From: Planctomycetota bacterium
GTDB lineage: Bacteria; Planctomycetota; Phycisphaerae; Phycisphaerales; SM1A02
Assembly: GCA_022574595.1 (NCBI GenBank)
Contig: JACZRS010000007.1
Location: 62,001-126,000, forward strand
DNA length: 64,000 nt
Direction of reading: 5' to 3'
Shown here: in pieces, positions 1-64,000 of the stretch
Numbering within the stretch: the first letter of the stretch is position 1
How the letters are laid out: the number at the start of each line of letters is the position of its first letter
Notes under the pieces: model-generated
Seen by the model: the letters and a program-made list of their open reading frames with translations, nothing else
Database searches by the model: none
Told to the model about the DNA's origin: nothing
Position numbers and translations under genes: made by a program

Positions 1-1
1 A

Positions 2-568
2 GAGCAGCAAGCTGAACTTCATCGAGATATTGCCAAGCTGTATAAGAATGATCAAGAATCGTGGAGAGAGTTTTTTCATTTGCCTATGGATCTAAAAGGT
101 GATCTTAGTTCGTCGCTAAAAGGTGGGGCGCAGCGAGTTGTTGGGCTATTGCCAAATAATCTTCGCCTTAATCCACGTTGGATGGCTGCGGGTGCGTTGA
201 CCGGTGCGCTTGGTTGTGTTGCAGCTGCGACATTGCTTTCTCCTATCGCTATCGGTGCATTGCCTCTTTGGTCGGGTATTGGGGCTGCTATTGCAACGGC
301 AACGGCTGCGTTTAGAAAACCTGCGGCTGAGCTAAGTGGGGATGAATCTGCAAAGAATGTTCAGCTTACGGAATCTGTGCAAGCAGCAACTTTGTTTGCG
401 CTATTACTGGAACTGCAAGGCCGCGATGAAACTGCAATAACGCAAGTGCTAGAGCAAGTATTGGATTGCGATGAATCCGTTGAGTGCGACAATGCCCAAT
501 CAACTGAGCGTTGGCTTGATGATGTGAGGCATCGATTTGATTTGGCTCTGGCAAAGGAGTCATCATAG
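2..568 (+). CDS. Partial membrane protein upstream of the DUF3482 GTPase (DUF2868-like C-terminus)
   Basis: The reading frame is open at the left edge of the window, so only the C-terminal part (about 188 residues) is seen. It contains a hydrophobic stretch of two likely membrane segments (roughly residues 60-105 of the visible part, rich in Ala, Gly and Leu) and a soluble helical tail with the motif LLELQGRDE. The stop codon overlaps the GTG start of the next gene by one base (TAGTG), so the two are translationally coupled. A DUF2868 protein commonly precedes a DUF3482 GTPase in bacteria, and that context is the main reason for the family guess. What is seen is a membrane protein coupled to a GTPase; the family name is inferred. 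Confidence 0.6.
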   Translation, partial: EQQAELHRDIAKLYKNDQESWREFFHLPMDLKGDLSSSLKGGAQRVVGLLPNNLRLNPRWMAAGALTGALGCVAAATLLSPIAIGALPLWSGIGAAIATATAAFRKPAAELSGDESAKNVQLTESVQAATLFALLLELQGRDETAITQVLEQVLDCDESVECDNAQSTERWLDDVRHRFDLALAKESS

Positions 569-1998
569 TGAGCGTCAAGCCCCTTATTGTTGCGGTGGTG
601 GGGCATACCAATACGGGTAAGACTTCGCTGCTGCGCACATTGACGCGCGATGCAAGCTTTGGAGATGTTTCAGATCGTCCCGCCACAACTCGTCACGTTG
701 AGGGAGCTGCTGTACTAGTTAATGGCAAACCGATCATGGAACTTTACGATACCCCCGGACTAGAAGATTCCATCGGATTACTCGATCATTTGGATAGTTT
801 AGCATCCGGTCGCCGCACACAAGGTATTGAGCTTATTGAGCAGTTTTTAGCAAGCGATGAAGCTAACAAGGAGTTTGCGCAGGAAGCTAAAGCATTGCGC
901 CAAGTTTTGTCAAGTGATGTTGCGCTATATGTAATTGATGCGCGCGATCGTGTACTGGGTAAACACAGCGATGAGCTGAATATCCTTGCGCGCTGCGCCA
1001 AGCCTGTTGTTCCCGTACTGAACTTTATCGCAAATGAAGATGCCAAGGTCGGCATTTGGCGCGAGCATCTAGCGCGAGTCAACATGCACGCAGTTGCTGA
1101 GTTTGATACGGTTGTTTTAGATGAGCTTTGCGAACAAAGGCTGTATGAAAAAATGCGTAGTTTGCTTGATGCTAATGTTGATCAACTCAATAGTTTAATT
1201 GAAGATCGTTGCAATCTGCATCGTGATTTGAAGCGTGCATCTGCTCAGCTTGTTGGCGATATGTTAATTGATGTGGCTGCGTATGTTACTTATGTTCAAA
1301 CAGGTGATTCTCCCCAAACAGAGAATGCTTTGAGTACTCTGCGCAAAATAGTTAGCTCGCGCGAACAGCGCTGTGTGGATCAATTACTGGAATTACATTG
1401 TTTTCGCCCTGAAGATTGCTTGCCAGATACATTACCTATAGAGGGTGGCAAATGGGGGTATGATCTATTTAGTCCCCAAGCCATGAAACAATTTGGTTTA
1501 ACTGCAGGCGGGGGGATTGCAGCAGGAGCGGCTACAGGTTTTGTATTTGACGCTATGGTTGGAGGAGTAAGTGGGGGGGCAATGACCCTAATCGGAGCTG
1601 TGATCGGTGGAGTACTCGGTGCTGGCAGATCTCAAGGAAAACGTTTGATTCGTAAAGCTCAGGGTGAAACTGAACTTCGCTGCGATGATCAAACTTTGAG
1701 GTTGCTTGCTCTTCGCCAACTGATGTTAACGCGTGCACTGCTTTGTCGCGGACACGCTGCCCAGCAACCCCTGGTTATGCCTAAGCCTGGCCGATTGAAG
1801 CTCCCACAAACTTCTGTTGCGATTATGCCTGCGTCAATACAACTTGCGCGCACCAAGGCACATTGGTCGCATATTGTAACTGATGCCCAGGGCTATAAAG
1901 CTCCAGATCCAGCCAGACTAGAAGCAGTTAGATCTTTAACTGAACATCTACTTCAGTTGCTAAAGAAAGATGAAAATAAACAGATAGAGTTTCCTTGA
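568..1998 (+). CDS. GTPase with DUF3482-type C-terminal region
   Basis: A 476-residue P-loop GTPase. The G1 loop is GHTNTGKTS near residue 12, followed by a threonine-containing switch (ATTRH) and the G3 motif DTPG near residue 64. A G4-like NFIANED lies near residue 150, in place of the classic NKxD. The C-terminal half holds a glycine-zipper segment (about residues 310-350, repeated GG, AG and SG) that could insert into a membrane. The GTG start overlaps the previous stop by one base and has AAGGAG eight bases upstream. The pair with a membrane protein is typical of DUF2868/DUF3482 loci, whose physiological role is not established to my knowledge. The gene lies outside the mobile island and looks like ordinary host sequence. 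Confidence 0.8.
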   Translation: MSVKPLIVAVVGHTNTGKTSLLRTLTRDASFGDVSDRPATTRHVEGAAVLVNGKPIMELYDTPGLEDSIGLLDHLDSLASGRRTQGIELIEQFLASDEANKEFAQEAKALRQVLSSDVALYVIDARDRVLGKHSDELNILARCAKPVVPVLNFIANEDAKVGIWREHLARVNMHAVAEFDTVVLDELCEQRLYEKMRSLLDANVDQLNSLIEDRCNLHRDLKRASAQLVGDMLIDVAAYVTYVQTGDSPQTENALSTLRKIVSSREQRCVDQLLELHCFRPEDCLPDTLPIEGGKWGYDLFSPQAMKQFGLTAGGGIAAGAATGFVFDAMVGGVSGGAMTLIGAVIGGVLGAGRSQGKRLIRKAQGETELRCDDQTLRLLALRQLMLTRALLCRGHAAQQPLVMPKPGRLKLPQTSVAIMPASIQLARTKAHWSHIVTDAQGYKAPDPARLEAVRSLTEHLLQLLKKDENKQIEFP

Positions 1999-2046
1999 GA
2001 TTTGGATTTGACAATTTGTCCATCAGGCGGCGTATACTTATCCATG

Positions 2047-2120
2047 GGGCGATTAGCTCAGTTGGCTAGAGCGCACGGATCACACCCGTGAGGTCACAGG
2101 TTCGAGCCCTGTATCGCCCA
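2047..2120 (+). tRNA. tRNA-Val (anticodon CAC)
   Basis: A full cloverleaf can be folded. The acceptor stem is GGGCGAT with ATCGCCC, the D arm is GCTC/GAGC, and the anticodon stem is CACGG/CCGTG with the seven-base loop ATCACAC, giving anticodon CAC (codon GTG). The variable loop is AGGTC, the T arm is ACAGG/CCTGT with loop TTCGAGC, and the discriminator base is A. CCA is not encoded. The 3' part, from the anticodon loop onward, is duplicated at 27826-27869, so this gene is the insertion target of the island. The left copy keeps the complete, functional tRNA. Confidence 0.95.
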
Positions 2121-2122
2121 TT
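2079..2122 (+). repeat. Left attachment site (attL) inside tRNA-Val
   Basis: This 44-bp sequence runs from the tRNA anticodon loop through the discriminator base plus two T residues. It is identical, base for base, to 27826-27869. Tyrosine integrases commonly recombine within tRNA anticodon or T loops and leave the tRNA intact on one side, which is what is seen here. Confidence 0.95.
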
Positions 2123-2197
2123 TACATAACGCGTGCTGAATCAAGTATTTACGATTACCTTCCCAAGGGGAAGTGCGGCCGTGACCCAAACCTAGGG

Positions 2198-2213
2198 CGT
2201 ATCCACTGATACG
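2198..2213. promoter_or_regulatory. Palindrome CGTATC-4-GATACG upstream of the integrase
   Basis: A perfect 6-bp inverted repeat with a four-base spacer (CACT) lies 25 bp before the integrase start. The same half-sites with a different spacer (ATCT) occur at 27705-27720, upstream of the DUF1580 gene at the other end of the island. It could be an operator shared by integrase and excisionase, or an arm-type recombinase site. Another inverted pair (CTTCCC/GGGGAAG) lies just upstream at 2159-2172. Confidence 0.55.
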
Positions 2214-2237
2214 TTCCACAACATATGAGGTCGCACT

Positions 2238-3422
2238 ATGGTAGCGCAGAGAATCCCCAAATATCGCCGTCAGAAAAGGAAGGGCAAGCCCGATCGTGCG
2301 TTCGTTGAGATCGACGGGTCGCGCCACTACTTAGGAAAGTATGGCGATGAAGTAAGTAAGCAGCGATACGAAAGACTGATGGCAGAATGGTTGACTAGCG
2401 GTCGATGTCTTTCTGTCGATACCGAAGAGATCACGATCACAGAGTTATGTGCACGCTTCTGGACCTATGTTTCGGAGTACTATCGTAAGCCAGATGGTTC
2501 ACCTACGAGTGAGATCGCTAGCTATCGCACTGCTATGCGACACGTCAGGGCATTATATGGAAACACGCCAGCTTCCAAGTTTGATCCTCGTGCCTTAAAG
2601 GCGGTGCGACAAAAAATGATCGATCGGGATAACTCACGGTCGCATATCAACAAATCCATTAGCCGAATCAAACGGATGTTCAAATGGGGTGTACAGGAAG
2701 ATCTCCTACCAGTCTCGGTTCATGTTTCATTACAGACTGTCGAAGGTCTAAAACAAGGTCGGTCTGCGGCACGTGAAACGACACCCGTGTGCTCTGTTCC
2801 AGAGGAATATGTCAAAGCGGTCGAACCTTATGTGTCAAGGCAAGTCTGGGCGATCATTCAATTGCAACTTCTGACCGGAGCGCGTCCGGGTGAACTCGTC
2901 ATGATGCGGCCAATTGACCTTGATATGTCAGGTGTCGTTTGGATATACAAATTATCCCATCACAAGACGGCACACCACAATATAAAAAGAACGATTCCGC
3001 TTGGTGAACAATCTCAGAAAGTCATCGAACCATTCTTTGGGGGATGTCCCGTCAATCAGTATTTGTTCGCACCAAAGGAAGCAGAAAACGATCGTCGAAA
3101 TGATCTGCGCCAGAAGCGTGTGATACCTCTCTCCTGTGGAAATATCCCCGGTAGCAATCGTGTCCGACACCCAAAGCGAGTACCGGGGGATTACTACACA
3201 TCTACGAGTTACCGCAGAGCCATCGCAAGAGCCTGCAAAGAAGCAGAAGTGCCGAACTGGCATCCACATCAGCTTCGACACAACTATGCGACTAGAATTC
3301 GTCGAGACTTCGGTCTTGAGGCAGCGCAGGTCATGCTTGGTCACCAACGCGCTGATGTTACTCAGATATATGCAGAAGTGAACACGACACGAGCGATAGA
3401 GATTGCAGCGGAGGTAGGATAA
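2238..3422 (+). CDS. int: Tyrosine recombinase (island integrase)
   Basis: A 394-residue phage-type integrase. It has an N-terminal AT-hook-like basic segment (IPKYRRQKRKGK), a SAM-like core-binding region (about residues 65-160) and a C-terminal catalytic domain. The catalytic set is visible: Arg in GARPGE (about 216), Lys in HHKT (about 242), His and Arg in HQLRH (about 343-347), His in LGHQ (about 367) and the Tyr nucleophile in TQIYAE (about 377). It starts 116 bp inside the attL site, as expected for the enzyme that inserted the island into tRNA-Val. Its stop overlaps the next start by one base (TAATG). Its promoter region carries the palindrome shared with the other end of the island. 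Confidence 0.93.
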   Translation: MVAQRIPKYRRQKRKGKPDRAFVEIDGSRHYLGKYGDEVSKQRYERLMAEWLTSGRCLSVDTEEITITELCARFWTYVSEYYRKPDGSPTSEIASYRTAMRHVRALYGNTPASKFDPRALKAVRQKMIDRDNSRSHINKSISRIKRMFKWGVQEDLLPVSVHVSLQTVEGLKQGRSAARETTPVCSVPEEYVKAVEPYVSRQVWAIIQLQLLTGARPGELVMMRPIDLDMSGVVWIYKLSHHKTAHHNIKRTIPLGEQSQKVIEPFFGGCPVNQYLFAPKEAENDRRNDLRQKRVIPLSCGNIPGSNRVRHPKRVPGDYYTSTSYRRAIARACKEAEVPNWHPHQLRHNYATRIRRDFGLEAAQVMLGHQRADVTQIYAEVNTTRAIEIAAEVG

Positions 3423-4006
3423 TGTGCAAAAAGAGTGTCCCTGACTGGCTCCGTGAAATGGAGCACGACGCTATTCATGACTATCTTGTAATCATCTACG
3501 ATTGGATAGCTCGACTTGCCGATCAAGACAAACAAGACGAGGCCACAAAACATGAGCTGGTCGCTGGCGCTAAGAAAGAGATCAGTATGTTACGGGGTGA
3601 ATGCGCGTCGCTGTGTTTCTGTTTCCCCGACGTGAAATTCCGATCGCTCCCTGATCCTACCGAAGTCGATCACACGACAACCTTCTATGAACTTGTAGAT
3701 TGGCTCCGTGAGTCGGATGAAGCACTAAAGGATGTAGGGAAACCTCTTGTGACTGGGAAAACACTCAAAATCGCTCGCGTCATCTTTCTCCATAGAGGGC
3801 TGACTAGCGAGAGGTATGCGACGCTACTGGATCGTAGGTTTAACGAGCCAACTAATGACTCGGCAGTCAGGCGGGCGATAAGTGATGTCTTAATTCACTG
3901 GGGATTTGAATCCACAGGAACAGCGTATCATCCGCCAAGGCAGAACACAGGCAAGCCATGGGAACGACCTGTAATCGGAGTTGATGATAATGCGGACCTG
4001 ATATAG
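3422..4006 (+). CDS. Hypothetical protein coupled to the integrase
   Basis: A 194-residue soluble protein of unknown function. The N-terminal third is helical and acidic with a Cys cluster (ECASLCFCF near residue 63). The C-terminal part has a pattern of short helices (about residues 115-165) that could form a winged-helix-like fold, but I recognise no family. It starts on the last base of the integrase stop codon (TAATG), so it is probably co-translated. An accessory or directionality role in recombination is possible from position only. It converges with the short recombinase gene that ends 14 bp downstream. Confidence 0.7.
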   Translation: MCKKSVPDWLREMEHDAIHDYLVIIYDWIARLADQDKQDEATKHELVAGAKKEISMLRGECASLCFCFPDVKFRSLPDPTEVDHTTTFYELVDWLRESDEALKDVGKPLVTGKTLKIARVIFLHRGLTSERYATLLDRRFNEPTNDSAVRRAISDVLIHWGFESTGTAYHPPRQNTGKPWERPVIGVDDNADLI

Positions 4007-4020
4007 CGATCATTATGACA

Positions 4021-4626
4021 CTATCCTGATATCGACCACTGCCGCATCCGCATTGTCTCGATGACTTGCTGCGGCGCGATGTGGTCAATATACCTCGATG
4101 TGGTTCCGACATTTGTGTGTCCGAGTTGTCGGGAAATCACATTAATGGGCACTCCTTCTGCAGCAAGTTCCGCAGCGTGTGTATGTCGTAAGCCATGCGC
4201 GTGTACGCGCTTTTCAATGCCAGCACGTAGTGCCATTCGAGGCAACATCTTCCGCACGTAGGCACTCGACAAACGAGTCCCCTTTAGCGTGCAGAACAAT
4301 GGACCGCGAGAAATGTGAAGTGATGATCGTATGTCTAACCAGCGTTGGATCATGTCAAACGCAGTCGCATCTAGGCCCACAGTTCGTGCCTTGTCACCCT
4401 TGCCGTGGAGAATGCGAATCGATCCTGATTGCGGATCGAGATCCTTTCGTTCGAGAGATAGCGCCTCGGACACCCGCAGACCGCCACGATACATTGTAAC
4501 AATCAACGCTCGGTTTCTGATTCCCGTTGGGGCTCGGTGAGAACATGCACGAATAAGACATTGTATTTCATCGCGAATGAGAGGTTCAGGTGGATATAGT
4601 TTTCCCTTGTTTGAAGGTGTGAACAT
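4021..4626 (-). CDS. Short tyrosine recombinase, catalytic domain only
   Basis: A 201-residue XerC/D-like recombinase that lacks most of the N-terminal core-binding domain. All catalytic residues are present: Arg51 (GGLRVSEA), Lys76 (HGKGDK), His144 and Arg147 (HGLRH), His170 (LGH) and Tyr179 (SRYIDH). The start is supported by AAGGAG seven bases upstream of ATG, so this is probably a natural short form and not a truncation artefact. It is much shorter than the roughly 300 residues of XerC/D. It is a second recombinase inside the same island, transcribed opposite to the main integrase and next to the first cargo module. It may act on internal sites, but its substrate is unknown. Confidence 0.88.
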   Translation of the reverse strand: MFTPSNKGKLYPPEPLIRDEIQCLIRACSHRAPTGIRNRALIVTMYRGGLRVSEALSLERKDLDPQSGSIRILHGKGDKARTVGLDATAFDMIQRWLDIRSSLHISRGPLFCTLKGTRLSSAYVRKMLPRMALRAGIEKRVHAHGLRHTHAAELAAEGVPINVISRQLGHTNVGTTSRYIDHIAPQQVIETMRMRQWSISG

Positions 4627-4660
4627 AGCCTCGCTCCTTTTTGCAGATGGTTAAGCTTTG

Positions 4661-4683
4661 GACAACAAGCGATACCCTATTGC
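4661..4683 (+). repeat. Boundary motif copy (AAGCGATACCCTATTG type)
   Basis: A diverged copy of the island's recurrent intergenic motif (core GAAAGCGNNACTCTATAG). It lies about 140 bp beyond the 3' end of the GAP1 module and just upstream of the short recombinase. Related copies are at 11561, 12561, 17468 and 20067. Confidence 0.4.
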
Positions 4684-4820
4684 TTGGTTGCACCAGGCGC
4701 AAGGACTAAGCGTATTTAAACCAACTGTTCGATCGCTGTCAGATTGCAAGGATAATCGAGGTCTGCCCGCTAATCACCGACTCTTGTAGCTCACATTGCT
4801 ATTCACACTGCCCAAAGCAC

Positions 4821-6914
4821 TCAAAATAGCAAACGCTTCTGATCCGGTGTGCCGATGTCGGGATTCCGTTCTATTGCACTTACCAAGTGCGATGTCATTA
4901 ATTTCCCGTCCTTGCGCAATTTCTTGCAAGTTTTCATCACAAGTTGGAATGTACTTGGTCGAGCAGTTGCGAGTAAGAAGTGCTTCACATCCCATTGATT
5001 ATCGAGAAAAGTGTGTACGATCTTTCTTCTAAGTCGCTCGCACTTGTCCCAACTGGCGCTTCGTAGTCGAGGGAGAATCACATGCAACTTCTGCCAAGAC
5101 TCGTAAGGCAATCGATTATGGGCTAGCGCTTCGTGAACGGCATCAAATGATGTAGATACCAATTCAGCTGCCATGTCCTCAGTACTTTCGAAGCCAATAG
5201 TCAAGACGAACGCCATGACATCATTCAGATTTCGCTCATCCGCAACGCCAGACATAGACTGTCGACCCACATCGAGCCAACGTCCCAAGCCGAGCTTTTG
5301 AACCGATTTCTGTGTTGGGTCAAGTACTTTAGTCGCTAGAAACCACGCATGGTTGTTGACGGAAGACTCACTTCGAAGCCATCTCATGACCGCTTCTGAT
5401 TCACGTGATAGCGCCAATAAACAATCGTGATTGATCACATGCGACTCACTGCTTGCCGCTAGAGTTAGAATGGCGTCAACGGCTCTGCTCCCGAGTCTGT
5501 CCAAAATGTCAGAACAATACAACTCGGTACTCTCGATGATTGTGTTTACTACTTGAATCAACGTCTTTGCATCTATAGTGGCTTCAGCAATCATATCTAG
5601 CATTTCGAGTTGCACACTTCGTGAGGCACACCACAGCGCGGGTTCCTCTGCGATTCCTGGACACGCACGAAGTAGTGCGTATCTCAGATTCGGATTTGCA
5701 TCGATCACCATGACCATATCGTGTGCCGATAGATGCTTTACAAGATCTCCGAAGAGTTCCTCACCTACAATGTTGCGTTCTTCCTGGTCTAGCCACACCA
5801 GTAGGTCCAACGCACCACTCTTGCGCGTTGACCAAAGATTGTCGATGCGATCGCTAAGCCTCAGGTTCAAATTCTGGAACGAGTTAAAGTGGGGCGAGCT
5901 CGCTAGGTAGCGGAGAACCGCAACAGTGTCGAAAGCAACTCGTGACTGCGTCCCGTTTCCCAACACATAGCCCTTTAATGCTACGGCATCGTTCGGTGAA
6001 GGGAATCTTTCTGCAATTGAATCTAAAACATCGGCAGGGTCTGCATTTTCATACTCAACCTTTTCTAACAGTGCATACACTTGGGCAATAAACGGAAACA
6101 TTGATCGTTTGGCCGGGAAGTCGGCGCACGCGCTTCGCACGAAATCCCCGAATGTTGACAGCTGTGGATGAAGAGCGCCTTTAACTATGACTTCAGCCCA
6201 TTGATTATTGTATTCGACGAACTCAGCACGCGAATGCCTCTCGATCTGCAACTTTCCTTTACGTGTTGGTGCACCGTAAGGAACTATCTCAAGGTTGAAT
6301 TGAAAACCAGGTATATCTCGTGCCTCCAGTGCGCCAGTACAAAAACTAAATTGGTGCCGCAACGCATTCCATTGCATGTTCCAAAGACCAAAAACCAATT
6401 CTTCTAACTCTTTAGCACTTTGTGCCTCCACGCAGATGCTCTCTTCCGATTGATACAGCGCACGCACCAAATGTAGGCTCAACGGTGATACTACATTTTG
6501 CAAATCATCGGTCGCTCCTGTAATGCAATCTGGTGCAATATTCAGCCTCTTGCTGTAGGCTTGCTTTGATATAAGATCTTGCGATGGTCTATTAAAGGCT
6601 CGTCGAAGAATTCGCACATCATCGATTCGCTCCCACTGATCCAGTTTCACCAGTATTACATGGGTCCAAACACAGCCCGGTCGTTCCATTTCAATTGCAT
6701 ACCAAGTTTTGCAAAGCGCGTACATCTCTGATTCAGCTAGTGCGAAACCGCTGTAGTATTCTTCAAAGCCCGGTAAGAATGCATGCCCCGAAAAGTCACT
6801 TAGGATCGATAGCAATCGCTCGTCGGCCCGCGGCAGATCGAACGATGAATCGAGCAGACGATGTCCATCTGAGTAACCGAAAAGTGCCTGTTCAATGACA
6901 ACATCGGCATTCAT
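4821..6914 (-). CDS. GTPase-associated protein 1 (GAP1-N1 domain)
   Basis: A 697-residue protein whose first 230 residues match the GAP1-N1 pattern: QALFGYSDGHRLL near the start, SDFSGH, then TWYAIEMERPGCVWTH. That domain defines GTPase-associated protein 1 in predicted NTP-dependent conflict systems; the rest is a long helical region corresponding to the GAP1 middle and C-terminal parts. The start chosen is ATG at 6914, which has GGGGAG upstream and overlaps the preceding GTPase stop as ATGA; an ORF opening at 6950 ignores this. It is the last gene of a six-gene minus-strand operon. By analogy it would couple GTPase state to effector action, but no biochemistry is known to me. Confidence 0.85.
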   Translation of the reverse strand: MNADVVIEQALFGYSDGHRLLDSSFDLPRADERLLSILSDFSGHAFLPGFEEYYSGFALAESEMYALCKTWYAIEMERPGCVWTHVILVKLDQWERIDDVRILRRAFNRPSQDLISKQAYSKRLNIAPDCITGATDDLQNVVSPLSLHLVRALYQSEESICVEAQSAKELEELVFGLWNMQWNALRHQFSFCTGALEARDIPGFQFNLEIVPYGAPTRKGKLQIERHSRAEFVEYNNQWAEVIVKGALHPQLSTFGDFVRSACADFPAKRSMFPFIAQVYALLEKVEYENADPADVLDSIAERFPSPNDAVALKGYVLGNGTQSRVAFDTVAVLRYLASSPHFNSFQNLNLRLSDRIDNLWSTRKSGALDLLVWLDQEERNIVGEELFGDLVKHLSAHDMVMVIDANPNLRYALLRACPGIAEEPALWCASRSVQLEMLDMIAEATIDAKTLIQVVNTIIESTELYCSDILDRLGSRAVDAILTLAASSESHVINHDCLLALSRESEAVMRWLRSESSVNNHAWFLATKVLDPTQKSVQKLGLGRWLDVGRQSMSGVADERNLNDVMAFVLTIGFESTEDMAAELVSTSFDAVHEALAHNRLPYESWQKLHVILPRLRSASWDKCERLRRKIVHTFLDNQWDVKHFLLATARPSTFQLVMKTCKKLRKDGKLMTSHLVSAIERNPDIGTPDQKRLLF

Positions 6915-7798
6915 ATGGACTCCCCACCCCATGCTTCTTGAAGTAACCATCGGATCGGGCGAGTTATGTCATGATCCGTGAAGTCGTCGTCTGCAACCAG
7001 AATTCGTTCCCATGGATTGGCATGTGTCAGAAGTTCCGACTTCTTCGACTTGTAATCTCCCCCTTGTGCGCTAACTCCATAAACATGACGCCGATTCGAA
7101 TCAATGTTTGCAGTCAAATATTGATTTAACAGCGGTAATCGTTTTTTTAAATATATTGAGGCCGTGTCGAATTCGCTACAAAGGAGATCCCAGGCCGACA
7201 CTACTACTGCAACACGACATGCGCTAAACGCATCATCACGTCGTTTATTTAGAAATTGCAAGCACTCCACAAGTTGCACTTGTGTAGGCGCGAGGTTCGG
7301 AATCCATTGAACCACTTCCTCTTTAGTATTCTCATCACTTTTTGGTCCATCTCCATTTTGAACATCACCGCTTACGTAGATTTCTTCAGCAATTGTTGTT
7401 GGATCAATCACTTTCTCGGGGTGCACAAATAGAAGGAATCCGATCGCATTTTCTACGAGGTTGTCAAATTCGAGGCTCCATTGCCGTTCTGCCCAGTGAC
7501 TCATAAACGTCTCGCCCGACAAATCAGGAAACTCAAGTGTAACAACTCGACTAAAATCACTATCTGAGAGATTTATAGAGGTGCGTTCGATCCGCCCTAA
7601 TCTGGTGCGCGATTGACTCTCGCATTGAAGCCATGCTGCACCGATTTGGTTTAGATATTTACGGTCAGTCGGTAGTGCCTCTACACAGAGCGCTCCTTTC
7701 ACGGTCGATGAGAGTGCGTGTTGCCATAAACTGGCAAGGAATGTCGTTTTACCTGTTGCCGGAAATCCCAACGAAATAATTGTGCGTGGTGCGCTCAT
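6911..7798 (-). CDS. P-loop GTPase, DO-GTPase1-like
   Basis: A 295-residue P-loop NTPase. The Walker A/G1 loop is GFPATGKTTF at residues 11-20. A Walker B/G3-like segment is LEFPDLSGETF (about residue 88), and a G4-like SAWD (about residue 205) stands in for NKxD. This layout fits the double-GTPase family that accompanies GAP1 proteins. It starts two bases after the stop of the partner GTPase gene and ends in a four-base ATGA overlap with GAP1, so all three products are probably made in fixed proportion. The protein has no membrane segment. The family call is from motifs and context; nucleotide preference is not shown. Confidence 0.82.
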   Translation of the reverse strand: MSAPRTIISLGFPATGKTTFLASLWQHALSSTVKGALCVEALPTDRKYLNQIGAAWLQCESQSRTRLGRIERTSINLSDSDFSRVVTLEFPDLSGETFMSHWAERQWSLEFDNLVENAIGFLLFVHPEKVIDPTTIAEEIYVSGDVQNGDGPKSDENTKEEVVQWIPNLAPTQVQLVECLQFLNKRRDDAFSACRVAVVVSAWDLLCSEFDTASIYLKKRLPLLNQYLTANIDSNRRHVYGVSAQGGDYKSKKSELLTHANPWERILVADDDFTDHDITRPIRWLLQEAWGGESI

Positions 7799-7800
7799 TG

Positions 7801-8763
7801 CTATTCAAAAGCTTGCGGCAAGATTCGTTGAAAATACTTGTCGAACTCTCCAGTTATAGGGGGCATTTTTAGCTTACGGGATGGCTGGTTTTTGTCTAAG
7901 GGCGAATCTTCAATCCATGATGGAAGCACTCCATCGACACCGTCGGCTATATCACGCTTGTATTTTTCGTCGCGAGCAGCAATGCTGAAGAATCGCAATC
8001 GCCCTAACAGTTTCTCGAATGAATCACGAATCTCTCCCTCTATCATTTTTATGAAATCTTTGCATGCATCTCCAGTTCGTTCGATGACATCATCTTTTGT
8101 GAATAAGATGTCTACGAAAGACGACTTATCCAAATATTCGATCTGAATAAGGCTTAGAATCAGTAATTTCACGAATCGCCGCTCTTCCTGTCTTCGACTG
8201 ACATCGGCTAGTCGCGCACCATCGCTCAGCACGACGAAGTGGTCCGCAAATCGAATCAGAGACAGGGCGCGCGCGTCTTCTTCGGAATTGATCGCAGCCT
8301 GAAACTCTTCTCCAGACACATCAGACAACAGTAAATCTCGATGTGTATGTCCTTTGTTCTCCTTGCACACACGCAAGTGGAGGAATCTATGACTAACCGC
8401 ACGTGCAGTTCGTTCTGTTTTAGGCTCTAATCGATTGGATACAAGGCGGCTGTGATGACAAATGCGTTCGAAGCCGATGAGCGTGTCTGATCCGGCAAAC
8501 AGGTAGCCTGCAAAAGTGCCGTGATTGAATCGTTCGTAGATACTCGCAATCAGGGTGGTTTTTCCGCTGTCGCTTCTGCCACCAATAACAACGCGATTTG
8601 CTTGTAATCCAGAAGCAAACTCAGTTGCCTCTTTAGTCAGTAGTGACTCTCCTCTATGCAATTCAATGAAATCCTCTAGTGTGGCCGTATCAGTGGTAAC
8701 AGTGGCTTGAGGTGCGGTGGCGGAGGAATCGTCTGAAAATGTGCTGTCGGTCTCATTGGGCAT
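7801..8763 (-). CDS. P-loop GTPase, DO-GTPase2-like
   Basis: A 320-residue P-loop NTPase with G1 loop GGRSDSGKTT (about residues 61-70). It is followed by the segment FAGSDTLIGFERICH, which I associate with the second member of the double-GTPase pair. A DVSGEEF segment (about residue 160) is the G3 equivalent and FTKDD (about residue 233) the G4 equivalent. The N-terminal 45 residues are Ser/Thr/Ala-rich and probably disordered. The ATG overlaps the stop of the upstream gene by one base (TAATG). With its neighbour it forms the GTPase pair of the system, likely working as a heteromeric switch (inference). Confidence 0.82.
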   Translation of the reverse strand: MPNETDSTFSDDSSATAPQATVTTDTATLEDFIELHRGESLLTKEATEFASGLQANRVVIGGRSDSGKTTLIASIYERFNHGTFAGYLFAGSDTLIGFERICHHSRLVSNRLEPKTERTARAVSHRFLHLRVCKENKGHTHRDLLLSDVSGEEFQAAINSEEDARALSLIRFADHFVVLSDGARLADVSRRQEERRFVKLLILSLIQIEYLDKSSFVDILFTKDDVIERTGDACKDFIKMIEGEIRDSFEKLLGRLRFFSIAARDEKYKRDIADGVDGVLPSWIEDSPLDKNQPSRKLKMPPITGEFDKYFQRILPQAFE

Positions 8764-9830
8764 TAAATCGCCTCGTCCAAGAGTGAAGAGAGTAGCATTT
8801 CGTCATATGCTTGGCGTGCAAGGTCAAGCGGGCTTATGGTGGCGTTTTCGTCGATATGTATTGAAGCTGCGATCTCTTGCCATCTAGACGGGTCACGAGT
8901 AAGGACGATTTGCAGAACAGGAGTTAACATGCCCTGTGAATTCTTCAAATGCTCCTTCGTCGTATCGAACGGAAACTGATTCGCCAGATCTTTTATAGCA
9001 ATTGTCTTAGGCAGTTCGTCGGACAAATTATTGATCACTTGTGAAAGTAGTGCCGGCGCGGCAAACGGTCCGGGAGATTGGCGAACTAGTGATGCAAGTT
9101 CGAAGCCAGCAAGTGTACACGCCGAAGCTGTCTCAATATCAGAGAATGAACGCTCGAGCCATGTGCTGTGCTGGCCTATCATCCACCACAATGCATTGGA
9201 TTCCTCATCGCGTAGTAGATGTAATGCATCGGACTCGTTTTGTGTATCGATAATGAGTTTTAACTGAGTCTGAAATAATTGGAGTGCCTCTGATATAATC
9301 TTGCTTCGTTGAGTCTCATCAGTACCCGCTGCTAGCTTGGCAAGTTCTTCAATCTTGGGATTTGCCAATTGGCTGAGCTTGCGATCGGAATGCATCGTCG
9401 CGCGAATTGCAGCCGAAGTATTCGCAAGATACTGCGTTCCAATAACTACAAATGTTGGCGACAGTTTGGTACTGCGAAGCTCTGCGAACTCGGCGCATCT
9501 GAGAGAGAGAGCGCTCACAATCCGGCATGATTTATCCTTGTGGGACCTGATCATTTCAACTAGAATTGTACCCGCTATGACGGCTACCTCTTTGTCATTT
9601 CCCTTATTACGGAATGATGTGTCGGCTTTCCGAAACGTGTCACGAAAGCGCGACTCAAACGTAGCGTCGGCGGGCCATTGAAAAAGTAAACTCGCTAAAC
9701 CAGGAATATCTTTAAGCGACGCACTCTCGATGAATGCAGTGACGCCCTCCCATCTAAGATTCACAAGTTGATCGTCAAGATCGATCATTACTAGGCGTAG
9801 CCATTCGCCAAAATCTGGATGCATATTCAT
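8763..9830 (-). CDS. Helical component of the GAP1/double-GTPase operon, unknown function
   Basis: A 355-residue, almost wholly alpha-helical soluble protein with no recognised domain. Its composition (many short helices, evenly spaced Leu and Ala) suggests a HEAT-like or other helical-repeat scaffold. It is coupled on both sides: a four-base ATGA overlap with the small upstream ORF and a one-base TAATG overlap with the downstream GTPase. It is therefore an integral member of the module. A scaffold or adaptor role between GTPases and phosphoesterase is inferred from position only. Confidence 0.75.
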   Translation of the reverse strand: MNMHPDFGEWLRLVMIDLDDQLVNLRWEGVTAFIESASLKDIPGLASLLFQWPADATFESRFRDTFRKADTSFRNKGNDKEVAVIAGTILVEMIRSHKDKSCRIVSALSLRCAEFAELRSTKLSPTFVVIGTQYLANTSAAIRATMHSDRKLSQLANPKIEELAKLAAGTDETQRSKIISEALQLFQTQLKLIIDTQNESDALHLLRDEESNALWWMIGQHSTWLERSFSDIETASACTLAGFELASLVRQSPGPFAAPALLSQVINNLSDELPKTIAIKDLANQFPFDTTKEHLKNSQGMLTPVLQIVLTRDPSRWQEIAASIHIDENATISPLDLARQAYDEMLLSSLLDEAI

Positions 9831-10009
9831 TGGTTATCTCCAGCAAACGGATTGCTCGGGAATTGTGTTTTATCAAGATGCTCCATCACCGCATCCCACA
9901 AACGGAATAGCTCTCCGCGTGCTTCAGCTCGCTGGATAACCCGTCGGAATAGCTCCCTATCAGTAATACCTTCGTCATCGTTTTGGATAAGGCTCAGCTT
10001 TTGTGCCAC
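9827..10009 (-). CDS. Small EAD-like helical protein overlapping the phosphoesterase gene
   Basis: A 60-residue ORF with the pattern LFRRVIQRAEARGEL, a following helix and a Pro-Asn-Pro tail. This resembles effector-associated domains (EADs), small death-like helical adaptors that link effectors to NTPases. It starts with GTG inside the 3' end of the phosphoesterase gene (35-bp overlap, different frame) without a clear ribosome binding site. It ends in an ATGA overlap with the next gene. It may be a separate coupled product, or the C-terminal domain of the phosphoesterase joined by a frameshift (programmed or sequencing error). The EAD assignment is tentative. Confidence 0.5.
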   Translation of the reverse strand: MAQKLSLIQNDDEGITDRELFRRVIQRAEARGELFRLWDAVMEHLDKTQFPSNPFAGDNQ

Positions 10010-11153
10010 TCAGCTTATAAATGTAGGGAAGTTTCCAGAAGCAATGTGATAGCATGCGCTTCGGGCTTCGTCTTGTTGGCTGTTCATCCACCTGCTCTAC
10101 CTCGTTTGCAATCTCTGCACGTTCGGCACTGCTATGTTTCGGATCATTATCATTCCCCGGTGATTCCCATGGACTCAGCGCCAGATTATAGACTTTGTAT
10201 TCTTGCCCACCGCACGAATTTGAGTCAGCGATGAAAGTACTGTTTTCCTGTTGCCATACGCGGGGATAAACACGTACTAGCATTTTTCGTTCAGCATCTA
10301 CTGTATCAATGGTCACTCCAATCCAGTTGTATCGTGGCATCCAATCAGACTCTTGTCGACTAGGGTGGACAGCTCCGGCACTCAGAATCAATGATTCGTC
10401 CACCTTGGTCATTCTCAGACGGTGCTTGTGCCCAAATAGCTGAACCTTGGTTAGCGCTTTTAGTCCGTCGGAAACCTCATCCTGATCAATAAGCCAATCC
10501 GGAGGATGATGACACATGACCATGTACTCAACACCATCCGATCTGCTAATTCCATATTGATACCCACCTAGAACAAGTTTATTACTGCCCCGATTGTCCT
10601 CTGCGTCAGAAATTAGTGTTGAGTTCAATCCCCTGAGCCGAAGCATCGAACCATCGTTCAGTTCGAACTCTTCTTCCCACCATGGGGTCGAATGATCAAC
10701 CGGGCAATTGTATTTCTGAGCAAACGCGTTGTAATTGCGTAGCGGCGCATACAGTACATCGTTTGGAGCCTTCACATAATCTTCGAGAATTGAGTTAATG
10801 CTACATGGATTGCAGGTTCGAAGTTCCTTATGGCACATCCGGATAGTGATATCGGCATTGATCGTTGGATGACAAACGTCATGATTACCTGGGACACACC
10901 AAACGTTTTCCGGTGGACAGTTAAGACTCACACAAAGCTCACTAATCCATTGCTGCGCGATTTCATACTCGTTGGATTGTCCGGCAAATGCAATGTCACC
11001 TGAAATAAGAATCGCGTGAGGTGGACTCCCGACTTCACCCTTCACTTCAACTGCGTCTCGGAGAAGTTCGCTGCGCAACTGCTGATCGAGGTCATACACA
11101 GCCTGATAGGGCTTACTAAAGTGGATGTCTGAAAGGTGTAAGAAATTCAGCAT
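9975..11153 (-). CDS. Calcineurin-like metallophosphoesterase
   Basis: A 392-residue phosphoesterase with every metal-binding motif of the calcineurin-like family: LSDIHF near the start, SGDIAF, PGNHDV, the CHHPP histidine and FGHKHR. The start chosen is ATG at 11153, because the product then opens directly with the first beta strand (MLNFLHLSDIH); an upstream in-frame ATG at 11198 adds a poor extension. It is the first gene of the six-gene operon with the GAP1 and GTPase genes. It could be the catalytic effector (nuclease, or cyclic-nucleotide or phosphoprotein phosphatase). The C-terminal 40 residues have no clear fold and overlap the EAD-like ORF. Confidence 0.87.
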   Translation of the reverse strand: MLNFLHLSDIHFSKPYQAVYDLDQQLRSELLRDAVEVKGEVGSPPHAILISGDIAFAGQSNEYEIAQQWISELCVSLNCPPENVWCVPGNHDVCHPTINADITIRMCHKELRTCNPCSINSILEDYVKAPNDVLYAPLRNYNAFAQKYNCPVDHSTPWWEEEFELNDGSMLRLRGLNSTLISDAEDNRGSNKLVLGGYQYGISRSDGVEYMVMCHHPPDWLIDQDEVSDGLKALTKVQLFGHKHRLRMTKVDESLILSAGAVHPSRQESDWMPRYNWIGVTIDTVDAERKMLVRVYPRVWQQENSTFIADSNSCGGQEYKVYNLALSPWESPGNDNDPKHSSAERAEIANEVEQVDEQPTRRSPKRMLSHCFWKLPYIYKLSGTKAEPYPKR

Positions 11154-11655
11154 GTTAGGCACTACTATACCACAAACGTTGTACATTGCAGCATCCACCG
11201 GTGCTTTATCATTCTGGCATTTGCTTTCTTACACTTCTGCTAAAAAATAAAGCCATACATGATCGTTAACAAGAGTGAGTGTTAAGTGCGTACACACAAA
11301 CCTAACAAACGCTCAAATGAGGTTTTCGCCAGGGACAACTGGAATAACGAATGCAGAACTAGCTTCTTGAAGGCAATCCCAAGTAACTAACAACCCTGTC
11401 ATCCTCCGACTTTGAGGCGCAAGACTGGGCACTCACGTGTCGCGTGTCACTAATTGCTAGACACTCGTTAGACCTGGCGATCGTAGAAAATCCCAACAAC
11501 ATTCTATTGTGGGGTTTTGGAGTAAACCACGCACGGGGCTTGATCCTGCAACCTACACTTTATGAAAGCGTAGCTCATGCACTTCTGAAGTGCTGCATCG
11601 AGCCGTTTTTCAGCGCCTAATAACCCGGGCGGTTTGGAGCAGTACTGGAAGAGCA
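11154..11655. other. Intergenic region upstream of the GAP1 operon
   Basis: Five hundred bases without a supportable gene. It should hold the promoter of the minus-strand phosphoesterase operon near 11160-11260, which is AT-rich. It also holds a strong hairpin at 11487-11518, a copy of the boundary motif at 11561-11580 and a short perfect hairpin just after it (GCACTTC/GAAGTGC). The short elements GCGCAAG and GTTAGACCT also occur in other intergenic gaps of the island. Confidence 0.5.
11487..11518 (-). terminator. Bidirectional-looking hairpin terminator
   Basis: An inverted repeat with arms close to AAAATCCCAACAA and TTGTGGGGTTTT, flanked by A and T runs, so it could act in either direction. 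It lies about 140 bp downstream of the 186-residue membrane protein gene and would separate it from the GAP1 operon. Confidence 0.5.
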
Positions 11656-12216
11656 TCACCAGGAGATACTTATAGCACTTGCATTCTTTGCGCCTTGGAT
11701 CATGATGTTCTCGTCGCTCGTGCCAACTGCGATTCGATAATCGTAGATCCCCTGGCCGATGAGTTTGCCAGGGCTATCGTCATCCGACAAACTCTTAATC
11801 AATCGAACAGCATTCTCACCGATTTCCTTTGCACGGATTCTTGTTGTTCCGGGACTCACGATGATGGCGATCTTGATGTCATCATGCTCTTGGCCAATGA
11901 ACACATCTCGGACATCGGTGAAGTTGAGTACGAAGTGATCGACAATAATCTGCTTGATCTCATCACTGATCTGAGGCACAGCTGTCTGTTTAGTCGGTTT
12001 TTCAATCTCACTTGGAACTGAAGGATCTCGATCTATAACCGCCTGTTTGGTGGCTTGTTTATTGTTATTTGCAGTTGAGGGACTGCGGGGCGTTGTTGGC
12101 ATCTGTGTCGCGAGCCAGATAAGCCCGATGAATCCGATGAATAAGACAGCTCCTACTGCTGCAGTAATAACAATTGCAATTACACAACCCGATCCTTGTT
12201 TAGATTTATTAGCCAT
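11656..12216 (-). CDS. Hypothetical single-pass membrane protein
   Basis: A 186-residue protein. It has a short basic N-terminus (KSKQG), one strongly hydrophobic segment (about residues 11-34), a Ser/Thr/Pro/Lys-rich linker (about 40-80) and a soluble C-terminal alpha/beta domain of about 100 residues (IVDHFVLNFTDVRDV onward). The start is firm: AAGGAG five bases before ATG. I recognise no family; the C-terminal domain could be a small ligand-binding domain. It stands alone between the GAP1 operon and the XRE regulator, which is transcribed divergently 85 bp away, so the two may share control. Confidence 0.65.
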   Translation of the reverse strand: MANKSKQGSGCVIAIVITAAVGAVLFIGFIGLIWLATQMPTTPRSPSTANNNKQATKQAVIDRDPSVPSEIEKPTKQTAVPQISDEIKQIIVDHFVLNFTDVRDVFIGQEHDDIKIAIIVSPGTTRIRAKEIGENAVRLIKSLSDDDSPGKLIGQGIYDYRIAVGTSDENIMIQGAKNASAISISW

Positions 12217-12301
12217 GGCATCTCCTTTGCATTGATTATATCCGAAGTTGGGATATTCCGAAATAGGATTGACACTGCAGCTCTCTTAAGAGGAGCGAGC
12301 T

Positions 12302-12538
12302 GTGCGATCAGTCTTTACGAAGCGATACCAACGATTACTTGAGCTATTGCGGGAGGCCCGTAACGACGCTGAGCTAACTCAAGTCGATGTGTCTCGCAAA
12401 TTGAAGCGTCATCAGTCATTTGTTTCGAAGTACGAGCAAGGTGAGCGTCGTCTTGATCTCGTGGAGTTCTTAGAAGTGGCAGATGCGATCGATGTTGATC
12501 CAATCAAGATTCTCAAAGCAGTTAGGGCAATTAAGTAA
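12302..12538 (+). CDS. XRE-family HTH transcriptional regulator
   Basis: A 78-residue single-domain helix-turn-helix protein of Cro/CI type: LLREARNDAELTQ, VSRKLKRHQSFVSKYEQGERRLDLVEF, then a short final helix. The GTG start has AAGAGGAG about nine bases upstream and a TTGACA-like -35 about 35 bp before it. It is divergent from the membrane protein gene at 11656-12216, so its operator is probably in the 85-bp gap, which contains the repeated element TCCGAA...TTCCGAA. A role in silencing island genes is likely from family behaviour but not shown. Confidence 0.9.
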   Translation: MRSVFTKRYQRLLELLREARNDAELTQVDVSRKLKRHQSFVSKYEQGERRLDLVEFLEVADAIDVDPIKILKAVRAIK

Positions 12539-12549
12539 GATTTTCATTG

Positions 12550-12584
12550 AATCTCGCTTCGTCATGAAAGCGAGACTCTATTGC
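12550..12584 (+). repeat. Boundary motif copy with perfect 8-bp hairpin
   Basis: TCTCGCTT and AAGCGAGA form a perfect stem just after the XRE gene, and the 3' half is the recurrent motif ATGAAAGCGAGACTCTATTG. It may act as the XRE terminator although no T tract follows. A second, weaker copy (AAAGCGATACTATTC) lies at 12608-12622. Confidence 0.5.
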
Positions 12585-12749
12585 TCCCTGATCGCACTAA
12601 ATCAATCAAAGCGATACTATTCGACGTGATCATCGTCCTGTGGACGCGCTAAATCGCTTTTGACGCACTCCTTGTCCCTCTCCCATGTCGATCGTCGTTC
12701 CCATCGCGGAATCGTCTAATTGGCGATCCTAGGCGCTCGAATCGGCTTG

Positions 12750-12776
12750 AGAAAGCCCCCTTCGATATACGGGGGC
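12750..12776 (-). terminator. Rho-independent terminator for the small basic protein gene
   Basis: On the minus strand a GCCCCC stem with a nine-base loop pairs with GGGGGC and is followed by TTTCTC. It lies 25 bp beyond the stop codon of the gene at 12801-13040. Confidence 0.7.
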
Positions 12777-12800
12777 GAGAGAGATAATTTACGAGTAATA

Positions 12801-13040
12801 TCACATTGATTTTGGTTTGACTGCGGGCTTGCGGTTCAATCCACCGCGATGACCCAGTACTCGGAGTTGTCGCCGGATCTGTTGTTTCTCGCTTCGAAGG
12901 GTCGCTGCCTTAAGTTTCTTCAGTAACTCAGCGATCTTCGCTTGGTTGCCATTCACTTTACTGTTACTACTTGACTTGGCAGTCGAATTCACTTCCTTTG
13001 TCGTGGTCTTGTTCGTCATTGCCTTCTTGGATGTCGTCAT
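12801..13040 (-). CDS. Small basic Lys/Ser/Thr-rich protein, unknown
   Basis: A 79-residue protein. The N-terminal 40 residues are low complexity (K, T, S, N), probably disordered. The C-terminal half is a basic helical segment (KIAELLKKLKAATLRSEKQ) ending in an Arg/Gly/Lys-rich tail that could bind nucleic acid. The start is ATG at 13040 with AAGGAG seven bases upstream; the longer frame to 13082 has no such signal. A good terminator follows. No family recognised. Confidence 0.65.
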   Translation of the reverse strand: MTTSKKAMTNKTTTKEVNSTAKSSSNSKVNGNQAKIAELLKKLKAATLRSEKQQIRRQLRVLGHRGGLNRKPAVKPKSM

Positions 13041-13355
13041 TGTTTTACTCCTTACTGTTATTTGATAATTTGAGGTCAACATGACGATGATTCTAAGACT
13101 CTATTGGCATGAGCGCAAGGTCGTTATTTGAATATGTGCAGCGAGTATTCGTAATATGTTGCCAAAGCACTTCATTGTGTCTTATCGCGCCCTGACGTGT
13201 TTCTAACACGATCGACGAGGTAATCCTCATCACACGCCAACGGCGCTCTGGAACGCTCCTATGCGCCCGAGATCCTAGGGGTTTGTTCGCTTTAGATGAG
13301 GGTACTTGTTAGACCTTGGATTTTCCAAATATCCCCTGCGCTCCTAGATAGGCAA
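13041..13355. other. Intergenic gap of about 315 bp
   Basis: No gene supported. It contains a short inverted pair (GTGTT/AACAC around 13197-13209) and a GTTAGACCTTGGATTTTCC segment at 13308-13326 that resembles GTTAGACCTGG at 11468-11478, in another gap of the island. The promoter of the small basic gene should lie at its left side. Otherwise I see nothing in it. Confidence 0.35.
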
Positions 13356-13964
13356 TCAGTGTTCAGAGCCGTCAGACTCAAGCCAATCATGGAACAGCAT
13401 CTGTTGCTCTGTAGTTCGAGACCACTCTAGTACTACTATCCTTCGCACGTTGATTCGCTGGCAGATTCTGAGCAGCAGTGCATGCTCTTCTTGCTGCAGG
13501 ATCATGGATCTTTGCTTGGAGGCATCCCCCAGCAGTACTGGCAATTTGTAAACGAATGACTCATCTGGTGTGGCCGACCCTCTCAATAGCGGGCTGATGT
13601 CACCATGGATCACTTCTACTACCAGATGGCTTGGTGTTATCAAGCAGCAGCCCGCGTAATCGAATCTCCAGGACGGATAGACGACATAGTGGGAGACGTC
13701 AGGCCTGACTGATGCGAAAGTCTTGATGGTCCTGCGAACGCTGCGAAACGGAACATAGTGCTTAGCTGGCAACTCGAATGCGTACATCTTGCTCGGGCAC
13801 GACCTAACTGTCCATCCAAGCCGCGCTTCCGTCCATGGACTATGCGGCAAGTCTGTGACGCACTCGACGAATCTCCATTTCGGATGTGGTAATCGGTAAA
13901 GCTCAATGCGCCGGAGACCTTCATACTTGGACAAAACCGGATATTGTAGGTTGGACAGATCCAC
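13356..13964 (-). CDS. Unknown protein, last gene of the deaminase-fold/FAD/TIM-barrel operon
   Basis: A 202-residue alpha/beta protein. Features are YEGLRRIELYRLP near the N-terminus, LGWTVRSCPSK (about residue 49), HYVVYPSWRFDYAG (about 92) and LVVEVIHGDISPLL (about 113). The order of a vRS-like strand, a YPSWRFDYAG strand and a VEV.HGD segment is reminiscent of ATP-grasp or PEP-synthase-like nucleotide-binding proteins, but the match is too weak to name. The GTG start follows the upstream stop after one base (TGATGTG), so it is coupled to the TIM-barrel gene. It is the least explained member of this operon. Confidence 0.7.
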   Translation of the reverse strand: MDLSNLQYPVLSKYEGLRRIELYRLPHPKWRFVECVTDLPHSPWTEARLGWTVRSCPSKMYAFELPAKHYVPFRSVRRTIKTFASVRPDVSHYVVYPSWRFDYAGCCLITPSHLVVEVIHGDISPLLRGSATPDESFVYKLPVLLGDASKQRSMILQQEEHALLLRICQRINVRRIVVLEWSRTTEQQMLFHDWLESDGSEH

Positions 13965-13965
13965 A

Positions 13966-14904
13966 TCAACACGTCGCTTGCGCCGTGCTTATGCGCTGCC
14001 CGTTTGTAGACAACCAGTATTCTTTCATCAGCCTAGCCGCCACATCCTGCGAATCTTTCGCTTCGCAAACGATGAGCGGAGCAAGCTCTCTAGCCACTAT
14101 CTCTTCGATCAAAGGCTCGAATCTAGGCAAGAAATGTCTGGTAGCTGTACTGCGAGCACCGAATAGACCTAGCTGTTCATCTGTCTGTAGATCAGCGAAG
14201 GCACGATGCCGGATCTCTCCTTGTTTCCCCCACTCAATTGGACACATGTGAAAGTGCAAATGCCTAGCAATGAATGCTTCTTGGCCTAGCACTTTCTGCA
14301 ACTTGTCGAACACCACAGCGAAGTCGTCTCGACTGCGAAGTGATCCATGTGTCCGTGCATGAAGATGAGCAAAGTCGATACACGGCCATGCGCAATCAAC
14401 TTCCGCGCAGATCGCCAAGATATCATCTAATGACCCGAGTTGACGAATCTTACCCGCAACTTCAGGAAACAGTCGCACGTCATCAAGGTCACACTCTTGC
14501 TCAAATCGCTTCAGCGCGTCAATTGCACTGCGGACACCACTCTCGCGTGTACCTACGAACGTACCGGGGTGGAACACGATCCTGCGAGCGCCGAGTTTCT
14601 TTGCCAACCGCACACACTTGTGAAGTTCGTTCAGCGAGTTGTCGATCTTCTTCGGATCTGGCGTCCCGATTGAGATGTAGTACGGGCCATGAATGGAGAG
14701 TTCGACATTGTACCGCTCCGCGTTCCTCCTAAATTCCGCCGCGCGCTCGTCAGACATGCGTACACCGCGCGTGCATTGGAGTTCAAGCGCGTCTAACCCA
14801 ATGCTTCCCAGCCATTCGGGTGCATGAACCCTATCTGAGGAGTAGTCGGACGCCCAGAAATTCGGCGGATTGCCCGCCACGCCAAAGAGAGGGGAAGCAG
14901 TCAT
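13966..14904 (-). CDS. Endonuclease IV / xylose-isomerase-like TIM-barrel protein
   Basis: A 312-residue TIM barrel of AP-endonuclease family 2. Likely metal ligands are in place: His in SIHGPY (about residue 72), His in FHPGTF (about 112), Glu in LFPEVAGK (about 146), Asp and His in IDFAHLHAR (about 180-183), His in HFHMCP (about 217), His in GEIRHR and Glu in VCEAKDS near the end. Conservation of the full set suggests an active metal-dependent enzyme: AP endonuclease, 3'-repair nuclease or sugar isomerase. The start overlaps the FAD-protein stop by four bases (ATGA). Its presence in a mobile operon beside a deaminase-fold protein hints at processing of modified DNA or nucleotides, which is inference. 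Confidence 0.85.
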   Translation of the reverse strand: MTASPLFGVAGNPPNFWASDYSSDRVHAPEWLGSIGLDALELQCTRGVRMSDERAAEFRRNAERYNVELSIHGPYYISIGTPDPKKIDNSLNELHKCVRLAKKLGARRIVFHPGTFVGTRESGVRSAIDALKRFEQECDLDDVRLFPEVAGKIRQLGSLDDILAICAEVDCAWPCIDFAHLHARTHGSLRSRDDFAVVFDKLQKVLGQEAFIARHLHFHMCPIEWGKQGEIRHRAFADLQTDEQLGLFGARSTATRHFLPRFEPLIEEIVARELAPLIVCEAKDSQDVAARLMKEYWLSTNGQRISTAQATC

Positions 14905-16343
14905 GACCGCTGTACTCCCGCTTGGGCCAGCACTCCACGTGATACCGACGATGTTAGAGGCACGCCGGCTATCGCATGTGCTATGACAAGTCCGGAAAAC
15001 ATTGCCTGTACGTACCCACGTCCTAGACCAGCAAGATCACCTCCGATGAACACACCAGGCATGTCTGTCATGAGCGCTTCATCCAGAGGCACCGATCGCC
15101 AGAAATTGTCGATCACCGGCGCATAGACATAGCCAGTCGGATGAGAGAAGATGGCCCCACCACTCTCGTCGTTCAAGAGGCTCAGCAATGTGTCGATGCC
15201 CTCTCTGAGCGTGGCGCTCAACGCGTGATGGACATCGTACTCAATCGAGTTGAGCGCCGGCGGACACTCGGGCGACGGAATCGGAGCCGTATCTCGAGGT
15301 CGTCCCAGGAACAGATCGAGCTGCTGACGAAACGGACCCTTCTCGCGAGGATTGCGACAAGCGAAATGGCTCAATGCAAAGTCAACAGGATTGGAGCGCG
15401 CTGGCACCGGTAGTCGCCCAACGAGCGAAACGCTTGTGCGTTCGGTCCATCCTGTGCCGAAGTGACCGTCAACCATGCGAACGCCATCTAGGTGCGCGAC
15501 GGCCATCTGGCCACCTCTGCACCAACACAGTGTACGGAACTCCACATCTGAAAATGACGCCTTAAATTTCGGATCCTCCAAAGAGCCAGCAATGTTCTGG
15601 ACGAGAGACGCAGGCATCTCAAGTCTTACTCCAACGTCCACGTTCGCATGCCCGTGCGGCAGCCCGAGCGATTCAAGCGTAGACTCCAACCAACTGGCTC
15701 CAGAACGTCCTACGCAAAGCAAAACGGCCTTACGCACTATCACGGCCTTAGGAACGCCCTGGTGCGAGTAGATGACTCTGAATCCAGCCAAAGGATCGCT
15801 TCGCATGATCTGCGTGACGGACGCTCGCGTGATCACACGACCGCCAGAATCCTCGACTGACGAGATCAGGCCGGCCATCAGAGGACGCATCTCATCGGCT
15901 AGCAACGGTACGGCGCAATAGCGCTTCAGATGCATCGCTCCGACGTCTCTCAGTTGCGCGTGTTTAGGCAGACCGCACCGTAGTCTTAGGTCGTCGGCCA
16001 TGCCACACTGCTCGGCCTCCTTGATCAACTCGATCACGGCGGCGTTGGCGGCTTCACAGGCGTAACCTGTGTGATGGGCTAGTCTCTCTCCGGCAGGGAA
16101 GAAACAGAGGCTGCCGCCGACGATGCCCGCGACTCCGCCGACACCACTCACGAAGTCGCATTGACGACACGGCGGACATCGGTCCGTGGTTAGCTGGGGA
16201 CAAGTCCGCCGCGACAAGCTCTTGCCTTGCTCAAGAAGGAGGACAGACTGCTCAGTCAAGTGAAGCAGCCGATGCGCAGCCGCCAGACCGGCCGGACCGG
16301 CTCCAACAATAAGTACGTCGCACTGTTCACTCGGTCTTGGCAT
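14901..16343 (-). CDS. FAD-dependent dehydrogenase, COG2509-like
   Basis: A 480-residue flavoprotein with an N-terminal dinucleotide-binding motif (VLIVGAGPAGLAAA). A cysteine-rich insert follows (CPQLTTDRCPPCRQCDF, about residue 47), then a GGVAGIVGGSLCFF segment and a second nucleotide-contact region (LLCVGRSGASWL). These match uncharacterised FAD-dependent dehydrogenases related to HI0933 and geranylgeranyl reductases. The four-Cys insert could hold a metal. The start chosen is ATG at 16343, with GAAGG upstream and a 17-bp overlap of the preceding gene; an in-frame ATG at 16409 would overlap it by 83 bp. The substrate is unknown; the operon context points to nucleotide or isoprenoid chemistry, unresolved. 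Confidence 0.82.
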   Translation of the reverse strand: MPRPSEQCDVLIVGAGPAGLAAAHRLLHLTEQSVLLLEQGKSLSRRTCPQLTTDRCPPCRQCDFVSGVGGVAGIVGGSLCFFPAGERLAHHTGYACEAANAAVIELIKEAEQCGMADDLRLRCGLPKHAQLRDVGAMHLKRYCAVPLLADEMRPLMAGLISSVEDSGGRVITRASVTQIMRSDPLAGFRVIYSHQGVPKAVIVRKAVLLCVGRSGASWLESTLESLGLPHGHANVDVGVRLEMPASLVQNIAGSLEDPKFKASFSDVEFRTLCWCRGGQMAVAHLDGVRMVDGHFGTGWTERTSVSLVGRLPVPARSNPVDFALSHFACRNPREKGPFRQQLDLFLGRPRDTAPIPSPECPPALNSIEYDVHHALSATLREGIDTLLSLLNDESGGAIFSHPTGYVYAPVIDNFWRSVPLDEALMTDMPGVFIGGDLAGLGRGYVQAMFSGLVIAHAIAGVPLTSSVSRGVLAQAGVQRS

Positions 16344-17247
16344 TGGCTCGCTTACCTTCGCCAGGCTTCTTGACAGCATCGCCTTCCGGTGTCTCCTCCA
16401 TAGTGACACCTCTCAGACCTGCCTGAAAGAACGTTTGAATCTCATCTCTCAGTCCGACGAATGTCAGTGCGGCTATCACTATACCGATCAGGCTGATCCA
16501 TAGGACTACTCGGAGTCGCCGCTGCTCCCGCCGCAGGCCAAGAGCACGTTGGCAATCGTCGATTGCCGTCTGAAGGCCCTGAATTACGTTCTCCTTCTTC
16601 AGCCGCTCGAAATCCGCGCCGTGTGACTTCATAAAGTGCTCAAGATCAATGATCTTCTTCGGTTGAGCGCGATCCGGCGGCTCGCTTGTGAGGTGAAACT
16701 CGATGGTGAATATCGACTCCTCGTACGGGATGAACTTACCAGCGGCCGTAGTATTCAGCAGGATGCCGAACAGGGGGCCGTCGTACTCAGGCTCAACCTG
16801 TGGCCCGACTTGGAGGATGAACCCATCGAGCGCGTGCGCAATCTTGAGATCAAACCTGCCGACGATATTGTGCGGTGTGCGAACACGCTCGATGGTTGAC
16901 ACCAATGCAGTTCCGAATGGCTCGATTTCGATTCCCTTCACCCTGCCTTTCGCTGTGAGATCATGAAGTGCGAGCGTGCCTTTGCCGCACAAGAACGCAT
17001 CACGTCCTAGGCGCAAATCATAAGACGCTGCCTTTACACATTTGTCTAGCGGATTGTCTATCAGATTGTGAGCCAGAATCTGCGATCCGGTGAGTACTCC
17101 TCCGCGCGCTGCCCCATTGTCTTCCATCGTTACAGGATCACCAGTTTCAGGTGGTCCTGAAAAGCTATCTCCATCCTGTGGTACATCCGTGCCATTCATA
17201 GGTAATCTTTCTGGTCCATAGGCGTCCGATCGCTCGCAGTGTACCAT
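16327..17247 (-). CDS. Membrane-anchored dCTP deaminase/dUTPase-fold protein, probably non-catalytic
   Basis: A 306-residue protein. Residues about 50-190 match the DCD/dUTPase fold: AASYDLRLG, then RTPHNIVGRFDLKIAH and a PEYDGPLFGILLNTT strand pair. The Ser-Ser-x-x-Arg triphosphate-contact motif is replaced by FDLKIA, and the catalytic Glu of dCTP deaminases (LEFYN context) aligns with Ile in FGILLN, so deamination is unlikely. A coiled-coil (about 195-240) and one membrane helix (about 248-268) follow. It is first in the four-gene operon. ATG at 17199 is an alternative start. It may sense nucleotides at the membrane (inference). Confidence 0.78.
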   Translation of the reverse strand: MVHCERSDAYGPERLPMNGTDVPQDGDSFSGPPETGDPVTMEDNGAARGGVLTGSQILAHNLIDNPLDKCVKAASYDLRLGRDAFLCGKGTLALHDLTAKGRVKGIEIEPFGTALVSTIERVRTPHNIVGRFDLKIAHALDGFILQVGPQVEPEYDGPLFGILLNTTAAGKFIPYEESIFTIEFHLTSEPPDRAQPKKIIDLEHFMKSHGADFERLKKENVIQGLQTAIDDCQRALGLRREQRRLRVVLWISLIGIVIAALTFVGLRDEIQTFFQAGLRGVTMEETPEGDAVKKPGEGKRANAKTE

Positions 17248-17718
17248 ATGAGAAAACCTGGTGCTTCACCGCGCTCGAGATGGGATACTTCGGTTCCTGT
17301 CATTGATGTTCAAGTCACGGTATTGAGGCACGAAGAGTCTGAGGGCTGTCTATCTTGAATCGAATGTAGTTATACACACTAGTGATAGGATTGTGGATAG
17401 CCAAATGGCTACGCTTTTGCGACATTGAGTCTCTTGGTCGATCAAGTGTGCGAATTGATCTCGCATTCGGATGAAAGCGTAACTCAATAGTCGTGACAAG
17501 GAGCAGATCCGAGTTGTTCGAGTTGCTTCATCAATATGTCCAGTTTCATCTCTATTCGCTTTCCCTCTACCTTGATCAGGAACAGGCATAAGAGCGACAC
17601 CGATGAACAACCTTCGGTTACAGGATATGGAGGTCATGTCCGATACCCGAGCGCAGACAGATCAACACACCACGACTGTGCTCCGACTTGGTTTTCATTT
17701 TAAGGAATTGGGAGCGAA
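17248..17718. other. Intergenic region with an 88-bp repeat
   Basis: No gene is supported across these 470 bases. The left part should hold the promoter of the deaminase-fold operon. The middle holds an 88-bp repeat (17403-17490) with a related copy at 20002-20089. Short ORFs on both strands here lack ribosome binding sites and I do not call them. Confidence 0.5.
17403..17490 (+). repeat. Long boundary repeat, copy 1 (88 bp)
   Basis: Begins AAATGGCTACGCTTTTGC and ends GATGAAAGCGTAACTCAATAG; the two ends are imperfect inverted copies of each other (CTACGCTTT and AAAGCGTA). The copy at 20002-20089 has exactly the same length and the same two ends with a diverged middle. It lies about 230 bp downstream of the methyltransferase/DedA pair. 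Confidence 0.6.
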
Positions 17719-18357
17719 TCACGTAGAATTAAAAGTAATGCCCAAGGAGGATGTAGTGCTAGTCCGGCGCTTAACTAGCAGTTGACGTGCTTGGCTACAA
17801 GAAAATCTTCTGGTAATGTGACGTAGTCGATAAATGTAATACTTTTGTCCCAGTACCAACCCCAGTATGCGCTCTTCTACCATGGCGCGTCTAAGAAGAA
17901 TCCCGGCAGAGAATAATGCTAGAACTAATGCGATAACATTGACTCCGTAAAGTGCAGTCCCCACCAATATCATGATCTTCCCAAAGAACACAGGATGAGC
18001 AATAACTCGGTATGGGCCCGCAGCTATCAATTCCTGACTTTCCTGCACGCTCACATGAAAATCCCACCAACGCCCGATACTGCTCATTGCCCATACGAAC
18101 ATTATCAATCCGGTCGCAATACAGAGTGCGCCGCTGAGCATTGAGGTAATTAGAGCCACCCGCTCGACATCGATTCGTCCAACTCCAAACTCAATCACTG
18201 CTATCTGCGCGACAATGGGTATGTAGTGCCAAATTTTATGACTCTGATGGCGAGAAAGAAATTTCTTCTCACGAAAGCGAATCAAGTGCGCCACATAAAT
18301 CGCAATTACGATCAACCATGCACCTACAGACAATATATTAAATTCTTGGATATTCAC
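17719..18357 (-). CDS. Isoprenylcysteine carboxyl methyltransferase-like membrane protein
   Basis: A 212-residue integral membrane protein with about five hydrophobic segments. Near the C-terminus it carries the ICMT/PEMT-family signature: LIAAGPYRVIAHPVFFG, then a helix, then RAMVEERILG. The AGPYR.IRHP-like box binds S-adenosylmethionine in this family. The start is GTG at 18357, which overlaps the upstream TGA stop by four bases (GTGA); a frame extending to 18525 lies inside the DedA gene and is not credible. Bacterial members methylate lipids, quinones or unknown small molecules. Coupling to a DedA protein suggests a membrane-lipid role, which is inference. Confidence 0.82.
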   Translation of the reverse strand: MNIQEFNILSVGAWLIVIAIYVAHLIRFREKKFLSRHQSHKIWHYIPIVAQIAVIEFGVGRIDVERVALITSMLSGALCIATGLIMFVWAMSSIGRWWDFHVSVQESQELIAAGPYRVIAHPVFFGKIMILVGTALYGVNVIALVLALFSAGILLRRAMVEERILGLVLGQKYYIYRLRHITRRFSCSQARQLLVKRRTSTTSSLGITFNST

Positions 18358-19523
18358 TGCGAATTGCTTTCCTGGACAAACTCTGTTGTTCTTTCGCGCA
18401 CAAGCACGAGGATCAGGATCATTATTGTACCAATGAGCAGGCCCATTAACAATTGTGTCGAACTGGACGATCCCGCAAGCTGTGGACCAAACACTACGCC
18501 AATGGTCATCCACATTACGATCCACAAAAGATCACCGAGAATGGTAGCCAGCAGGAACTTACTGGTAGACATCCCGGAAAATGCGGCAGCAACTGATACT
18601 ACTGATCGAATGGATGGAATGCACCGTAGAAGCAGGAGATTCAGCATTGCGTTTGGATCTGTTAATGGATTGAAACGTTTGTACCAACCCATAACCGATT
18701 CACGTTTTGCCTCATTTCCAAGGATCTTGATGACAAGCTTCCATCTCTTCCTCGCCCATAGATTATCTCCAAGTCGTATTGCAAACCAATACAATAAGTA
18801 ATGCCCGATCACATTCCCAGCAAGTCCTGCCATCAAACAATTCATGAACGAAACGCGCCCGGACGCCGCAAAGAAACCAGCGATCCCCATCACTGCTTCG
18901 CTCGGTGGCGTGCTGACGATTCCGTTAGTGAACATTAGTAAACCAGCAGCAAAAGGACCGAGTTGTCTAATCATAATCTCTGTTGAACTGGGATCACCTG
19001 GCACCAGTGAGCGAATCCTCTTTCCAGAAATGGGTCGGTCACTAGCTACCCATGGCATTCCAACGACCTCGCTACTTCGAATCTCAACCAACCCTCGTTC
19101 GAGTGTACCGGATGACATGACAACGAATTCAAGCTGATCTCCACGTGGGAAATCTGCAACTACCGCACGGAATTCGTTGCTTTTTTTATCATCAACCTGC
19201 CAGAGTGTCACCTTTGTTGATCCGTTCTGAGCCTCTACCCAGGAAAAGTCGCTATCAATGACATCGCCTTCAAAGGACAGTACAGTCAACACGTCCGTCA
19301 ACTTTTCATTCCCAGAGTTCCATAAACGCACATTGGTGAAGTAGGTGTTTTCATTCGGTATTTTAAATGGCCCGTACTCCACCAAGTCGTAGGAGAGCTT
19401 CGGTCGCGAAGAGGTCAGCCAAATTACAGGGAGAGCGACAAGCTCCGTAATGATCGCGGCGACGAGCAACCACTTGAGCTTGCTCACCGGCTTCTCGGAT
19501 GGATTCGATTCACTTGATGCCAC
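18354..19523 (-). CDS. DedA/VTT-family membrane protein with an extracytoplasmic N-terminal domain
   Basis: A 389-residue protein. One N-terminal membrane helix (about residues 17-36) is followed by a beta-rich soluble domain (about 40-185, YFTNVRLWNSGNEKLTD) and then a C-terminal multi-pass VTT/DedA domain. The VTT signature includes FMNCLMAGLAGNVIGHY, then RFNPLTDPNAMLNLLLLRCIPSIRSVVSV with the conserved Arg, and a GDLLW motif near the end. DedA proteins are lipid scramblases or flippases in envelope biogenesis. The extra N-terminal domain is unusual. It is the first gene of a two-gene operon with the methyltransferase-like protein. Envelope-modifying cargo in a mobile island could alter phage adsorption or peptide resistance. 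Confidence 0.85.
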   Translation of the reverse strand: MASSESNPSEKPVSKLKWLLVAAIITELVALPVIWLTSSRPKLSYDLVEYGPFKIPNENTYFTNVRLWNSGNEKLTDVLTVLSFEGDVIDSDFSWVEAQNGSTKVTLWQVDDKKSNEFRAVVADFPRGDQLEFVVMSSGTLERGLVEIRSSEVVGMPWVASDRPISGKRIRSLVPGDPSSTEIMIRQLGPFAAGLLMFTNGIVSTPPSEAVMGIAGFFAASGRVSFMNCLMAGLAGNVIGHYLLYWFAIRLGDNLWARKRWKLVIKILGNEAKRESVMGWYKRFNPLTDPNAMLNLLLLRCIPSIRSVVSVAAAFSGMSTSKFLLATILGDLLWIVMWMTIGVVFGPQLAGSSSSTQLLMGLLIGTIMILILVLVRERTTEFVQESNSQ

Positions 19524-19778
19524 AGGTTCCTCAATGACTGGTCAGAATGCATTCTATCTTAGTGAGCATATAAGAGTTATTACTAGATAAACTCCCAACT
19601 ATTATAACCGAGCTTGTCCTGAGCTTGCCGGGGTGACCCGATTTGCAGCGTTTTGCCTCATTTTGCCGCGCTGCGGATTTGCCATAAGTCTCTAAGTGCA
19701 ATGGGTCTAAGGGTTTATGCTGATTCTCGCAAACGCTCTCATAATATGGAGATCAGCGTTTGAAACATATTGAGGCGC

Positions 19779-19832
19779 AAGGACTTACAAATGACCTCCG
19801 TACTACCTTACACAGAGGTCACCTGTAGTCCT
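19779..19832. repeat. Imperfect 20-bp inverted repeat
   Basis: The arms AAGGACTTACAAATGACCTC and GAGGTCACCTGTAGTCCTT flank a 15-base loop. It may be a terminator-like hairpin or the remnant ends of a small mobile element; no T tract follows. Confidence 0.45.
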
Positions 19833-20001
19833 TATATACAAGCTTTTCCAGAGAACGATCGTCGAAGCGGCAAGCCCCGGCAAGCTCACGAATGAAAGTT
19901 GTTAGCGGAAAACCATTACAGCAATATGATTACAGCGGATCGACCGTCCACCTGAGACATCGGTCTCCCATGAGGGATCTCGCGTCATCACAGCTGGCAC
20001 G

Positions 20002-20089
20002 AAATGACTACGCTTTTGCATCGATCGAGCAACTATTTCCTGTGAGGTGCGAATGGATCTCACTTCTGGATGAAAGCGATACTCTATAG
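20002..20089 (+). repeat. Long boundary repeat, copy 2 (88 bp)
   Basis: Begins AAATGACTACGCTTTTGC and ends GATGAAAGCGATACTCTATAG, matching the copy at 17403-17490 at both ends and in total length. It lies beyond the 3' end of the TIR-WD40 module and 23 bp before the 119-bp direct repeat. Confidence 0.6.
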
Positions 20090-20112
20090 CTGATGAGCGA
20101 ACCATAACTGTT

Positions 20113-20231
20113 TGGCCCCTACCTATCCAAGTTTGTGAGTTAGTTAACCATCATGTCATTGATTGTTCCATCGCCAGATACCGTCAACGTTTTCTTGTTG
20201 GCGGGGTCTCAGTATCGACTTTAGGGCTTCC
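20113..20231. repeat. 119-bp perfect direct repeat, left copy
   Basis: Identical over all 119 bases to 24577-24695. The two copies bracket the TIR-WD40 gene and its partner. Sequence similarity, weaker, continues for another 70 bp to the right in both places. It contains the 3' half of a small minus-strand gene. Confidence 0.95.
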
Positions 20232-20281
20232 CGTATTTGTATCGCGGATTTAATCGTGCCGTTCTTCAAGGCGAACACCAT
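20156..20281 (-). pseudogene. Decayed small gene, left copy (5' end replaced)
   Basis: The minus-strand frame from 20281 reads MVFALKNGTIKSAIQIREA and continues to RWNNQ and a TGA stop. The frame is intact, but the upstream part differs from the copy near 24768: it lacks that copy's MKTKT opening and its ribosome binding site. Its 3' half lies in the 119-bp repeat. Probably a remnant of a 49-residue protein of unknown function. Confidence 0.5.
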
Positions 20282-20494
20282 GTAGTACGCTGGCTTCGTC
20301 CTATTGGCGCGTCTTTGTTTCCACGGGCATATGCTTGCTCAATGACCAGCGACCTTAGGATTTTTCGTGCGCCATTATGAACTTGTCGATCGCTTCGAGG
20401 AAGTCGGCAATCCTGAACTCAATCTCGCGAAGGTAGGTATTGGAAAGCTGCCCTGGAACAGTCCCGCATGATGATCAGCAAGCTACTGATCTGA

Positions 20495-20995
20495 CTATGT
20501 CGGTTCAACTCCCGCAATAACGGCGAGTGCTGTTGCGTACTGCTCCAGATTCTGGCGGAGTTGTTCAAGTTCCTTACGGAATAGATCTCTGTCCGGCCAA
20601 GCACGCTCGTGCTCAATGGAGCTGATTCGCGGTGGGCGCTTGCTTTCGTAATCGGTAAGAACCGAGTGCCATTTTGACAGGAGTGGCCGAAGTCCCCGAT
20701 TGAGGACAGTTATTGCTATTCCGCCCACAGAGTCGCGAGCAGCGCCGATTGATGGACCGGCTTCTTTGAGCACATCGCGCGTCGATTGGAAGAGTGAGTA
20801 TAACGAGTCCAGCGCTTCGCGATCCAGGCCACGATCGACCTCGATTGGCTGAACCGCGATTCTCGTGACCAGTTCCACGTAGAGGGACCAGGCCGCACGC
20901 CGTTCCGTTGGGTCCGACTCCCACTCAGCAGAGCCGATCCCAAATGGGAGGCTCACTGAAACCTTGCTGAGGCGAGCTGGATCAGAGCGCGGCAT
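20495..20995 (-). CDS. Helical partner of the TIR-WD40 protein
   Basis: A 166-residue soluble, helical protein beginning MPRSDPARLSKVSVSLPFGIG. The core RRAAWSLYVELVTRIAVQP is followed by a helical run (LDREALDSLYSLFQSTRDVL) and GGIAITVLNRGLRPLL.KWH, which I recall from uncharacterised proteins near TIR, CHAT or NTPase effectors. The start at 20995 is supported by GGAAGGAG nine bases upstream; the frame to 21040 has nothing comparable. It follows the TIR-WD40 gene by 72 bp on the same strand, so they are probably co-transcribed. An adaptor or inhibitor role is plausible but inferred. Confidence 0.75.
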   Translation of the reverse strand: MPRSDPARLSKVSVSLPFGIGSAEWESDPTERRAAWSLYVELVTRIAVQPIEVDRGLDREALDSLYSLFQSTRDVLKEAGPSIGAARDSVGGIAITVLNRGLRPLLSKWHSVLTDYESKRPPRISSIEHERAWPDRDLFRKELEQLRQNLEQYATALAVIAGVEPT

Positions 20996-21067
20996 GAATT
21001 CAAACTCCTTCCGTGACGGGTATTGTATCCGATCGACCACACACAGCCCAACATTGACACCGACGAC

Positions 21068-24000
21068 TCACGGCGCATGGCGAGATTGCCCTGCATCGAT
21101 ATGCTTCAGAATCCGGTCAAGTTCGTCGGGATCCGGTGGATCGGACGACACGTCAATCGACCAAGCCTGTCCGAGGTTCGAAGCTGCGAGAAGTCTTGAC
21201 CCATCGGGCGTGAAAGCAAGACACCGGATCTCACCACCGCCATCGAGATGGTCGAACTTCGCAAGAAGTTCTCCACTCTCGACGCTCCACACGTTAATCG
21301 AGCAGCCTTCATCCCGGCTCGCAACGGCGATGATCACCCCATCTGGGTGAATCGCAAGCGCAGTGGGGGCCTTCATATTGACGCCAAACGAAATATCCCT
21401 AGGCGCACGAAAGACCGGATCGCCCAACGGTGGCGCAGATTCAGACATCGATATGCGTGGTTCGTTTGGTGCCGCGGTAGCCCATACCTTGACCGTACCG
21501 TCTTCACTAACCGAGACGAACTCCGCCCCACCGGGCAGAAAGTCAGCAAGGAGGACGGGCACAGGGCCGTGACGAACCTCAGCGACAGGAGTCACCGCAG
21601 CGTCATGCATCCAAACGCGGACAGTACCCTCGGCGCTCGCCGTAAGAAAGCGCCCCTCTTCCGCGGCAATTGCATGCACGAATCCCAAGTGTGGCTCTGG
21701 TGTAGACTCGACGTACGTCCCATCGGGCTCTCGCTGGATCTGCAGCAGCCGACCGTCAGAGCATCCGACGAGCACTTGCTCCGCAGCCTTGGTCATCGCC
21801 ACGCACACGGGCGGTGAGGATCCTAGATCCACTTCGTACACAACACGTCCGGTTGTAGCATTCCATAGCCCCACGTACCCAGGTCCAATCGCCAAGAAGA
21901 CGGCGCCGTTTTCGCTGAACTGCATCAACGTTGGCAAGAACATGAGTCCGAAAGACAGCCCAGGATACCCTTTGAGAGGCTCTAGGGAGCGCGTTTGATT
22001 GCGACCAGATTCCCAGAGTCTGATGTGACGATCGACACTCGCTACGGCCACTCTCCTGCCGTCTGCGCTCGCGGCAATGCATACAATTTGCTTGTCATCT
22101 GCTGGGAGGATACTACTGAGCTTACCGTCGTTGATGCTGACCGCAGCGATCGATTGATCATCGCTCACGGCTAACATTTCCTCATTCGCTGCTACGAGAG
22201 CGACTCTATTATAAGAATATGAAACCCGGGGGATGTGTTGCCGAACTACAGTTGGCTGTGAAAGATTGTCGATTGACCACAGCATAGCTGTGCTGTCAGC
22301 GCTCGCAGTGAGCATCTGTTCCCCCTTTTGATCGAACACGACATCGAGAACCTCATCCTTGTGGCCGCGCGCCTCTGCCACGAGCTGGCCGGTCACGACG
22401 TTGAAGACTTTGACCACTCGGTCGGCACCAGCACTCGCCAGTAGGGCTCCGTTATTACTGAACGCCAATGCTTTGATGGAGCTGCGATGTCCAGGGAACC
22501 GGTGAATGAGTTTGCCCGCATCGTTCCAGACGGCCACACTCATCGGACCGATTGAACCTGGAGTGTTTACAGAAAGTGCAAACGCACCGGTACTAGAGAA
22601 TGCAAGTGTAAGCTCGGGGTCCGTAACGACTGGCGTGGCGAGCGTAAGGTTGTCGTCGGGAACACTGAAGCTCAGTTCTCCTCCAGGCAGGGTGTACAGC
22701 TCTGCCCGCGTCTCAAAACGGATGGCGAGCCTCGAGCCATTGTCGTTGAAGCGCACTGCTTGCAATGGCTCATTGTTGTAGCTCATCTCACGAATCAGGG
22801 TGCACTCACCGAGATCCCACAGAGTAGCTCGACGAGGGTAATCGCCAGCTTCAAGTAGAACGATATACCGGCTGCCGGAGAATGATGGAGCAGGATACAC
22901 GATCGATTCGCTTGTGAACGGCCCAAGTCTGCCGTTATAACTTCCGTCGACGACGTTGTAGACTTGGTACTCGACCTGCCGGTCACTCGAACTCTCGGTA
23001 ATTCGGAGAACCAGATAGCCGTCGTCCCCCGAAAACCAAGCTCGGTCAATCGCCCGGCGTGGACTCGACGTTTCGATTATCTTGAGTTGGCTGCGATCGG
23101 CCGTATTCCAAAGATCGAGACGCGTGTTGTACCGAACAAACGCACGTGACCCATCTGCACTGATTGCGACTTGTTTAGGACGAAAAGTACCGTTTTCCAG
23201 AAAGTGCGGTTTTAGGTCTTCATCAAGCAGAAAGACGCGATGAGGTCGACGTGAAGATAAGCTGATGAGCTTTTCTCCTCGCAGGTCTACGGCCGCGATG
23301 GTCGCGCCAAAAACCGGCGAAGGGTCTGGCATGGCTACAGCTAAACGGTCACCCGAACCGCAATCCCACAGACTCGTGAGGCCATCGCGACCCAGGGTAA
23401 TCACTCGCTGATTATCGGACGCGAAGAAGACCCGTTCCACATCCTGCGTGTGACCCCGCAGCACCAACAGGCGCCCCTGAAGTGGAGTGATAGCTCTTGC
23501 GATGAGGAAATCGAGACTCACTGGAACGATTCCGAGTTGGTCCCGAATCGTTCTGGCTTCATCGAGCAAAGGGAGCGCCCGCTCCGGGTTGCGTTGGAGG
23601 AGGGCTTCGCGACCGTTCGCCTCGAGGCGCTCTGCGAGTCGGCCATACGACTCAATTCGGCGCTGCTCTGCCAGGACGCCGAAATAAACGGCGATCACAG
23701 CAACAATCATCATCACGACAGCCACGACAGACGCGATAGCTGCTTGTCTCCGGGCTCGGCGGCGGCGATCCCTGTACCAAAGCGGTTGGACGACACCAGC
23801 CGAAACACCCGACAGATCCGCCGCAAGCCTAGTCCTCTCATCGTCAGCGTCGCGGACCTTCACCCATGTTTTCCCATGCGTTCCCCGAAGACCGCGCAAG
23901 TCGTACCAGATTCTCCGGTGTAGCTCGGCATTGAGCACGGCGGGCGGGAATACGTCTTCAGGTGCTGTGGTCGGATTACGTCCATCCGACACTGCAACTA

Positions 24001-24361
24001 GTATCGCGTCAGGACCCCGATTCCGGAGGAACCACTCAACCTCGTCGTTTACCCATCGAGATGTGCGACCCTTTGGACAGCACATGACGAGAAGGCGTGT
24101 TGAGCGAGCAAGGTATTCCTCCACTTCCGCTGGAATCATCTGACGGGGTCCACGACCTGCTCCGCTGCCGCGAGTGAGAGAGAAATCGGAACCATCGACG
24201 CACACGCGAAGCCGTGGCAGACGCATGTCGTCCGGCGTCGGAAGCCTGTGAAAGGACTCGAGAAAACTCTCAAGACCGCGCACCAGGCGATAATCAGGAT
24301 CAGTAGAATAACTTATAAAGAGATCAAATTGTGGATTAGATTCAGCAACGTAATCCTGCAT
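21068..24361 (-). CDS. TIR-domain, transmembrane, WD40 beta-propeller protein
   Basis: A 1097-residue protein with three parts. A TIR-like domain (about residues 10-165) has the first strand QFDLFISYS, an RVCVDGSDFSL strand and WVNDEVEWFL. A basic stretch and one membrane helix (about 203-230) are followed by a helical ERALPLLDEA linker. Then come some 14 WD40 repeats (about 285-1085), readable from SADSTAMLWS, GADRVVKVFN and SEDGTVKVWA, probably two seven-bladed propellers. Bacterial TIR domains often cleave NAD+ or make signalling nucleotides; the propeller would sense the trigger. The ATG at 24361 is preferred over a TTG at 24373. The block is GC-rich compared with its flanks and is bracketed by a perfect direct repeat. 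Confidence 0.87.
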   Translation of the reverse strand: MQDYVAESNPQFDLFISYSTDPDYRLVRGLESFLESFHRLPTPDDMRLPRLRVCVDGSDFSLTRGSGAGRGPRQMIPAEVEEYLARSTRLLVMCCPKGRTSRWVNDEVEWFLRNRGPDAILVAVSDGRNPTTAPEDVFPPAVLNAELHRRIWYDLRGLRGTHGKTWVKVRDADDERTRLAADLSGVSAGVVQPLWYRDRRRRARRQAAIASVVAVVMMIVAVIAVYFGVLAEQRRIESYGRLAERLEANGREALLQRNPERALPLLDEARTIRDQLGIVPVSLDFLIARAITPLQGRLLVLRGHTQDVERVFFASDNQRVITLGRDGLTSLWDCGSGDRLAVAMPDPSPVFGATIAAVDLRGEKLISLSSRRPHRVFLLDEDLKPHFLENGTFRPKQVAISADGSRAFVRYNTRLDLWNTADRSQLKIIETSSPRRAIDRAWFSGDDGYLVLRITESSSDRQVEYQVYNVVDGSYNGRLGPFTSESIVYPAPSFSGSRYIVLLEAGDYPRRATLWDLGECTLIREMSYNNEPLQAVRFNDNGSRLAIRFETRAELYTLPGGELSFSVPDDNLTLATPVVTDPELTLAFSSTGAFALSVNTPGSIGPMSVAVWNDAGKLIHRFPGHRSSIKALAFSNNGALLASAGADRVVKVFNVVTGQLVAEARGHKDEVLDVVFDQKGEQMLTASADSTAMLWSIDNLSQPTVVRQHIPRVSYSYNRVALVAANEEMLAVSDDQSIAAVSINDGKLSSILPADDKQIVCIAASADGRRVAVASVDRHIRLWESGRNQTRSLEPLKGYPGLSFGLMFLPTLMQFSENGAVFLAIGPGYVGLWNATTGRVVYEVDLGSSPPVCVAMTKAAEQVLVGCSDGRLLQIQREPDGTYVESTPEPHLGFVHAIAAEEGRFLTASAEGTVRVWMHDAAVTPVAEVRHGPVPVLLADFLPGGAEFVSVSEDGTVKVWATAAPNEPRISMSESAPPLGDPVFRAPRDISFGVNMKAPTALAIHPDGVIIAVASRDEGCSINVWSVESGELLAKFDHLDGGGEIRCLAFTPDGSRLLAASNLGQAWSIDVSSDPPDPDELDRILKHIDAGQSRHAP

Positions 24362-24576
24362 ATTAACGCCCAAAAAGCAAAATAGGTTTGAGCACTTTAC
24401 GAGACAGATCGTAGCACACCAGACACCCTGGCTGAATCAATAATAGCGGCGATTTACAGCTCTTACCACATGCTAAAGAAAATCCCTCCTGTGCCTAACC
24501 TGGCATGGATTTTCGGAGCACCTCACAGCTGGAAATGCAGAGGATTCGACGGCCAGTGAAATGAATATGCACCTTC

Positions 24577-24695
24577 TGGCCCCTACCTATCCAAGTTTGT
24601 GAGTTAGTTAACCATCATGTCATTGATTGTTCCATCGCCAGATACCGTCAACGTTTTCTTGTTGGCGGGGTCTCAGTATCGACTTTAGGGCTTCC
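24577..24695. repeat. 119-bp perfect direct repeat, right copy
   Basis: Identical to 20113-20231. Together they suggest that the TIR-WD40 module was gained by, or could be lost through, homologous recombination. Includes the 3' part of the frameshifted small gene. Confidence 0.95.
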
Positions 24696-24768
24696 GTGTT
24701 TGTGCTGCAGAAGTAATCGTTCCGTCCTTTAGGGCAAACACTAAATAGTATGCTGTCTTAGTTTTCAT
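24620..24768 (-). pseudogene. Small gene with one-base frameshift, right copy
   Basis: It starts at ATG 24768 with AGGAG six bases upstream and reads MKTKTAYYLVFALKDGTITS. A missing G relative to the left copy (ACGGAAGCC against ACGGGAAGCC) then shifts the frame to an early stop. Restoring the base gives a 49-residue protein ending RWNNQ. Function unknown. The good ribosome binding site implies it was once expressed. Confidence 0.6.
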
Positions 24769-24991
24769 TGTTGACTCCTATGGGCCACTACTCAGGAGAC
24801 TCCATTCTATATATATACGCGTGTGCGCCCGCGCCCGAAGGTTACAACTTGACGGCTCATTCGGTAGAGGTGTCTCTTCTCTTTCGCTGCACTTTTTAAG
24901 TAATGGGCAATTTCAGACGCTGTTTAGTGCTCTGACGTAGAATCCTAACGTGGCATTCATCGACAGTCGATTCGGATTAGTTTGGCGTCCT

Positions 24992-25180
24992 TGGCAATCT
25001 TCGCGCTGTTTGTATTGAAAATGTTGATTTGTTGGCCCCCTCACATGGCGATCTTTACGAGGATTTGGCGTTGTCAATGTTTCATGAAGATCGCCATTTG
25101 AGATCGCCAACTGCATGCATGAGAATGCCAGCTTAAGAAGCGTAAACCATACGAAAACGCTAAGGATGCCAAGATCGCCA
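24992..25180. repeat. Iteron-like cluster of five AAGATCGCCA sites
   Basis: Copies at 24992-25001 (one mismatch, minus), 25046-25055 (minus), 25087-25096 (plus), 25101-25109 (shortened, plus) and 25171-25180 (plus). The second and third form a perfect 11-bp inverted repeat (ATGGCGATCTT/AAGATCGCCAT). They sit immediately 3' of the primase/helicase gene. Clustered iterons beside a replication gene suggest a replication origin of the excised element (inference). Confidence 0.5.
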
Positions 25181-25188
25181 AGATCACG

Positions 25189-27204
25189 TCATGTTTTTTT
25201 CTTTTTGTCTATTGGCGGTTTTGCTTCCTGTTCCGGCAACCTCCAATACCATTTTTGTTTATTGCCAAATCCACTCTTCTCTGAAACGATTCTTAAGGTA
25301 CGTTTCGCACGATCAATCGTTCTCGATGCGTGCCCTGCATCAATAGCCCATTTCTTCATATCTTTCGCCCATCGCGTTCCGGTATTCAGCTGGACTTTGA
25401 TAAAGTCGCATGCTTCATCGATAAGGTGGTGTTTATCCTTGTCGATCTGCTTTTCGAATACATCGGTCGCTTCGATTTGCACCGCCTCATCATCCCACTC
25501 GATGCGCCAAACCAAATCCTTATGTCCTGGGGTAAATCTATACGCCATGCCAGTACCGAAGTCCGGGCCGTAGTTACTTTTGAGCGGTAGCATTAACCTC
25601 CTTTGTGGATCTTCGGGATCTTTCATCACTCCCCATACAGCTCTGGCTGTGCCAACATAGCCAATAGAACCGATCACTCGTTGCAGTGGATCTTGACTGG
25701 AATTTCGACCACCTTTACTTAGGTGAGTGACTACGATGATTGCTACTTCACACTCACAAGCAAGCACTTGGAGGGGATTCAGTACTTTACGGATTTCGGT
25801 ATCTTTGTACGAGTCGCCAATACCACTAAGGTATGCGTTGATCGGATCTATTACGACTAGGCGGCAATCAGGATAACTTCGAAGCAGGTGTTTTAACTTA
25901 GACATATCCTCAATCAGGCAGACCATGCGTGTCTCTTGATTGCGTATTGCTTTGTCGATTGTGCCAGACACATGCAATATTTTGCTAGGATCAGCTCCAA
26001 ATTCATCCAACCTGGGACGAAGCGAATCCTCAGGATCATCCTCAGCGGATAGCATGATAACCGAACCCTTGGGCTGCGGTCTGTCTGGTTCCGTGTGCCA
26101 TGCACGCCCTGTAGAAATGCATGCTGCCATGTATGTAGTCACGTAGCTCTTGCCGACCCCTGGAGCACCTGCAATGAGAGATAATTTACTACTAGGAAAT
26201 CGTTGATCCCACAACCACTCGACAGGTTTTGGTTTCACATCTGACATTAGTGTCGTTACCAAACGTCCGCTTGACTTCTCATTTAGAGTCATTCCATAGC
26301 AACCAGATAAAGCCCGCATTATCGTGAGTTCTCGGTAGTCCTTGCGTTCCCATTTCTTTCGCATCAGTTTTGATTTACGAAAGAGCAAATTGATTCGGTC
26401 CAGATCAGATCCACACCGTAACACTAGTTGATAGCAAAGGGCTAGATCAGCCTCTGATCGACTTGGATATCCCGCTTTTTGCCACTCACCATTCCAAAGG
26501 TCTAAGTGCCTGACCCGAATTTCCTTAATAATCTGCTTATCTGTGAGATTGGTAGGAGATTGCTTTAGTAATGTAGTATCTAGTGCCTCAATTGAGTCCC
26601 TCTTTAGTTTCTTATAGAGTTGTAGATAATTTGAGGTGATATCCGACACAGAGATTTCATCAAGACAATGTCCGGTGACAGTGAAGTATCGACTCGCATG
26701 GTACAATTCGCAGCAGGGACGTTTTATACCCTTGCCTTTGGGTAGGCTTGTGCACTTTCCTATCAATTTCACGCCTCGTCCGCTAGGAGAGATTTCCCAA
26801 TAAGTTCCGAGCATCCGAATGATTTTCATTGCTTCATCTGAGATAAAGTGCTTCTTCAAATCAACGCAGTTGTCGAGATCGACACCGACATAGATGCCAC
26901 CAAGTACGAATCCAAGGCCTGAGTATTTCCCTAGGCGATACGCCCTCACAGCCACGCCGAGTGTTGACCATGTCTTAGGATCGATAGTGCTAGCAAGTTC
27001 TCCGGTCTTGGGATTGAATGGTAGCTTGTTGAGTTTCCCTTTCCGTCTTACAAACTTCCAATCGACCCAACGACATTCTCCACGAAGTTCATGTAGTGGG
27101 CCATCCTTCGCAGTAAGCTGTTTGATCTTGGCGAGATCGCAAGCAAATCTCTTTGATCTAGTTTTCTGGGCTGACTTACTGTTTGTATTTCTTATATTGC
27201 TCAT
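25189..27204 (-). CDS. Primase-polymerase plus RepA-like helicase of the island
   Basis: A 671-residue replication protein. The N-terminal region (about residues 40-200) has the prim-pol pattern of phage and plasmid primases: KLNKLPFNPKTG, then GLGFVLGGIYVGVDLDNC with the catalytic Asp pair, and SPSGRGVKLIG. The middle and C-terminal region (about 340-560) is a RecA-like RepA/AAA_25 helicase: Walker A AGAPGVGKSY, VIMLSAEDDPEDSL, Walker B LVVIDPINAYL and IIVVTHLSKGG. The start has AAGGA seven bases upstream. Such fusions replicate integrative elements and satellites after excision. Iteron-like sites lie just downstream. Confidence 0.87.
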   Translation of the reverse strand: MSNIRNTNSKSAQKTRSKRFACDLAKIKQLTAKDGPLHELRGECRWVDWKFVRRKGKLNKLPFNPKTGELASTIDPKTWSTLGVAVRAYRLGKYSGLGFVLGGIYVGVDLDNCVDLKKHFISDEAMKIIRMLGTYWEISPSGRGVKLIGKCTSLPKGKGIKRPCCELYHASRYFTVTGHCLDEISVSDITSNYLQLYKKLKRDSIEALDTTLLKQSPTNLTDKQIIKEIRVRHLDLWNGEWQKAGYPSRSEADLALCYQLVLRCGSDLDRINLLFRKSKLMRKKWERKDYRELTIMRALSGCYGMTLNEKSSGRLVTTLMSDVKPKPVEWLWDQRFPSSKLSLIAGAPGVGKSYVTTYMAACISTGRAWHTEPDRPQPKGSVIMLSAEDDPEDSLRPRLDEFGADPSKILHVSGTIDKAIRNQETRMVCLIEDMSKLKHLLRSYPDCRLVVIDPINAYLSGIGDSYKDTEIRKVLNPLQVLACECEVAIIVVTHLSKGGRNSSQDPLQRVIGSIGYVGTARAVWGVMKDPEDPQRRLMLPLKSNYGPDFGTGMAYRFTPGHKDLVWRIEWDDEAVQIEATDVFEKQIDKDKHHLIDEACDFIKVQLNTGTRWAKDMKKWAIDAGHASRTIDRAKRTLRIVSEKSGFGNKQKWYWRLPEQEAKPPIDKKKKT

Positions 27205-27308
27205 GAATTAATTCCTTGCCCTCGCCGCATCTAATCTCTGCGTCGGGGGCTTTTTATTTGACACGCTAAGACAATGAAGATCTTCTGTCAGCCATAAGAT
27301 TGAATCAA

Positions 27309-27632
27309 TCAGAATCCCGCGTCCTTGCATTGGGAGTCTGCACGTTTGATATCGCGGAGTCGCTGAGATTCGCTACAAGCGCCTTTAGTTGTATATTGTT
27401 TTGGACGATCAAAATGCTCGATGTCCGCTTGTGCCGTCGCCTCAAAGAAACGTGTAAGTGAGTGTAAAGTCGTGTAGATGCGGCCACCAACACGCACATG
27501 CGATAGTCGTACACGTTCGCCAGACCGCGCTCTTACTCCACGACGACACCAACGCCACACCGTGGAAGGCGCGGGTTTTCCAGGGCACTGTCGTGCTGCT
27601 TCAGCGAGTGACAAATAGAGTGATTCGGACAT
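27309..27632 (-). CDS. DUF1580 excisionase-like DNA-binding protein
   Basis: A 107-residue protein starting MSESLYLSLAEAARQCPGKP. The signature is an MerR/excisionase-like winged helix: LAEAA...PAPSTVWRWCRRGVR, then VRLSHVRVGGRIYTTLHSLTRFFEA. This is the DUF1580 pattern, common in planctomycete integrative elements beside integrases. The start at 27632 is chosen because the domain begins at once; a frame to 27764 adds a Cys/His-rich extension with no support. It lies at the right end of the island and probably controls excision. A palindrome identical in its half-sites to one before the integrase lies 73 bp upstream. Confidence 0.8.
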   Translation of the reverse strand: MSESLYLSLAEAARQCPGKPAPSTVWRWCRRGVRARSGERVRLSHVRVGGRIYTTLHSLTRFFEATAQADIEHFDRPKQYTTKGACSESQRLRDIKRADSQCKDAGF

Positions 27633-27704
27633 GCAGTAATGGTCGCATATCAAACAACGTGCGCAAGTGACCTCAGCGTGACAATTCTGTGACAAGTGCG
27701 GAAA

Positions 27705-27720
27705 CGTATCATCTGATACG
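27705..27720. promoter_or_regulatory. Palindrome CGTATC-4-GATACG upstream of the DUF1580 gene
   Basis: Same half-sites as 2198-2213, near the opposite end of the island. Candidate operator or recombinase arm site. Confidence 0.55.
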
Positions 27721-27766
27721 AAACGGCGCGCAAGAAGGCGCAAAAGGTGATATGATTGCAACATAG

Positions 27767-27784
27767 TATCGCGTTCACGCGATA
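27767..27784. promoter_or_regulatory. Palindrome TATCGCG-4-CGCGATA near the right end
   Basis: A perfect 7-bp inverted repeat with spacer TTCA, 41 bp from attR. It may be a further operator or accessory-factor site. Confidence 0.4.
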
Positions 27785-27825
27785 ATTAAGACGGGTTACG
27801 GTCAGCGTTGTGTTTCTGGTGTCGA

Positions 27826-27869
27826 ATCACACCCGTGAGGTCACAGGTTCGAGCCCTGTATCGCCCATT
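27826..27869 (+). repeat. Right attachment site (attR), tRNA-Val 3' fragment
   Basis: Identical to 2079-2122. There is no acceptor 5' strand or D arm upstream, so it is a fragment and not a second tRNA. It marks the right boundary of the island. Confidence 0.95.
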
Positions 27870-27883
27870 GCCTACTTCTTATC

Positions 27884-27906
27884 CCCCTCTCCCCTTGGGA
27901 GAGGGG
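27884..27906. repeat. REP-like hairpin (CCCCTCTCCC/GGGAGAGGGG)
   Basis: A perfect 10-bp stem with a three-base loop, followed by GGTTAGGGGTGAGGG. This sequence type is a widespread interspersed intergenic repeat in bacteria. It sits between attR and the VWA operon; a pyrimidine-rich tract and a run of short repeats (CTGACTCCTGACTCC) follow to about 28000. Confidence 0.6.
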
Positions 27907-28104
27907 TTAGGGGTGAGGGTCTTCTCTTCTTTTTTTCTCTTTTCTTCCCTGACTCCTGACTCCCGCCATAGGCGGATTCCGAGCAACCTGATACCTGACC
28001 CCTGCTTCCCCCCAAAACGCTCCCCTGTCGGGTCGCGGCTAAACGGGTCTCCACTCGATGCCACGATGTTGTAAAACCTTATTGAATCTCCCCGGAAGTC
28101 CATG

Positions 28105-30789
28105 CTAACCAAGACGGCGGCAAAGAATGTCAATCGGAACTAAAAGTAGGGCAATGGTCAATAAATATGGCCACAATGCGATTACTATTTGGCTTGTCAC
28201 TTCCGGGATTATGAGCTTTGAATTATCGAGTGACATTACCTGGCCCGCCCCTGTGGCTTGAATGTCGGCGAAAACGGTTTCATTGGCGCCAAGTGTGCTA
28301 TGTTCTGGTGAAAACGAATAAATGAATCCATAGGGAAATGTATGAATTTCCTCTAGATCATCCGCAGCGTGCCAAACAAACTGTTGAGCTTGACCATATT
28401 TAATAGAGGGTAACTGGGCTTGAAATTGCCCGGGCCCTATGCGCTTGACATCAAGGGTATTAGACCGCCCTTGAGCATCAACCGATGTCAGCAGCAGATT
28501 TATGTCGGTAAGGAACTCGCCTGACGAATCACTTACATCGGCTTGGAGCAACAGATTAGTATTTGTACGCTGATGGTTTCGCTCAACCGCAATAGTTTGT
28601 GCCAGGTCTTCTCCAGTAACACTTCTTACCAACTGCGCCCAGAATTTTGCAAAATCTTCCCATTGCAACCAATCTTCTGCCCAACGCGGCTTTGCCTCTG
28701 ATGTATAAGCAATAGATCTGCCAAGCCCATAGCGCCACTTGGCGAGGATGGGATCACCACTATCAGAAACCAGAAGAATATCCGCAGCTTGCTTGGCAGT
28801 TGTCGCTACATAACCTGTTAGCAGGGGAAGTTCATCGACATCAATTTCATCAAGCAAAGCATCATGGGTTAATGCGATCGGCTGCACAAGCCTTTCTATA
28901 AGCATGTTCTTTGAAGCTCTCAAAGCTTCTCGTGTGAAAATCTGCGGAATGCTGAAGAAGTCGTTTGTAAAATACGCCCGACCGCCCCCAGCTATGGCAA
29001 TTGCCTCCATCAACTGCATATCAGCGCCTTCACCTATTCCTACCGCAGAGAGAGTAATCCCATCTGCTGCCATCTGCTGAACAAATTCTTGATAGCCAAA
29101 GCCTTGGGTTTGTCCATCAGAAAGTACAATGATGTGTTTTCGTCGTACATTGCTTTGGATTAATTGCCTATATGCATCTTCAAGTGCGGGGTATAAAAAA
29201 GTTCCACCACCTGCTTCTAGATTAGCGATATGAGATGCGATTGCTGCACGATTTCCTGCTGATGTAAGCTCAAGGATAATGCGCGATTCACTATCAAACC
29301 CAATTACGCCTATTCTATCTCTAGGATTGATCGCCTCTGCGGTTGCGATAGCAGCGCGTTTTGCTAGTTGAATTTTAGCTCCCGCCATACTGCCGGACTT
29401 ATCTATTACCAAGATCAATCCAAGCGAGGGCCTTAGCAAGTCTTTTTGAATAGGCATGCTAACTGGAAGAATCTCTTCGATGGGAGTTTTGAAATAACCA
29501 CCCAGGCCGAAGCTTTCTTCTCCCCCAAGCATGATGAAGCCGCCACCAAAATCTCGAACATAGCTACGAATCATCTGCATTTGTCGCTGTGAAAGTCTAT
29601 CCGCAGGAACATTGCAAAGAATAAACGCATCGTAGCTGAGAAGTTCCGTCATAGTTTGAGGAACGCCAGTATCTGGCCGAGCATCTACACTAATTCCTTC
29701 TAACTCAAGCGCGCTTTTCAGATAAAGCATTTGATCTTCATTTCCATCGACGTACAAGATCCGCGCTTCGCCTGGCACAATAATCAGTGATTGGAATGTG
29801 TTGTTCTGAAGGTGCGTATCTTTAACAGGTTGGATAACCACCTCAATGGTGTGAAAACCCTTGTCGAGAAAATAAAGGCCGGGCACCTCGATTATTGTTT
29901 CACCTTTAGAGACTTGGGTATTGCGATTACTAAATACGTAGCCATCTTTAAATATACTCAGTTGAGCTTCGGTCTCGACATTGCTGACAAGGCGAATTCG
30001 TGCAGTGAAGCCTTGGTTGGTACGAGCAGTTGAGGGAAGGGCGACTTCAGATATGGCCACTTCTGGAGGGATGGGTCGATCTAATTTAACCGTATGCAGC
30101 GTAGTTTCTGTTTTTTTTGCTATATCCCAAGCTCTTGACCATTGCCCCCGATTGAAATTCCCATCGGTGTAAATATAAATTGTGTGGCGTTGCTGGGTTG
30201 ATCCGCTATTAAGTGCTAAGCGTGTAGCTATATCAATATTAGTACTATCACCTGCGATCAATTTGCGGAATTCTTCCACATCCTTGATTGAAGTTTGCAA
30301 CTTTTCCATAGCGGATTTGTCTATGGATTCACCTGAGGCAAGCAGATTTGTTCTTTGGGCATATAAAGCTGGTAATGATCGTTGATATGTAAAGCGATCA
30401 CGCAAAGATTCAGGCCAATCTTCCCATTCATCTTGAGGCTTAACTTCGAGGCTGGCGTTTTCGCCAAAGGCAATTACGCTAATAGTGTGCCCCATCTCAA
30501 TAGTCTGGCCAGCTAGCTTATTAATGCTGGCCATGGCGCTGTCGAGATTATCATCTGTAATACTTTGTGATACGTCGAGCAGGAAAACAACATGGTGGCT
30601 GTATGATTGCTTAATAATTGCAGGTTGAGTTAATGCGCCAATCAAGCAAAGAAGAATTGCAGCACGCAAACCCAAACTGCTCCATTTTGCTAATGGGCGC
30701 AATTGAGCATAGCTACGCTTACTCATCCATAAGAGGTAGATAAGTAGCGGAGGGAGTAGAAGCCAACACCATGCCAGATCAAAATACAC
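28105..30789 (-). CDS. VWA-domain membrane protein with glutamine-amidotransferase-like domain
   Basis: An 894-residue inner-membrane protein. Two N-terminal membrane helices (about residues 5-60) precede a first von Willebrand A domain (VVFLLDVSQSI, about 67-240). A class-I-GATase-like domain follows (about 335-445, ILYVDGNEDQMLYL and GGFIMLGGEESFGLGGY). A second VWA domain has a classic MIDAS (VIDKSGSMAG, about 460), and a last membrane helix lies near the C-terminus. It is the last gene of the MoxR/DUF58/VWA operon. Relatives are common in planctomycetes; these operons are linked to envelope integrity and metal-dependent assembly, but this protein's substrate is unknown. It starts four bases after the neighbouring stop. 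Confidence 0.83.
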   Translation of the reverse strand: MYFDLAWCWLLLPPLLIYLLWMSKRSYAQLRPLAKWSSLGLRAAILLCLIGALTQPAIIKQSYSHHVVFLLDVSQSITDDNLDSAMASINKLAGQTIEMGHTISVIAFGENASLEVKPQDEWEDWPESLRDRFTYQRSLPALYAQRTNLLASGESIDKSAMEKLQTSIKDVEEFRKLIAGDSTNIDIATRLALNSGSTQQRHTIYIYTDGNFNRGQWSRAWDIAKKTETTLHTVKLDRPIPPEVAISEVALPSTARTNQGFTARIRLVSNVETEAQLSIFKDGYVFSNRNTQVSKGETIIEVPGLYFLDKGFHTIEVVIQPVKDTHLQNNTFQSLIIVPGEARILYVDGNEDQMLYLKSALELEGISVDARPDTGVPQTMTELLSYDAFILCNVPADRLSQRQMQMIRSYVRDFGGGFIMLGGEESFGLGGYFKTPIEEILPVSMPIQKDLLRPSLGLILVIDKSGSMAGAKIQLAKRAAIATAEAINPRDRIGVIGFDSESRIILELTSAGNRAAIASHIANLEAGGGTFLYPALEDAYRQLIQSNVRRKHIIVLSDGQTQGFGYQEFVQQMAADGITLSAVGIGEGADMQLMEAIAIAGGGRAYFTNDFFSIPQIFTREALRASKNMLIERLVQPIALTHDALLDEIDVDELPLLTGYVATTAKQAADILLVSDSGDPILAKWRYGLGRSIAYTSEAKPRWAEDWLQWEDFAKFWAQLVRSVTGEDLAQTIAVERNHQRTNTNLLLQADVSDSSGEFLTDINLLLTSVDAQGRSNTLDVKRIGPGQFQAQLPSIKYGQAQQFVWHAADDLEEIHTFPYGFIYSFSPEHSTLGANETVFADIQATGAGQVMSLDNSKLIIPEVTSQIVIALWPYLLTIALLLVPIDILCRRLG

Positions 30790-30792
30790 GAT

Positions 30793-32682
30793 CTATTCGG
30801 TCCATCTAAAGTGATAAGTAAGCCATTCCAGTGTAATTAGTGCAAGTGCTATGACTGTTAGAGCAAGCCAAGGCACCATCCCCAATAGCCGACCAGTTAG
30901 CACTAAATTATCACCAGGTTGCGCGATCGCTACGACGGGGCCGATTGCAGTCTCCTTTGTACTTGTTAAATTTACCACTGCATAAGCGAATTCATTGCCA
31001 ATAGATATTCGCAGTGGGCCTCTTTCTAATGTTGATGAAAATGTAAATGACTCGCCGTTTGTGGGAATAGTTTGTTGTGATATCTCATCCGCACTTAGGC
31101 GCGCGATAGTTATCTCTGACACATCACGTGGTAATGGCCGAACTGGTTGGATAATCTCGCCGATGTGATATTCACTGCGAATCCAATTGGGTTGTTCAGT
31201 TACGAGAAATGCCACCGCATTACGCATTAACATAGGAAATGCATTACGAAAGGGAAGATCACTATCTAATACGTCAAATGCTAAGCAAAGCGCTTGGCGA
31301 TCTGGTTGATCAATCAGAAATATCAACGGATCTGCTTCGGTTGTTTGCGCTAGTACGGTAGATCGCTGCGTAAGTTCAACGCGCTGGGCCTGGGCTAACA
31401 TGACTGCGCGCAAAGTCAAATATCTTGTAAGTGGATGATCGCGTTGAGATACGAATAGCTCGGGCGAATCTATAATTCCGCTAACTGTTATAGGGAGTTC
31501 CGCAGGCCAACCGTTGACGAATATAAATTTCCCGGTTGGTGGTATCTGCTTGGGAAGACAATTGTTGAAGATCATTAGATCAAAGTCTTGAATGGTTGCA
31601 GCGGTTTGATCAAATTCGTCTGGGCTTATAGTGCTGCTGCTATCCAAATCTACAAGCGGTTCCATGGCAACAAGGGCTTGTTCAAAGAAATAAGCATCTT
31701 CAGGCGGAGTTATTAGTAATGTGCTGGCCGACCTAATGGGATCAAGAATTGCAAAGGCTTCGTTATCCAACATCAAAGAGTCATCTCTATCAATTGATGC
31801 TCGAAGCACGCCTCCCTGGGGAGCATTGAGTATTACGGTTTTTTCCCATTCGCTATTGGCTGCAATTGTAAATGGTTCTACCGCAGCGGTTGAGCCATCA
31901 AGCTCGAATACGATTCGTGTTTCGATTTCATTGCCTGATGCATTTAATACTCGAATGAAGGCATAGTGTGCAGATTTTTGACGATGTGTGCGAACACTTA
32001 GATGAGTGATTCCCAAATTGTCATCACTGTTACCGATAGGCCAATAAACGACTGTTTTATCTTCAGTACTTAACTTGATGATTTCATCATTAGCCCCATC
32101 TGAAATTATCACAATGCAGGGACGTTCCTTTCCCACTAATAGTTGTTGAGCTAATTCCTTGGATGCTGCGAGATCTGATGATCCTTCATAAGTTTTAATG
32201 CTATCAGCAGCATCACGTACTGCTCGGCGATCTCGTGTCCAGGCAATGTGAACTTGGGGTTCACGACCGGCCTCGATCAACATCCACTCATCTGCGACAG
32301 GCCTTCTTGAAGTAAGTTCATTTATGGCTTCCTTTGCAAGTTGCAATCGCGTTTTATTTTCCGCCTCACTTTCTATTGTTTGCATGCTCGCCGAGTTGTC
32401 GAGAATAATTGCAATAGAGCGAGGTTTGATTTTCCCGAAGGAAAATATTGGATTGCCTGTAGCTAATACGAGTAGTGCTACAATGATCAGCCAAAGCAAT
32501 AGTGAAAACAGTCTTTTAAGCCGTTGAAAGAGTGAGCGTACCGGTGCTTGGCTAACTAGTGCGCGCCAGAATTCAATTGCAGGAACAGTTTGGCGATGCC
32601 TTCTTATTTTCAGAAGATACAAAGCGACGACGGCTCCGCCGATTGAAAACAGCCACAAGGCCCAGGGAGCAAGAAGGGTCAC
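30793..32682 (-). CDS. BatA-like VWA membrane protein
   Basis: A 629-residue protein with the BatA N-terminal signature: MTLLAPWALWLFSIGG, then ALYLLKIRRHRQTVPAIEFW, with two membrane helices before residue 80. A VWA domain follows with MIDAS LDNSASM (about residue 92). A beta-rich middle region and a C-terminal membrane helix close the protein. Its start overlaps the DUF58 stop by four bases. BatA-type proteins work with MoxR ATPases and DUF58 proteins in envelope stress or complex assembly. Confidence 0.85.
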   Translation of the reverse strand: MTLLAPWALWLFSIGGAVVALYLLKIRRHRQTVPAIEFWRALVSQAPVRSLFQRLKRLFSLLLWLIIVALLVLATGNPIFSFGKIKPRSIAIILDNSASMQTIESEAENKTRLQLAKEAINELTSRRPVADEWMLIEAGREPQVHIAWTRDRRAVRDAADSIKTYEGSSDLAASKELAQQLLVGKERPCIVIISDGANDEIIKLSTEDKTVVYWPIGNSDDNLGITHLSVRTHRQKSAHYAFIRVLNASGNEIETRIVFELDGSTAAVEPFTIAANSEWEKTVILNAPQGGVLRASIDRDDSLMLDNEAFAILDPIRSASTLLITPPEDAYFFEQALVAMEPLVDLDSSSTISPDEFDQTAATIQDFDLMIFNNCLPKQIPPTGKFIFVNGWPAELPITVSGIIDSPELFVSQRDHPLTRYLTLRAVMLAQAQRVELTQRSTVLAQTTEADPLIFLIDQPDRQALCLAFDVLDSDLPFRNAFPMLMRNAVAFLVTEQPNWIRSEYHIGEIIQPVRPLPRDVSEITIARLSADEISQQTIPTNGESFTFSSTLERGPLRISIGNEFAYAVVNLTSTKETAIGPVVAIAQPGDNLVLTGRLLGMVPWLALTVIALALITLEWLTYHFRWTE

Positions 32683-33560
32683 GTCGTTAAGCCTCCGCGC
32701 TGAAGCACCTTTACTACGAAATCATCAAAGGCGGTTTCAGTGTCCGCCAAGGAATATCCAATAGAATATTTCATGCTGTAGCTGCGCAATTCAGCAGAAA
32801 AGCTAGTAAACGCTTGCTTGTAACGTTTAAGCATTGAGTCAGTGACGGTCAGATCCTCATGCTCAGATGTCTCAGTATCTACTAGACGAAATTCACCTCG
32901 AATTGGCGGATCAAGTTCCCAGGGTGAAGCAATCTGAATGACATAGAGTTGATGCTTGAAAAAGCGCAATTGATCGATTGCGGACTGCGCCTTCAATAGG
33001 CCATAAAAATCAGAAATGATTACTACTAATCCTGGCTTGCGCACACGTGTAACAAATGTTTTGGTAGCCAATTCGAAATCTGTTTCCCCTTGAGCGGGAA
33101 GCTGGGTTAGAAAATCTAAAAGTTCGAAGACACGACTTCGCCCACGAAGTTTTTCTCTGCCGCGGCCAAGCTCTTGTGCAAAAGGAACTACGCTGGCGGA
33201 ATCCATATTTGCCAGGCCGATGTACGCCAATGCTGCTGCAAGCCTTCGTGCGTGATCAAACTTATTTGGTTCACCAAAATCCATGGAGGCGCTGGTATCC
33301 AGCAGTATCCACAGATCCAGTTCCTCTTCTTGTCTAAACAATTTGACGTATAGTTCGCCGAGTCTTGCGTATACAGACCAGTCGATTGTTCGGGGATCAT
33401 CGCCGGGGCTATATTCACGAAAATCCTTAAATTCTATGCTAGCGCCTTTTTTAACACTTGTTCGCATTGCTTGTTGTCTGCCAAAGACAAGTCGTCGAGC
33501 AACCAGATCGAGGTACTCGAGTTTCTTTAGAAAATCTTTGTCGAAGAGTTCATCGCTCAT
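32679..33560 (-). CDS. DUF58 domain-containing protein
   Basis: A 293-residue soluble protein. The DUF58 core is clear: RQQAMRTSVKKGASIEFKDF, then REYSPGDDPRTIDWSVYAR, followed by a VWA-like fold with LLDTSASMDFG. DUF58 proteins are partners of MoxR AAA+ ATPases, and the MoxR gene lies 17 bp upstream. Its ATG-side neighbours are tightly packed (four-base overlap downstream). Expected location is the cytoplasm or membrane face. Confidence 0.9.
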   Translation of the reverse strand: MSDELFDKDFLKKLEYLDLVARRLVFGRQQAMRTSVKKGASIEFKDFREYSPGDDPRTIDWSVYARLGELYVKLFRQEEELDLWILLDTSASMDFGEPNKFDHARRLAAALAYIGLANMDSASVVPFAQELGRGREKLRGRSRVFELLDFLTQLPAQGETDFELATKTFVTRVRKPGLVVIISDFYGLLKAQSAIDQLRFFKHQLYVIQIASPWELDPPIRGEFRLVDTETSEHEDLTVTDSMLKRYKQAFTSFSAELRSYSMKYSIGYSLADTETAFDDFVVKVLQRGGLTT

Positions 33561-33577
33561 GATCTGTTACATTGACC

Positions 33578-34576
33578 TCAGACAGCCGGTTCAGCGACGC
33601 ACTCAAGAAGACTATCTATGACAGTATCCGTGGATATACCCTCAGCTTCTGCTTCAAAGTTGCGGATAATGCGATGTCGAAGTGCTGGGCGAACAATTTC
33701 ACGGATGTCCTCGCAGCTTACCTGGTATCGATTTGCCAGAAGCGCTCTTACTTTGCCGGCTAAAATCAGAGATTGAACCCCACGAGGACTTACGCCGAAG
33801 CGAACGAACTGACGGGTTTTATCAGTAGCGTATTCACTCTTGGGATGCGTGCCTAAGGCCAATCTGACTGCGTAGCGTTGAACAAATTCTGCAACAAGCA
33901 CCTGGCGAACTGTTACTTGCATTTGTGCAATTTGTTCGCCGTTTAGGACCGCAGAAATCTTGATCTCATCATCGCCGGTTGTACGTTCAATGATTCCTAA
34001 CAGCTCTTCTTCCCCTTGTGGCTGCACATCTACCTTAAAGAAGAAGCGGTCAATCTGAGCTTCCGGCAGAGGATATGTCCCCTCCATTTCTATAGGGTTT
34101 TGTGTGGCGAGAACCCAAAATGGATTGGGAAGCTTGTGAGTTTTGCCTCCAACAGTAACGCATTGTTCCTGCATAGCTTCAAGCACAGCCGATTGGGTCT
34201 TTGGGGTGGCACGGTTAATTTCGTCCGCTAGAACCAGGTTTGCAAAGATTGGACCTGATTGAAAGCGGAAAGATCTGCCGCCATGTTCATCATCATAAAT
34301 CACATTTGTGCCGGTAATGTCTGCAGGCATCAAGTCCGGTGTAAATTGGATTCTACGAAACAACAAATCCGTAGCTTCAGTAATAGTTTTTACCAGTAAT
34401 GTCTTACCAAGACCAGGCACGCCTTCGACTAAAACGTGTCCGCCTGACATCATTGCAGTAAGAACCTGATCAATGACATCTTTGTAGCCAACGATGCATT
34501 TGGAGATTTCGGATTCAAGCGATTGATAATGCAATCTAAACTGATCAACACTTTGCGAACTGAGTTTTTCGGTCAT
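33578..34576 (-). CDS. MoxR-family AAA+ ATPase
   Basis: A 332-residue AAA+ ATPase. It has Walker A GVPGLGKTLL (about residue 54), Walker B LVLADEINRA with TPKTQSAVLEAMQE following, sensor 1 VLATQNP and the MoxR-typical EGTYPLPEAQIDRF. Sensor 2 GVSPRGVQSL is present near residue 270. MoxR proteins act as chaperones that insert metals or remodel VWA-domain partners, and three VWA or DUF58 proteins follow directly. Length and motifs are standard for the family. Confidence 0.95.
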   Translation of the reverse strand: MTEKLSSQSVDQFRLHYQSLESEISKCIVGYKDVIDQVLTAMMSGGHVLVEGVPGLGKTLLVKTITEATDLLFRRIQFTPDLMPADITGTNVIYDDEHGGRSFRFQSGPIFANLVLADEINRATPKTQSAVLEAMQEQCVTVGGKTHKLPNPFWVLATQNPIEMEGTYPLPEAQIDRFFFKVDVQPQGEEELLGIIERTTGDDEIKISAVLNGEQIAQMQVTVRQVLVAEFVQRYAVRLALGTHPKSEYATDKTRQFVRFGVSPRGVQSLILAGKVRALLANRYQVSCEDIREIVRPALRHRIIRNFEAEAEGISTDTVIDSLLECVAEPAV

Positions 34577-34692
34577 ACTTGCACGATCTCCCGGACTGCG
34601 GCGATTTGCTCATCATTGAGGTCCGCAGCCAATTTAATTCCACCTAGCGGTTCGTAGTATCAAAGCCTTTGTGCGCGTTGCCAAATTTAATA

Positions 34693-36303
34693 TCAATTGT
34701 TCGATTCTTCGTCGTCTTGATCTTGCTGTGGTGTGATACCACGAAAATAACGGCGCAGATACTCACGATAGGCAATTGGCACTCTTTCTAGCTCCAGGTC
34801 TGCCTCCGCCTTACGAATCATCTGAGCGTATAGTTCGTTAAACTCTTGTGCGCTTAACGCTCGCTCATCTTTGGAAACAGTGGAATAGCTAGTATCAGTT
34901 CCATGCGTCTCTTTAGTTGCGGCGACATCCGGCATGCGCCTATCCTTCATACCGCTCATTTCCCCGCCATCCCATCTTTGAGCGCTACCCCATCCAGCTT
35001 TTAGACCACCCTTCTTGTCAGATTGTCGTACGAACGCACTGCTTCTTTGGCCATTTCCCTGCCCGGGATATTGTCCAAGGCCATTGCTAGGCATTTGACC
35101 CGACCCTTGGCCTTGGCAAGAAGCGCATCCATTTTTACAGCCAGCGCAAGCTTTACATTCGTTGAGCTGCCTTTGGAGATCTTCTACAAGTTGCCTGGCT
35201 TTGTTCATTTGCTCGGCCTGTCTCAGCGCCTCTGCGTTCTGGCGCAACGCCTCGGCCAAATCTGCAAGTGAGCCACTAAGGCGCTGACGGTTCATTGAAC
35301 TTCCAGCATTGGCACATGCTTGGCTAGCGTTTTGCAATTGTTCCATATTGCTTAGCTCTTTGGAAAGTCGCTCGAAATCGCGAGATATTGCCTCGAAATC
35401 CATTGCGGATAATTTAAGATCTCCAGCTTTAAGTTGTTTGGCCAATTTTGCCAATTCTTCAGCAGCACGCTTGTAATTGCCTTGCTGTAATTGTGATGCG
35501 AACTTTTTCAGCGCTTCACTGGACTTCATGGCCTTGGCAGCATTGCGCATGGAGACATCTCGTGCGGGCATTTTCTTCTGCCGTCGGTTAAGTTCAGCTC
35601 GAACCTGGGCAATCTTCGCTAGTGCATCTTTTTTATCAGGCTTTTCGGATAGCATTGTTGCCAACTGTTGCAATTGCTCAAGAACTTCTTGTTCTTTACC
35701 ATCTCGAGGTGGAGGTAGGCGATCCAGTTGCTCCGCGAAGGTCTCGCTTAATGTTTGCCACTGCTGAGAAGTAACTTCTGGGATTGGGGCTAGTTTCGCT
35801 TCCAGATTATCTTTAGGAGCGAATAACAAAATGATAAATAAGACGGCCGCAGTAATTGGGAGCCAACGTAATCCTCTTGGCGCAGTTATTGGTAGTGCGG
35901 TCTGAGCAGATGTTCCGCTTACTTTGATTAAAGCATCGTCGCGAACTAATAAAACTCGATCATGATGATGATGATTTGCTAATTGTACAGCACTAGCAAA
36001 ACGGTCTTCACTTTCAGCAGCACGATCCAGCGCTCGCGCAATTTTTATTTGGTCAATAGGAGCAATCAAACCCGCAAAAGCGCCTAATGTTGTAAGAATT
36101 GGCAGTATCCATAATGAAAGCCACCTTGTACTCCAAATCGATTGATCAATCGTGAGTACTAGAATCAGTGTGACGACTGCTGCGATGACACATCCGAAAA
36201 TAAGTCCATAGCAAGACAATCGCAATACATTAAGCATACGTTGCCTACGTCGCAAATTGTCTAGTATGTGCTTAATTGAAGTGTGGTCATTTAAGTTATT
36301 CAT
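34693..36303 (-). CDS. Coiled-coil membrane protein of the MoxR/VWA operon
   Basis: A 536-residue protein with two N-terminal membrane helices (about residues 30-85), a third (about 150-168) and a long coiled-coil region (about 190-385). A cysteine cluster (CKACAGCKNGCASC, about 390-405) opens a Gly/Gln-rich low-complexity tract. The cysteine cluster looks like a metal-binding knuckle. Related DUF4175-like proteins accompany MoxR operons in planctomycetes and alphaproteobacteria. The gene overlaps the giant TPR gene by eight bases, so the two are coupled. Precise function unknown. Confidence 0.75.
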   Translation of the reverse strand: MNNLNDHTSIKHILDNLRRRQRMLNVLRLSCYGLIFGCVIAAVVTLILVLTIDQSIWSTRWLSLWILPILTTLGAFAGLIAPIDQIKIARALDRAAESEDRFASAVQLANHHHHDRVLLVRDDALIKVSGTSAQTALPITAPRGLRWLPITAAVLFIILLFAPKDNLEAKLAPIPEVTSQQWQTLSETFAEQLDRLPPPRDGKEQEVLEQLQQLATMLSEKPDKKDALAKIAQVRAELNRRQKKMPARDVSMRNAAKAMKSSEALKKFASQLQQGNYKRAAEELAKLAKQLKAGDLKLSAMDFEAISRDFERLSKELSNMEQLQNASQACANAGSSMNRQRLSGSLADLAEALRQNAEALRQAEQMNKARQLVEDLQRQLNECKACAGCKNGCASCQGQGSGQMPSNGLGQYPGQGNGQRSSAFVRQSDKKGGLKAGWGSAQRWDGGEMSGMKDRRMPDVAATKETHGTDTSYSTVSKDERALSAQEFNELYAQMIRKAEADLELERVPIAYREYLRRYFRGITPQQDQDDEESNN

Positions 36304-39300
36304 TGATCAACTCCTGGGCTTTAAGAGCTAACTCACTTAAGGGATCGCGCCAAAGTGCTTGACGGAGAATCTCCTTGGCCTCGATGCTTTCGCCGGCGTA
36401 GTATGCCGCCATGCCAGCTTTGAAAAGCTCCGTTGCCTCATTGTACCGAAATTCTCCACGATATAGAGCTTTTTTGTAGGATTGCCAAGAATCGTCATAG
36501 CGCCCTAGCTCAAAAAGGGCCCTACCTACCTTAACACCTGATATATCGTAGGTCGGATCTTTTGCCTTTGTGGCGATAATGGTGTCGTACCACTGTTGAT
36601 GGTCTGGAACGAACTGGGAAGATTCATAGATTCTAGCTAGCTGTTTTTGTAAGGATTTATCGTTAGGTGATCGGCTCAATTCATTGCGCAGCAGCTCATC
36701 AGCATCATTTAGAACATTGCGAGATTCCTGGGAATTACCAATTTCAGAAAGTAATTCTGCCTTATCTATTAGAAGATCAGCACGGATGCGAGGAGCTAGA
36801 GATTCAGAGGTTTCATCTAGTTGAAGTTCGAGAATCCTCAGGGCATCAGTGTGAAGAGCACTTCGCTTGTAGGTTTCTCGTAATCGAGAAAGTGTAAGAT
36901 CATAGGGAGCAAGCTGTGCGTCATAACGAATGCCAAGAGATGCTGCTAGTGATGCAATTGTGGGCAGGTTATTGTTCCACACCCTAGGCGTTCGCACAAA
37001 GGGTTGCGATCTCCAATTGAAATACCAATTCTGGGAATACCTTTGTTGTGGATTAAGTTCAACCATCTGCAATAAATTAGTGTCGAGTTTATTTGGGTTT
37101 TTAGGCTCGCTGCGGCATCGATCAATAAGTTGTAACTCAAGCTCCTGAGCTTCATCATCTTTGCCTTGATATCTCAAGAGAACAAGACGGGCTAACAGAA
37201 CATCATCTTTTAACACAGAACTCTGAGATTCAATTAATTCCAGCATCTTCTCAATGCGCTCATTGTCTTGCTCTTTGAAACAAGCGTGTATGTAGTATGA
37301 AAGATGTTGCGATTGTAAGAGTTCTTCCAGCTTAAATACTCGTTCGAGTATTTCTATGACAGCTACATAATTATCTTTAGCTCGATAATAGCTAATTAGC
37401 TGCGATAAGGAGCTTGTAGATCCCCAATGTGTCTGGACAACCTTTGCCAGTTCCAGGAATTGAGTTTCCACTTGTGGATCAACAAGCGCGAGTTCCCACA
37501 ATTCTTCTGGCGTACCTTCTATTTTAGTGCGGCTGTTTTGTTGCTGCCGGGGATTGTCAAAAGCACCGAAGGCAAGGGCGCCGCGGATAATGCTAATGCG
37601 CTGCGAGCTGTCGTTGCCATACCAGCGCCATCTCCAACTGTAATACGAATTCTGATCGCCTATCGCAGGTTGATCGGTTGCCATTAGCTCAACCAATTTC
37701 ATATCGGCTGCGCGTTTTCTACAGCGATTTGCCTGGTCAGGATTGCCGATTGCTGCGTTGGATTCACCTAATTTTAACCATTCTTCAGGCAACATATGAG
37801 CTTCGTTGCCCGCATAATGGGATATTATCGCCTCAAAGTGTCGGTAGCGTTCAAGAGGCTCGATTATCACTGAGCGCCAATCAGTTGAAAACGATTCTTC
37901 ATTCCTAAGACCATAAATGTTCCTTGCGCGATAGTTATAGTAGGGGTAATTATAATTATATGAGTTGCCACTGTACTGATCACTTTTAGCAAACGATGCA
38001 TGATCCTGCAGGAGGTTGGTTAATGCCTCAGCATCACTGCCTGCTTTAAGCAGTAAATCACGTTGCAACCATTGATGGGATTTCCACAAGTCTCTATAGG
38101 TTACATTTTCATTTTCATCTACTCGATACCTCTGGTTGTTTGCTGAAATTATCCCTTGCAGAGGATTCAAAGATCCGTACCTATTTTGCAGCATGGAAGT
38201 AGATTGAAATCCTTGCGATTTTATTTGCTCAAGCCTGAGTTGTGATTGATCTCCAAGTGAAGTGAGATCAGCAGGTATCCAAATTTCATTTAGCTTTGGC
38301 ACAAGCCAATTAAGTAAATTATTATTACTCTTTAGAGCCAAGGCATTATCGCCTGCAAGATCAGCTGCGAATATGAGTCCTCGCTGAGCATTGATGTTAT
38401 TTGGCTGTTCCTGTACAAGTTTCAGGAATTCTTCCTTGCCACTATTAGCGCCACTTGAAATCAAAATCAGTAAGGTATTATCCTCCGGGCGTTCACTATC
38501 AAATTGGATTTTGATGCCTTGGCTCTCAGCCGCACGCACTGTAGCTACTAGTTCTCTATACCAGCGTAAAGAGACCTTTAAGGATTTTTGTTGCTGCCAC
38601 AATTTGTCCAGCGCAAGTTTAATTGCAGGAGACCAATTACCTTGAATCCTATATACCGCAACTAACAATTCTCTGCCTGAATCTTTGAGAGCATCATGTT
38701 CCTGCAAAGATTCCAAGTAAGCAGCAAGTCGATCATAATCGCGCGCCACCGCAAGAATTGTCCAAACCTGTTGTGGTAATACTTTTGCTAATTCAGGTTG
38801 TGAAGTATCTATTAGCGGCTCAATAGTTTTTATTGCGCCCTCACGATCGCCTTGCATTAGATTGATAAACGATTTACAAATGATCCAGTTCCCAGAGCTT
38901 TCGGGCACATCCTTCTCAAGTTGATCTAATAGAAGTAATGCTTCATCCCATTGTTGTAATTGCAAATGAGTATGCAACAGTTCAACTTTAATAGCCACAT
39001 CTTCAGGCCGCGATTTTTGCCACAAGATCAGTGATTCGCGAGCTTGGCTCCAGCGCCGATCTCGGATTTGCAAACTCAAAATGAGTTTTGCCATACGACT
39101 ATCATTTGGATCATCTGCAACTTTATCATTAAGCTCCGCCAGGATTTCATCGAGAGATCCTGCGTTGGTGCAGATTTCAGATAATGCTCCTGAAATTGCC
39201 TGTTCCGCATAAGATTCAAATTCATCTCCGCGCCCGCCTCCATACCAACTGGAAAACATTGAATATGAGCTTCCTGCTTGTGTGTCCTGGTATCTATAAG

Positions 39301-42300
39301 CCCGAAGCAAAAGTTCAGTCGCTTCCTGTATATTGCCAGCATCGGCGAGCATGCCTGCATATTGAGAGATATTTTGAAGATTGCCCGAAAGAAGAACCGC
39401 CAAATGCATTAGTTCGATAGCGCGCTCAGAAGCCCCTTGTTCCCATGTCATTGAGGCAAGCAGGGGTAAGCCTGCTTGGGCGATATTGCTTTGATGTTGT
39501 ATAAGAATTAATCGTTCAGCCTCGGTGAACCTGCCTTGATACAGATAAAGCATTGCCAATTTCTGATCTGCTGAGGAGGACCCTCCATATCCATAATATC
39601 CGCCGCTGAATCCTCTATAAGAGGAAAAACCTCCTCGACTAGGCCTGGGCATTGGTTGAGCAGATCCGGGTGTGGTGCGCCTTGTGCCGGTTACTGCTTC
39701 TTTGATTTGTTTTCCCGCCAATGCCAGTTTCAAATTATCTCTGCGCTGTTGCAGCGTTGTTAGTTCTATCCTTCGGATTACTTCCCATGCATCGGTTGCT
39801 TCAATCCAATTCCCGTTTCGCTGCAATGTCGTGGCTAATAGTCTCCAAGCAGCAGGATCGAAAGGCGATTCTTCAAGACGTTGTTTGAGCTCGTGCTCAA
39901 GGTTTAACCAATCTCCAGCAAGATTGCCCAGCATAATACGATCGAGTGCAGCCTCATCTGATTGTGATTCATCAATATTTGAAATGATAATTGGATCGCG
40001 GGCTAAATCCATCGCCCAATGGTGAATCCGATTACCTATATCTTCGAAGTCCTGGTACCAATATCTATTAGAGTTAGAATTTCCTGATTCCTGACTTTGC
40101 AGGAAGATTTCGCGCAAGTGTGTAAGAGTGTCACTATTACTGCCGCGGTAATACGCGAGTTCCGCAAGTTTTTCATGAACAGTAATATTGTCAGGCTCAA
40201 GCGCCAGGGCTTCCCTGTAAGCATCTTCAGCTAGATCAAAAGCTCGTCTCTCATTCAGTTTGTCACCAAGTGTAACATGACTATCCGCATCTGTTAGATT
40301 CATGCGCTGCATCCAGGTTGTAACTGCTGAATCGTGCTCACCCTTTGTCCACAACAAATCACCTAAGCGATCGCGCAGGTTTGATGAAGCAGATCCTCCA
40401 TATCCATACTGACTGGGAGTTTGTACTTGACGATCAGAAATTTCGATCAGCTCTCTGTAAAGAGTCATCAATTCGCTGGGCGAAGTAAAATCTTTTTCCT
40501 CCCACTCCACGCGCTGCTGCAACGCTTGTTGTTTTAATGTTGCTACTTGTGCAGCTTGATCTATAATTTGGAAAGCTTCTGTAATGCGTCCCAAGTCATA
40601 ATAATTATTTGCCAGCTCGATGTAGTTGTCCCACTTGTGTGGGTTTTTAGTTATAGCCTTTTGCATGAAAGCTATGTAGCGGTCGATTTGCCCGGATTGC
40701 AGCGCGATCTCTGCAAGAATACTGCTACTGCTACCGCCTGCACGATAATACATATTCATATTGGAAGAATCTTGAGCGCCTGCAAGTTCTATGGATTGGG
40801 CAAGGTAATCAAACGCCTCCTTAGGTTTATCTTCAAGTGCTGCAAGACTTGCTCGAAACTCCAGCAGCGATCTCGACTTAACCTGTTGAGCAGCAAGTGC
40901 GTTTTCCACTAATGTGCGCGCTTCAGAAACACGATCACGAAACACACAGATTGCAGCATACGCCAGTCTAGTTTCATCAATATCTTTATCTACGATCTGT
41001 TTGTAATACTCAAAGGCTTTATCTTTATCATCCAGATCCCAATGAATATCGCCGAGTTTACAAAGCATTAAGTTTCGTGGGGATTGCAGGGCCATCATCC
41101 CCGCGTATTGTGGAGGCATTCCTGGTGGGATTTTGGGCTTAGGTTGTTGTTTTATGAAAGTCTCAGCTAGTTCAATTGCTTTTGTGTAATCCTTTTTCTC
41201 AAGCGATCGTTCGATAAGCCGAAGTACCAGCGCCTGATCCGTTACACCTTCGCCCGCGATTGCTTCAAGAAGGATTTCAGCACGATCATTACGCCCCAAT
41301 TGTCTATAAAACTGCATCAATAGTTTCGTAGCTTGTGGATCCTTAGGATTGGCATCATAACTAGCGATCAAACGGTTTTGGATTTCTTCAACCAGGTCAG
41401 GCTCTAGAACAAACAAAGACAGGAAGGGATTAAATGGGTTTGTCTGTGAGTTATAAAGTGAGTAGATGCTGCTGGCACCGTACTGGTTCATTTGGCGTTT
41501 CTGCGAATCGATAGCATCCATTATTTTATCAGCAGCAACGTTAACCTGGCCTTTTAATATGTAAGCAGTGGCTAAACCTTGCCCCGAAATGTCTTGCCCT
41601 CTCTGACTTCGCTTGGCTAATTCAAATTGTTCGATTGCTTCATCATGCAGGCCGAAATAATGAAGCATCTTGCCAATACCCATGTATGATGAAGGATTCT
41701 TTGGATCTGCAAGCTGCTTTAGAATATCAAGCGCTTCATCAGTTTGACCATTACTGAATAGCTCTTGGACTAATCTTTGCCTTGCATTACGCCGCATAGA
41801 ATCATTACTTGTTCGTTTGACCTGCGCATGCAACGCTTCGATGAGCTTTGGGGATTCTCCCTTTAGTGTGTAGATTTCTATAAGCAGATCATGCAATCCT
41901 TGCAAATGAGGAGCAGTTTCCTGCACTCTCAGCAGCTCAGTCAGCGCATCATCAATATCTAGCGAATAATAATATGCTTTAGCTAAACGCAATCTTTCGT
42001 TGGCATTTTCAGGGTCATTGGCAACTTGTTCTATCAAAGATGCCAGCGTTGCTGCATTATCCTTATCGCTATTCGGCTCTAACGCGTCAAGTCGGGAGCG
42101 CACCTGCGCTAATACACCAATATCAGAAACACCTCGACGCAATAATCTCTTATATACCTCCAGCGCAACATCATTCTTGGCATTTGCTTCCAGAGATTTG
42201 GCAAATGCTAATTGTGCGCGTTCATCGGTAGGCAGATACACACAAAGAGTTCTCAAAACTGGCAGCATCTTTGTGCTTAATTGACGTTGCTCAATTAGAT

Positions 42301-45300
42301 TCAAAACCTGCGTGGAAACCCGCTGGCGATTAGATCCGGCGGAACCTATTGCTCTTTCCATAGCCGAAGCGGCAGCTATGTTGTTGCCATTGGCCATGTG
42401 TAATTGTGCGATTCTAATCCACGATGGTGAAGTGGAAAGTGCGTTATATCTGCTTCCATATCCATATCCATATCCATATCCAGACCTGCGACTAGAAGAA
42501 TTCCAACGCTGAGCCCATCCACCGCCTCTAACATTACTCTTGATTATTTGTGGAGCAAGGGGAATCATAGTAAGGTTTCGTAGAGACCACGCTCTCACTT
42601 GCCGACTTAGCCGTTCTTTGGCATCTATAAGTTTCTTTTCCCAAGCCAATGCAATTGCGAATTGCTGCTGTGCTTCTGCGATTTCGCCAAGTGTTACCAA
42701 CAAACCCAGTTCATCTGGAAAATCCTCAAGATACTGTTCATATAGTTTCTGGGAAATTGGCCAGTCGCCTGTTTGATCATGTAGTTCCGCAAGCTTGCAT
42801 ACTTGAACAAAGTACGGCATGCTTTGATTGAGCGAATCCACTTTATTATTCAGGAAGGTCTGCCGGGCATCCTGCAAACGCGTTTCATATAATTCTTTGA
42901 GTTGATCGTGAAGTTTATATTGATCTAGAACACGTCTAGCCTTGGCGTTCTGGTTACTTTCGCGCAGGAAATCATAAAGCTCAACCAGCTTATCGCGTGA
43001 TGCGAATGATTCTACGATTTTATTAAATGATGAACTGATATTTTCTTGAGCCCAATACCACGATTGGCTTGATGAGCTGCCATAGATCCGTTGCAATAAG
43101 GGGTCAGCTGCTAGTATTTGTGCTGCTTTAAGAGCGTGTTGATAGTATTCAAAGGCTAAGTCCTTCTGATCATGTAGTTGCGTTATATCCGCAAGCATTG
43201 TCCAACCGTCAACATCTGCAAGGTTTGAAGGAGCCATCTGCTTCCATATTTCCCTTGCGGAGTCCATTTGATTAGTCTTGGCGTAAATTGTAGCCAGCGA
43301 TATCTGGGCGCGGAAGTATCCCATAGTGTCGATTTGGCCGCGGTAATTAGTTTGAAATCCTTCGCCTAATGTCCACTTATATGCAATATCACGAAGCAAT
43401 TCATCATTAATTCGAAGTTGAAACTGCAGCGGCAGATTCCGCACAAAGTCGCGTCGGACTCGCTCACCCATTTCTATAAGCATGTCAGCACGCTTTGTTG
43501 CAAGGAGATTGCTCAGATCTTTAGCATGTGGCTCTGCTTCGGTAAATAGTTCTGCATTTATCAGCATTTCAACTAGAGCGCTCAGGGAGACTATATCTTC
43601 ATGATTCTCAGCTACTGCTCTAGTCAATAGTTTGATGGCACGGTCATTGGCGCCTTGCGCCTGGCGGATGACCGCTAGCTCTAGAATTTCATCTCGATTT
43701 AGATCTTCTATCTGCTTGGCTTCAAGAACTGCTAAATGTTTATCGCGCAGGGCAGGTTTACTTGCAATCAATTGATACTGTCTTACGCGCATGTAGTCGC
43801 GCTGTGAGCTTTGCCCCAACCATCTTTGGTATTCCAAGGGGAATGTCGCAGTTTCCAATTGCTTTAAAAGCTCCAAGGCCAACATTGGCTCAGCGAAAGA
43901 GCCCCTGTATAGTGTAACTGCGGTTTCTTTAAGGACTGCATTATCCGGCTGAGCCAGTAGTTGCTGCTTGATAGTATCTTTAAGCTCAGCTTGTAAACCA
44001 TTTCTACTAAAAAACTCAACAGCACGAGCAAGATTGCTTTTAGAAGAGCGTTGTTGATATCCACTGTACCCTCCATAGTACATAGACATGGACAAGGACA
44101 TCCCACCCCCCCCGTATCCCCCATATCTCCGACTTCTCGATCTGGGCTTCTTGTTCATTACGCCAGCGGAAAATAGGCGCCCGGCAATTTCCGCAGCTGT
44201 GCTTCTATCTCCTTGCACAATATATGCACTAGCTAAATCTTGAATATTCAAGACGTTGTCAGGTTCAAGATCCAGCAGGCGTCTTCCCGCTTCTAGCGCC
44301 TCATCAGTTCGCCCAGCAGTTTGCAGCGAACGAATTAGATTGCGGTGAAGGGGAAAATCATCAGGTTTTAGACGTATGCCTTCTTCAAATACTTCTACTG
44401 CTACATCAAGCAAACCATTATTAAGCAGGAAGCTGCCCGCATAAAGTTTGTGATTGATCTGACGCCAAGTGTGAGTTGCCTGATCAATACGGCCAGCTTC
44501 GAAGTAGGCTTTTCCCATTTCACCTAGCACAAAATCACGGTCGATATTTGGGATTCGCAGTATTTCACGATAGGCTTGAATTGCATCATCAAAGCGGGTT
44601 AAGCGTCTGAGCAATTCCGCACGTACAAGCCCTAACTCTGCGTTTTTAGAATTGTACTGTAAAACGAGATCCAAAAGATCCATAGCACGGCTGTAATCGT
44701 ATTCTCGAATTAATAACTGCGCCAAAGTGCGCGCTACGATTGTTTCATCCGGATTATTCTCAACCCGAATTTGAAGCTCTTCTAAAAGATCATCTACAGT
44801 CCCTAATTTCCCAGATGTTTCATGTAATTTACTGAGCGCATCTCTAGCAGTATCGCGATCACTTCGTTGTAATGCAGTGATCTTAAATTCATCAACAGCT
44901 TCTTCAAGTTGACCTGCATCGACCAGAGCATTGGCGTAGGCAAGTCGAACTTCGTGGCGATCGGGTTGTATTTGCAAACTCTGCTGGAAATATTCAATGG
45001 CTCGCTCAGGTTCGCCAATTCTCACCAATTGTTCAGCTACGGATTTTAACACTGTTGCATTATTTGGCGAAGCCTGCACCATTTCTTGAAGCGTTTCGAT
45101 AGCGCCCGCTGAGTCAGAATAGCGAAGTTTGAGATCCGCAATTGCCTGGTAATACTGTCGCGCGCGTGTAGGGTGAGTTTGAATAAGTCTTTTATATTCG
45201 CTTACCGCTGATTCAATATCACCCACAGCCTCGAAAACTCGCGCCACCTGCCTCCTTGCTTCTTCATGTGCAGGATGAGCATCAAGCAGTTTAGCCAACC

Positions 45301-47227
45301 ATTGACGCGAAGCTGCGAGATCCTTGTTCTGGTCGGCAGCTCGGGCCAAGATCATTAAACTTACAGCATTGGCGGGATCATTATTAGTAATTTGCTCCTC
45401 CGAAGAAGTTAATTTGTCGAGAATGCCCGCTGATGCGTACATACTGACAAGCGTATCTATGGCTAGTGCTTGCTGTGGGGGATTATTGATCAGCTCAATA
45501 GCGCTGCGCCTGACAATCAGCGCATCATCTAAATGACCTGTTCGTATTAATAGATCTGCTCTATCAGATTGATAGCGATAGTTGTCTGGCTTTAATTGCG
45601 TAGCGATAGTGATTGCTGCAAGCGCTTTATCTGAAAGCCCAAGGTTCATTAGGGCATAACTTAAAGCTGCATGTACTGTAGGGTCATCCGGATTGGCCTC
45701 TGACAATCTATCTAATGAAGATACAGCTTTGTCCTTCTCACCTCGATATAGCCAAAGCCTGCTTAAAGCGGTGTAATTATCTATTCTCTGGGGCGCAATG
45801 GTAATGGCGCGGTTATAACAACGCACCGCATCATCAAACAATTCGTAAGCTTCAAAGAGTGCGCCAAGACGATGCGCTAACGATGCATCAACTAATTCAC
45901 TTTGAAGTACGTGTGTCCATTGGTTGCCCGCTGCTGCGAGCTGTTGGTTATTTGCCAGGAATCGTCCGTAATCTATATATAGCTCTGCATCATCAGGATA
46001 TTGGCTAATGATTCGTTCGTATTCTGTAGATACACTTTCATTATCATGTGTGCGAATCAATAATTCGATGCGTTTTGCGCTAAGCACCAGATCTTCAGGG
46101 AATAATTCTACAGCTTCTGCCAAGGTGTCAAGTGCTGATTCAGTATCACCTGATGCAATCAGTACATCCGCAAGCAGGCTACGGTTTGCTGTCTGCTCAG
46201 GTGAGCGCTCAATTTGGTCGAGGCAATAAGTGACGAGATCCTCTAACCTCCCGGAAGTGCGGTAGAGTGTTACTATACGTTGGTGCAATTCGCGTTGAAG
46301 CCAGTGACCGTTTGCAAGAAGGTCAATTGCATCGCTGTACACGTCAATCGCATCTTGTTTTTGATCTAATCGTTCATAGGATTTACCTAATTGGCGAAGC
46401 AATTCACAGCGTTTGTCTGTTTGGTTCTCAACCAGATCTAATAATGATTTGTAGAGTTCGATTGCAGATTTGTGTAAACTCCGCCTTGCCAGCGCATCAG
46501 CCATGCGTTTACGGTGCAAGTAGTTATTGGGAAATTCATCTGCAAACTCTATCAGTGTAGCGGCTGCCTGCTGCTGATCCTTGGATCGCATATATAGATC
46601 TGCCAGTGCCTCAACCAGTTTGGTGCGCTCTGAGATTGAGCGTGCCTTGACCCGGGCTTGATTCAGCATTTCTCTTGCAGCTTCAAGTCTGCCGGTCCGT
46701 TGATAAATTTCTGATTTTAGTAAGAGTAGCTTAGATTCACTGCGCGCTTTATCTGCCCCTAAAGTATCTATGCGCTCAACTAGCTCAGCAGCTTTCTCAT
46801 ATTCACCAGAGCGAACATACAATCGCGAAAGTATGACTTTTACTGCGGGATCATCGGGCAGAGCTTCAACTTTCTGTTCATATTCTTGTACTAAAATTTG
46901 CAGCTCGCCGCGCTGGGCATAGTACTTTACCAAGCCAGTAAGCGCTCCGGTATGAAACGGTCTGCGCTCGAGAAGTTGCTGAAAGCGTGTGAGCGATTCT
47001 TCAGACGCTAAAGCATCCGCTGAATCCTTCTTTTTTGTAGTAGAGTCATCCTGGCTGGTATTATTAGCAGTGGATGTTTCGTCTGCTGAAGACTGCGCCA
47101 AAGCCACATTCAATTCGAGAGGTATCACTACAAGCAAAACAAGTAGGATGCTAATTGTGTGCGCGCTGGCAAATACATGTAAGGCATTTGGGGATGCATG
47201 CTTTTCAAGAAGCGTCTTTATATTCAT
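36296..47227 (-). CDS. Giant TPR-repeat exported protein (3643 residues)
   Basis: An uninterrupted 10.9-kb frame. A signal peptide (about residues 20-46, hydrophobic, ending ALAQS) precedes a Ser/Thr/Asp linker. Dozens of tetratricopeptide repeats then run through to the C-terminus (recurrent A..LY...G....A...Y, and P.N......LA....D). Gly/Tyr-rich inserts interrupt them near residues 1040, 1585, 2540 and 3096. TPR proteins are usual at the head of Bat-type aerotolerance operons, but typically a few hundred residues long; this is an order of magnitude larger. It is the first gene of the operon. It probably forms a long superhelical scaffold in the periplasm or on the cell surface, binding many partners (inference). 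Confidence 0.88.
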   Translation of the reverse strand: MNIKTLLEKHASPNALHVFASAHTISILLVLLVVIPLELNVALAQSSADETSTANNTSQDDSTTKKKDSADALASEESLTRFQQLLERRPFHTGALTGLVKYYAQRGELQILVQEYEQKVEALPDDPAVKVILSRLYVRSGEYEKAAELVERIDTLGADKARSESKLLLLKSEIYQRTGRLEAAREMLNQARVKARSISERTKLVEALADLYMRSKDQQQAAATLIEFADEFPNNYLHRKRMADALARRSLHKSAIELYKSLLDLVENQTDKRCELLRQLGKSYERLDQKQDAIDVYSDAIDLLANGHWLQRELHQRIVTLYRTSGRLEDLVTYCLDQIERSPEQTANRSLLADVLIASGDTESALDTLAEAVELFPEDLVLSAKRIELLIRTHDNESVSTEYERIISQYPDDAELYIDYGRFLANNQQLAAAGNQWTHVLQSELVDASLAHRLGALFEAYELFDDAVRCYNRAITIAPQRIDNYTALSRLWLYRGEKDKAVSSLDRLSEANPDDPTVHAALSYALMNLGLSDKALAAITIATQLKPDNYRYQSDRADLLIRTGHLDDALIVRRSAIELINNPPQQALAIDTLVSMYASAGILDKLTSSEEQITNNDPANAVSLMILARAADQNKDLAASRQWLAKLLDAHPAHEEARRQVARVFEAVGDIESAVSEYKRLIQTHPTRARQYYQAIADLKLRYSDSAGAIETLQEMVQASPNNATVLKSVAEQLVRIGEPERAIEYFQQSLQIQPDRHEVRLAYANALVDAGQLEEAVDEFKITALQRSDRDTARDALSKLHETSGKLGTVDDLLEELQIRVENNPDETIVARTLAQLLIREYDYSRAMDLLDLVLQYNSKNAELGLVRAELLRRLTRFDDAIQAYREILRIPNIDRDFVLGEMGKAYFEAGRIDQATHTWRQINHKLYAGSFLLNNGLLDVAVEVFEEGIRLKPDDFPLHRNLIRSLQTAGRTDEALEAGRRLLDLEPDNVLNIQDLASAYIVQGDRSTAAEIAGRLFSAGVMNKKPRSRSRRYGGYGGGGMSLSMSMYYGGYSGYQQRSSKSNLARAVEFFSRNGLQAELKDTIKQQLLAQPDNAVLKETAVTLYRGSFAEPMLALELLKQLETATFPLEYQRWLGQSSQRDYMRVRQYQLIASKPALRDKHLAVLEAKQIEDLNRDEILELAVIRQAQGANDRAIKLLTRAVAENHEDIVSLSALVEMLINAELFTEAEPHAKDLSNLLATKRADMLIEMGERVRRDFVRNLPLQFQLRINDELLRDIAYKWTLGEGFQTNYRGQIDTMGYFRAQISLATIYAKTNQMDSAREIWKQMAPSNLADVDGWTMLADITQLHDQKDLAFEYYQHALKAAQILAADPLLQRIYGSSSSQSWYWAQENISSSFNKIVESFASRDKLVELYDFLRESNQNAKARRVLDQYKLHDQLKELYETRLQDARQTFLNNKVDSLNQSMPYFVQVCKLAELHDQTGDWPISQKLYEQYLEDFPDELGLLVTLGEIAEAQQQFAIALAWEKKLIDAKERLSRQVRAWSLRNLTMIPLAPQIIKSNVRGGGWAQRWNSSSRRSGYGYGYGYGSRYNALSTSPSWIRIAQLHMANGNNIAAASAMERAIGSAGSNRQRVSTQVLNLIEQRQLSTKMLPVLRTLCVYLPTDERAQLAFAKSLEANAKNDVALEVYKRLLRRGVSDIGVLAQVRSRLDALEPNSDKDNAATLASLIEQVANDPENANERLRLAKAYYYSLDIDDALTELLRVQETAPHLQGLHDLLIEIYTLKGESPKLIEALHAQVKRTSNDSMRRNARQRLVQELFSNGQTDEALDILKQLADPKNPSSYMGIGKMLHYFGLHDEAIEQFELAKRSQRGQDISGQGLATAYILKGQVNVAADKIMDAIDSQKRQMNQYGASSIYSLYNSQTNPFNPFLSLFVLEPDLVEEIQNRLIASYDANPKDPQATKLLMQFYRQLGRNDRAEILLEAIAGEGVTDQALVLRLIERSLEKKDYTKAIELAETFIKQQPKPKIPPGMPPQYAGMMALQSPRNLMLCKLGDIHWDLDDKDKAFEYYKQIVDKDIDETRLAYAAICVFRDRVSEARTLVENALAAQQVKSRSLLEFRASLAALEDKPKEAFDYLAQSIELAGAQDSSNMNMYYRAGGSSSSILAEIALQSGQIDRYIAFMQKAITKNPHKWDNYIELANNYYDLGRITEAFQIIDQAAQVATLKQQALQQRVEWEEKDFTSPSELMTLYRELIEISDRQVQTPSQYGYGGSASSNLRDRLGDLLWTKGEHDSAVTTWMQRMNLTDADSHVTLGDKLNERRAFDLAEDAYREALALEPDNITVHEKLAELAYYRGSNSDTLTHLREIFLQSQESGNSNSNRYWYQDFEDIGNRIHHWAMDLARDPIIISNIDESQSDEAALDRIMLGNLAGDWLNLEHELKQRLEESPFDPAAWRLLATTLQRNGNWIEATDAWEVIRRIELTTLQQRRDNLKLALAGKQIKEAVTGTRRTTPGSAQPMPRPSRGGFSSYRGFSGGYYGYGGSSSADQKLAMLYLYQGRFTEAERLILIQHQSNIAQAGLPLLASMTWEQGASERAIELMHLAVLLSGNLQNISQYAGMLADAGNIQEATELLLRAYRYQDTQAGSSYSMFSSWYGGGRGDEFESYAEQAISGALSEICTNAGSLDEILAELNDKVADDPNDSRMAKLILSLQIRDRRWSQARESLILWQKSRPEDVAIKVELLHTHLQLQQWDEALLLLDQLEKDVPESSGNWIICKSFINLMQGDREGAIKTIEPLIDTSQPELAKVLPQQVWTILAVARDYDRLAAYLESLQEHDALKDSGRELLVAVYRIQGNWSPAIKLALDKLWQQQKSLKVSLRWYRELVATVRAAESQGIKIQFDSERPEDNTLLILISSGANSGKEEFLKLVQEQPNNINAQRGLIFAADLAGDNALALKSNNNLLNWLVPKLNEIWIPADLTSLGDQSQLRLEQIKSQGFQSTSMLQNRYGSLNPLQGIISANNQRYRVDENENVTYRDLWKSHQWLQRDLLLKAGSDAEALTNLLQDHASFAKSDQYSGNSYNYNYPYYNYRARNIYGLRNEESFSTDWRSVIIEPLERYRHFEAIISHYAGNEAHMLPEEWLKLGESNAAIGNPDQANRCRKRAADMKLVELMATDQPAIGDQNSYYSWRWRWYGNDSSQRISIIRGALAFGAFDNPRQQQNSRTKIEGTPEELWELALVDPQVETQFLELAKVVQTHWGSTSSLSQLISYYRAKDNYVAVIEILERVFKLEELLQSQHLSYYIHACFKEQDNERIEKMLELIESQSSVLKDDVLLARLVLLRYQGKDDEAQELELQLIDRCRSEPKNPNKLDTNLLQMVELNPQQRYSQNWYFNWRSQPFVRTPRVWNNNLPTIASLAASLGIRYDAQLAPYDLTLSRLRETYKRSALHTDALRILELQLDETSESLAPRIRADLLIDKAELLSEIGNSQESRNVLNDADELLRNELSRSPNDKSLQKQLARIYESSQFVPDHQQWYDTIIATKAKDPTYDISGVKVGRALFELGRYDDSWQSYKKALYRGEFRYNEATELFKAGMAAYYAGESIEAKEILRQALWRDPLSELALKAQELINE
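42456..42481. repeat. Hexamer microsatellite inside the giant TPR gene
   Basis: Four and a third copies of CCATAT, read on the coding strand as alternating Tyr-Gly codons. Slippage by whole units would lengthen or shorten a Tyr-Gly linker without breaking the frame. Confidence 0.8.
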
Positions 47228-47671
47228 TTGTTAAGGCCCCTGTGCCCCGGCCAAGCATGGCGATTTATCGAGCTTCGATACTCTATATATAATACTACGC
47301 AAACCCTTGGTCTTGGGTGCGATAGTTCTTTCGATTCGACGCTACTGGATGGTGGCTGAGTATCGCCGGATCAGGTGGATAGCATATCCAGCAGCTCATG
47401 CATTTATAGGCTTGTCATGCTGTAAGGGCAGTAATATCAATAAGTTAGGATCATTTTGTATTATGCTAACGGTTCAAATAGCGATGCCAGAATATTCTTA
47501 GCCAAAAAGTGACAATTTCCAGAATGTAGTAAGAGACTATGGGAAATCGTTGTTTAATACGAGATCAATCATATTCAATAGTGAGCATTGCTCGGCTACG
47601 CTTTGGGTCGCTGCAATAGGTGCAAACACAAGAAAACCCATGGATTGTTATCCATGGGCGTCGGGATGATA
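47228..47671. other. Intergenic region upstream of the giant TPR operon
   Basis: It should contain the operon promoter: an AT-rich tract with TATATATAATAC at 47284-47295 lies about 60 bp before the start on the minus-strand side. A terminator for the dockerin-tailed gene lies at its right end. No further gene or RNA is apparent. Confidence 0.5.
47631..47658 (-). terminator. Rho-independent terminator (CCCATGGAT/ATCCATGGG)
   Basis: On the minus strand a perfect 9-bp stem with loop AACA is followed by TTTTCTTG, 14 bp beyond the stop of the FG-GAP gene. The same stem sequence reappears, tandemly amplified, at 50071-50225. Confidence 0.8.
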
Positions 47672-48568
47672 TTAATTACACGGACCCCAATTGGCGAAGA
47701 GAATGAGCAGGTCGCTAGTGTTGACGAATCCATCGCCGTCGAGATCTGCTTCAGGGAAGGCATCAACTTCACCCCAGAACGCAAACAAGATCAGAAGATC
47801 GGATGTTCCCACCGAACCGTCGTGGTTTAGATCAGCGGGGCAAGTAGAGATACCGTCGAGGAACAGCACCCAGACCGCGCCACGGTTCAGTCCGCCATCG
47901 TCATCCCTGTCTGCCCCCACTGCCAAGTCGCCGATACCGTCACCATCCAGATCACCCAGCGCTCCTACGGAGTAGCCGAAGAAATCGCTATCATCCAGTA
48001 GACCGGTGAAGCCGCCTTGAGTGGAACTGATCTTCTGATGGGACTTGACCGTGCCATCGGTGTTAAGGAACAACACCCAGACGGCACCATGTTGCGGGCC
48101 GCCATCATCATCACCGGCTGCCGCCACGGCCAGGTCGCCTACGCCGTCGCCGTCCAGATCACCTAGAGCGGCTAGCGACCAGCCGAACAGATCGGTAGCA
48201 TCCAGTACGCCGAGGAAGCCGCCTTGGGTGGAACTGATCTTCTGATGTGTTTTTACCGTGCCATCGGGGTTGAGGAACAGCACCCACACCGCGCCACGGA
48301 TCAGTCCTCCGTCGGCATCACGGGATGCCCCCACGGCCAAGTCGCCCACACCGTCACCATCGATATCACCCAACCTGGCTAATGACCCGCCGAACCGATC
48401 GTCATCGTTCAGAATACCGGTGAAGCCACCTTGGGTGTCGCTGATCTTCTGGTGCGAAAGCACCCAGCTTGGCTGGGCGTTGGCGCGATGTTCGCCAATG
48501 ACAACTGCAAGTGCGACTACTGTGACGACGATTAAACGTTTCGTTGAAATTGAGTATGCGTACATCAT
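47672..48568 (-). CDS. Secreted FG-GAP repeat protein with dockerin-like tail
   Basis: A 298-residue exported protein. A signal peptide (RLIVVTVVALAVV, cleaved after ANA) is followed by three integrin-type FG-GAP repeats with calcium-loop motifs LGDIDGDGVGDLAVGA, LGDLDGDGVGDLAVAA and LGDLDGDGIGDLAVGA. Each is separated by a repeated HQKIS.TQGGF segment. A C-terminal module with two DxNxDGxV/DLLILFAxWG halves follows. That module, shared with two neighbours, resembles a dockerin type I repeat and is typical of phycisphaeral exported proteins. The start at 48568 has AAGGA six bases upstream. It is likely cell-surface and calcium-binding; its ligand is unknown. Confidence 0.85.
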   Translation of the reverse strand: MMYAYSISTKRLIVVTVVALAVVIGEHRANAQPSWVLSHQKISDTQGGFTGILNDDDRFGGSLARLGDIDGDGVGDLAVGASRDADGGLIRGAVWVLFLNPDGTVKTHQKISSTQGGFLGVLDATDLFGWSLAALGDLDGDGVGDLAVAAAGDDDGGPQHGAVWVLFLNTDGTVKSHQKISSTQGGFTGLLDDSDFFGYSVGALGDLDGDGIGDLAVGADRDDDGGLNRGAVWVLFLDGISTCPADLNHDGSVGTSDLLILFAFWGEVDAFPEADLDGDGFVNTSDLLILFANWGPCN

Positions 48569-48747
48569 TCGGTTTCCTTCTGCCAAAGTGGTCACACAGT
48601 AATGCCCGTCGTCCCGATTCCATAGGGATTGCCACCTCGTAGACATTTGTCACCAAAGCAACCGGTGCCATACTAACAGGCTGGTCCGGTAATTGGAAGA
48701 TTCCACCGTTAAAGCGGGGATTAAAGGGTTTTCCAAGGAGAAGAGGG

Positions 48748-49971
48748 CTAAAACACCTCTGGGCACCAAGGGGCGCAGGTCCATGCGAACATTTTGTCAG
48801 CCATTGCTAGTGCTTCTGGTGTTCCTTGCACGAGGCCAGCGTTTGCAAGAGTTGTGAAACGATTTCCGCCTAGGTATAAAGCACCAAGTGATGTTGCTGA
48901 TAATGTGATATCCGCTTCGGTTGATGTTGGTTTGCACTGTGCCTCGCTTGAGTTTGTTGTTAACTCATATTTCCCCGAGTTAGCAGGCATAAACTCATCG
49001 TGTATATCAAAAACTAATCGGCCTTGAGATGAATAACTACGACCTTCCAGTGCCGCTTTAATATCAATAATCCGAATCCACAAGCTGTCGGTGTTATAGC
49101 GTTGTATTCGGCGTGGGTCATTAATCCGCCACATTAGCGGATCATCAACCGGTGCGTTCCAATATTGCACCATAGGGAATAAATCTATATTTGTTAGAAA
49201 TTTCCAAATTGCCAGGTGCGCTTCATCTGTTGCTGCTATGACTTCTACAACATATATGTGGCTTTTAGGAAATTCTGCCCACTCCCAATTCACTTTTTGT
49301 CTATATATTGCATAACCTAGTGGTTGAGAATTTTCTTTATAAATAACAAATCGTTTAGCGCTCTTTCCTTCACGACGATGCTGTGGATCACGGAAAACTC
49401 GTACATCCCACCAAGCTTTGCTTCGTGAAAGTACACCAGGCCGAGTTTGCCTTATATGTTCATAAATGTCGGGAAAAATCTTTGCTGCGTCATCAGCTTC
49501 TATTAAGTTGACACTTCCTTTTTGTGTGTTGTTCGTGAAAATCAATTCCTTAGCATCAATTTTGATAAATGATCCTTCGACTGCATATCCATAACCGAAA
49601 CGGCCGTATATCGAGCTTTCAGATGCCCATAAGCCTGCCAGTGGTTCGCCTCGATCTTTCATTTCCTTAAGGTGCGCTTGCATCATTGCCTTCAGTATGC
49701 CGCGCCTTCTGTGTGTTGGTTGTACGGTAACCATTGTTGTGCCGCCCATTGCTAGTGTTGAGCCTGGCACGGTTAGATCAAAAGTGAAAGCTGCGCAAGT
49801 TCCAACTAAATCATTGCCATCAAATGCACAGACGGTTCGGGCGGGATCGAGGATTGATCGTAAATGTTTAGGATCGTCTTCCTTATGAATATCCCCACCG
49901 AAAACGCGGACAAGTTTTGAGCGGAATATATCGAATTCAGATTCTTTTATTGGGCGAATAGTTAGATCCAT
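48748..49971 (-). CDS. Eis-like GNAT N-acetyltransferase
   Basis: A 407-residue cytoplasmic protein with the two-GNAT-plus-SCP2 architecture of Eis (enhanced intracellular survival) proteins. The N-terminal GNAT has the acetyl-CoA loop VTVQPTHRRRGILKAMM (about residues 82-98) and the YGRFGYG segment. The middle GNAT carries VEVIAATDEAHLAIWKFL, and the C-terminal sterol-carrier-like domain has LSATSLGALYLGG. The C-terminal residue is Phe (CPEVF), and Eis enzymes use the terminal carboxylate in catalysis. Eis family members acetylate amines, including aminoglycosides; the substrate here is not known. Confidence 0.88.
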   Translation of the reverse strand: MDLTIRPIKESEFDIFRSKLVRVFGGDIHKEDDPKHLRSILDPARTVCAFDGNDLVGTCAAFTFDLTVPGSTLAMGGTTMVTVQPTHRRRGILKAMMQAHLKEMKDRGEPLAGLWASESSIYGRFGYGYAVEGSFIKIDAKELIFTNNTQKGSVNLIEADDAAKIFPDIYEHIRQTRPGVLSRSKAWWDVRVFRDPQHRREGKSAKRFVIYKENSQPLGYAIYRQKVNWEWAEFPKSHIYVVEVIAATDEAHLAIWKFLTNIDLFPMVQYWNAPVDDPLMWRINDPRRIQRYNTDSLWIRIIDIKAALEGRSYSSQGRLVFDIHDEFMPANSGKYELTTNSSEAQCKPTSTEADITLSATSLGALYLGGNRFTTLANAGLVQGTPEALAMADKMFAWTCAPWCPEVF

Positions 49972-50070
49972 AGGTGGTTAAGTTAACAAATAATTGCTTA
50001 TAGCACCAGTTAGGATCATGTATAGATGTGTGTATGTGTCTTTTTGATTTCTTATTGACGCTGCAAGAAC

Positions 50071-50225
50071 CCCATGGATTGCTATCCATGGGCGTCGGGG
50101 TGATTGCTATCTATGGGCGTCGGGGTGATTGCTATCTATAGGCGTCGGGGTGATTGCTATCCATGGGCGTCGGTGGATTGCTATCCATGGGCGCCGGGTG
50201 ATTGCTATCCATGGGCGTCGGGGTT
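50071..50225. repeat. Six tandem copies of a 25-bp unit derived from a terminator stem
   Basis: Unit GATTGCTATCCATGGGCGTCGGGGT, six copies (50077-50225) with one to three changes each. The array begins at once after the stop of the metalloprotease gene. The outermost copy still forms a CCCATGGAT/ATCCATGGG hairpin (50071-50092) like the terminator at 47637-47658. On the minus strand the repeats could offer alternative pairings of the same stem. Confidence 0.85.
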
Positions 50226-51638
50226 TTACTCACATGGACCCCAGTTTGCGAATAGAATAAGTAGATCGACAGTGTTGACAATCCCATCACCGTCAAAATC
50301 GGGTGGGCCGTTGGGGTTTGTTCCCCACAGAGCAAAAAGTGCAAGTAGATCACTCGTGTCAACGCTACCGCTTTCATCGAGATCCCAAACGCAGCAATGT
50401 TCACTACTAATATCGCAGGGAACAGTGTCGAGGTAACTAAGTATAGTCGCGATAACAATTGGGTGGAATCTCAGTTGAAAGTTTGCTAAGCCACCAGGGC
50501 AAAAGTGGCAGTAGCTCATAAGCGTACCTTGATCTGCATTCTTGCATTCGCCAAAAAAACAGCTATCCACCGGCGGGTTGTAGTCGTGTGTGTGCAATGA
50601 TCCGAAGAGGTGTCCCATTTCGTGAGCAACAACAATCGGATCCCAGTTGTCGTTATTATTATCTTCTAGTGGATAAGGGAAGGACCCAACAAGATTACCC
50701 GAAACACAGTAACCGTTATCATAACTGCATACTAAACCTAGGCCCGCAGCGACACCACCTCCTATAGTAACTCCACTGAAAAGGTGAACTAGTTCGCGCT
50801 CAACATCGCCGTGGTTTGCGATCCAGTGATCTCGAAGTTGATTAAGTAGTGATCCGTTAGCATTATATGGGTCGTTATTCTTACTCCATACTCGAAGGAA
50901 ACTGACATAAAGGCGAGTATTAAGATCGCGATGGTAGATTTCACTGATAGCGGCCATTAGAAATAGTGCATATTCAGCAGAAGCAGTTGTGTCGCCAGCG
51001 AATAGGTTTCCGGTGAATTCCCAATCTGTATCAATTGCTATGTCTACTTCTCTGCAAGGGGGGTTGCCAGTAATTGCTCCGCCTTCAACTGGAATTGGTT
51101 TACTAAAACGGAAAAGCAATTCGTTATCAAACTTAGTTTGACAAAAATCCTTTGGCGAAGCGGGTGCAGGGAGATTTGCTGCGTTTGCGATTTGTAGAGC
51201 TAGTACAGGTTGGAACTTTTTGCGGTAGGGTCCAGTTGATATGAAGTGCAACATATTATTATGTTGAACAAATCCCTGAGTACCGTTATGGGAGACTCCT
51301 ATAAATACTTGTGAATCATCATCTCCAATGACCGTTCCGCGCAGTAAAACTACAGAAGGATTGATAGATTCGGTTTGCCCATCAGATTTTACGACAATAA
51401 CTTTCGCATCTTGCGTTAGCAATTCAAATCTTTCTAGTTGCAAGTTTACATTTAAGTTATCTTCTAACTCTATATTGGTTATAGTTATTGGCAGGCCGAT
51501 TGGAATCTGTTTGAGACTTGCATGATCGAGCTGACTTAGAGATGTGTGGTTAATTGGCGTAAGTGTGTCGCTTTGCGCACTAATCGTAGCAACAAGAATA
51601 CATACGATTGATAGCACTAAGTTTGTAGCTGAATTCAT
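50226..51638 (-). CDS. Secreted reprolysin-like zinc metalloprotease with dockerin-like tail
   Basis: A 470-residue exported protein with a signal peptide (LVLSIVCILVATISAQS). A propeptide-like domain precedes a catalytic domain with the extended zinc motif HEMGHLFGSLHTHDY (about residues 340-354), in which the third ligand is the His of LHTH, as in M12/M72-type metzincins. The Met-turn is probably the GTLMSYCHF segment. The C-terminus carries the paired DLDxSGSV/DFDGDGIV modules with DLLALFALWG and DLLILFANWG. The start at 51638 has GGAGAAG upstream. Likely an extracellular protease; substrate unknown. Confidence 0.85.
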   Translation of the reverse strand: MNSATNLVLSIVCILVATISAQSDTLTPINHTSLSQLDHASLKQIPIGLPITITNIELEDNLNVNLQLERFELLTQDAKVIVVKSDGQTESINPSVVLLRGTVIGDDDSQVFIGVSHNGTQGFVQHNNMLHFISTGPYRKKFQPVLALQIANAANLPAPASPKDFCQTKFDNELLFRFSKPIPVEGGAITGNPPCREVDIAIDTDWEFTGNLFAGDTTASAEYALFLMAAISEIYHRDLNTRLYVSFLRVWSKNNDPYNANGSLLNQLRDHWIANHGDVERELVHLFSGVTIGGGVAAGLGLVCSYDNGYCVSGNLVGSFPYPLEDNNNDNWDPIVVAHEMGHLFGSLHTHDYNPPVDSCFFGECKNADQGTLMSYCHFCPGGLANFQLRFHPIVIATILSYLDTVPCDISSEHCCVWDLDESGSVDTSDLLALFALWGTNPNGPPDFDGDGIVNTVDLLILFANWGPCE

Positions 51639-51870
51639 GTTTCTTCTCCACAACGGCTGAAAGTGGTAGTCACTATGCGATGCCACTTCCATAAATAACC
51701 AAGGCAAGGATCATCCAATGGGTCTATACGCCAAGAGTAACCAAATACTGCGCGCTTTGTATGAAAAATAGAAAAATTGTAAAAAAAAGTCCCGCACACT
51801 AATGCAGAACTCTCAAATATATTAAGCCATTAATCAGGATATACTCATTACAAAGCCGATTTTTCAATGA

Positions 51871-52572
51871 TTACGGGCAAAGCCCCCAGTTGGCCAATAG
51901 GATCAAAAGATCCATGGTGTTTACTTCTCCATCCGCGTTAAGATCAGCTGGATGGTGAGGATTATTAGTATTCCAAGCAGCAAGTAGGTCGAGCAGATCA
52001 CTGGTATTTACTGTTCCATCGTCATTGATATCCGCGGGGCATGGCAGTACGCAAGGTGGCGCAGGAATAACATCGCAGGTAATAAATGAATCAACAAAAT
52101 AGCCAGTGCCTTGAATACCACCATTAATAGCATCGATTTGCAAATCTACAATTGAATATGGAGGGAAGAAACCAACACCTGCAATACCATTTAATGCATC
52201 AGTTTTGAAAATCCCTTTGAAAGTACCTGGTCCACTTCCGAAGCCAAGGTCTTTACCTGTAACAATAAATCCAGCTGAGCTTCCATTTAGCAGGATTGTG
52301 CCGTGAAGCTGAATTTCTGAAGCTGGAGTAGCGCCATCTGATACATAAGTAATATCGAAAGTTGTGCTGGTGATAATGCTGTCTTCCACGGGACCAATTA
52401 GTGTCACGAATAGAACGCCACCGCTAAAGAATTCCTGCCCGGGAATAGGCATTGGGAATGTGGGATCACAATTATCATGCCCGGGGATATGATCCGCCTT
52501 GAAAGATATTGGCAAAGCTCCAACAGTTATGGCAGCAGTAATTAGTACACTTGCTCTTATTTTAGTATTCAC
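51871..52572 (-). CDS. Secreted protein of unknown fold with dockerin-like tail
   Basis: A 233-residue exported protein. A signal peptide (ASVLITAAITVGALPISF) is followed by a beta-rich domain (about residues 35-165) with a Gly-rich segment GKDLGFGSGPGTFKG, then a linker with three Cys (CDVIPAPPCVLPC). The tail has ADINDDGTV/DLLDLLAAW and ADLNADGEV/DLLILLANWG. The start is GTG at 52572 with AAGGA eight bases upstream; a longer frame to 52674 is not credible. It may bind a surface partner through the tail. Confidence 0.78.
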   Translation of the reverse strand: MNTKIRASVLITAAITVGALPISFKADHIPGHDNCDPTFPMPIPGQEFFSGGVLFVTLIGPVEDSIITSTTFDITYVSDGATPASEIQLHGTILLNGSSAGFIVTGKDLGFGSGPGTFKGIFKTDALNGIAGVGFFPPYSIVDLQIDAINGGIQGTGYFVDSFITCDVIPAPPCVLPCPADINDDGTVNTSDLLDLLAAWNTNNPHHPADLNADGEVNTMDLLILLANWGLCP

Positions 52573-52838
52573 TTTTAGGATCCTTCTTAAATAGACTTGA
52601 TAGGTCGACTTTATATGGCCAATAAGAGGGTAAAATGGGACAAAACTCCTGTCTCTAATGCATTTGCTCAGCACATTATTCTAATTAAAAGAGGCCTGCG
52701 AGCAATGGTTTACTCCCTAAAAATAATGGATATAGCAGTTTGCACCATGAGCGTACTTGATTAGGATGCAATATTTATCCTATATAGGCACAAATTGGAT
52801 AGAAATATGTGAAGAAAAGCGTGAGCTGGCTTATGAAG

Positions 52839-55439
52839 TCATGGGGCCTGTGGAATCCAAACAAGCATCTTGCCTGGCTCGCGGTGATCCCAAGCGTAGT
52901 AGGGGATAGCGGTGAAATTAATTGGCTTTGGTTTGTTGCCATCAACCGCTAAATCAATTCCCTGGCCAGTTAGTACTGTTACTCCACCTAGTAGATCTTT
53001 TCGACGCTCAACCTTTAGTTTGATATCATGAGGTAAAGCAAATCGCTCCCACGATCCATCAACATCCATTTCCTCCACGCAATAAACAATCGGCCCACGC
53101 TGAATTGCTATTCGGCCTGTATTTGCTTCTACTTTTTCATGCGATCTAATCAATCGCACAGGCATGGGCAAATTGAGAGTAATCACATCACCACTTGTCC
53201 ATGTGCGTTTAATTCGTGCGTAACCGCGCTCAATTTTTGGCTTCACAATTGCTGAACCATTTACGCTAATCGTGATTTGCTGCGAATGGTTTTGCTCATT
53301 TGTCACAAACGAGTATAAATCACTTGCAATCACCTCGCCTCGTGCCCACCCAGGAATACGCAGTAATATCGCAAACTCATCCTCGCTTTCGATCTCAACA
53401 GTAATACTAATCTTGCCATCCCACGGATAATTTGTCTGCTGCACTAGTTTAATTGAAGTCTTAAAGTCCTCAATTTCAGCGATACCGCTTGCGTAGAGAT
53501 TCACATAAATATCATCACCATCATGTGCGTAAACATAACCTGCAACCGAAGGCACAAAACGCACAACATTTACAGGGCAGCAAGATGTGCCAAACCATTC
53601 ACTGCGATGGTAGTTTCCATCACTTTCCAATGGGTTGGGGTAGAAAAAACGATCTCCGCTTAAGGAAACACCGGATAGAAAACCGTTATATAATATTTTC
53701 TCCACAACATCTGCGTACTTCGCATCACGGTGCAGCAAGTTCATGCGGTGATTGAACATTGCGTTACCTATCGCAGCGCAAGTTTCGTTGTATGCGGTTG
53801 CGTTTGGTAATTCATAGTCTCCGCCGAATGCTTCGCCTCGCCCTCGCGCACCAACCCCACCAGTTAAGTACAATTTTGTATCGATCTCATTTCGCCAAAT
53901 TTTGTCAAGTGCGTTTATGTAAGAATCATCGCCGGTCAGTGCTGCCACATCTGCCATACCGCAGTATTGATACATAGCTCTCACTGCATGACCGACGGGT
54001 TTGTCTTGGTCTATTACTGGTTTGTGATCCTGGCAATATGGGCCGTACGATTCACGATTATCTGAACGGCCGCGTTGATCCAGAAAGAACTTTGCTAACG
54101 TTAAATACTTATCGTCTCCTGTAACCTGGCTCAACTTAACTAAGCCGATCTCAATTTCCTGATGGCCAGGCGGATCATGTCTTTTATTTGGGCCAAAGAC
54201 TGAATCAATATGATCTGCAAATTTGATTGCAACATTCAGCAGCGAGCGCTTTCCAGTCGCTTGAAAGTGCGCAACCGCAGCCTCAAACAAATGACCCGCG
54301 CAGTAAAGCTCGTGTTTTCTGCGAATGTTTGTCCATCTGTTATCCGGCTCAACTAATGTGTGAAATGTATTGAGATAACCATCTCTCTGCTGCGCAGCTG
54401 CAATATCATCAATTAACTCATCAAGTTGCGATTCCAACTGCACATCGGGATGAGCAGCAAGTGAATAGGCAATTCCCTCGATAACTTTGTAAACATCCGA
54501 ATCGTTGTAATAGATGCCTTGGAATTCACCTTCTGCTAGACCAGCCGCTTTTGTAAAATTGCTGAGTCGACCTGTCTCTTCACACTTTTCCAAACAGTAG
54601 GGGATAGTGGTTAAGCGATTAGTTTCAATTCGCCCTGCCCAGAAATTATCGCTGAAAATGACATTCACAAACGGTACAGCGGTAAGTCGATCAGTTGGAT
54701 CTTCAGCAGATTGCGTTGTTGGGCTTAACAAATGCTTTTCCTTTTTCGCATCTTTTATTTCGCGAACAAATATATTGCGAAACCAAAGAGGATTACCGTG
54801 CGCTTGAAGTTCGATCGGCCCTTGCTCATAGATTGGTTCGTCACGCTCCCAATAGTTTTCCAGGACCGTTTTCTTAACGACCATTATTTCATTAAGCCAA
54901 ACTGTAACACGATCGCCGATCATAACGATTCGAAATTTATTCCATTCACCTAATGTATTATCCGCAACAATCAAGGGCTTGGATGGATTCTTCTGATTGT
55001 TGTATAGGCCGCCTGAGCCGATTTGATTATCCCAAATTTGGATCTGTGGCGAACCTCTCAAATAAATGCCACTGTCACCACCTTTTTCGATCTTCCAATC
55101 GAGCAGTAATTCGAAGTCTCGATATTTGCGCTTCGTTACAAGGCTCGAGCCTTTACCATCAAAGACAAGTTCGCCATTTACTGCGCTCCAGTGCGCCCGC
55201 ATATTGTCATCTGCTTTTTGCTGAGCGTCTTTTAATTGTGCCTCTGATAACTTGGCTAGTTTAGGCGGGCCGCCAACTAGCCCTTTCCAGCCATCAAGAT
55301 TTCGCCCATTAAATAAAGTGGTAAATCCGTTTGGAGGTGTGTTGTGATCTTCCTTATCAGTTGCGGGTGGGGTAAGAGTGATGCCCAGCGCAGCGACTAG
55401 AACTAAAAACATGTAACACCTATACAATAATAATGACAT
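52839..55439 (-). CDS. DUF1080 - GH127 fusion, putative beta-L-arabinofuranosidase
   Basis: An 866-residue exported protein with a signal peptide (MFLVLVAALGITL). The N-terminal DUF1080/3-keto-disaccharide hydrolase-like jelly roll (about residues 35-240) has GFTTLFNGRNLDGWKG and DSGIYLRGSPQIQIWD. Then comes a GH127/DUF1680 domain (about 260-860) with the catalytic-site motifs NETCAAIG (Glu and Cys) and SCCPVNV (vicinal Cys, of which one is the nucleophile in the characterised Bifidobacterium enzyme). The fusion suggests sequential or cooperative attack on plant-type glycans. The start at 55439 has GGAGAAAG upstream. It follows ApbE on the same strand. Confidence 0.87.
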   Translation of the reverse strand: MSLLLYRCYMFLVLVAALGITLTPPATDKEDHNTPPNGFTTLFNGRNLDGWKGLVGGPPKLAKLSEAQLKDAQQKADDNMRAHWSAVNGELVFDGKGSSLVTKRKYRDFELLLDWKIEKGGDSGIYLRGSPQIQIWDNQIGSGGLYNNQKNPSKPLIVADNTLGEWNKFRIVMIGDRVTVWLNEIMVVKKTVLENYWERDEPIYEQGPIELQAHGNPLWFRNIFVREIKDAKKEKHLLSPTTQSAEDPTDRLTAVPFVNVIFSDNFWAGRIETNRLTTIPYCLEKCEETGRLSNFTKAAGLAEGEFQGIYYNDSDVYKVIEGIAYSLAAHPDVQLESQLDELIDDIAAAQQRDGYLNTFHTLVEPDNRWTNIRRKHELYCAGHLFEAAVAHFQATGKRSLLNVAIKFADHIDSVFGPNKRHDPPGHQEIEIGLVKLSQVTGDDKYLTLAKFFLDQRGRSDNRESYGPYCQDHKPVIDQDKPVGHAVRAMYQYCGMADVAALTGDDSYINALDKIWRNEIDTKLYLTGGVGARGRGEAFGGDYELPNATAYNETCAAIGNAMFNHRMNLLHRDAKYADVVEKILYNGFLSGVSLSGDRFFYPNPLESDGNYHRSEWFGTSCCPVNVVRFVPSVAGYVYAHDGDDIYVNLYASGIAEIEDFKTSIKLVQQTNYPWDGKISITVEIESEDEFAILLRIPGWARGEVIASDLYSFVTNEQNHSQQITISVNGSAIVKPKIERGYARIKRTWTSGDVITLNLPMPVRLIRSHEKVEANTGRIAIQRGPIVYCVEEMDVDGSWERFALPHDIKLKVERRKDLLGGVTVLTGQGIDLAVDGNKPKPINFTAIPYYAWDHREPGKMLVWIPQAP

Positions 55440-55478
55440 TGCTTTCTCCAACAGATTGAGCATGATTTGCTGCACATT

Positions 55479-56525
55479 TTAATTACTAGAATACTCACTC
55501 TGCTTTTTAACAAAAGGCGCTGAGCCAAAGTTTATTTTCTGCCAAGTACCATCTGAAGCTTCAAAGGCAATTTGTACAAAGGTATGGGGAAATTTCTTGA
55601 GCAGCTTTTTAGCTTCGGTTGGCCCTAACACACTGATTGCTGAGGCCAGGGCATCCGCGGTAGTACAGTCTTGTGCTACAACGGTCACCGCAATGCGATT
55701 GGTCAGGGCCATACCAGTTCTTGGGTCGATGATGTGCGAATATCGCTTGCCTTTGGATTTGAGGAATTGCTCACTATCTCCTGATGTTGCAATGCCTTTG
55801 TTTTTGCAAAGTAGATTTATTGTGGCTTTTATATCTGAACCATCTCTTACCGAAACTATCCAAGCTTTTTTATCAGGCGGTGGAGCGCCTGCTGCAATAT
55901 CTCCTCCGAGATCAACCAGACATATGTTGATGCCAACTCCTGCAAGTGTTTTCATTGCTTCATCAACCGCAAAGCCTTTCCCGATCCCGCCCAAATCTAA
56001 TATCATGCCCGGCTGTTTCAATTTGACGCTGTTGGCTGAACTGTCAATTATGATTTTCTCCCAGCCAACCCAGGTCATTGCTTTATTAATCGCAGCATTG
56101 TTGGGGAAAATTCCGCCAGAGCGAGCAGTTCTCCAAAGCCTGACGAGAGGCCCGACGGTTATGTCGAAAGCTCCGCCGCTTACTATTGATATTTCTTGTG
56201 CCCGCTCAAGGACATTTAATAAATCTTTGCTGACTAATTTGGAATTTCCGCCCGCGGTCTTGCAAAGCTGCATAAGCTCGCTATTTGCTCGGTAGTCGCT
56301 TAGAACACTATCCAGATCACTCATTCGCTTGAATGCTGATCGTGCAGCACTGCGGGCAGCTTCTTCATCTTCACAATAAAGCACAATTCGAGCATCAACT
56401 CCCATGATGATTTGGTTATATTCATAGCGGTTAAGATTACTATTATTTATAGTACATCCTGATAAGTATCCAAACCCGCCAGGCAAGAGGACGCAGAAAA
56501 TCATGATTCGAAGGAAAGCTTTCAT
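55479..56525 (-). CDS. apbE: FAD:protein FMN transferase (ApbE), lipoprotein
   Basis: A 348-residue exported flavin transferase. The N-terminus is a lipoprotein signal (MIFCVLLPGGFGYLSGC). Family motifs are MGVDARIVLY, the central DLGGIGKGFAVDEA, VDLGGDIAAG and the Mg-binding YSHIIDPRTGMAL. ApbE attaches FMN through a phosphoester bond to threonines of redox proteins such as NqrB/C. Its 5' end overlaps that of the divergent gene at 56503 by about 20 bp, which is unusual. A start at 56543 or at 56504 is also possible, since no ribosome binding site decides it. Confidence 0.88.
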   Translation of the reverse strand: MKAFLRIMIFCVLLPGGFGYLSGCTINNSNLNRYEYNQIIMGVDARIVLYCEDEEAARSAARSAFKRMSDLDSVLSDYRANSELMQLCKTAGGNSKLVSKDLLNVLERAQEISIVSGGAFDITVGPLVRLWRTARSGGIFPNNAAINKAMTWVGWEKIIIDSSANSVKLKQPGMILDLGGIGKGFAVDEAMKTLAGVGINICLVDLGGDIAAGAPPPDKKAWIVSVRDGSDIKATINLLCKNKGIATSGDSEQFLKSKGKRYSHIIDPRTGMALTNRIAVTVVAQDCTTADALASAISVLGPTEAKKLLKKFPHTFVQIAFEASDGTWQKINFGSAPFVKKQSEYSSN

Positions 56526-57393
56526 TTCATCAATAATAACCATGTTTGTGGTTTTCGCACCTTCTATAGGATGTGCGACACAACCACAATCATCGAATGG
56601 TGCGACTCGTGCGAGTCAGCCTAGGCCAATACCACGTAGAGTAATCCTTCAGCCGTTCACTGAATCTATCCTAGGGACAACTGTTTCCTTTGATATGGTT
56701 CCTGTTAATAAGCCAAACCCAAATCCCGACTCGAAATATCGACTCAAACAAAGTCCGTTCTGGATCGCTAAAACCGAAGTAACTTGGGATCTTTATGACT
56801 TATTTACTTATGGTCTGGATCGAACAGGAACAGAAGGTGATCCAGAAGTTGATGCAGTTACGCGGCCTAGCAAGCCTTACATATCTATGGACCGTGGTTT
56901 TGGTCGGTCTGGCTATCCGGTTATTTCGGTTTCATATCATGGGGCTAGGACATTTTGCCAATGGCTATCTGAGAAAACTGGCAAGAATTATCGTCTGCCC
57001 ACCGAATCCCAGTGGAAAATTGTTTGTGAGTCAGCCGGTGGGAAAACACTAACAAACCCAGCACAACATGCGTGGTATGAGGAAAACGCAGACTATCAAA
57101 CGCATGAAGTAGCTACAAAAAAGGCGAATGGGCTAGGCCTACACGATATGTTTGGCAATGCTTCAGAATGGTGCAGCACTATTGATGGTAAAGGTGTTAC
57201 CATGGGCGGGACATACCAGGATACTGCGGATGCTATTGGGTGCCTGGCAAGAGTCGAACCGATCGAAGAATGGAACGAACTCGATCCACAAATACCCAAG
57301 GGAATTTGGTGGTTAACCGATGCGGGCTTTGTGGGGCTGCGAGTTGTGTGTATTCCCTCAGTGGATGAAGATGAAGGAGCAAATGATGATTAG
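56503..57393 (+). CDS. Formylglycine-generating enzyme/sulfatase-modifying-factor-like lipoprotein
   Basis: A 296-residue exported protein with lipobox SIGC at about residue 24. The FGE-sulfatase fold shows as FWIAKTEVTWDLYDLF, PVISVSYHGARTFCQWLSEKTGKNYRLPTESQWKI, GLHDMFGNASEWC and a terminal GLRVVC. The typical paired copper-binding cysteines of true FGE are not obvious, so it may be a non-catalytic or different-activity relative. Its last bases overlap the start of the next gene, placing it at the head of the plus-strand carbohydrate operon. Confidence 0.82.
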   Translation: MIRRKAFISSIITMFVVFAPSIGCATQPQSSNGATRASQPRPIPRRVILQPFTESILGTTVSFDMVPVNKPNPNPDSKYRLKQSPFWIAKTEVTWDLYDLFTYGLDRTGTEGDPEVDAVTRPSKPYISMDRGFGRSGYPVISVSYHGARTFCQWLSEKTGKNYRLPTESQWKIVCESAGGKTLTNPAQHAWYEENADYQTHEVATKKANGLGLHDMFGNASEWCSTIDGKGVTMGGTYQDTADAIGCLARVEPIEEWNELDPQIPKGIWWLTDAGFVGLRVVCIPSVDEDEGANDD

Positions 57394-58705
57394 TAACAAA
57401 AATAATTCGGATCTTACCAGGCGCGATTTTGTAAGAACTACCGCGGCCGTAGCAACTGCTAGCGCGCTGGTTATTCCAACCTGGGCGCACGCCAGTGGTG
57501 ATGATACGATCCGAGTTGGCTTTATCGGTTGTGGCGGACGCGGCACAGGCGCAGCAGGTCAGGCGCTTAAAGCTGACCCTAATGTGAAATTAGTAGCTAT
57601 GGGCGATGCGTTTGAGGATCGATTGGCCAGCAGTCTTAAGCGCTTAAGTAGTAGTCACGCTGACAAAGTCGATGTTCCCGTTGAGCGTCAGTTCATAGGC
57701 TTTGATGCGTATAAGAAAGTTATCGCAAGCGATGTCGATGTTGTGATTCTTACAACACCCCCGCATTTTCGACCTGCACATCTAAAAGCAGCGATCGATG
57801 CGGGCAAGCACGTATTTTGTGAAAAGCCCATGGCTGTTGATGCGACCGGGGTTCGCTCGGTTCTCGAATCCGCAGCTGAGGCAAAACGCAAAGGCCTTTC
57901 GTTGATGTCCGGTTTTTGTTGGCGCTATAGCTATGCACAACGCGAAACTTATGGTCGCATCCTTGACGGCGGAATCGGTGATGTTGTAAGTATGCACACT
58001 ACTTACAATACTGGCATTCTTGGCAAGAAGCCTCGCCAGAATCATTGGTCGGATATGGAATGGCAAATGCGAAACTGGCAACACTTCACCTGGTTGTCCG
58101 GCGATCACATCGCAGAACAAGCTTGCCATGCAATTGATTGGATCAACTGGGCCATGAACGGTGAAATGCCAGTCAAAGCTACTGCGCTAGGCGGAAGACA
58201 AGTGCGAAAAGGTGCTGAGTCAGGCAATGTTTACGACCACTTTTCTGTTACCTATGAATATGAAGATGGCAGACGCTGCTTCCACTCATGCAGGCAGATA
58301 CCAAATTGCTCAAACGATAATACCGCTCATATAACAGGCACTAAAGGTATTTGCACAATTAATCCATGGGGGCCTGACTGCGTAATTAAGGGTGAAAAAC
58401 CATGGCGATATAAGGGCGAAAATCCCAACATGTATCAGGTTGAGCACAACGAACTGTTTGCAGCAATTAGAAGTGGTCAACCAATTAATGATGGCATTTG
58501 GATGGCTAACTCCACGATGATGTCGATCATGGGTCGCATGTCTGCATACACCGGTAAAACGGTTACTTGGGAGCAAGCGTTGTATTCCCCTGAAGACTTA
58601 ACACCTTCGCATTATGAGTTTAGCAATGTTCAAATGCCAGCCGTGGCAATGCCCGGACAAACGGAGTTTCTCCCGGGTAAAGCGCCCGAACTAATAGGTA
58701 GTTAA
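57386..58705 (+). CDS. Gfo/Idh/MocA-family oxidoreductase, Tat-exported (1)
   Basis: A 439-residue NAD(P)-dependent oxidoreductase. A twin-arginine signal (TRRDFVRTTAAVATASALVIP) is followed by the Rossmann motif VGFIGCGGRGTGAA and CEKPMAVD, the EKP motif of the family with its catalytic Lys. A C-terminal alpha/beta domain contains GDHIAEQACHAIDW. The start at 57386 is the second of two adjacent ATG codons and has GGAG six bases upstream; a frame reaching 57320 overlaps the previous gene. Family members oxidise or reduce sugars and inositols. It is about 37% similar by eye to the second copy downstream. Confidence 0.88.
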   Translation: MISNKNNSDLTRRDFVRTTAAVATASALVIPTWAHASGDDTIRVGFIGCGGRGTGAAGQALKADPNVKLVAMGDAFEDRLASSLKRLSSSHADKVDVPVERQFIGFDAYKKVIASDVDVVILTTPPHFRPAHLKAAIDAGKHVFCEKPMAVDATGVRSVLESAAEAKRKGLSLMSGFCWRYSYAQRETYGRILDGGIGDVVSMHTTYNTGILGKKPRQNHWSDMEWQMRNWQHFTWLSGDHIAEQACHAIDWINWAMNGEMPVKATALGGRQVRKGAESGNVYDHFSVTYEYEDGRRCFHSCRQIPNCSNDNTAHITGTKGICTINPWGPDCVIKGEKPWRYKGENPNMYQVEHNELFAAIRSGQPINDGIWMANSTMMSIMGRMSAYTGKTVTWEQALYSPEDLTPSHYEFSNVQMPAVAMPGQTEFLPGKAPELIGS

Positions 58706-58708
58706 TAA

Positions 58709-59614
58709 ATGGATGATTCTATTACCAGGCGCGAATTTGTCGCAGTTGCAGCAATTGGTGCAGCCGGTTTGCAAACGGCTAATGCTTTAGCAATTAATGT
58801 GCAGCATCAACCACGCAATATTAAAAAATCGCTGAAGTTCGGCATGGTGCATGTTAAAGGTTCGCTTCTTGAAAAGTTTCAATTACTTAAAAATATAGGC
58901 TATGATGGTGTTGAACTTGATAGCCCCAACAACCTTGATCGCGATGAAATCCTCAATGCAATGAATAGTACCGGTCTTGCAATTCCGGGGGTTATCGATT
59001 CAGCGCATTGGTCTAAGCCGTTATCGCATGCTGATCCCAATGTGCGAGGCGAAGGTCGAAAAGCGTTAGAAACAGCGCTGCAAGATGCAAAGGCTTACGG
59101 TTCATCTACTGTTCTGCTTGTCCCTGCTGTTGTAAACAAAACAGTTTCGTACAAGGCAGCTTACGAAAGATCCCAGGCAGAGATTAGAAAAGTATTACCA
59201 CTTGCTGAGGAATTAAAAGTAAAAATCGCCATTGAAAATGTCTGGAACAGTTTTCTGCTTAGCCCCCTTGAAGCTGCACGTTACATTGATGAGTTTGAAA
59301 GTGACCATATCGGTTGGTACTTCGACGTTGGCAATATCATCAACTTCGGTTGGCCTGAACATTGGATTGAAATTCTAAATAAGCGCATCCTCAAGCTCGA
59401 CATTAAAGAGTTTTCACGCAAGAAACGCAACGATGAGGGGCTTTGGAAAGGCTTTAATGTTAAGTTGCTCGAAGGTGATTGTGATTGGCCCGCGGTAATG
59501 AAAGCCCTGGATAAGATAGGATATAGCGGTTGGGCTTCAGCGGAAGTTAGCGGTGGTGGTGAAGAGCGCCTTCGTGAAATAGCTCAGCGCATGGATGAAA
59601 TATTCGTTAGCTAA
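58709..59614 (+). CDS. Sugar phosphate isomerase/epimerase-like TIM barrel, exported (1)
   Basis: A 301-residue xylose-isomerase-like TIM barrel with a Tat-like signal (TRREFVAVAAIGAAGLQ). Metal-ligand positions are Glu in KIAIENVWN, Asp in WYFDVGN, Asp in LKLDIKEFS and Glu in SAEVSGGG. It starts three bases after the upstream stop, so it is in an operon with the oxidoreductase. Such pairs act in planctomycete sugar (3-keto-glycoside) catabolism. Confidence 0.85.
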   Translation: MDDSITRREFVAVAAIGAAGLQTANALAINVQHQPRNIKKSLKFGMVHVKGSLLEKFQLLKNIGYDGVELDSPNNLDRDEILNAMNSTGLAIPGVIDSAHWSKPLSHADPNVRGEGRKALETALQDAKAYGSSTVLLVPAVVNKTVSYKAAYERSQAEIRKVLPLAEELKVKIAIENVWNSFLLSPLEAARYIDEFESDHIGWYFDVGNIINFGWPEHWIEILNKRILKLDIKEFSRKKRNDEGLWKGFNVKLLEGDCDWPAVMKALDKIGYSGWASAEVSGGGEERLREIAQRMDEIFVS

Positions 59615-59655
59615 GTAATTGTTTATTTGCTCTGCTTAATAAAATGGAGTCAGCC

Positions 59656-60951
59656 ATGGATCAAACAAGTGATAAATCAACATACACACGTCGTGATTTT
59701 GTCAAAGCCACAGCCGTAGTTGCAGGTAGTGCAGTACCGCTGGCCGCCATTGCCGGTTCCGCTTTTGCTAGTGGATCAGATCAATTGAAGGTAGGACTAA
59801 TTGGCTGCGGCGGGCGCGGTACCGGAGCAGCGTTTAATATTTTAAATGCAAGCAATCAAGTGCGCATCGTGGCGCTTGCGGATTTGTTTGATGATCGGCT
59901 TAATGGTTGTCGCAATAATCTAGCATCTGAAAACAATGAAAATCGTGATCGAGCGCAAGTTGAAGATGATCGCTGCTACGTTGGCTTTGATGCATTTCAG
60001 AAACTTATCGCTAGCGATGTTGATATTGTCATTCTTGCGACCACGCCGCACTTTAGACCAATGCAATTTAGAGCTGCTATTGCAGCAAATAAACACGTTT
60101 TTATGGAAAAACCCGTTGCGGTTGACCCAACTGGTATTCGCTCAGTGATCGCAACCGCAGCAGAAGCTAGACGCAAAAACCTATCCGTAGTAACTGGTAC
60201 TCAGCGTCGACATGAAGCACGATACTTAGCCCTTATGGACAGAATTCATTCCGGCGAGATCGGAGAAATCGTTTCCGCTCGCTGCTACTGGAATCAGGGT
60301 AGTCTTTGGGTCAAAGAACAACAACCCACCTGGACGGATATGGAATGGCAAATCCGAAACTGGCTCTACTTCACCTGGGCATCCGGCGATCACATTGTCG
60401 AGCAGCACGTGCATAATCTCGATGTCTGCAACTGGGCCATTGGATCGCACCCAATTAAATGCTTCGGTATGGGTGGGCGCGAGGTAAGAACCGCGCCAAA
60501 GTACGGCCACATCTTCGATCACTTTGCAATTGAATATGAATATCCCAATGGTGTAGTCATGCAAAGCTATTGTCGGCAGATTGATGGTTGCAAAAATCAA
60601 GTCGCGGAAGGAATTCACGGCTCAATAGGCAGAGCATGGATAGGTGGGGGAACAAGGATTATAGGTAAGAACGCTTGGCAATTTACAGAAAAGAATCCTA
60701 ATCCATACGTTGTTGAACACAAAGACCTGATCGCAAGTATCACCGGTAAAGGCAAATATCTAAATGAAGCTAAACGTGTCGCTGAATCCACACTTACCGC
60801 AATCATGGGGCGAATGAGCGCATACACCGGCAAGGAATTAACCTGGGAAGCAGCACTTAACTCTGAGCTCGATCTTTCGCCACCTGCTTATGAATTCGGT
60901 TCGCTCCCAACGACAGAAGTAGCTGTACCTGGTAAAACCCCGCTGATTTAA
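59656..60951 (+). CDS. Gfo/Idh/MocA-family oxidoreductase, Tat-exported (2)
   Basis: A 431-residue paralogue of the gene at 57386, with Tat signal TRRDFVKATAVVAGSAV, Rossmann motif VGLIGCGGRGTGAA, MEKPVAVD and GDHIVEQHVHNLDV. The start at 59656 has GGAG six bases upstream; an in-frame ATG at 59644 does not. Probably a tandem duplication with diverged substrate preference in the same pathway. Confidence 0.88.
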   Translation: MDQTSDKSTYTRRDFVKATAVVAGSAVPLAAIAGSAFASGSDQLKVGLIGCGGRGTGAAFNILNASNQVRIVALADLFDDRLNGCRNNLASENNENRDRAQVEDDRCYVGFDAFQKLIASDVDIVILATTPHFRPMQFRAAIAANKHVFMEKPVAVDPTGIRSVIATAAEARRKNLSVVTGTQRRHEARYLALMDRIHSGEIGEIVSARCYWNQGSLWVKEQQPTWTDMEWQIRNWLYFTWASGDHIVEQHVHNLDVCNWAIGSHPIKCFGMGGREVRTAPKYGHIFDHFAIEYEYPNGVVMQSYCRQIDGCKNQVAEGIHGSIGRAWIGGGTRIIGKNAWQFTEKNPNPYVVEHKDLIASITGKGKYLNEAKRVAESTLTAIMGRMSAYTGKELTWEAALNSELDLSPPAYEFGSLPTTEVAVPGKTPLI

Positions 60952-60963
60952 GGACAAATTGCA

Positions 60964-61875
60964 ATGAAGCGAAGAGAATTCATCGCGGCCGCTAGTGGAG
61001 CAGCAGCTGTATTAACTACGGGTAACAATGCCGATGCTGCGGGAACCACCAAACAATCTGGCTCCTTTAAACTCAAGTACGCGCCGCACTTTGCTATGTT
61101 CAAGCATCACGCAGGCAATGATCCGGTTGATCAATTAAAATTTGCAGCCGATGAAGGATTTACTGCGTGGGAAGATAACGGCATGGCAGGTAAATCCATT
61201 GCCGATCAGGAGCGCATTGCAAAAGCAATGGACGAACTCTCCATGACCATGGGTGTCTTTGTCGCAGATGCCCAATGGTCCAAACCAATCTACGCATTAG
61301 GTGGTTCTGAAACACGAAAGATGCTGCAGGAAAAGATGCGCAGTGCAGTTGAAGTCGCAAAGCGCGTAAACGCAAAGTGGTGCACTATTGTGCCCGGACC
61401 TTATGACAAAAGATTAGAGTGGGATTACCAAACCGCTAACGTAGTTGACTGCTTGAAAGCCATGGCCGAGATATGTGAACCGGCCGGTCTGGTTATGGTC
61501 CTGGAAGGGCTTAATCCATATCGCGATCATCCAGGCATGTTTCTTACAAAAATCCCCCAGGCCTATCAGCTTTGTAAAGCTGTAAACAGCCCAACGTGCA
61601 AAATTCTCGATGATCTTTATCACCAGCAAATAACCGAAGGCAATCTGATACCCAATATTGATAAAGCCTACAGCGAAATTGCCTATTTTCAGGTGGGTGA
61701 TAATCCGGGACGAAAAGAACCAACCACCGGCGAAATCAATTACCAAAACGTGTTCAAACACATCCACAAAAAGGGTTTTACAGGCGTAATCGGCATGGAG
61801 CACGGCAACAGCCAATCAGGCAAAGTCGGCGAACGCGCAGTGATTGATGCCTACCGCTACTCGGATGCGTTTTAA
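60964..61875 (+). CDS. Hydroxypyruvate-isomerase-like TIM barrel, exported (2)
   Basis: A 303-residue TIM barrel with a signal (KRREFIAAASGAAAVL). Family motifs include MVLEGLNPYRDHPG, CKILDDLYHQQI, FQVGDNPGR and GVIGMEHGNS, which carry the metal ligands Glu, Asp, His and Glu. It resembles hydroxypyruvate isomerase and erythrulose-phosphate isomerase relatives. It lies 12 bp after the second oxidoreductase and ends the operon. A weak hairpin follows at 61902-61919. Confidence 0.85.
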   Translation: MKRREFIAAASGAAAVLTTGNNADAAGTTKQSGSFKLKYAPHFAMFKHHAGNDPVDQLKFAADEGFTAWEDNGMAGKSIADQERIAKAMDELSMTMGVFVADAQWSKPIYALGGSETRKMLQEKMRSAVEVAKRVNAKWCTIVPGPYDKRLEWDYQTANVVDCLKAMAEICEPAGLVMVLEGLNPYRDHPGMFLTKIPQAYQLCKAVNSPTCKILDDLYHQQITEGNLIPNIDKAYSEIAYFQVGDNPGRKEPTTGEINYQNVFKHIHKKGFTGVIGMEHGNSQSGKVGERAVIDAYRYSDAF

Positions 61876-61901
61876 GAAATACGTAAATGCCAAATACGAG
61901 C

Positions 61902-61919
61902 TAGGTTGCCACAAACCTA
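61902..61919 (+). terminator. Weak hairpin between convergent genes
   Basis: TAGGTT and AACCTA pair around a six-base loop and are followed by TATTTAC. It lies in the 60-bp gap between two convergent genes and is a marginal terminator. Confidence 0.35.
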
Positions 61920-61935
61920 TATTTACTCCTGCAGT

Positions 61936-62487
61936 CTACTTGATCCCAATGTATGCAATGTAACCACCTATAGCAAACAATATGTAAGCAGAGAAAACAA
62001 AGAATATCGAGCAGAAATTAAGAACGTGGAATACCCACTTGGTTTGTCCATGACTCAAAAAACCTGCTAGATAAGTACAACCAGTGGCTATTGCACCCGA
62101 AAGTGTTCCATACACAAATGCCGCCAATGCGGAAGCTAATGCTGCAATCAACTCAGTCTTACCTGTCGTTGAGAGGTTTCCAACAAATGCGAGTATAGCT
62201 ATAGCGGAGCCGCCATTTATGAGGATTGCTGTTCGTAGTGCAGTTTGTCCTGCTAAGTTCACCGCGCGCATAAATTCTAGTTCAATTTGATTCTGTGCGC
62301 TGTATTGGGCTAGTATTCCCTCTTCAACGAATTTTGCTCGATCTCCTGCATTGGAACTATCGCTGTAATCTACTTCTAGCTCCGTAAGATAATTGTAAAG
62401 CGCTTGGATGCGAATTGTTTTTCGTCCTCTCGTTTCTAAATCACGTGCATCTTCACGAATTCGATTGATTATTTCAGTATCAGCCAT
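61936..62487 (-). CDS. Hypothetical multi-pass membrane protein
   Basis: A 183-residue protein with a soluble helical N-terminal half (about residues 1-75, NRIREDARDLETRGRK) and about four hydrophobic segments: 83-105, 111-128, 130-145 and 155-180. No family recognised. It is the last of three same-strand genes with gaps of 30 and four bases. The layout (helical soluble part plus paired short membrane helices) recalls small membrane effectors but the sequence does not prove it. Confidence 0.65.
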   Translation of the reverse strand: MADTEIINRIREDARDLETRGRKTIRIQALYNYLTELEVDYSDSSNAGDRAKFVEEGILAQYSAQNQIELEFMRAVNLAGQTALRTAILINGGSAIAILAFVGNLSTTGKTELIAALASALAAFVYGTLSGAIATGCTYLAGFLSHGQTKWVFHVLNFCSIFFVFSAYILFAIGGYIAYIGIK

Positions 62488-62517
62488 TACTCAACTCTAT
62501 TAGCCTAGGAAATAAGT

Positions 62518-62733
62518 TTAGATATATTGCAATGCACCTTTCATTTTAGCTAGTCCCGGAGGTGGCGGCGGAGGCGGAGGCGGCGGTGGTGGAATTGGAT
62601 GAGTTGGGAATACTGCAGGTGGAGACTTTGGAGATTCCTCTCGCCCAGGAAAAGGAGCAGGTCTTCCGGGAGGTGGCCCCAGTGGCTCTGGTTGCGCCGG
62701 AGGTGGTGGAGCAGGTCGCTGAGGGTCGGCCAT
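62518..62733 (-). CDS. Small proline-rich protein
   Basis: A 71-residue protein that is about half proline, with an unbroken run of more than ten Pro near residues 49-60 and a short end (GLAKMKGALQYI). It is certainly disordered or polyproline II. It lies four bases after the upstream membrane protein gene, which supports it as real. It could be a linker or recognition peptide for its neighbours. Confidence 0.6.
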   Translation of the reverse strand: MADPQRPAPPPPAQPEPLGPPPGRPAPFPGREESPKSPPAVFPTHPIPPPPPPPPPPPPGLAKMKGALQYI

Positions 62734-62737
62734 TGTA

Positions 62738-63241
62738 TTAGTCCTTTCGTGTTATGTCCGAAAATGATAAACCCAATCGTTGATGTAGAGCCCGTTCACA
62801 TTCAACTAAAATCTCATTGTCTGGATCCTCTAACTGCTTGGCTTGATAGTTACGTTCCCGTTCCGAGAGTGTCTCAAGTATGAGGACTACTTCGTTGGTG
62901 TTCCAGTTGATATGTTCGCCTTGCCTCCATAACCTTTCAAAATCAGTCCGTAGTTCTATCCACCCTTTGCAAAAATCTTTAGCATCAGCCACTCCTGAAC
63001 TCACATAGCGCGTTCCAAAAAATGTAGCAACGAGGGCCACGCTTGCTCCAATTACGGATGAAACCCAAGAAAAGTCTTCTCGTATGCCAATCAGAGACGC
63101 GCCTAACACAAAAAAGGCCCCCACAATTTTTCCGATGTTTCTTCGGCGCTTCAGTTTTGATAGTACCTTCTGCCAATAGCAGGCACTCAGCCTACTATGG
63201 TATAGAAGCTCCCATGCTTGATTTCGATGAAGTTCACTCAT
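62738..63241 (-). CDS. Two-TM membrane protein, SLATT-like layout
   Basis: A 167-residue protein. A basic amphipathic helix (about residues 5-35, RNQAWELLYHSRLSACYWQK) is followed by two membrane helices (about 37-53 and 60-77) and a long C-terminal helical region. That order is the one seen in SLATT-type 2TM effector proteins, but sequence identity cannot be judged here. It is first in a three-gene cluster with a proline-rich protein and a multi-pass protein. Nothing else points to mobility here. Confidence 0.6.
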   Translation of the reverse strand: MSELHRNQAWELLYHSRLSACYWQKVLSKLKRRRNIGKIVGAFFVLGASLIGIREDFSWVSSVIGASVALVATFFGTRYVSSGVADAKDFCKGWIELRTDFERLWRQGEHINWNTNEVVLILETLSERERNYQAKQLEDPDNEILVECERALHQRLGLSFSDITRKD

Positions 63242-63391
63242 AGGTACACCTCACATATTGTATCAATTTGCGAGAATAGTGTAAGAGTGTCTTTATGGGG
63301 AATAAACAGCCAAGGAAAACGACTCTTTGAGGTATCCCGTTAGAAGTTTATGATTTAGCTAATTACTTTGATGCTCGGTAATTAGGCTCTC

Positions 63392-64000
63392 TTACACCTT
63401 TATGATCTTGGCTTTGCGGTATTTTTTACCTAGCACTTTTGCAGCGGGGGCTTTTAGCCAATCTTCCAGGACTGCGGTGTAGATTTCTCGGAAGTCTACG
63501 TTCCATTTGAGGTCGCCTGAATCCAGATCGCTTAGTGATGGGTGATTGCCGAGCAGGCCTGGGCGGACCATGTCGCCAATAAAGTACATTGGTGCTGCGG
63601 TTCCATGGTCGGTTCCGCCTGAAGCGTTTTGTTTAACTCTCCTGCCGAATTCGGAGAAGGCCATGGTTAGTACGCGTGAATTGTTGCCTTGCTTTTTCAG
63701 ATCTTTATAGAAGGCGTTAACGGATTGGCCGAATTGCAGCATAAGTCTTGCATGACGCTGGGCTTGGCCGGCATGTGTATCGAAGCCACCTAGCGTTACG
63801 TAATAAACGCGAGTATTCATGCCATCACGAATCATGGCACCAACAATGCGAAGTTGTTTCGCAAGATTATTACCCGGGTAATTAACCAGCGGAGTTCTTG
63901 CAACCGCTTTACGTATGCGTTCAGAAGAAACCTGGGCATCCAAAGCAGTTCGCATAAGGAACCCCATTTGGGAATCGGGGTTGACGTCTTCCAGCACTCC
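63392..64000 (-). CDS. DUF1501 family protein, C-terminal part
   Basis: The frame is open at the right edge, so the N-terminal half is missing. The visible 202 residues contain the DUF1501 hallmarks: VYYVTLGGFDTHAGQ, VLTMAFSEFGRRVKQNASGGTDHG and APMYFIGDMVRPGLLG. DUF1501 proteins are sulfatase/alkaline-phosphatase-like, Tat-exported in planctomycetes, and usually paired with a DUF1800 or DUF1553 gene. Function is not established. Confidence 0.9.
   Translation of the reverse strand, partial: GVLEDVNPDSQMGFLMRTALDAQVSSERIRKAVARTPLVNYPGNNLAKQLRIVGAMIRDGMNTRVYYVTLGGFDTHAGQAQRHARLMLQFGQSVNAFYKDLKKQGNNSRVLTMAFSEFGRRVKQNASGGTDHGTAAPMYFIGDMVRPGLLGNHPSLSDLDSGDLKWNVDFREIYTAVLEDWLKAPAAKVLGKKYRKAKIIKV

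Follow-up and report, generated by a model that had tools for sequence, protein, structure and literature searches.

Proteins of the dCTP deaminase/DCD-dUTPase family (TIGR02274, PF22769) have the same fold as the first gene product of a four-gene operon found in a planctomycete genome, within a stretch of 64,000 nucleotides referred to here, at its full length, as the window; relative to that family, the window protein lacks the triphosphate motif and the catalytic Glu, has an added membrane helix, and scores under the TIGR02274 cut-off. Single-gene phage defence by dCTP deaminases and dGTPases was reportedly described by Tal et al. 2022 (cited in PMC12265719). The window resembles it in that a fold typical of nucleotide enzymes occurs in a setting of the defence type, although the deaminase of that study may have another fold than DCD, and the window DCD protein has no PADLOC match and has lost its catalytic residues. 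Clover (PMC12265719) consists of the dGTPase CloA and of CloB; the HD protein of dNTPase type in the sister cassettes treated below, as well as a logic of nucleotide-pool sensing, recall this system, whereas no nucleotidyltransferase gene was recognised and no HD gene lies in the window. The DefensePredictor study (PMC13092281) includes thymidylate synthase/dNMP kinase/5-hmdU DNA kinase systems, of which thymidylate synthase/5-hmdU-kinase systems were validated against phage, and its predicted systems include one with a dUTPase that might be of the DCD family; genes for thymidylate synthase, thymidylate kinase, HMUDK_hel and MazG adjoin other members of the DCD family, whereas none of the four operon proteins is a thymidylate synthase, dNMP kinase or 5-hmdU kinase, and the scan covered part of the remaining window. 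Finally, endonuclease IV (Nfo) shares a TIM barrel and similar metal-ligand residues with another of the operon proteins, which nevertheless falls under the curated cut-off and is nearer to an unnamed TIM-barrel family present in other genomes of the phylum and in two plasmid records.

The initial annotation recognised no named system with this gene set, and the same conclusion was reached here. PADLOC-DB 2.0.0 gave nothing for the four operon proteins other than a weak match to typeIV_Cas7 (E 0.03), and neither the four-gene set nor a related cassette of FAD enzyme, HD protein, methyltransferase and kinase::DCD fusion is named in the literature searched, outside which lies Burroughs et al. 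2015 (PMC4678834). The four ORFs, all on the minus strand, were found where they had been placed initially (Table 1), in a tRNA-Val/integrase island that also carries DO-GTPase/GAP1/GASH genes along with integrases, a GTPase-based conflict system. Neighbouring genes overlap or abut: the DCD and FAD genes share 17 bp when ATG 16343 is taken as the FAD start (the longest ORF begins at GTG 16409), the FAD and TIM-barrel genes overlap by 4 bp, and one base separates the TIM-barrel stop from the GTG start of the orphan. Third-position GC content (GC3) is 58.1% in the orphan, 55.6% in the TIM-barrel gene, 59.9% in the FAD gene and 57.0% in the DCD gene, as compared to 36.2-41.2% in three genes of the host and 39.9-50.8% in six further genes of the island. 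The three tight junctions and a GC3 of about 56-60% in all four bear out the proposal of four coupled genes in a GC-rich block of the island. A WD40 gene at 21068-24373 has a GC3 of 57.2%.

Table 1. Features of the operon, in positions of the window
Feature	Coordinates	Strand	Basis
Orphan, 202 aa, no known family	13356..13964	-	No Pfam family; codon-position composition like that of its operon mates
TIM barrel, endonuclease-IV-like metalloenzyme, 312 aa	13966..14904	-	Pfam AP_endonuc_2 (PF01261) 1.3e-27; ligand-type residues kept
FAD enzyme, 480 aa	14901..16343	-	Pfam FAD_binding_2 2.1e-9; plasmid homologues; homologues clustered with DCD at 6 other loci
DCD-fold membrane protein, 306 aa, first operon gene	16327..17247	-	Pfam DCD (PF22769) 6.2e-9, and model
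DCD-fold domain, residues about 50-195	16663..17100	-	Aligned to the conventional DCD of the host genome
Single C-terminal hydrophobic helix, residues 247-265, after helical stalk 202-235	16453..16509	-	Hydropathy

The first gene product had been described as a membrane-tethered protein of DCD fold that seems to lack the triphosphate motif and the catalytic Glu, a description confirmed here. Its PF22769 score is 36.6 bits (cut-off 27), and structural alignment with dCTP deaminase, the check proposed at the outset, recovered the DCD fold: the model, with pLDDT of 83-98 in blocks of ten over residues 51-190, aligns with solved dCTP deaminases and DCD-type dUTPases at Z 15-21, including the Thermococcus dUTPase 8y1w (Z 20.8, rmsd 1.4 A, 142 residues aligned), and as modelled the protein has a genuine DCD/dUTPase fold. 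The host genome also encodes a conventional DCD, a dUTPase, and a protein of 390 aa that matches DCD twice. The conventional copy gave the position of the triphosphate motif, which we take by name to be of the RSSxxR type; the KSTYAR of this copy corresponds to KIAHAL (K135 I136 A137 H138 A139 L140) in the window protein, where the position of the deaminase Glu is held by Ile162. The score against the TIGR02274 equivalog is 40.9 bits, below the cut-off of 92.8. Since the closest solved relatives, 8y1w and 9ln0, are dUTPases that have Met in place of the deaminase Glu, a missing Glu would not by itself show the enzyme to be dead, and the case for a probably dead enzyme, as read from the sequence, is founded on loss of the triphosphate motif and not on that of the Glu. 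The tether is a hydrophobic segment of mean hydropathy 2.6 lying within a modelled helix (residues 242-279, pLDDT about 70-85). No match to the protein was found among plasmids and phages.

The window DCD belongs to a large family of membrane-type DCD proteins, of which 54 other loci were examined. Once duplicates of loci and ORFs shorter than 150 aa (such as L071) had been dropped, the deaminase Glu was present in a single row out of 57, the conventional DCD used as control, and 45 of the 56 DCD rows had a hydrophobic helix, the helix count also leaving out one L058 fragment and the tree also leaving out L080 and L086. In one helix-less clade, each of the three members scanned has a winged-HTH-like C-terminal end, one of them above a Pfam cut-off, and scans of the helix-less L057 and L064 gave no known output domain; within the clade of the window DCD, L018 has no helix above threshold and the L046 ORF stops before one. 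Varied C-terminal ends on one DCD fold are better suited to a receptor than to an enzyme. The partners encoded near family members are predicted nucleotide enzymes, namely SAMHD1-like HD proteins, guanylate kinase, a PurA-like enzyme (a Ser variant, directly upstream of one member of the window clade), thymidylate synthase together with thymidylate kinase (at one locus), and proteins of the MazG type (8/48 loci) and HMUDK_hel type (6/48).

Phylogenetic analysis placed the window DCD with seven kinase-fused DCDs and the DCD of the PurA-like locus in a clade of nine rows (support 96/98), the bootstrap being not fully settled. By path length and identity (38%) its nearest neighbours are the helix-less L087/L043, outside the fusion clade, yet in the tree it still groups with the fusions; by the AU test, a clade of the window protein and the seven fusions is neither rejected nor established (p 0.248). 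Most members of the clade are guanylate-kinase::DCD::TM fusions, the guanylate kinase part having been scanned in L044, and they belong to a conserved cassette that encodes an FAD enzyme, a SAMHD1-like HD protein, a DNA methyltransferase and the kinase-DCD-TM protein. Carriers are ANME-1/Methanophagales and 'Heimdall' contigs, Dyadobacter, Bradyrhizobium, Rhodoblastus and one viral contig; AbiE genes adjoin the ANME copy, and a PNP_UDP_1 protein adjoins a degraded Rhizobium copy, which is additional to the seven fused loci. With FAD, HD and methyltransferase profiles built from members of the locus set, HD and methyltransferase were detected at all seven kinase-fused loci. FAD was detected at six of these, the seventh contig being cut, and at none of the 47 other DCD loci (p 2.7e-7, Fisher), whose flanks exceed 4 kb on both sides in 26 cases and on at least one side in 43. 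As the three archaeal DCD copies are almost the same and the Heimdall copy may come from a mis-binned contig, the loci do not count as independent, and about five separate occurrences is a safer figure. Within the phylum, the DCD profile matched 17 of 274 genomes, nine through the DCD part (own genome included) and eight through the kinase part, and FAD was found at the own locus but at none of the eight other DCD-part loci, in flanks mostly of about 1.5 kb. Plasmid HD matches in Natrinema and Bacteroides were accompanied by no FAD or DCD profile match; such HD matches were also seen in Phocaeicola and Prevotella.

The window operon thus shares with the sister cassette a DCD of the same clade, a membrane helix and a homologous FAD gene in the same cluster. 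It differs in having the DCD gene first and the FAD gene adjoining it, the cassettes starting instead with FAD, which two intervening genes separate from DCD; in adding the TIM barrel and the orphan; and in the lack of a kinase part, HD protein and methyltransferase, profiles of the latter two giving no match to window ORFs of at least 40 aa at E<=1. The methyltransferase and nucleotide kinase of the sister cassettes, the PurA-like Ser variant, and the HMUDK_hel, MazG and thymidylate synthase genes beside other family members could all be accommodated by DNA-base hypermodification, in which the flavoenzyme and its partners would make a modified DNA nucleotide and the DCD protein would act as a membrane scavenger of the unmodified one. 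This explanation is rather unlikely: the phosphate-binding residues are gone from the DCD pocket, the window operon has neither kinase nor synthase, and the winged-HTH-like ends of one sister clade would be odd for a scavenger. It is also of note that the sister methyltransferase matches generic type II methyltransferase profiles, and could thus be derived from restriction-modification.

Few genomes of the phylum have the FAD family (2/246 at E<=1e-15, the own genome and one other), yet in the window its gene overlaps that of a DCD protein from a clade in which FAD also occurs, so that the pairing is more than chance. When the window FAD enzyme was compared by blastp (E<=0.01) with the DCD neighbourhoods, matches were obtained in 5/48, all of the window DCD's clade (L058 7e-30, L055 1e-25, L044 1e-19, L046 1e-8, and L042 9e-5 over 53 residues), to which the FAD profile added L092, completing the six loci counted above. 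In the FAD tree the window enzyme joins the cassette enzymes with support of 72/80 on a long branch of 2.43; its highest identity is 27%, to a Kitasatospora FAD enzyme without DCD, and by path the closest row is a FAD enzyme from a Bacillaceae plasmid. As judged by sequence, its tie to the cassette FAD enzymes appears only weak. Plasmid homologues carry the names NAD(FAD)-utilizing dehydrogenase or FAD-dependent protein, and the FAD profile confirmed nothing in viral contigs, whereas scans based on DCD and HD did find the viral copy.

The TIM barrel had been thought to keep its metal ligands, and H72, H112, E148, D177, H180, H219, E230, H233 and E281 are indeed invariant in 9/9 aligned sequences, window included. 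These nine residues presumably correspond to the Nfo metal ligands, as judged from Nfo numbering and from PDB alignments that end at residue 226; the Asp-x-His pair of Nfo is Glu-x-x-His in the window protein. Endonuclease IV models are its best curated matches, the score against TIGR00587, the curated Nfo family, being 62.3 bits, short of the 129.65 cut-off, and its identity to the TIM barrels of two further members of the phylum is 40-41%. The proposed co-occurrence of the four families stands for the DCD and FAD relatives, which recur in one cluster, but found no support for the TIM barrel or the orphan within the limited searches made. The TIM-barrel profile was found at 0/54 DCD loci, its relatives in nine other genomes and two plasmid records sit at loci without FAD or DCD, no viral relative was confirmed, and none was confirmed in a scan of genome contigs confined to near relatives. 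By eye, the neighbours of these relatives look like housekeeping genes. For the orphan, limited searches gave no convincing homologue in the collections tried: there was no Pfam, PHROG or PDB match (for Pfam and PDB even at E 10), two NCBIfam matches were far under cut-off (13.8 vs 460 bits) and were discounted, as was one weak match (G272, E 0.0085) with three internal stops, and a single-sequence model was useless (pLDDT 36.8). A likeness by eye to a PEP-synthase/ATP-grasp-like fragment was dropped, as the PPDK_N profile did not reach the orphan.

The setting of the TIM-barrel relatives evokes the question of accessory metabolism, in which the TIM barrel would be a sugar or cofactor isomerase, the FAD enzyme a biosynthetic dehydrogenase, and the DCD protein merely joined to them. 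Related FAD enzymes do occur in actinobacterial plasmid clusters with nucleotidyltransferase and radical-SAM genes, and the window enzyme is slightly more identical to one of this plasmid type than to those of the cassettes; the rarity of the FAD family in the phylum and the recurrence of the DCD-FAD linkage with methyltransferase and HD genes nonetheless make this unlikely. A chance assembly of co-transcribed island cargo without common function could be argued from a four-gene set seen once, from the lack of recurring partners for TIM barrel and orphan at the loci examined, and from the poor tie of the window FAD enzyme to those of the cassettes, and is doubtful in view of the three tight junctions, the common GC3, and the DCD-FAD linkage in the DCD's own clade. 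Least probable is repair or house-cleaning by an AP endonuclease (TIM barrel), a dUTPase-like sanitiser (DCD) and an oxidative-damage reductase (FAD), to which the endonuclease IV matches, the kept ligand-type residues and the dUTPase relatives of the DCD protein would lend themselves, since the DCD active site is gone, the host already has its DCD, dUTPase and double-DCD proteins, the TIM barrel is under the Nfo cut-off, and the setting is a mobile island.

The reading that we favour, tentatively, relates the operon, as a divergent form, to a mobile cassette centred on nucleotides, in which a flavoenzyme is combined with a membrane-tethered DCD-fold protein of degenerate active site; its purpose would most likely be defence against phage or other mobile DNA. 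The DCD fold would bind, but not hydrolyse, a (deoxy)nucleotide or a modified nucleotide, and the signal would run via the stalk to the membrane helix; the flavoenzyme may make or remove the nucleotide that is sensed. Deoxynucleotides and DNA would be acted on by the HD protein, methyltransferase and guanylate kinase of the larger cassettes, while in the window the metal-dependent TIM barrel may take the hydrolytic role. In favour of this reading are the DCD clade and the DCD-FAD linkage within it, the near-absence of the deaminase Glu from the aligned rows, the varied C-terminal ends, the nucleotide enzymes encoded nearby, the conflict genes of the island and beside the ANME and Rhizobium copies, and the validated thymidylate synthase/5-hmdU-kinase systems. 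Against it speak the weak tie of the window FAD enzyme, the nearest DCD neighbours outside the fusions, the missing helix of L018 and of the L046 ORF, the lack of HD, methyltransferase and kinase in the window, the generic type II matches of the sister methyltransferase, the absence of a known output domain from L057 and L064, and the Met of the dUTPase relatives. A bolder and somewhat improbable extension holds that the DCD fold serves, across bacteria, archaea and viruses, as a general receptor for nucleotides into which outputs such as a membrane helix or a DNA-binding domain can be plugged, and that the FAD-linked cassettes, the operon included, form a new immune class that senses a nucleotide made or erased by a flavoenzyme and has its effect at the membrane. 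The FAD-HD-methyltransferase-kinase::DCD cassette, which occurs from methanotrophic archaea to Bacteroidota, would be a candidate immune system. If the DCD fold does serve as a membrane nucleotide receptor, it would represent a new type of sensor for nucleotide-pool surveillance, and such a role would explain the presence of dead DCD proteins beside nucleotide-modifying genes in islands.

The four operon genes span 13356-17247, all on the minus strand, and their GC3 of 55.6-59.9% compares with 36-41% for three host genes and 40-51% for six other genes of the island. The 202-residue orphan has the codon-position pattern of its partners, which makes it likely that the gene is genuine and arrived together with them. 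The island starts at a tRNA-Val gene, carries an integrase gene and a second ORF with an integrase domain, and also houses a GTPase-associated conflict system (consecutive GAP1-N1, DO-GTPase1, DO-GTPase2 and GASH genes). The gene for a large WD40-repeat protein in the same island has a GC3 of 57%, like the operon; the N-terminus of this protein appears TIR-like by eye, with no TIR among the matches listed (25 of 42 families).

Features of the operon and its island (window coordinates)
Feature	Coordinates	Strand	Remark
tRNA-Val	2047-2120		island start
GAP1-N1, DO-GTPase1, DO-GTPase2, GASH	4821-9830		genes in a row
Orphan	13356-13964	minus	abuts/overlaps operon neighbours
TIM barrel, endonuclease-IV-like	13966-14904	minus	abuts/overlaps operon neighbours
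FAD enzyme	14901-16343	minus	abuts/overlaps operon neighbours
DCD-fold membrane protein	16327-17247	minus	first of the four abutting/overlapping genes
WD40-repeat protein	21068-24373		1101 aa

Pfam assigns the product of the first gene to the DCD family, and a structural model computed from 27 sequences has high confidence at residues 51-190 (pLDDT 83-98 in blocks of ten), matching Thermococcus dUTPase (Z 20.8, 1.4 Å over 142 residues) as well as dCTP deaminases (Z 15-20). In an alignment with the genome's own conventional DCD, the triphosphate-site motif reads KIAHAL in place of KSTYAR, and Ile162 occupies the position of the catalytic Glu; judged from sequence, the active site is gone. The protein continues into a helical stalk, followed by a single hydrophobic helix at 247-265. 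The genome also encodes, at other positions, a conventional DCD, a dUTPase and a protein of 390 aa that matches DCD twice, so the window copy is an extra one.

A scan of the genomes of 84,980 species yielded 122 candidate DCD relatives, 45 of them confirmed, a number that is a sample and not a census since one short conserved pattern was used; two scans of viral contigs returned 2 and 8 relatives, with one contig common to both. The catalytic Glu is present in 1 of 57 aligned rows, that of the conventional control only, and a C-terminal hydrophobic helix in 45 of 56. Four DCD-fold proteins (L043, L045, L053 and L087) are without a membrane helix and are possibly nucleotide-responsive regulators: the three that were scanned all have a winged-HTH-like C-terminal end, with L045 alone over the Pfam cut-off (HTH_24, 3.1e-5). 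Scanning of two further helix-less proteins (L057, L064) detected no known output domain. In a separate large DCD clade, MazG-type genes adjoin at 8 of 48 loci, HMUDK_hel-type genes at 6, and thymidylate synthase and thymidylate kinase genes at one, gene types that are also found in nucleotide-modification defence systems. Among the systems described for DefensePredictor, those with thymidylate synthase and 5-hydroxymethyluracil kinase are validated, and further ones with MazG, aGPT-Pplase and a dUTPase are predicted (PMC13092281).

The DCD tree places the window protein in a nine-row clade (96/98, a bootstrap not fully settled) with one PurA-DCD locus and seven guanylate kinase::DCD proteins, the latter from Bradyrhizobium retamae, Dyadobacter, Rhodoblastus acidophilus, ANME-1, Methanophagales, a Heimdallarchaeota contig and an IMG/VR contig. 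Since the DCDs of the three archaeal loci are nearly the same in sequence, mis-binning of the Heimdallarchaeota contig is possible. The domain scan for the kinase covered L044, with which the other cassette DCDs align in this region; in L058 the kinase-DCD gene is split into two ORFs. Profiles built from five of the seven loci detect an HD gene and an N6/N4 DNA methyltransferase gene in all seven. A FAD gene completes this sister cassette in six, the seventh contig beginning inside the HD gene, and a FAD gene of this type is found in none of the 47 other DCD loci; in 48 neighbourhoods, blastp with the window FAD alone matched five of the six FAD-bearing cassettes and nothing else. Same-strand copies follow the order FAD, HD, methyltransferase, kinase-DCD, with ORFs mostly overlapping or near-abutting; the Rhodoblastus copy has its DCD gene oriented divergently to the remaining three, with an additional FAD gene of a different type nearby. 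The Dyadobacter HD protein matches phosphohydrolase 2q14 (1.8e-13) and SAMHD1 (2e-6), scoring just under the cut-off of the Pfam HD model. A degraded copy on Rhizobium etli plasmid pA adjoins a gene for a PNP_UDP_1-domain protein, and AbiE genes adjoin the ANME copy. The cassette (L042, L044, L055, L058 and L092, in archaea, bacteria and one viral contig) is a candidate for an unnamed defence system in its own right.

At the planctomycete PurA-linked locus (L018/L066), a PurA-like gene with a GSEGKG motif lies directly upstream of the window-clade DCD gene, right after which the contig ends. Its product has archaeal PurA as nearest solved relative (1.4e-59), far ahead of PurZ (4e-21), and carries Ser at archaeal PurA's Asp position, as does a phage PurA-like enzyme. 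Viral contig L131 bears, at 6016-12154, genes for an HD protein, a methyltransferase, a P-loop kinase-like protein and a second methyltransferase, with a possible PP-loop gene (weak matches only) in place of FAD and DCD. Three actinobacterial plasmid clusters (L037, L038, L039) combine a FAD enzyme with a nucleotidyltransferase, two radical-SAM enzymes and, by eye, a glutamyl-tRNA-reductase-like protein, gltX being near on the opposite strand; they look like a biosynthetic pathway of no recognised type. The Klebsiella pneumoniae 'plasmid' NZ_CP061967.1 (L003), with spermidine-synthase-like and other such genes by eye, is probably contamination, a contig of another organism.

Several points weigh against tying the window operon to the sister cassette. 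A profile search of the window ORFs found no HD, methyltransferase or kinase of cassette type, and the cassette methyltransferases themselves match generic type II profiles. The window FAD joins the cassette FADs at 72/80 only, and its branch is long. The sequence most identical to it (27%) is a FAD from Kitasatospora that no DCD accompanies, and by path a FAD from a Bacillaceae plasmid is closest. For the window DCD, both path and identity (38%) point to L087 and L043, which are not kinase fusions, as the nearest rows, and the AU test was compatible with a clade of window DCD and fusions without establishing it (p 0.248); the PurA-linked member (L018) has no helix over threshold. Relatives of the TIM barrel occur in nine other genomes of 294 and in two plasmid records, with neither FAD nor DCD within the 4-24 kb examined, and Pfam, PHROG and PDB searches provided no placement for the orphan.

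The DCD-fold protein is best read as a receptor, because its fold is kept, its catalytic residues are lost, C-terminal ends vary across the family and nucleotide enzymes surround it. The DCD domain would bind a nucleotide whose level or chemistry would be controlled by the flavoenzyme, binding would be signalled via the stalk to the membrane, and the TIM barrel would provide a metal-dependent hydrolytic step. A precedent for nucleotide sensing in defence is Clover, described as having a dGTPase that responds to dTTP and to a partner-made nucleotide (PMC12265719). A search of openly licensed literature found no paper naming this gene combination. We infer a defence role for the operon, and rate it as falling under already known nucleotide-centred defence and not as categorically new.
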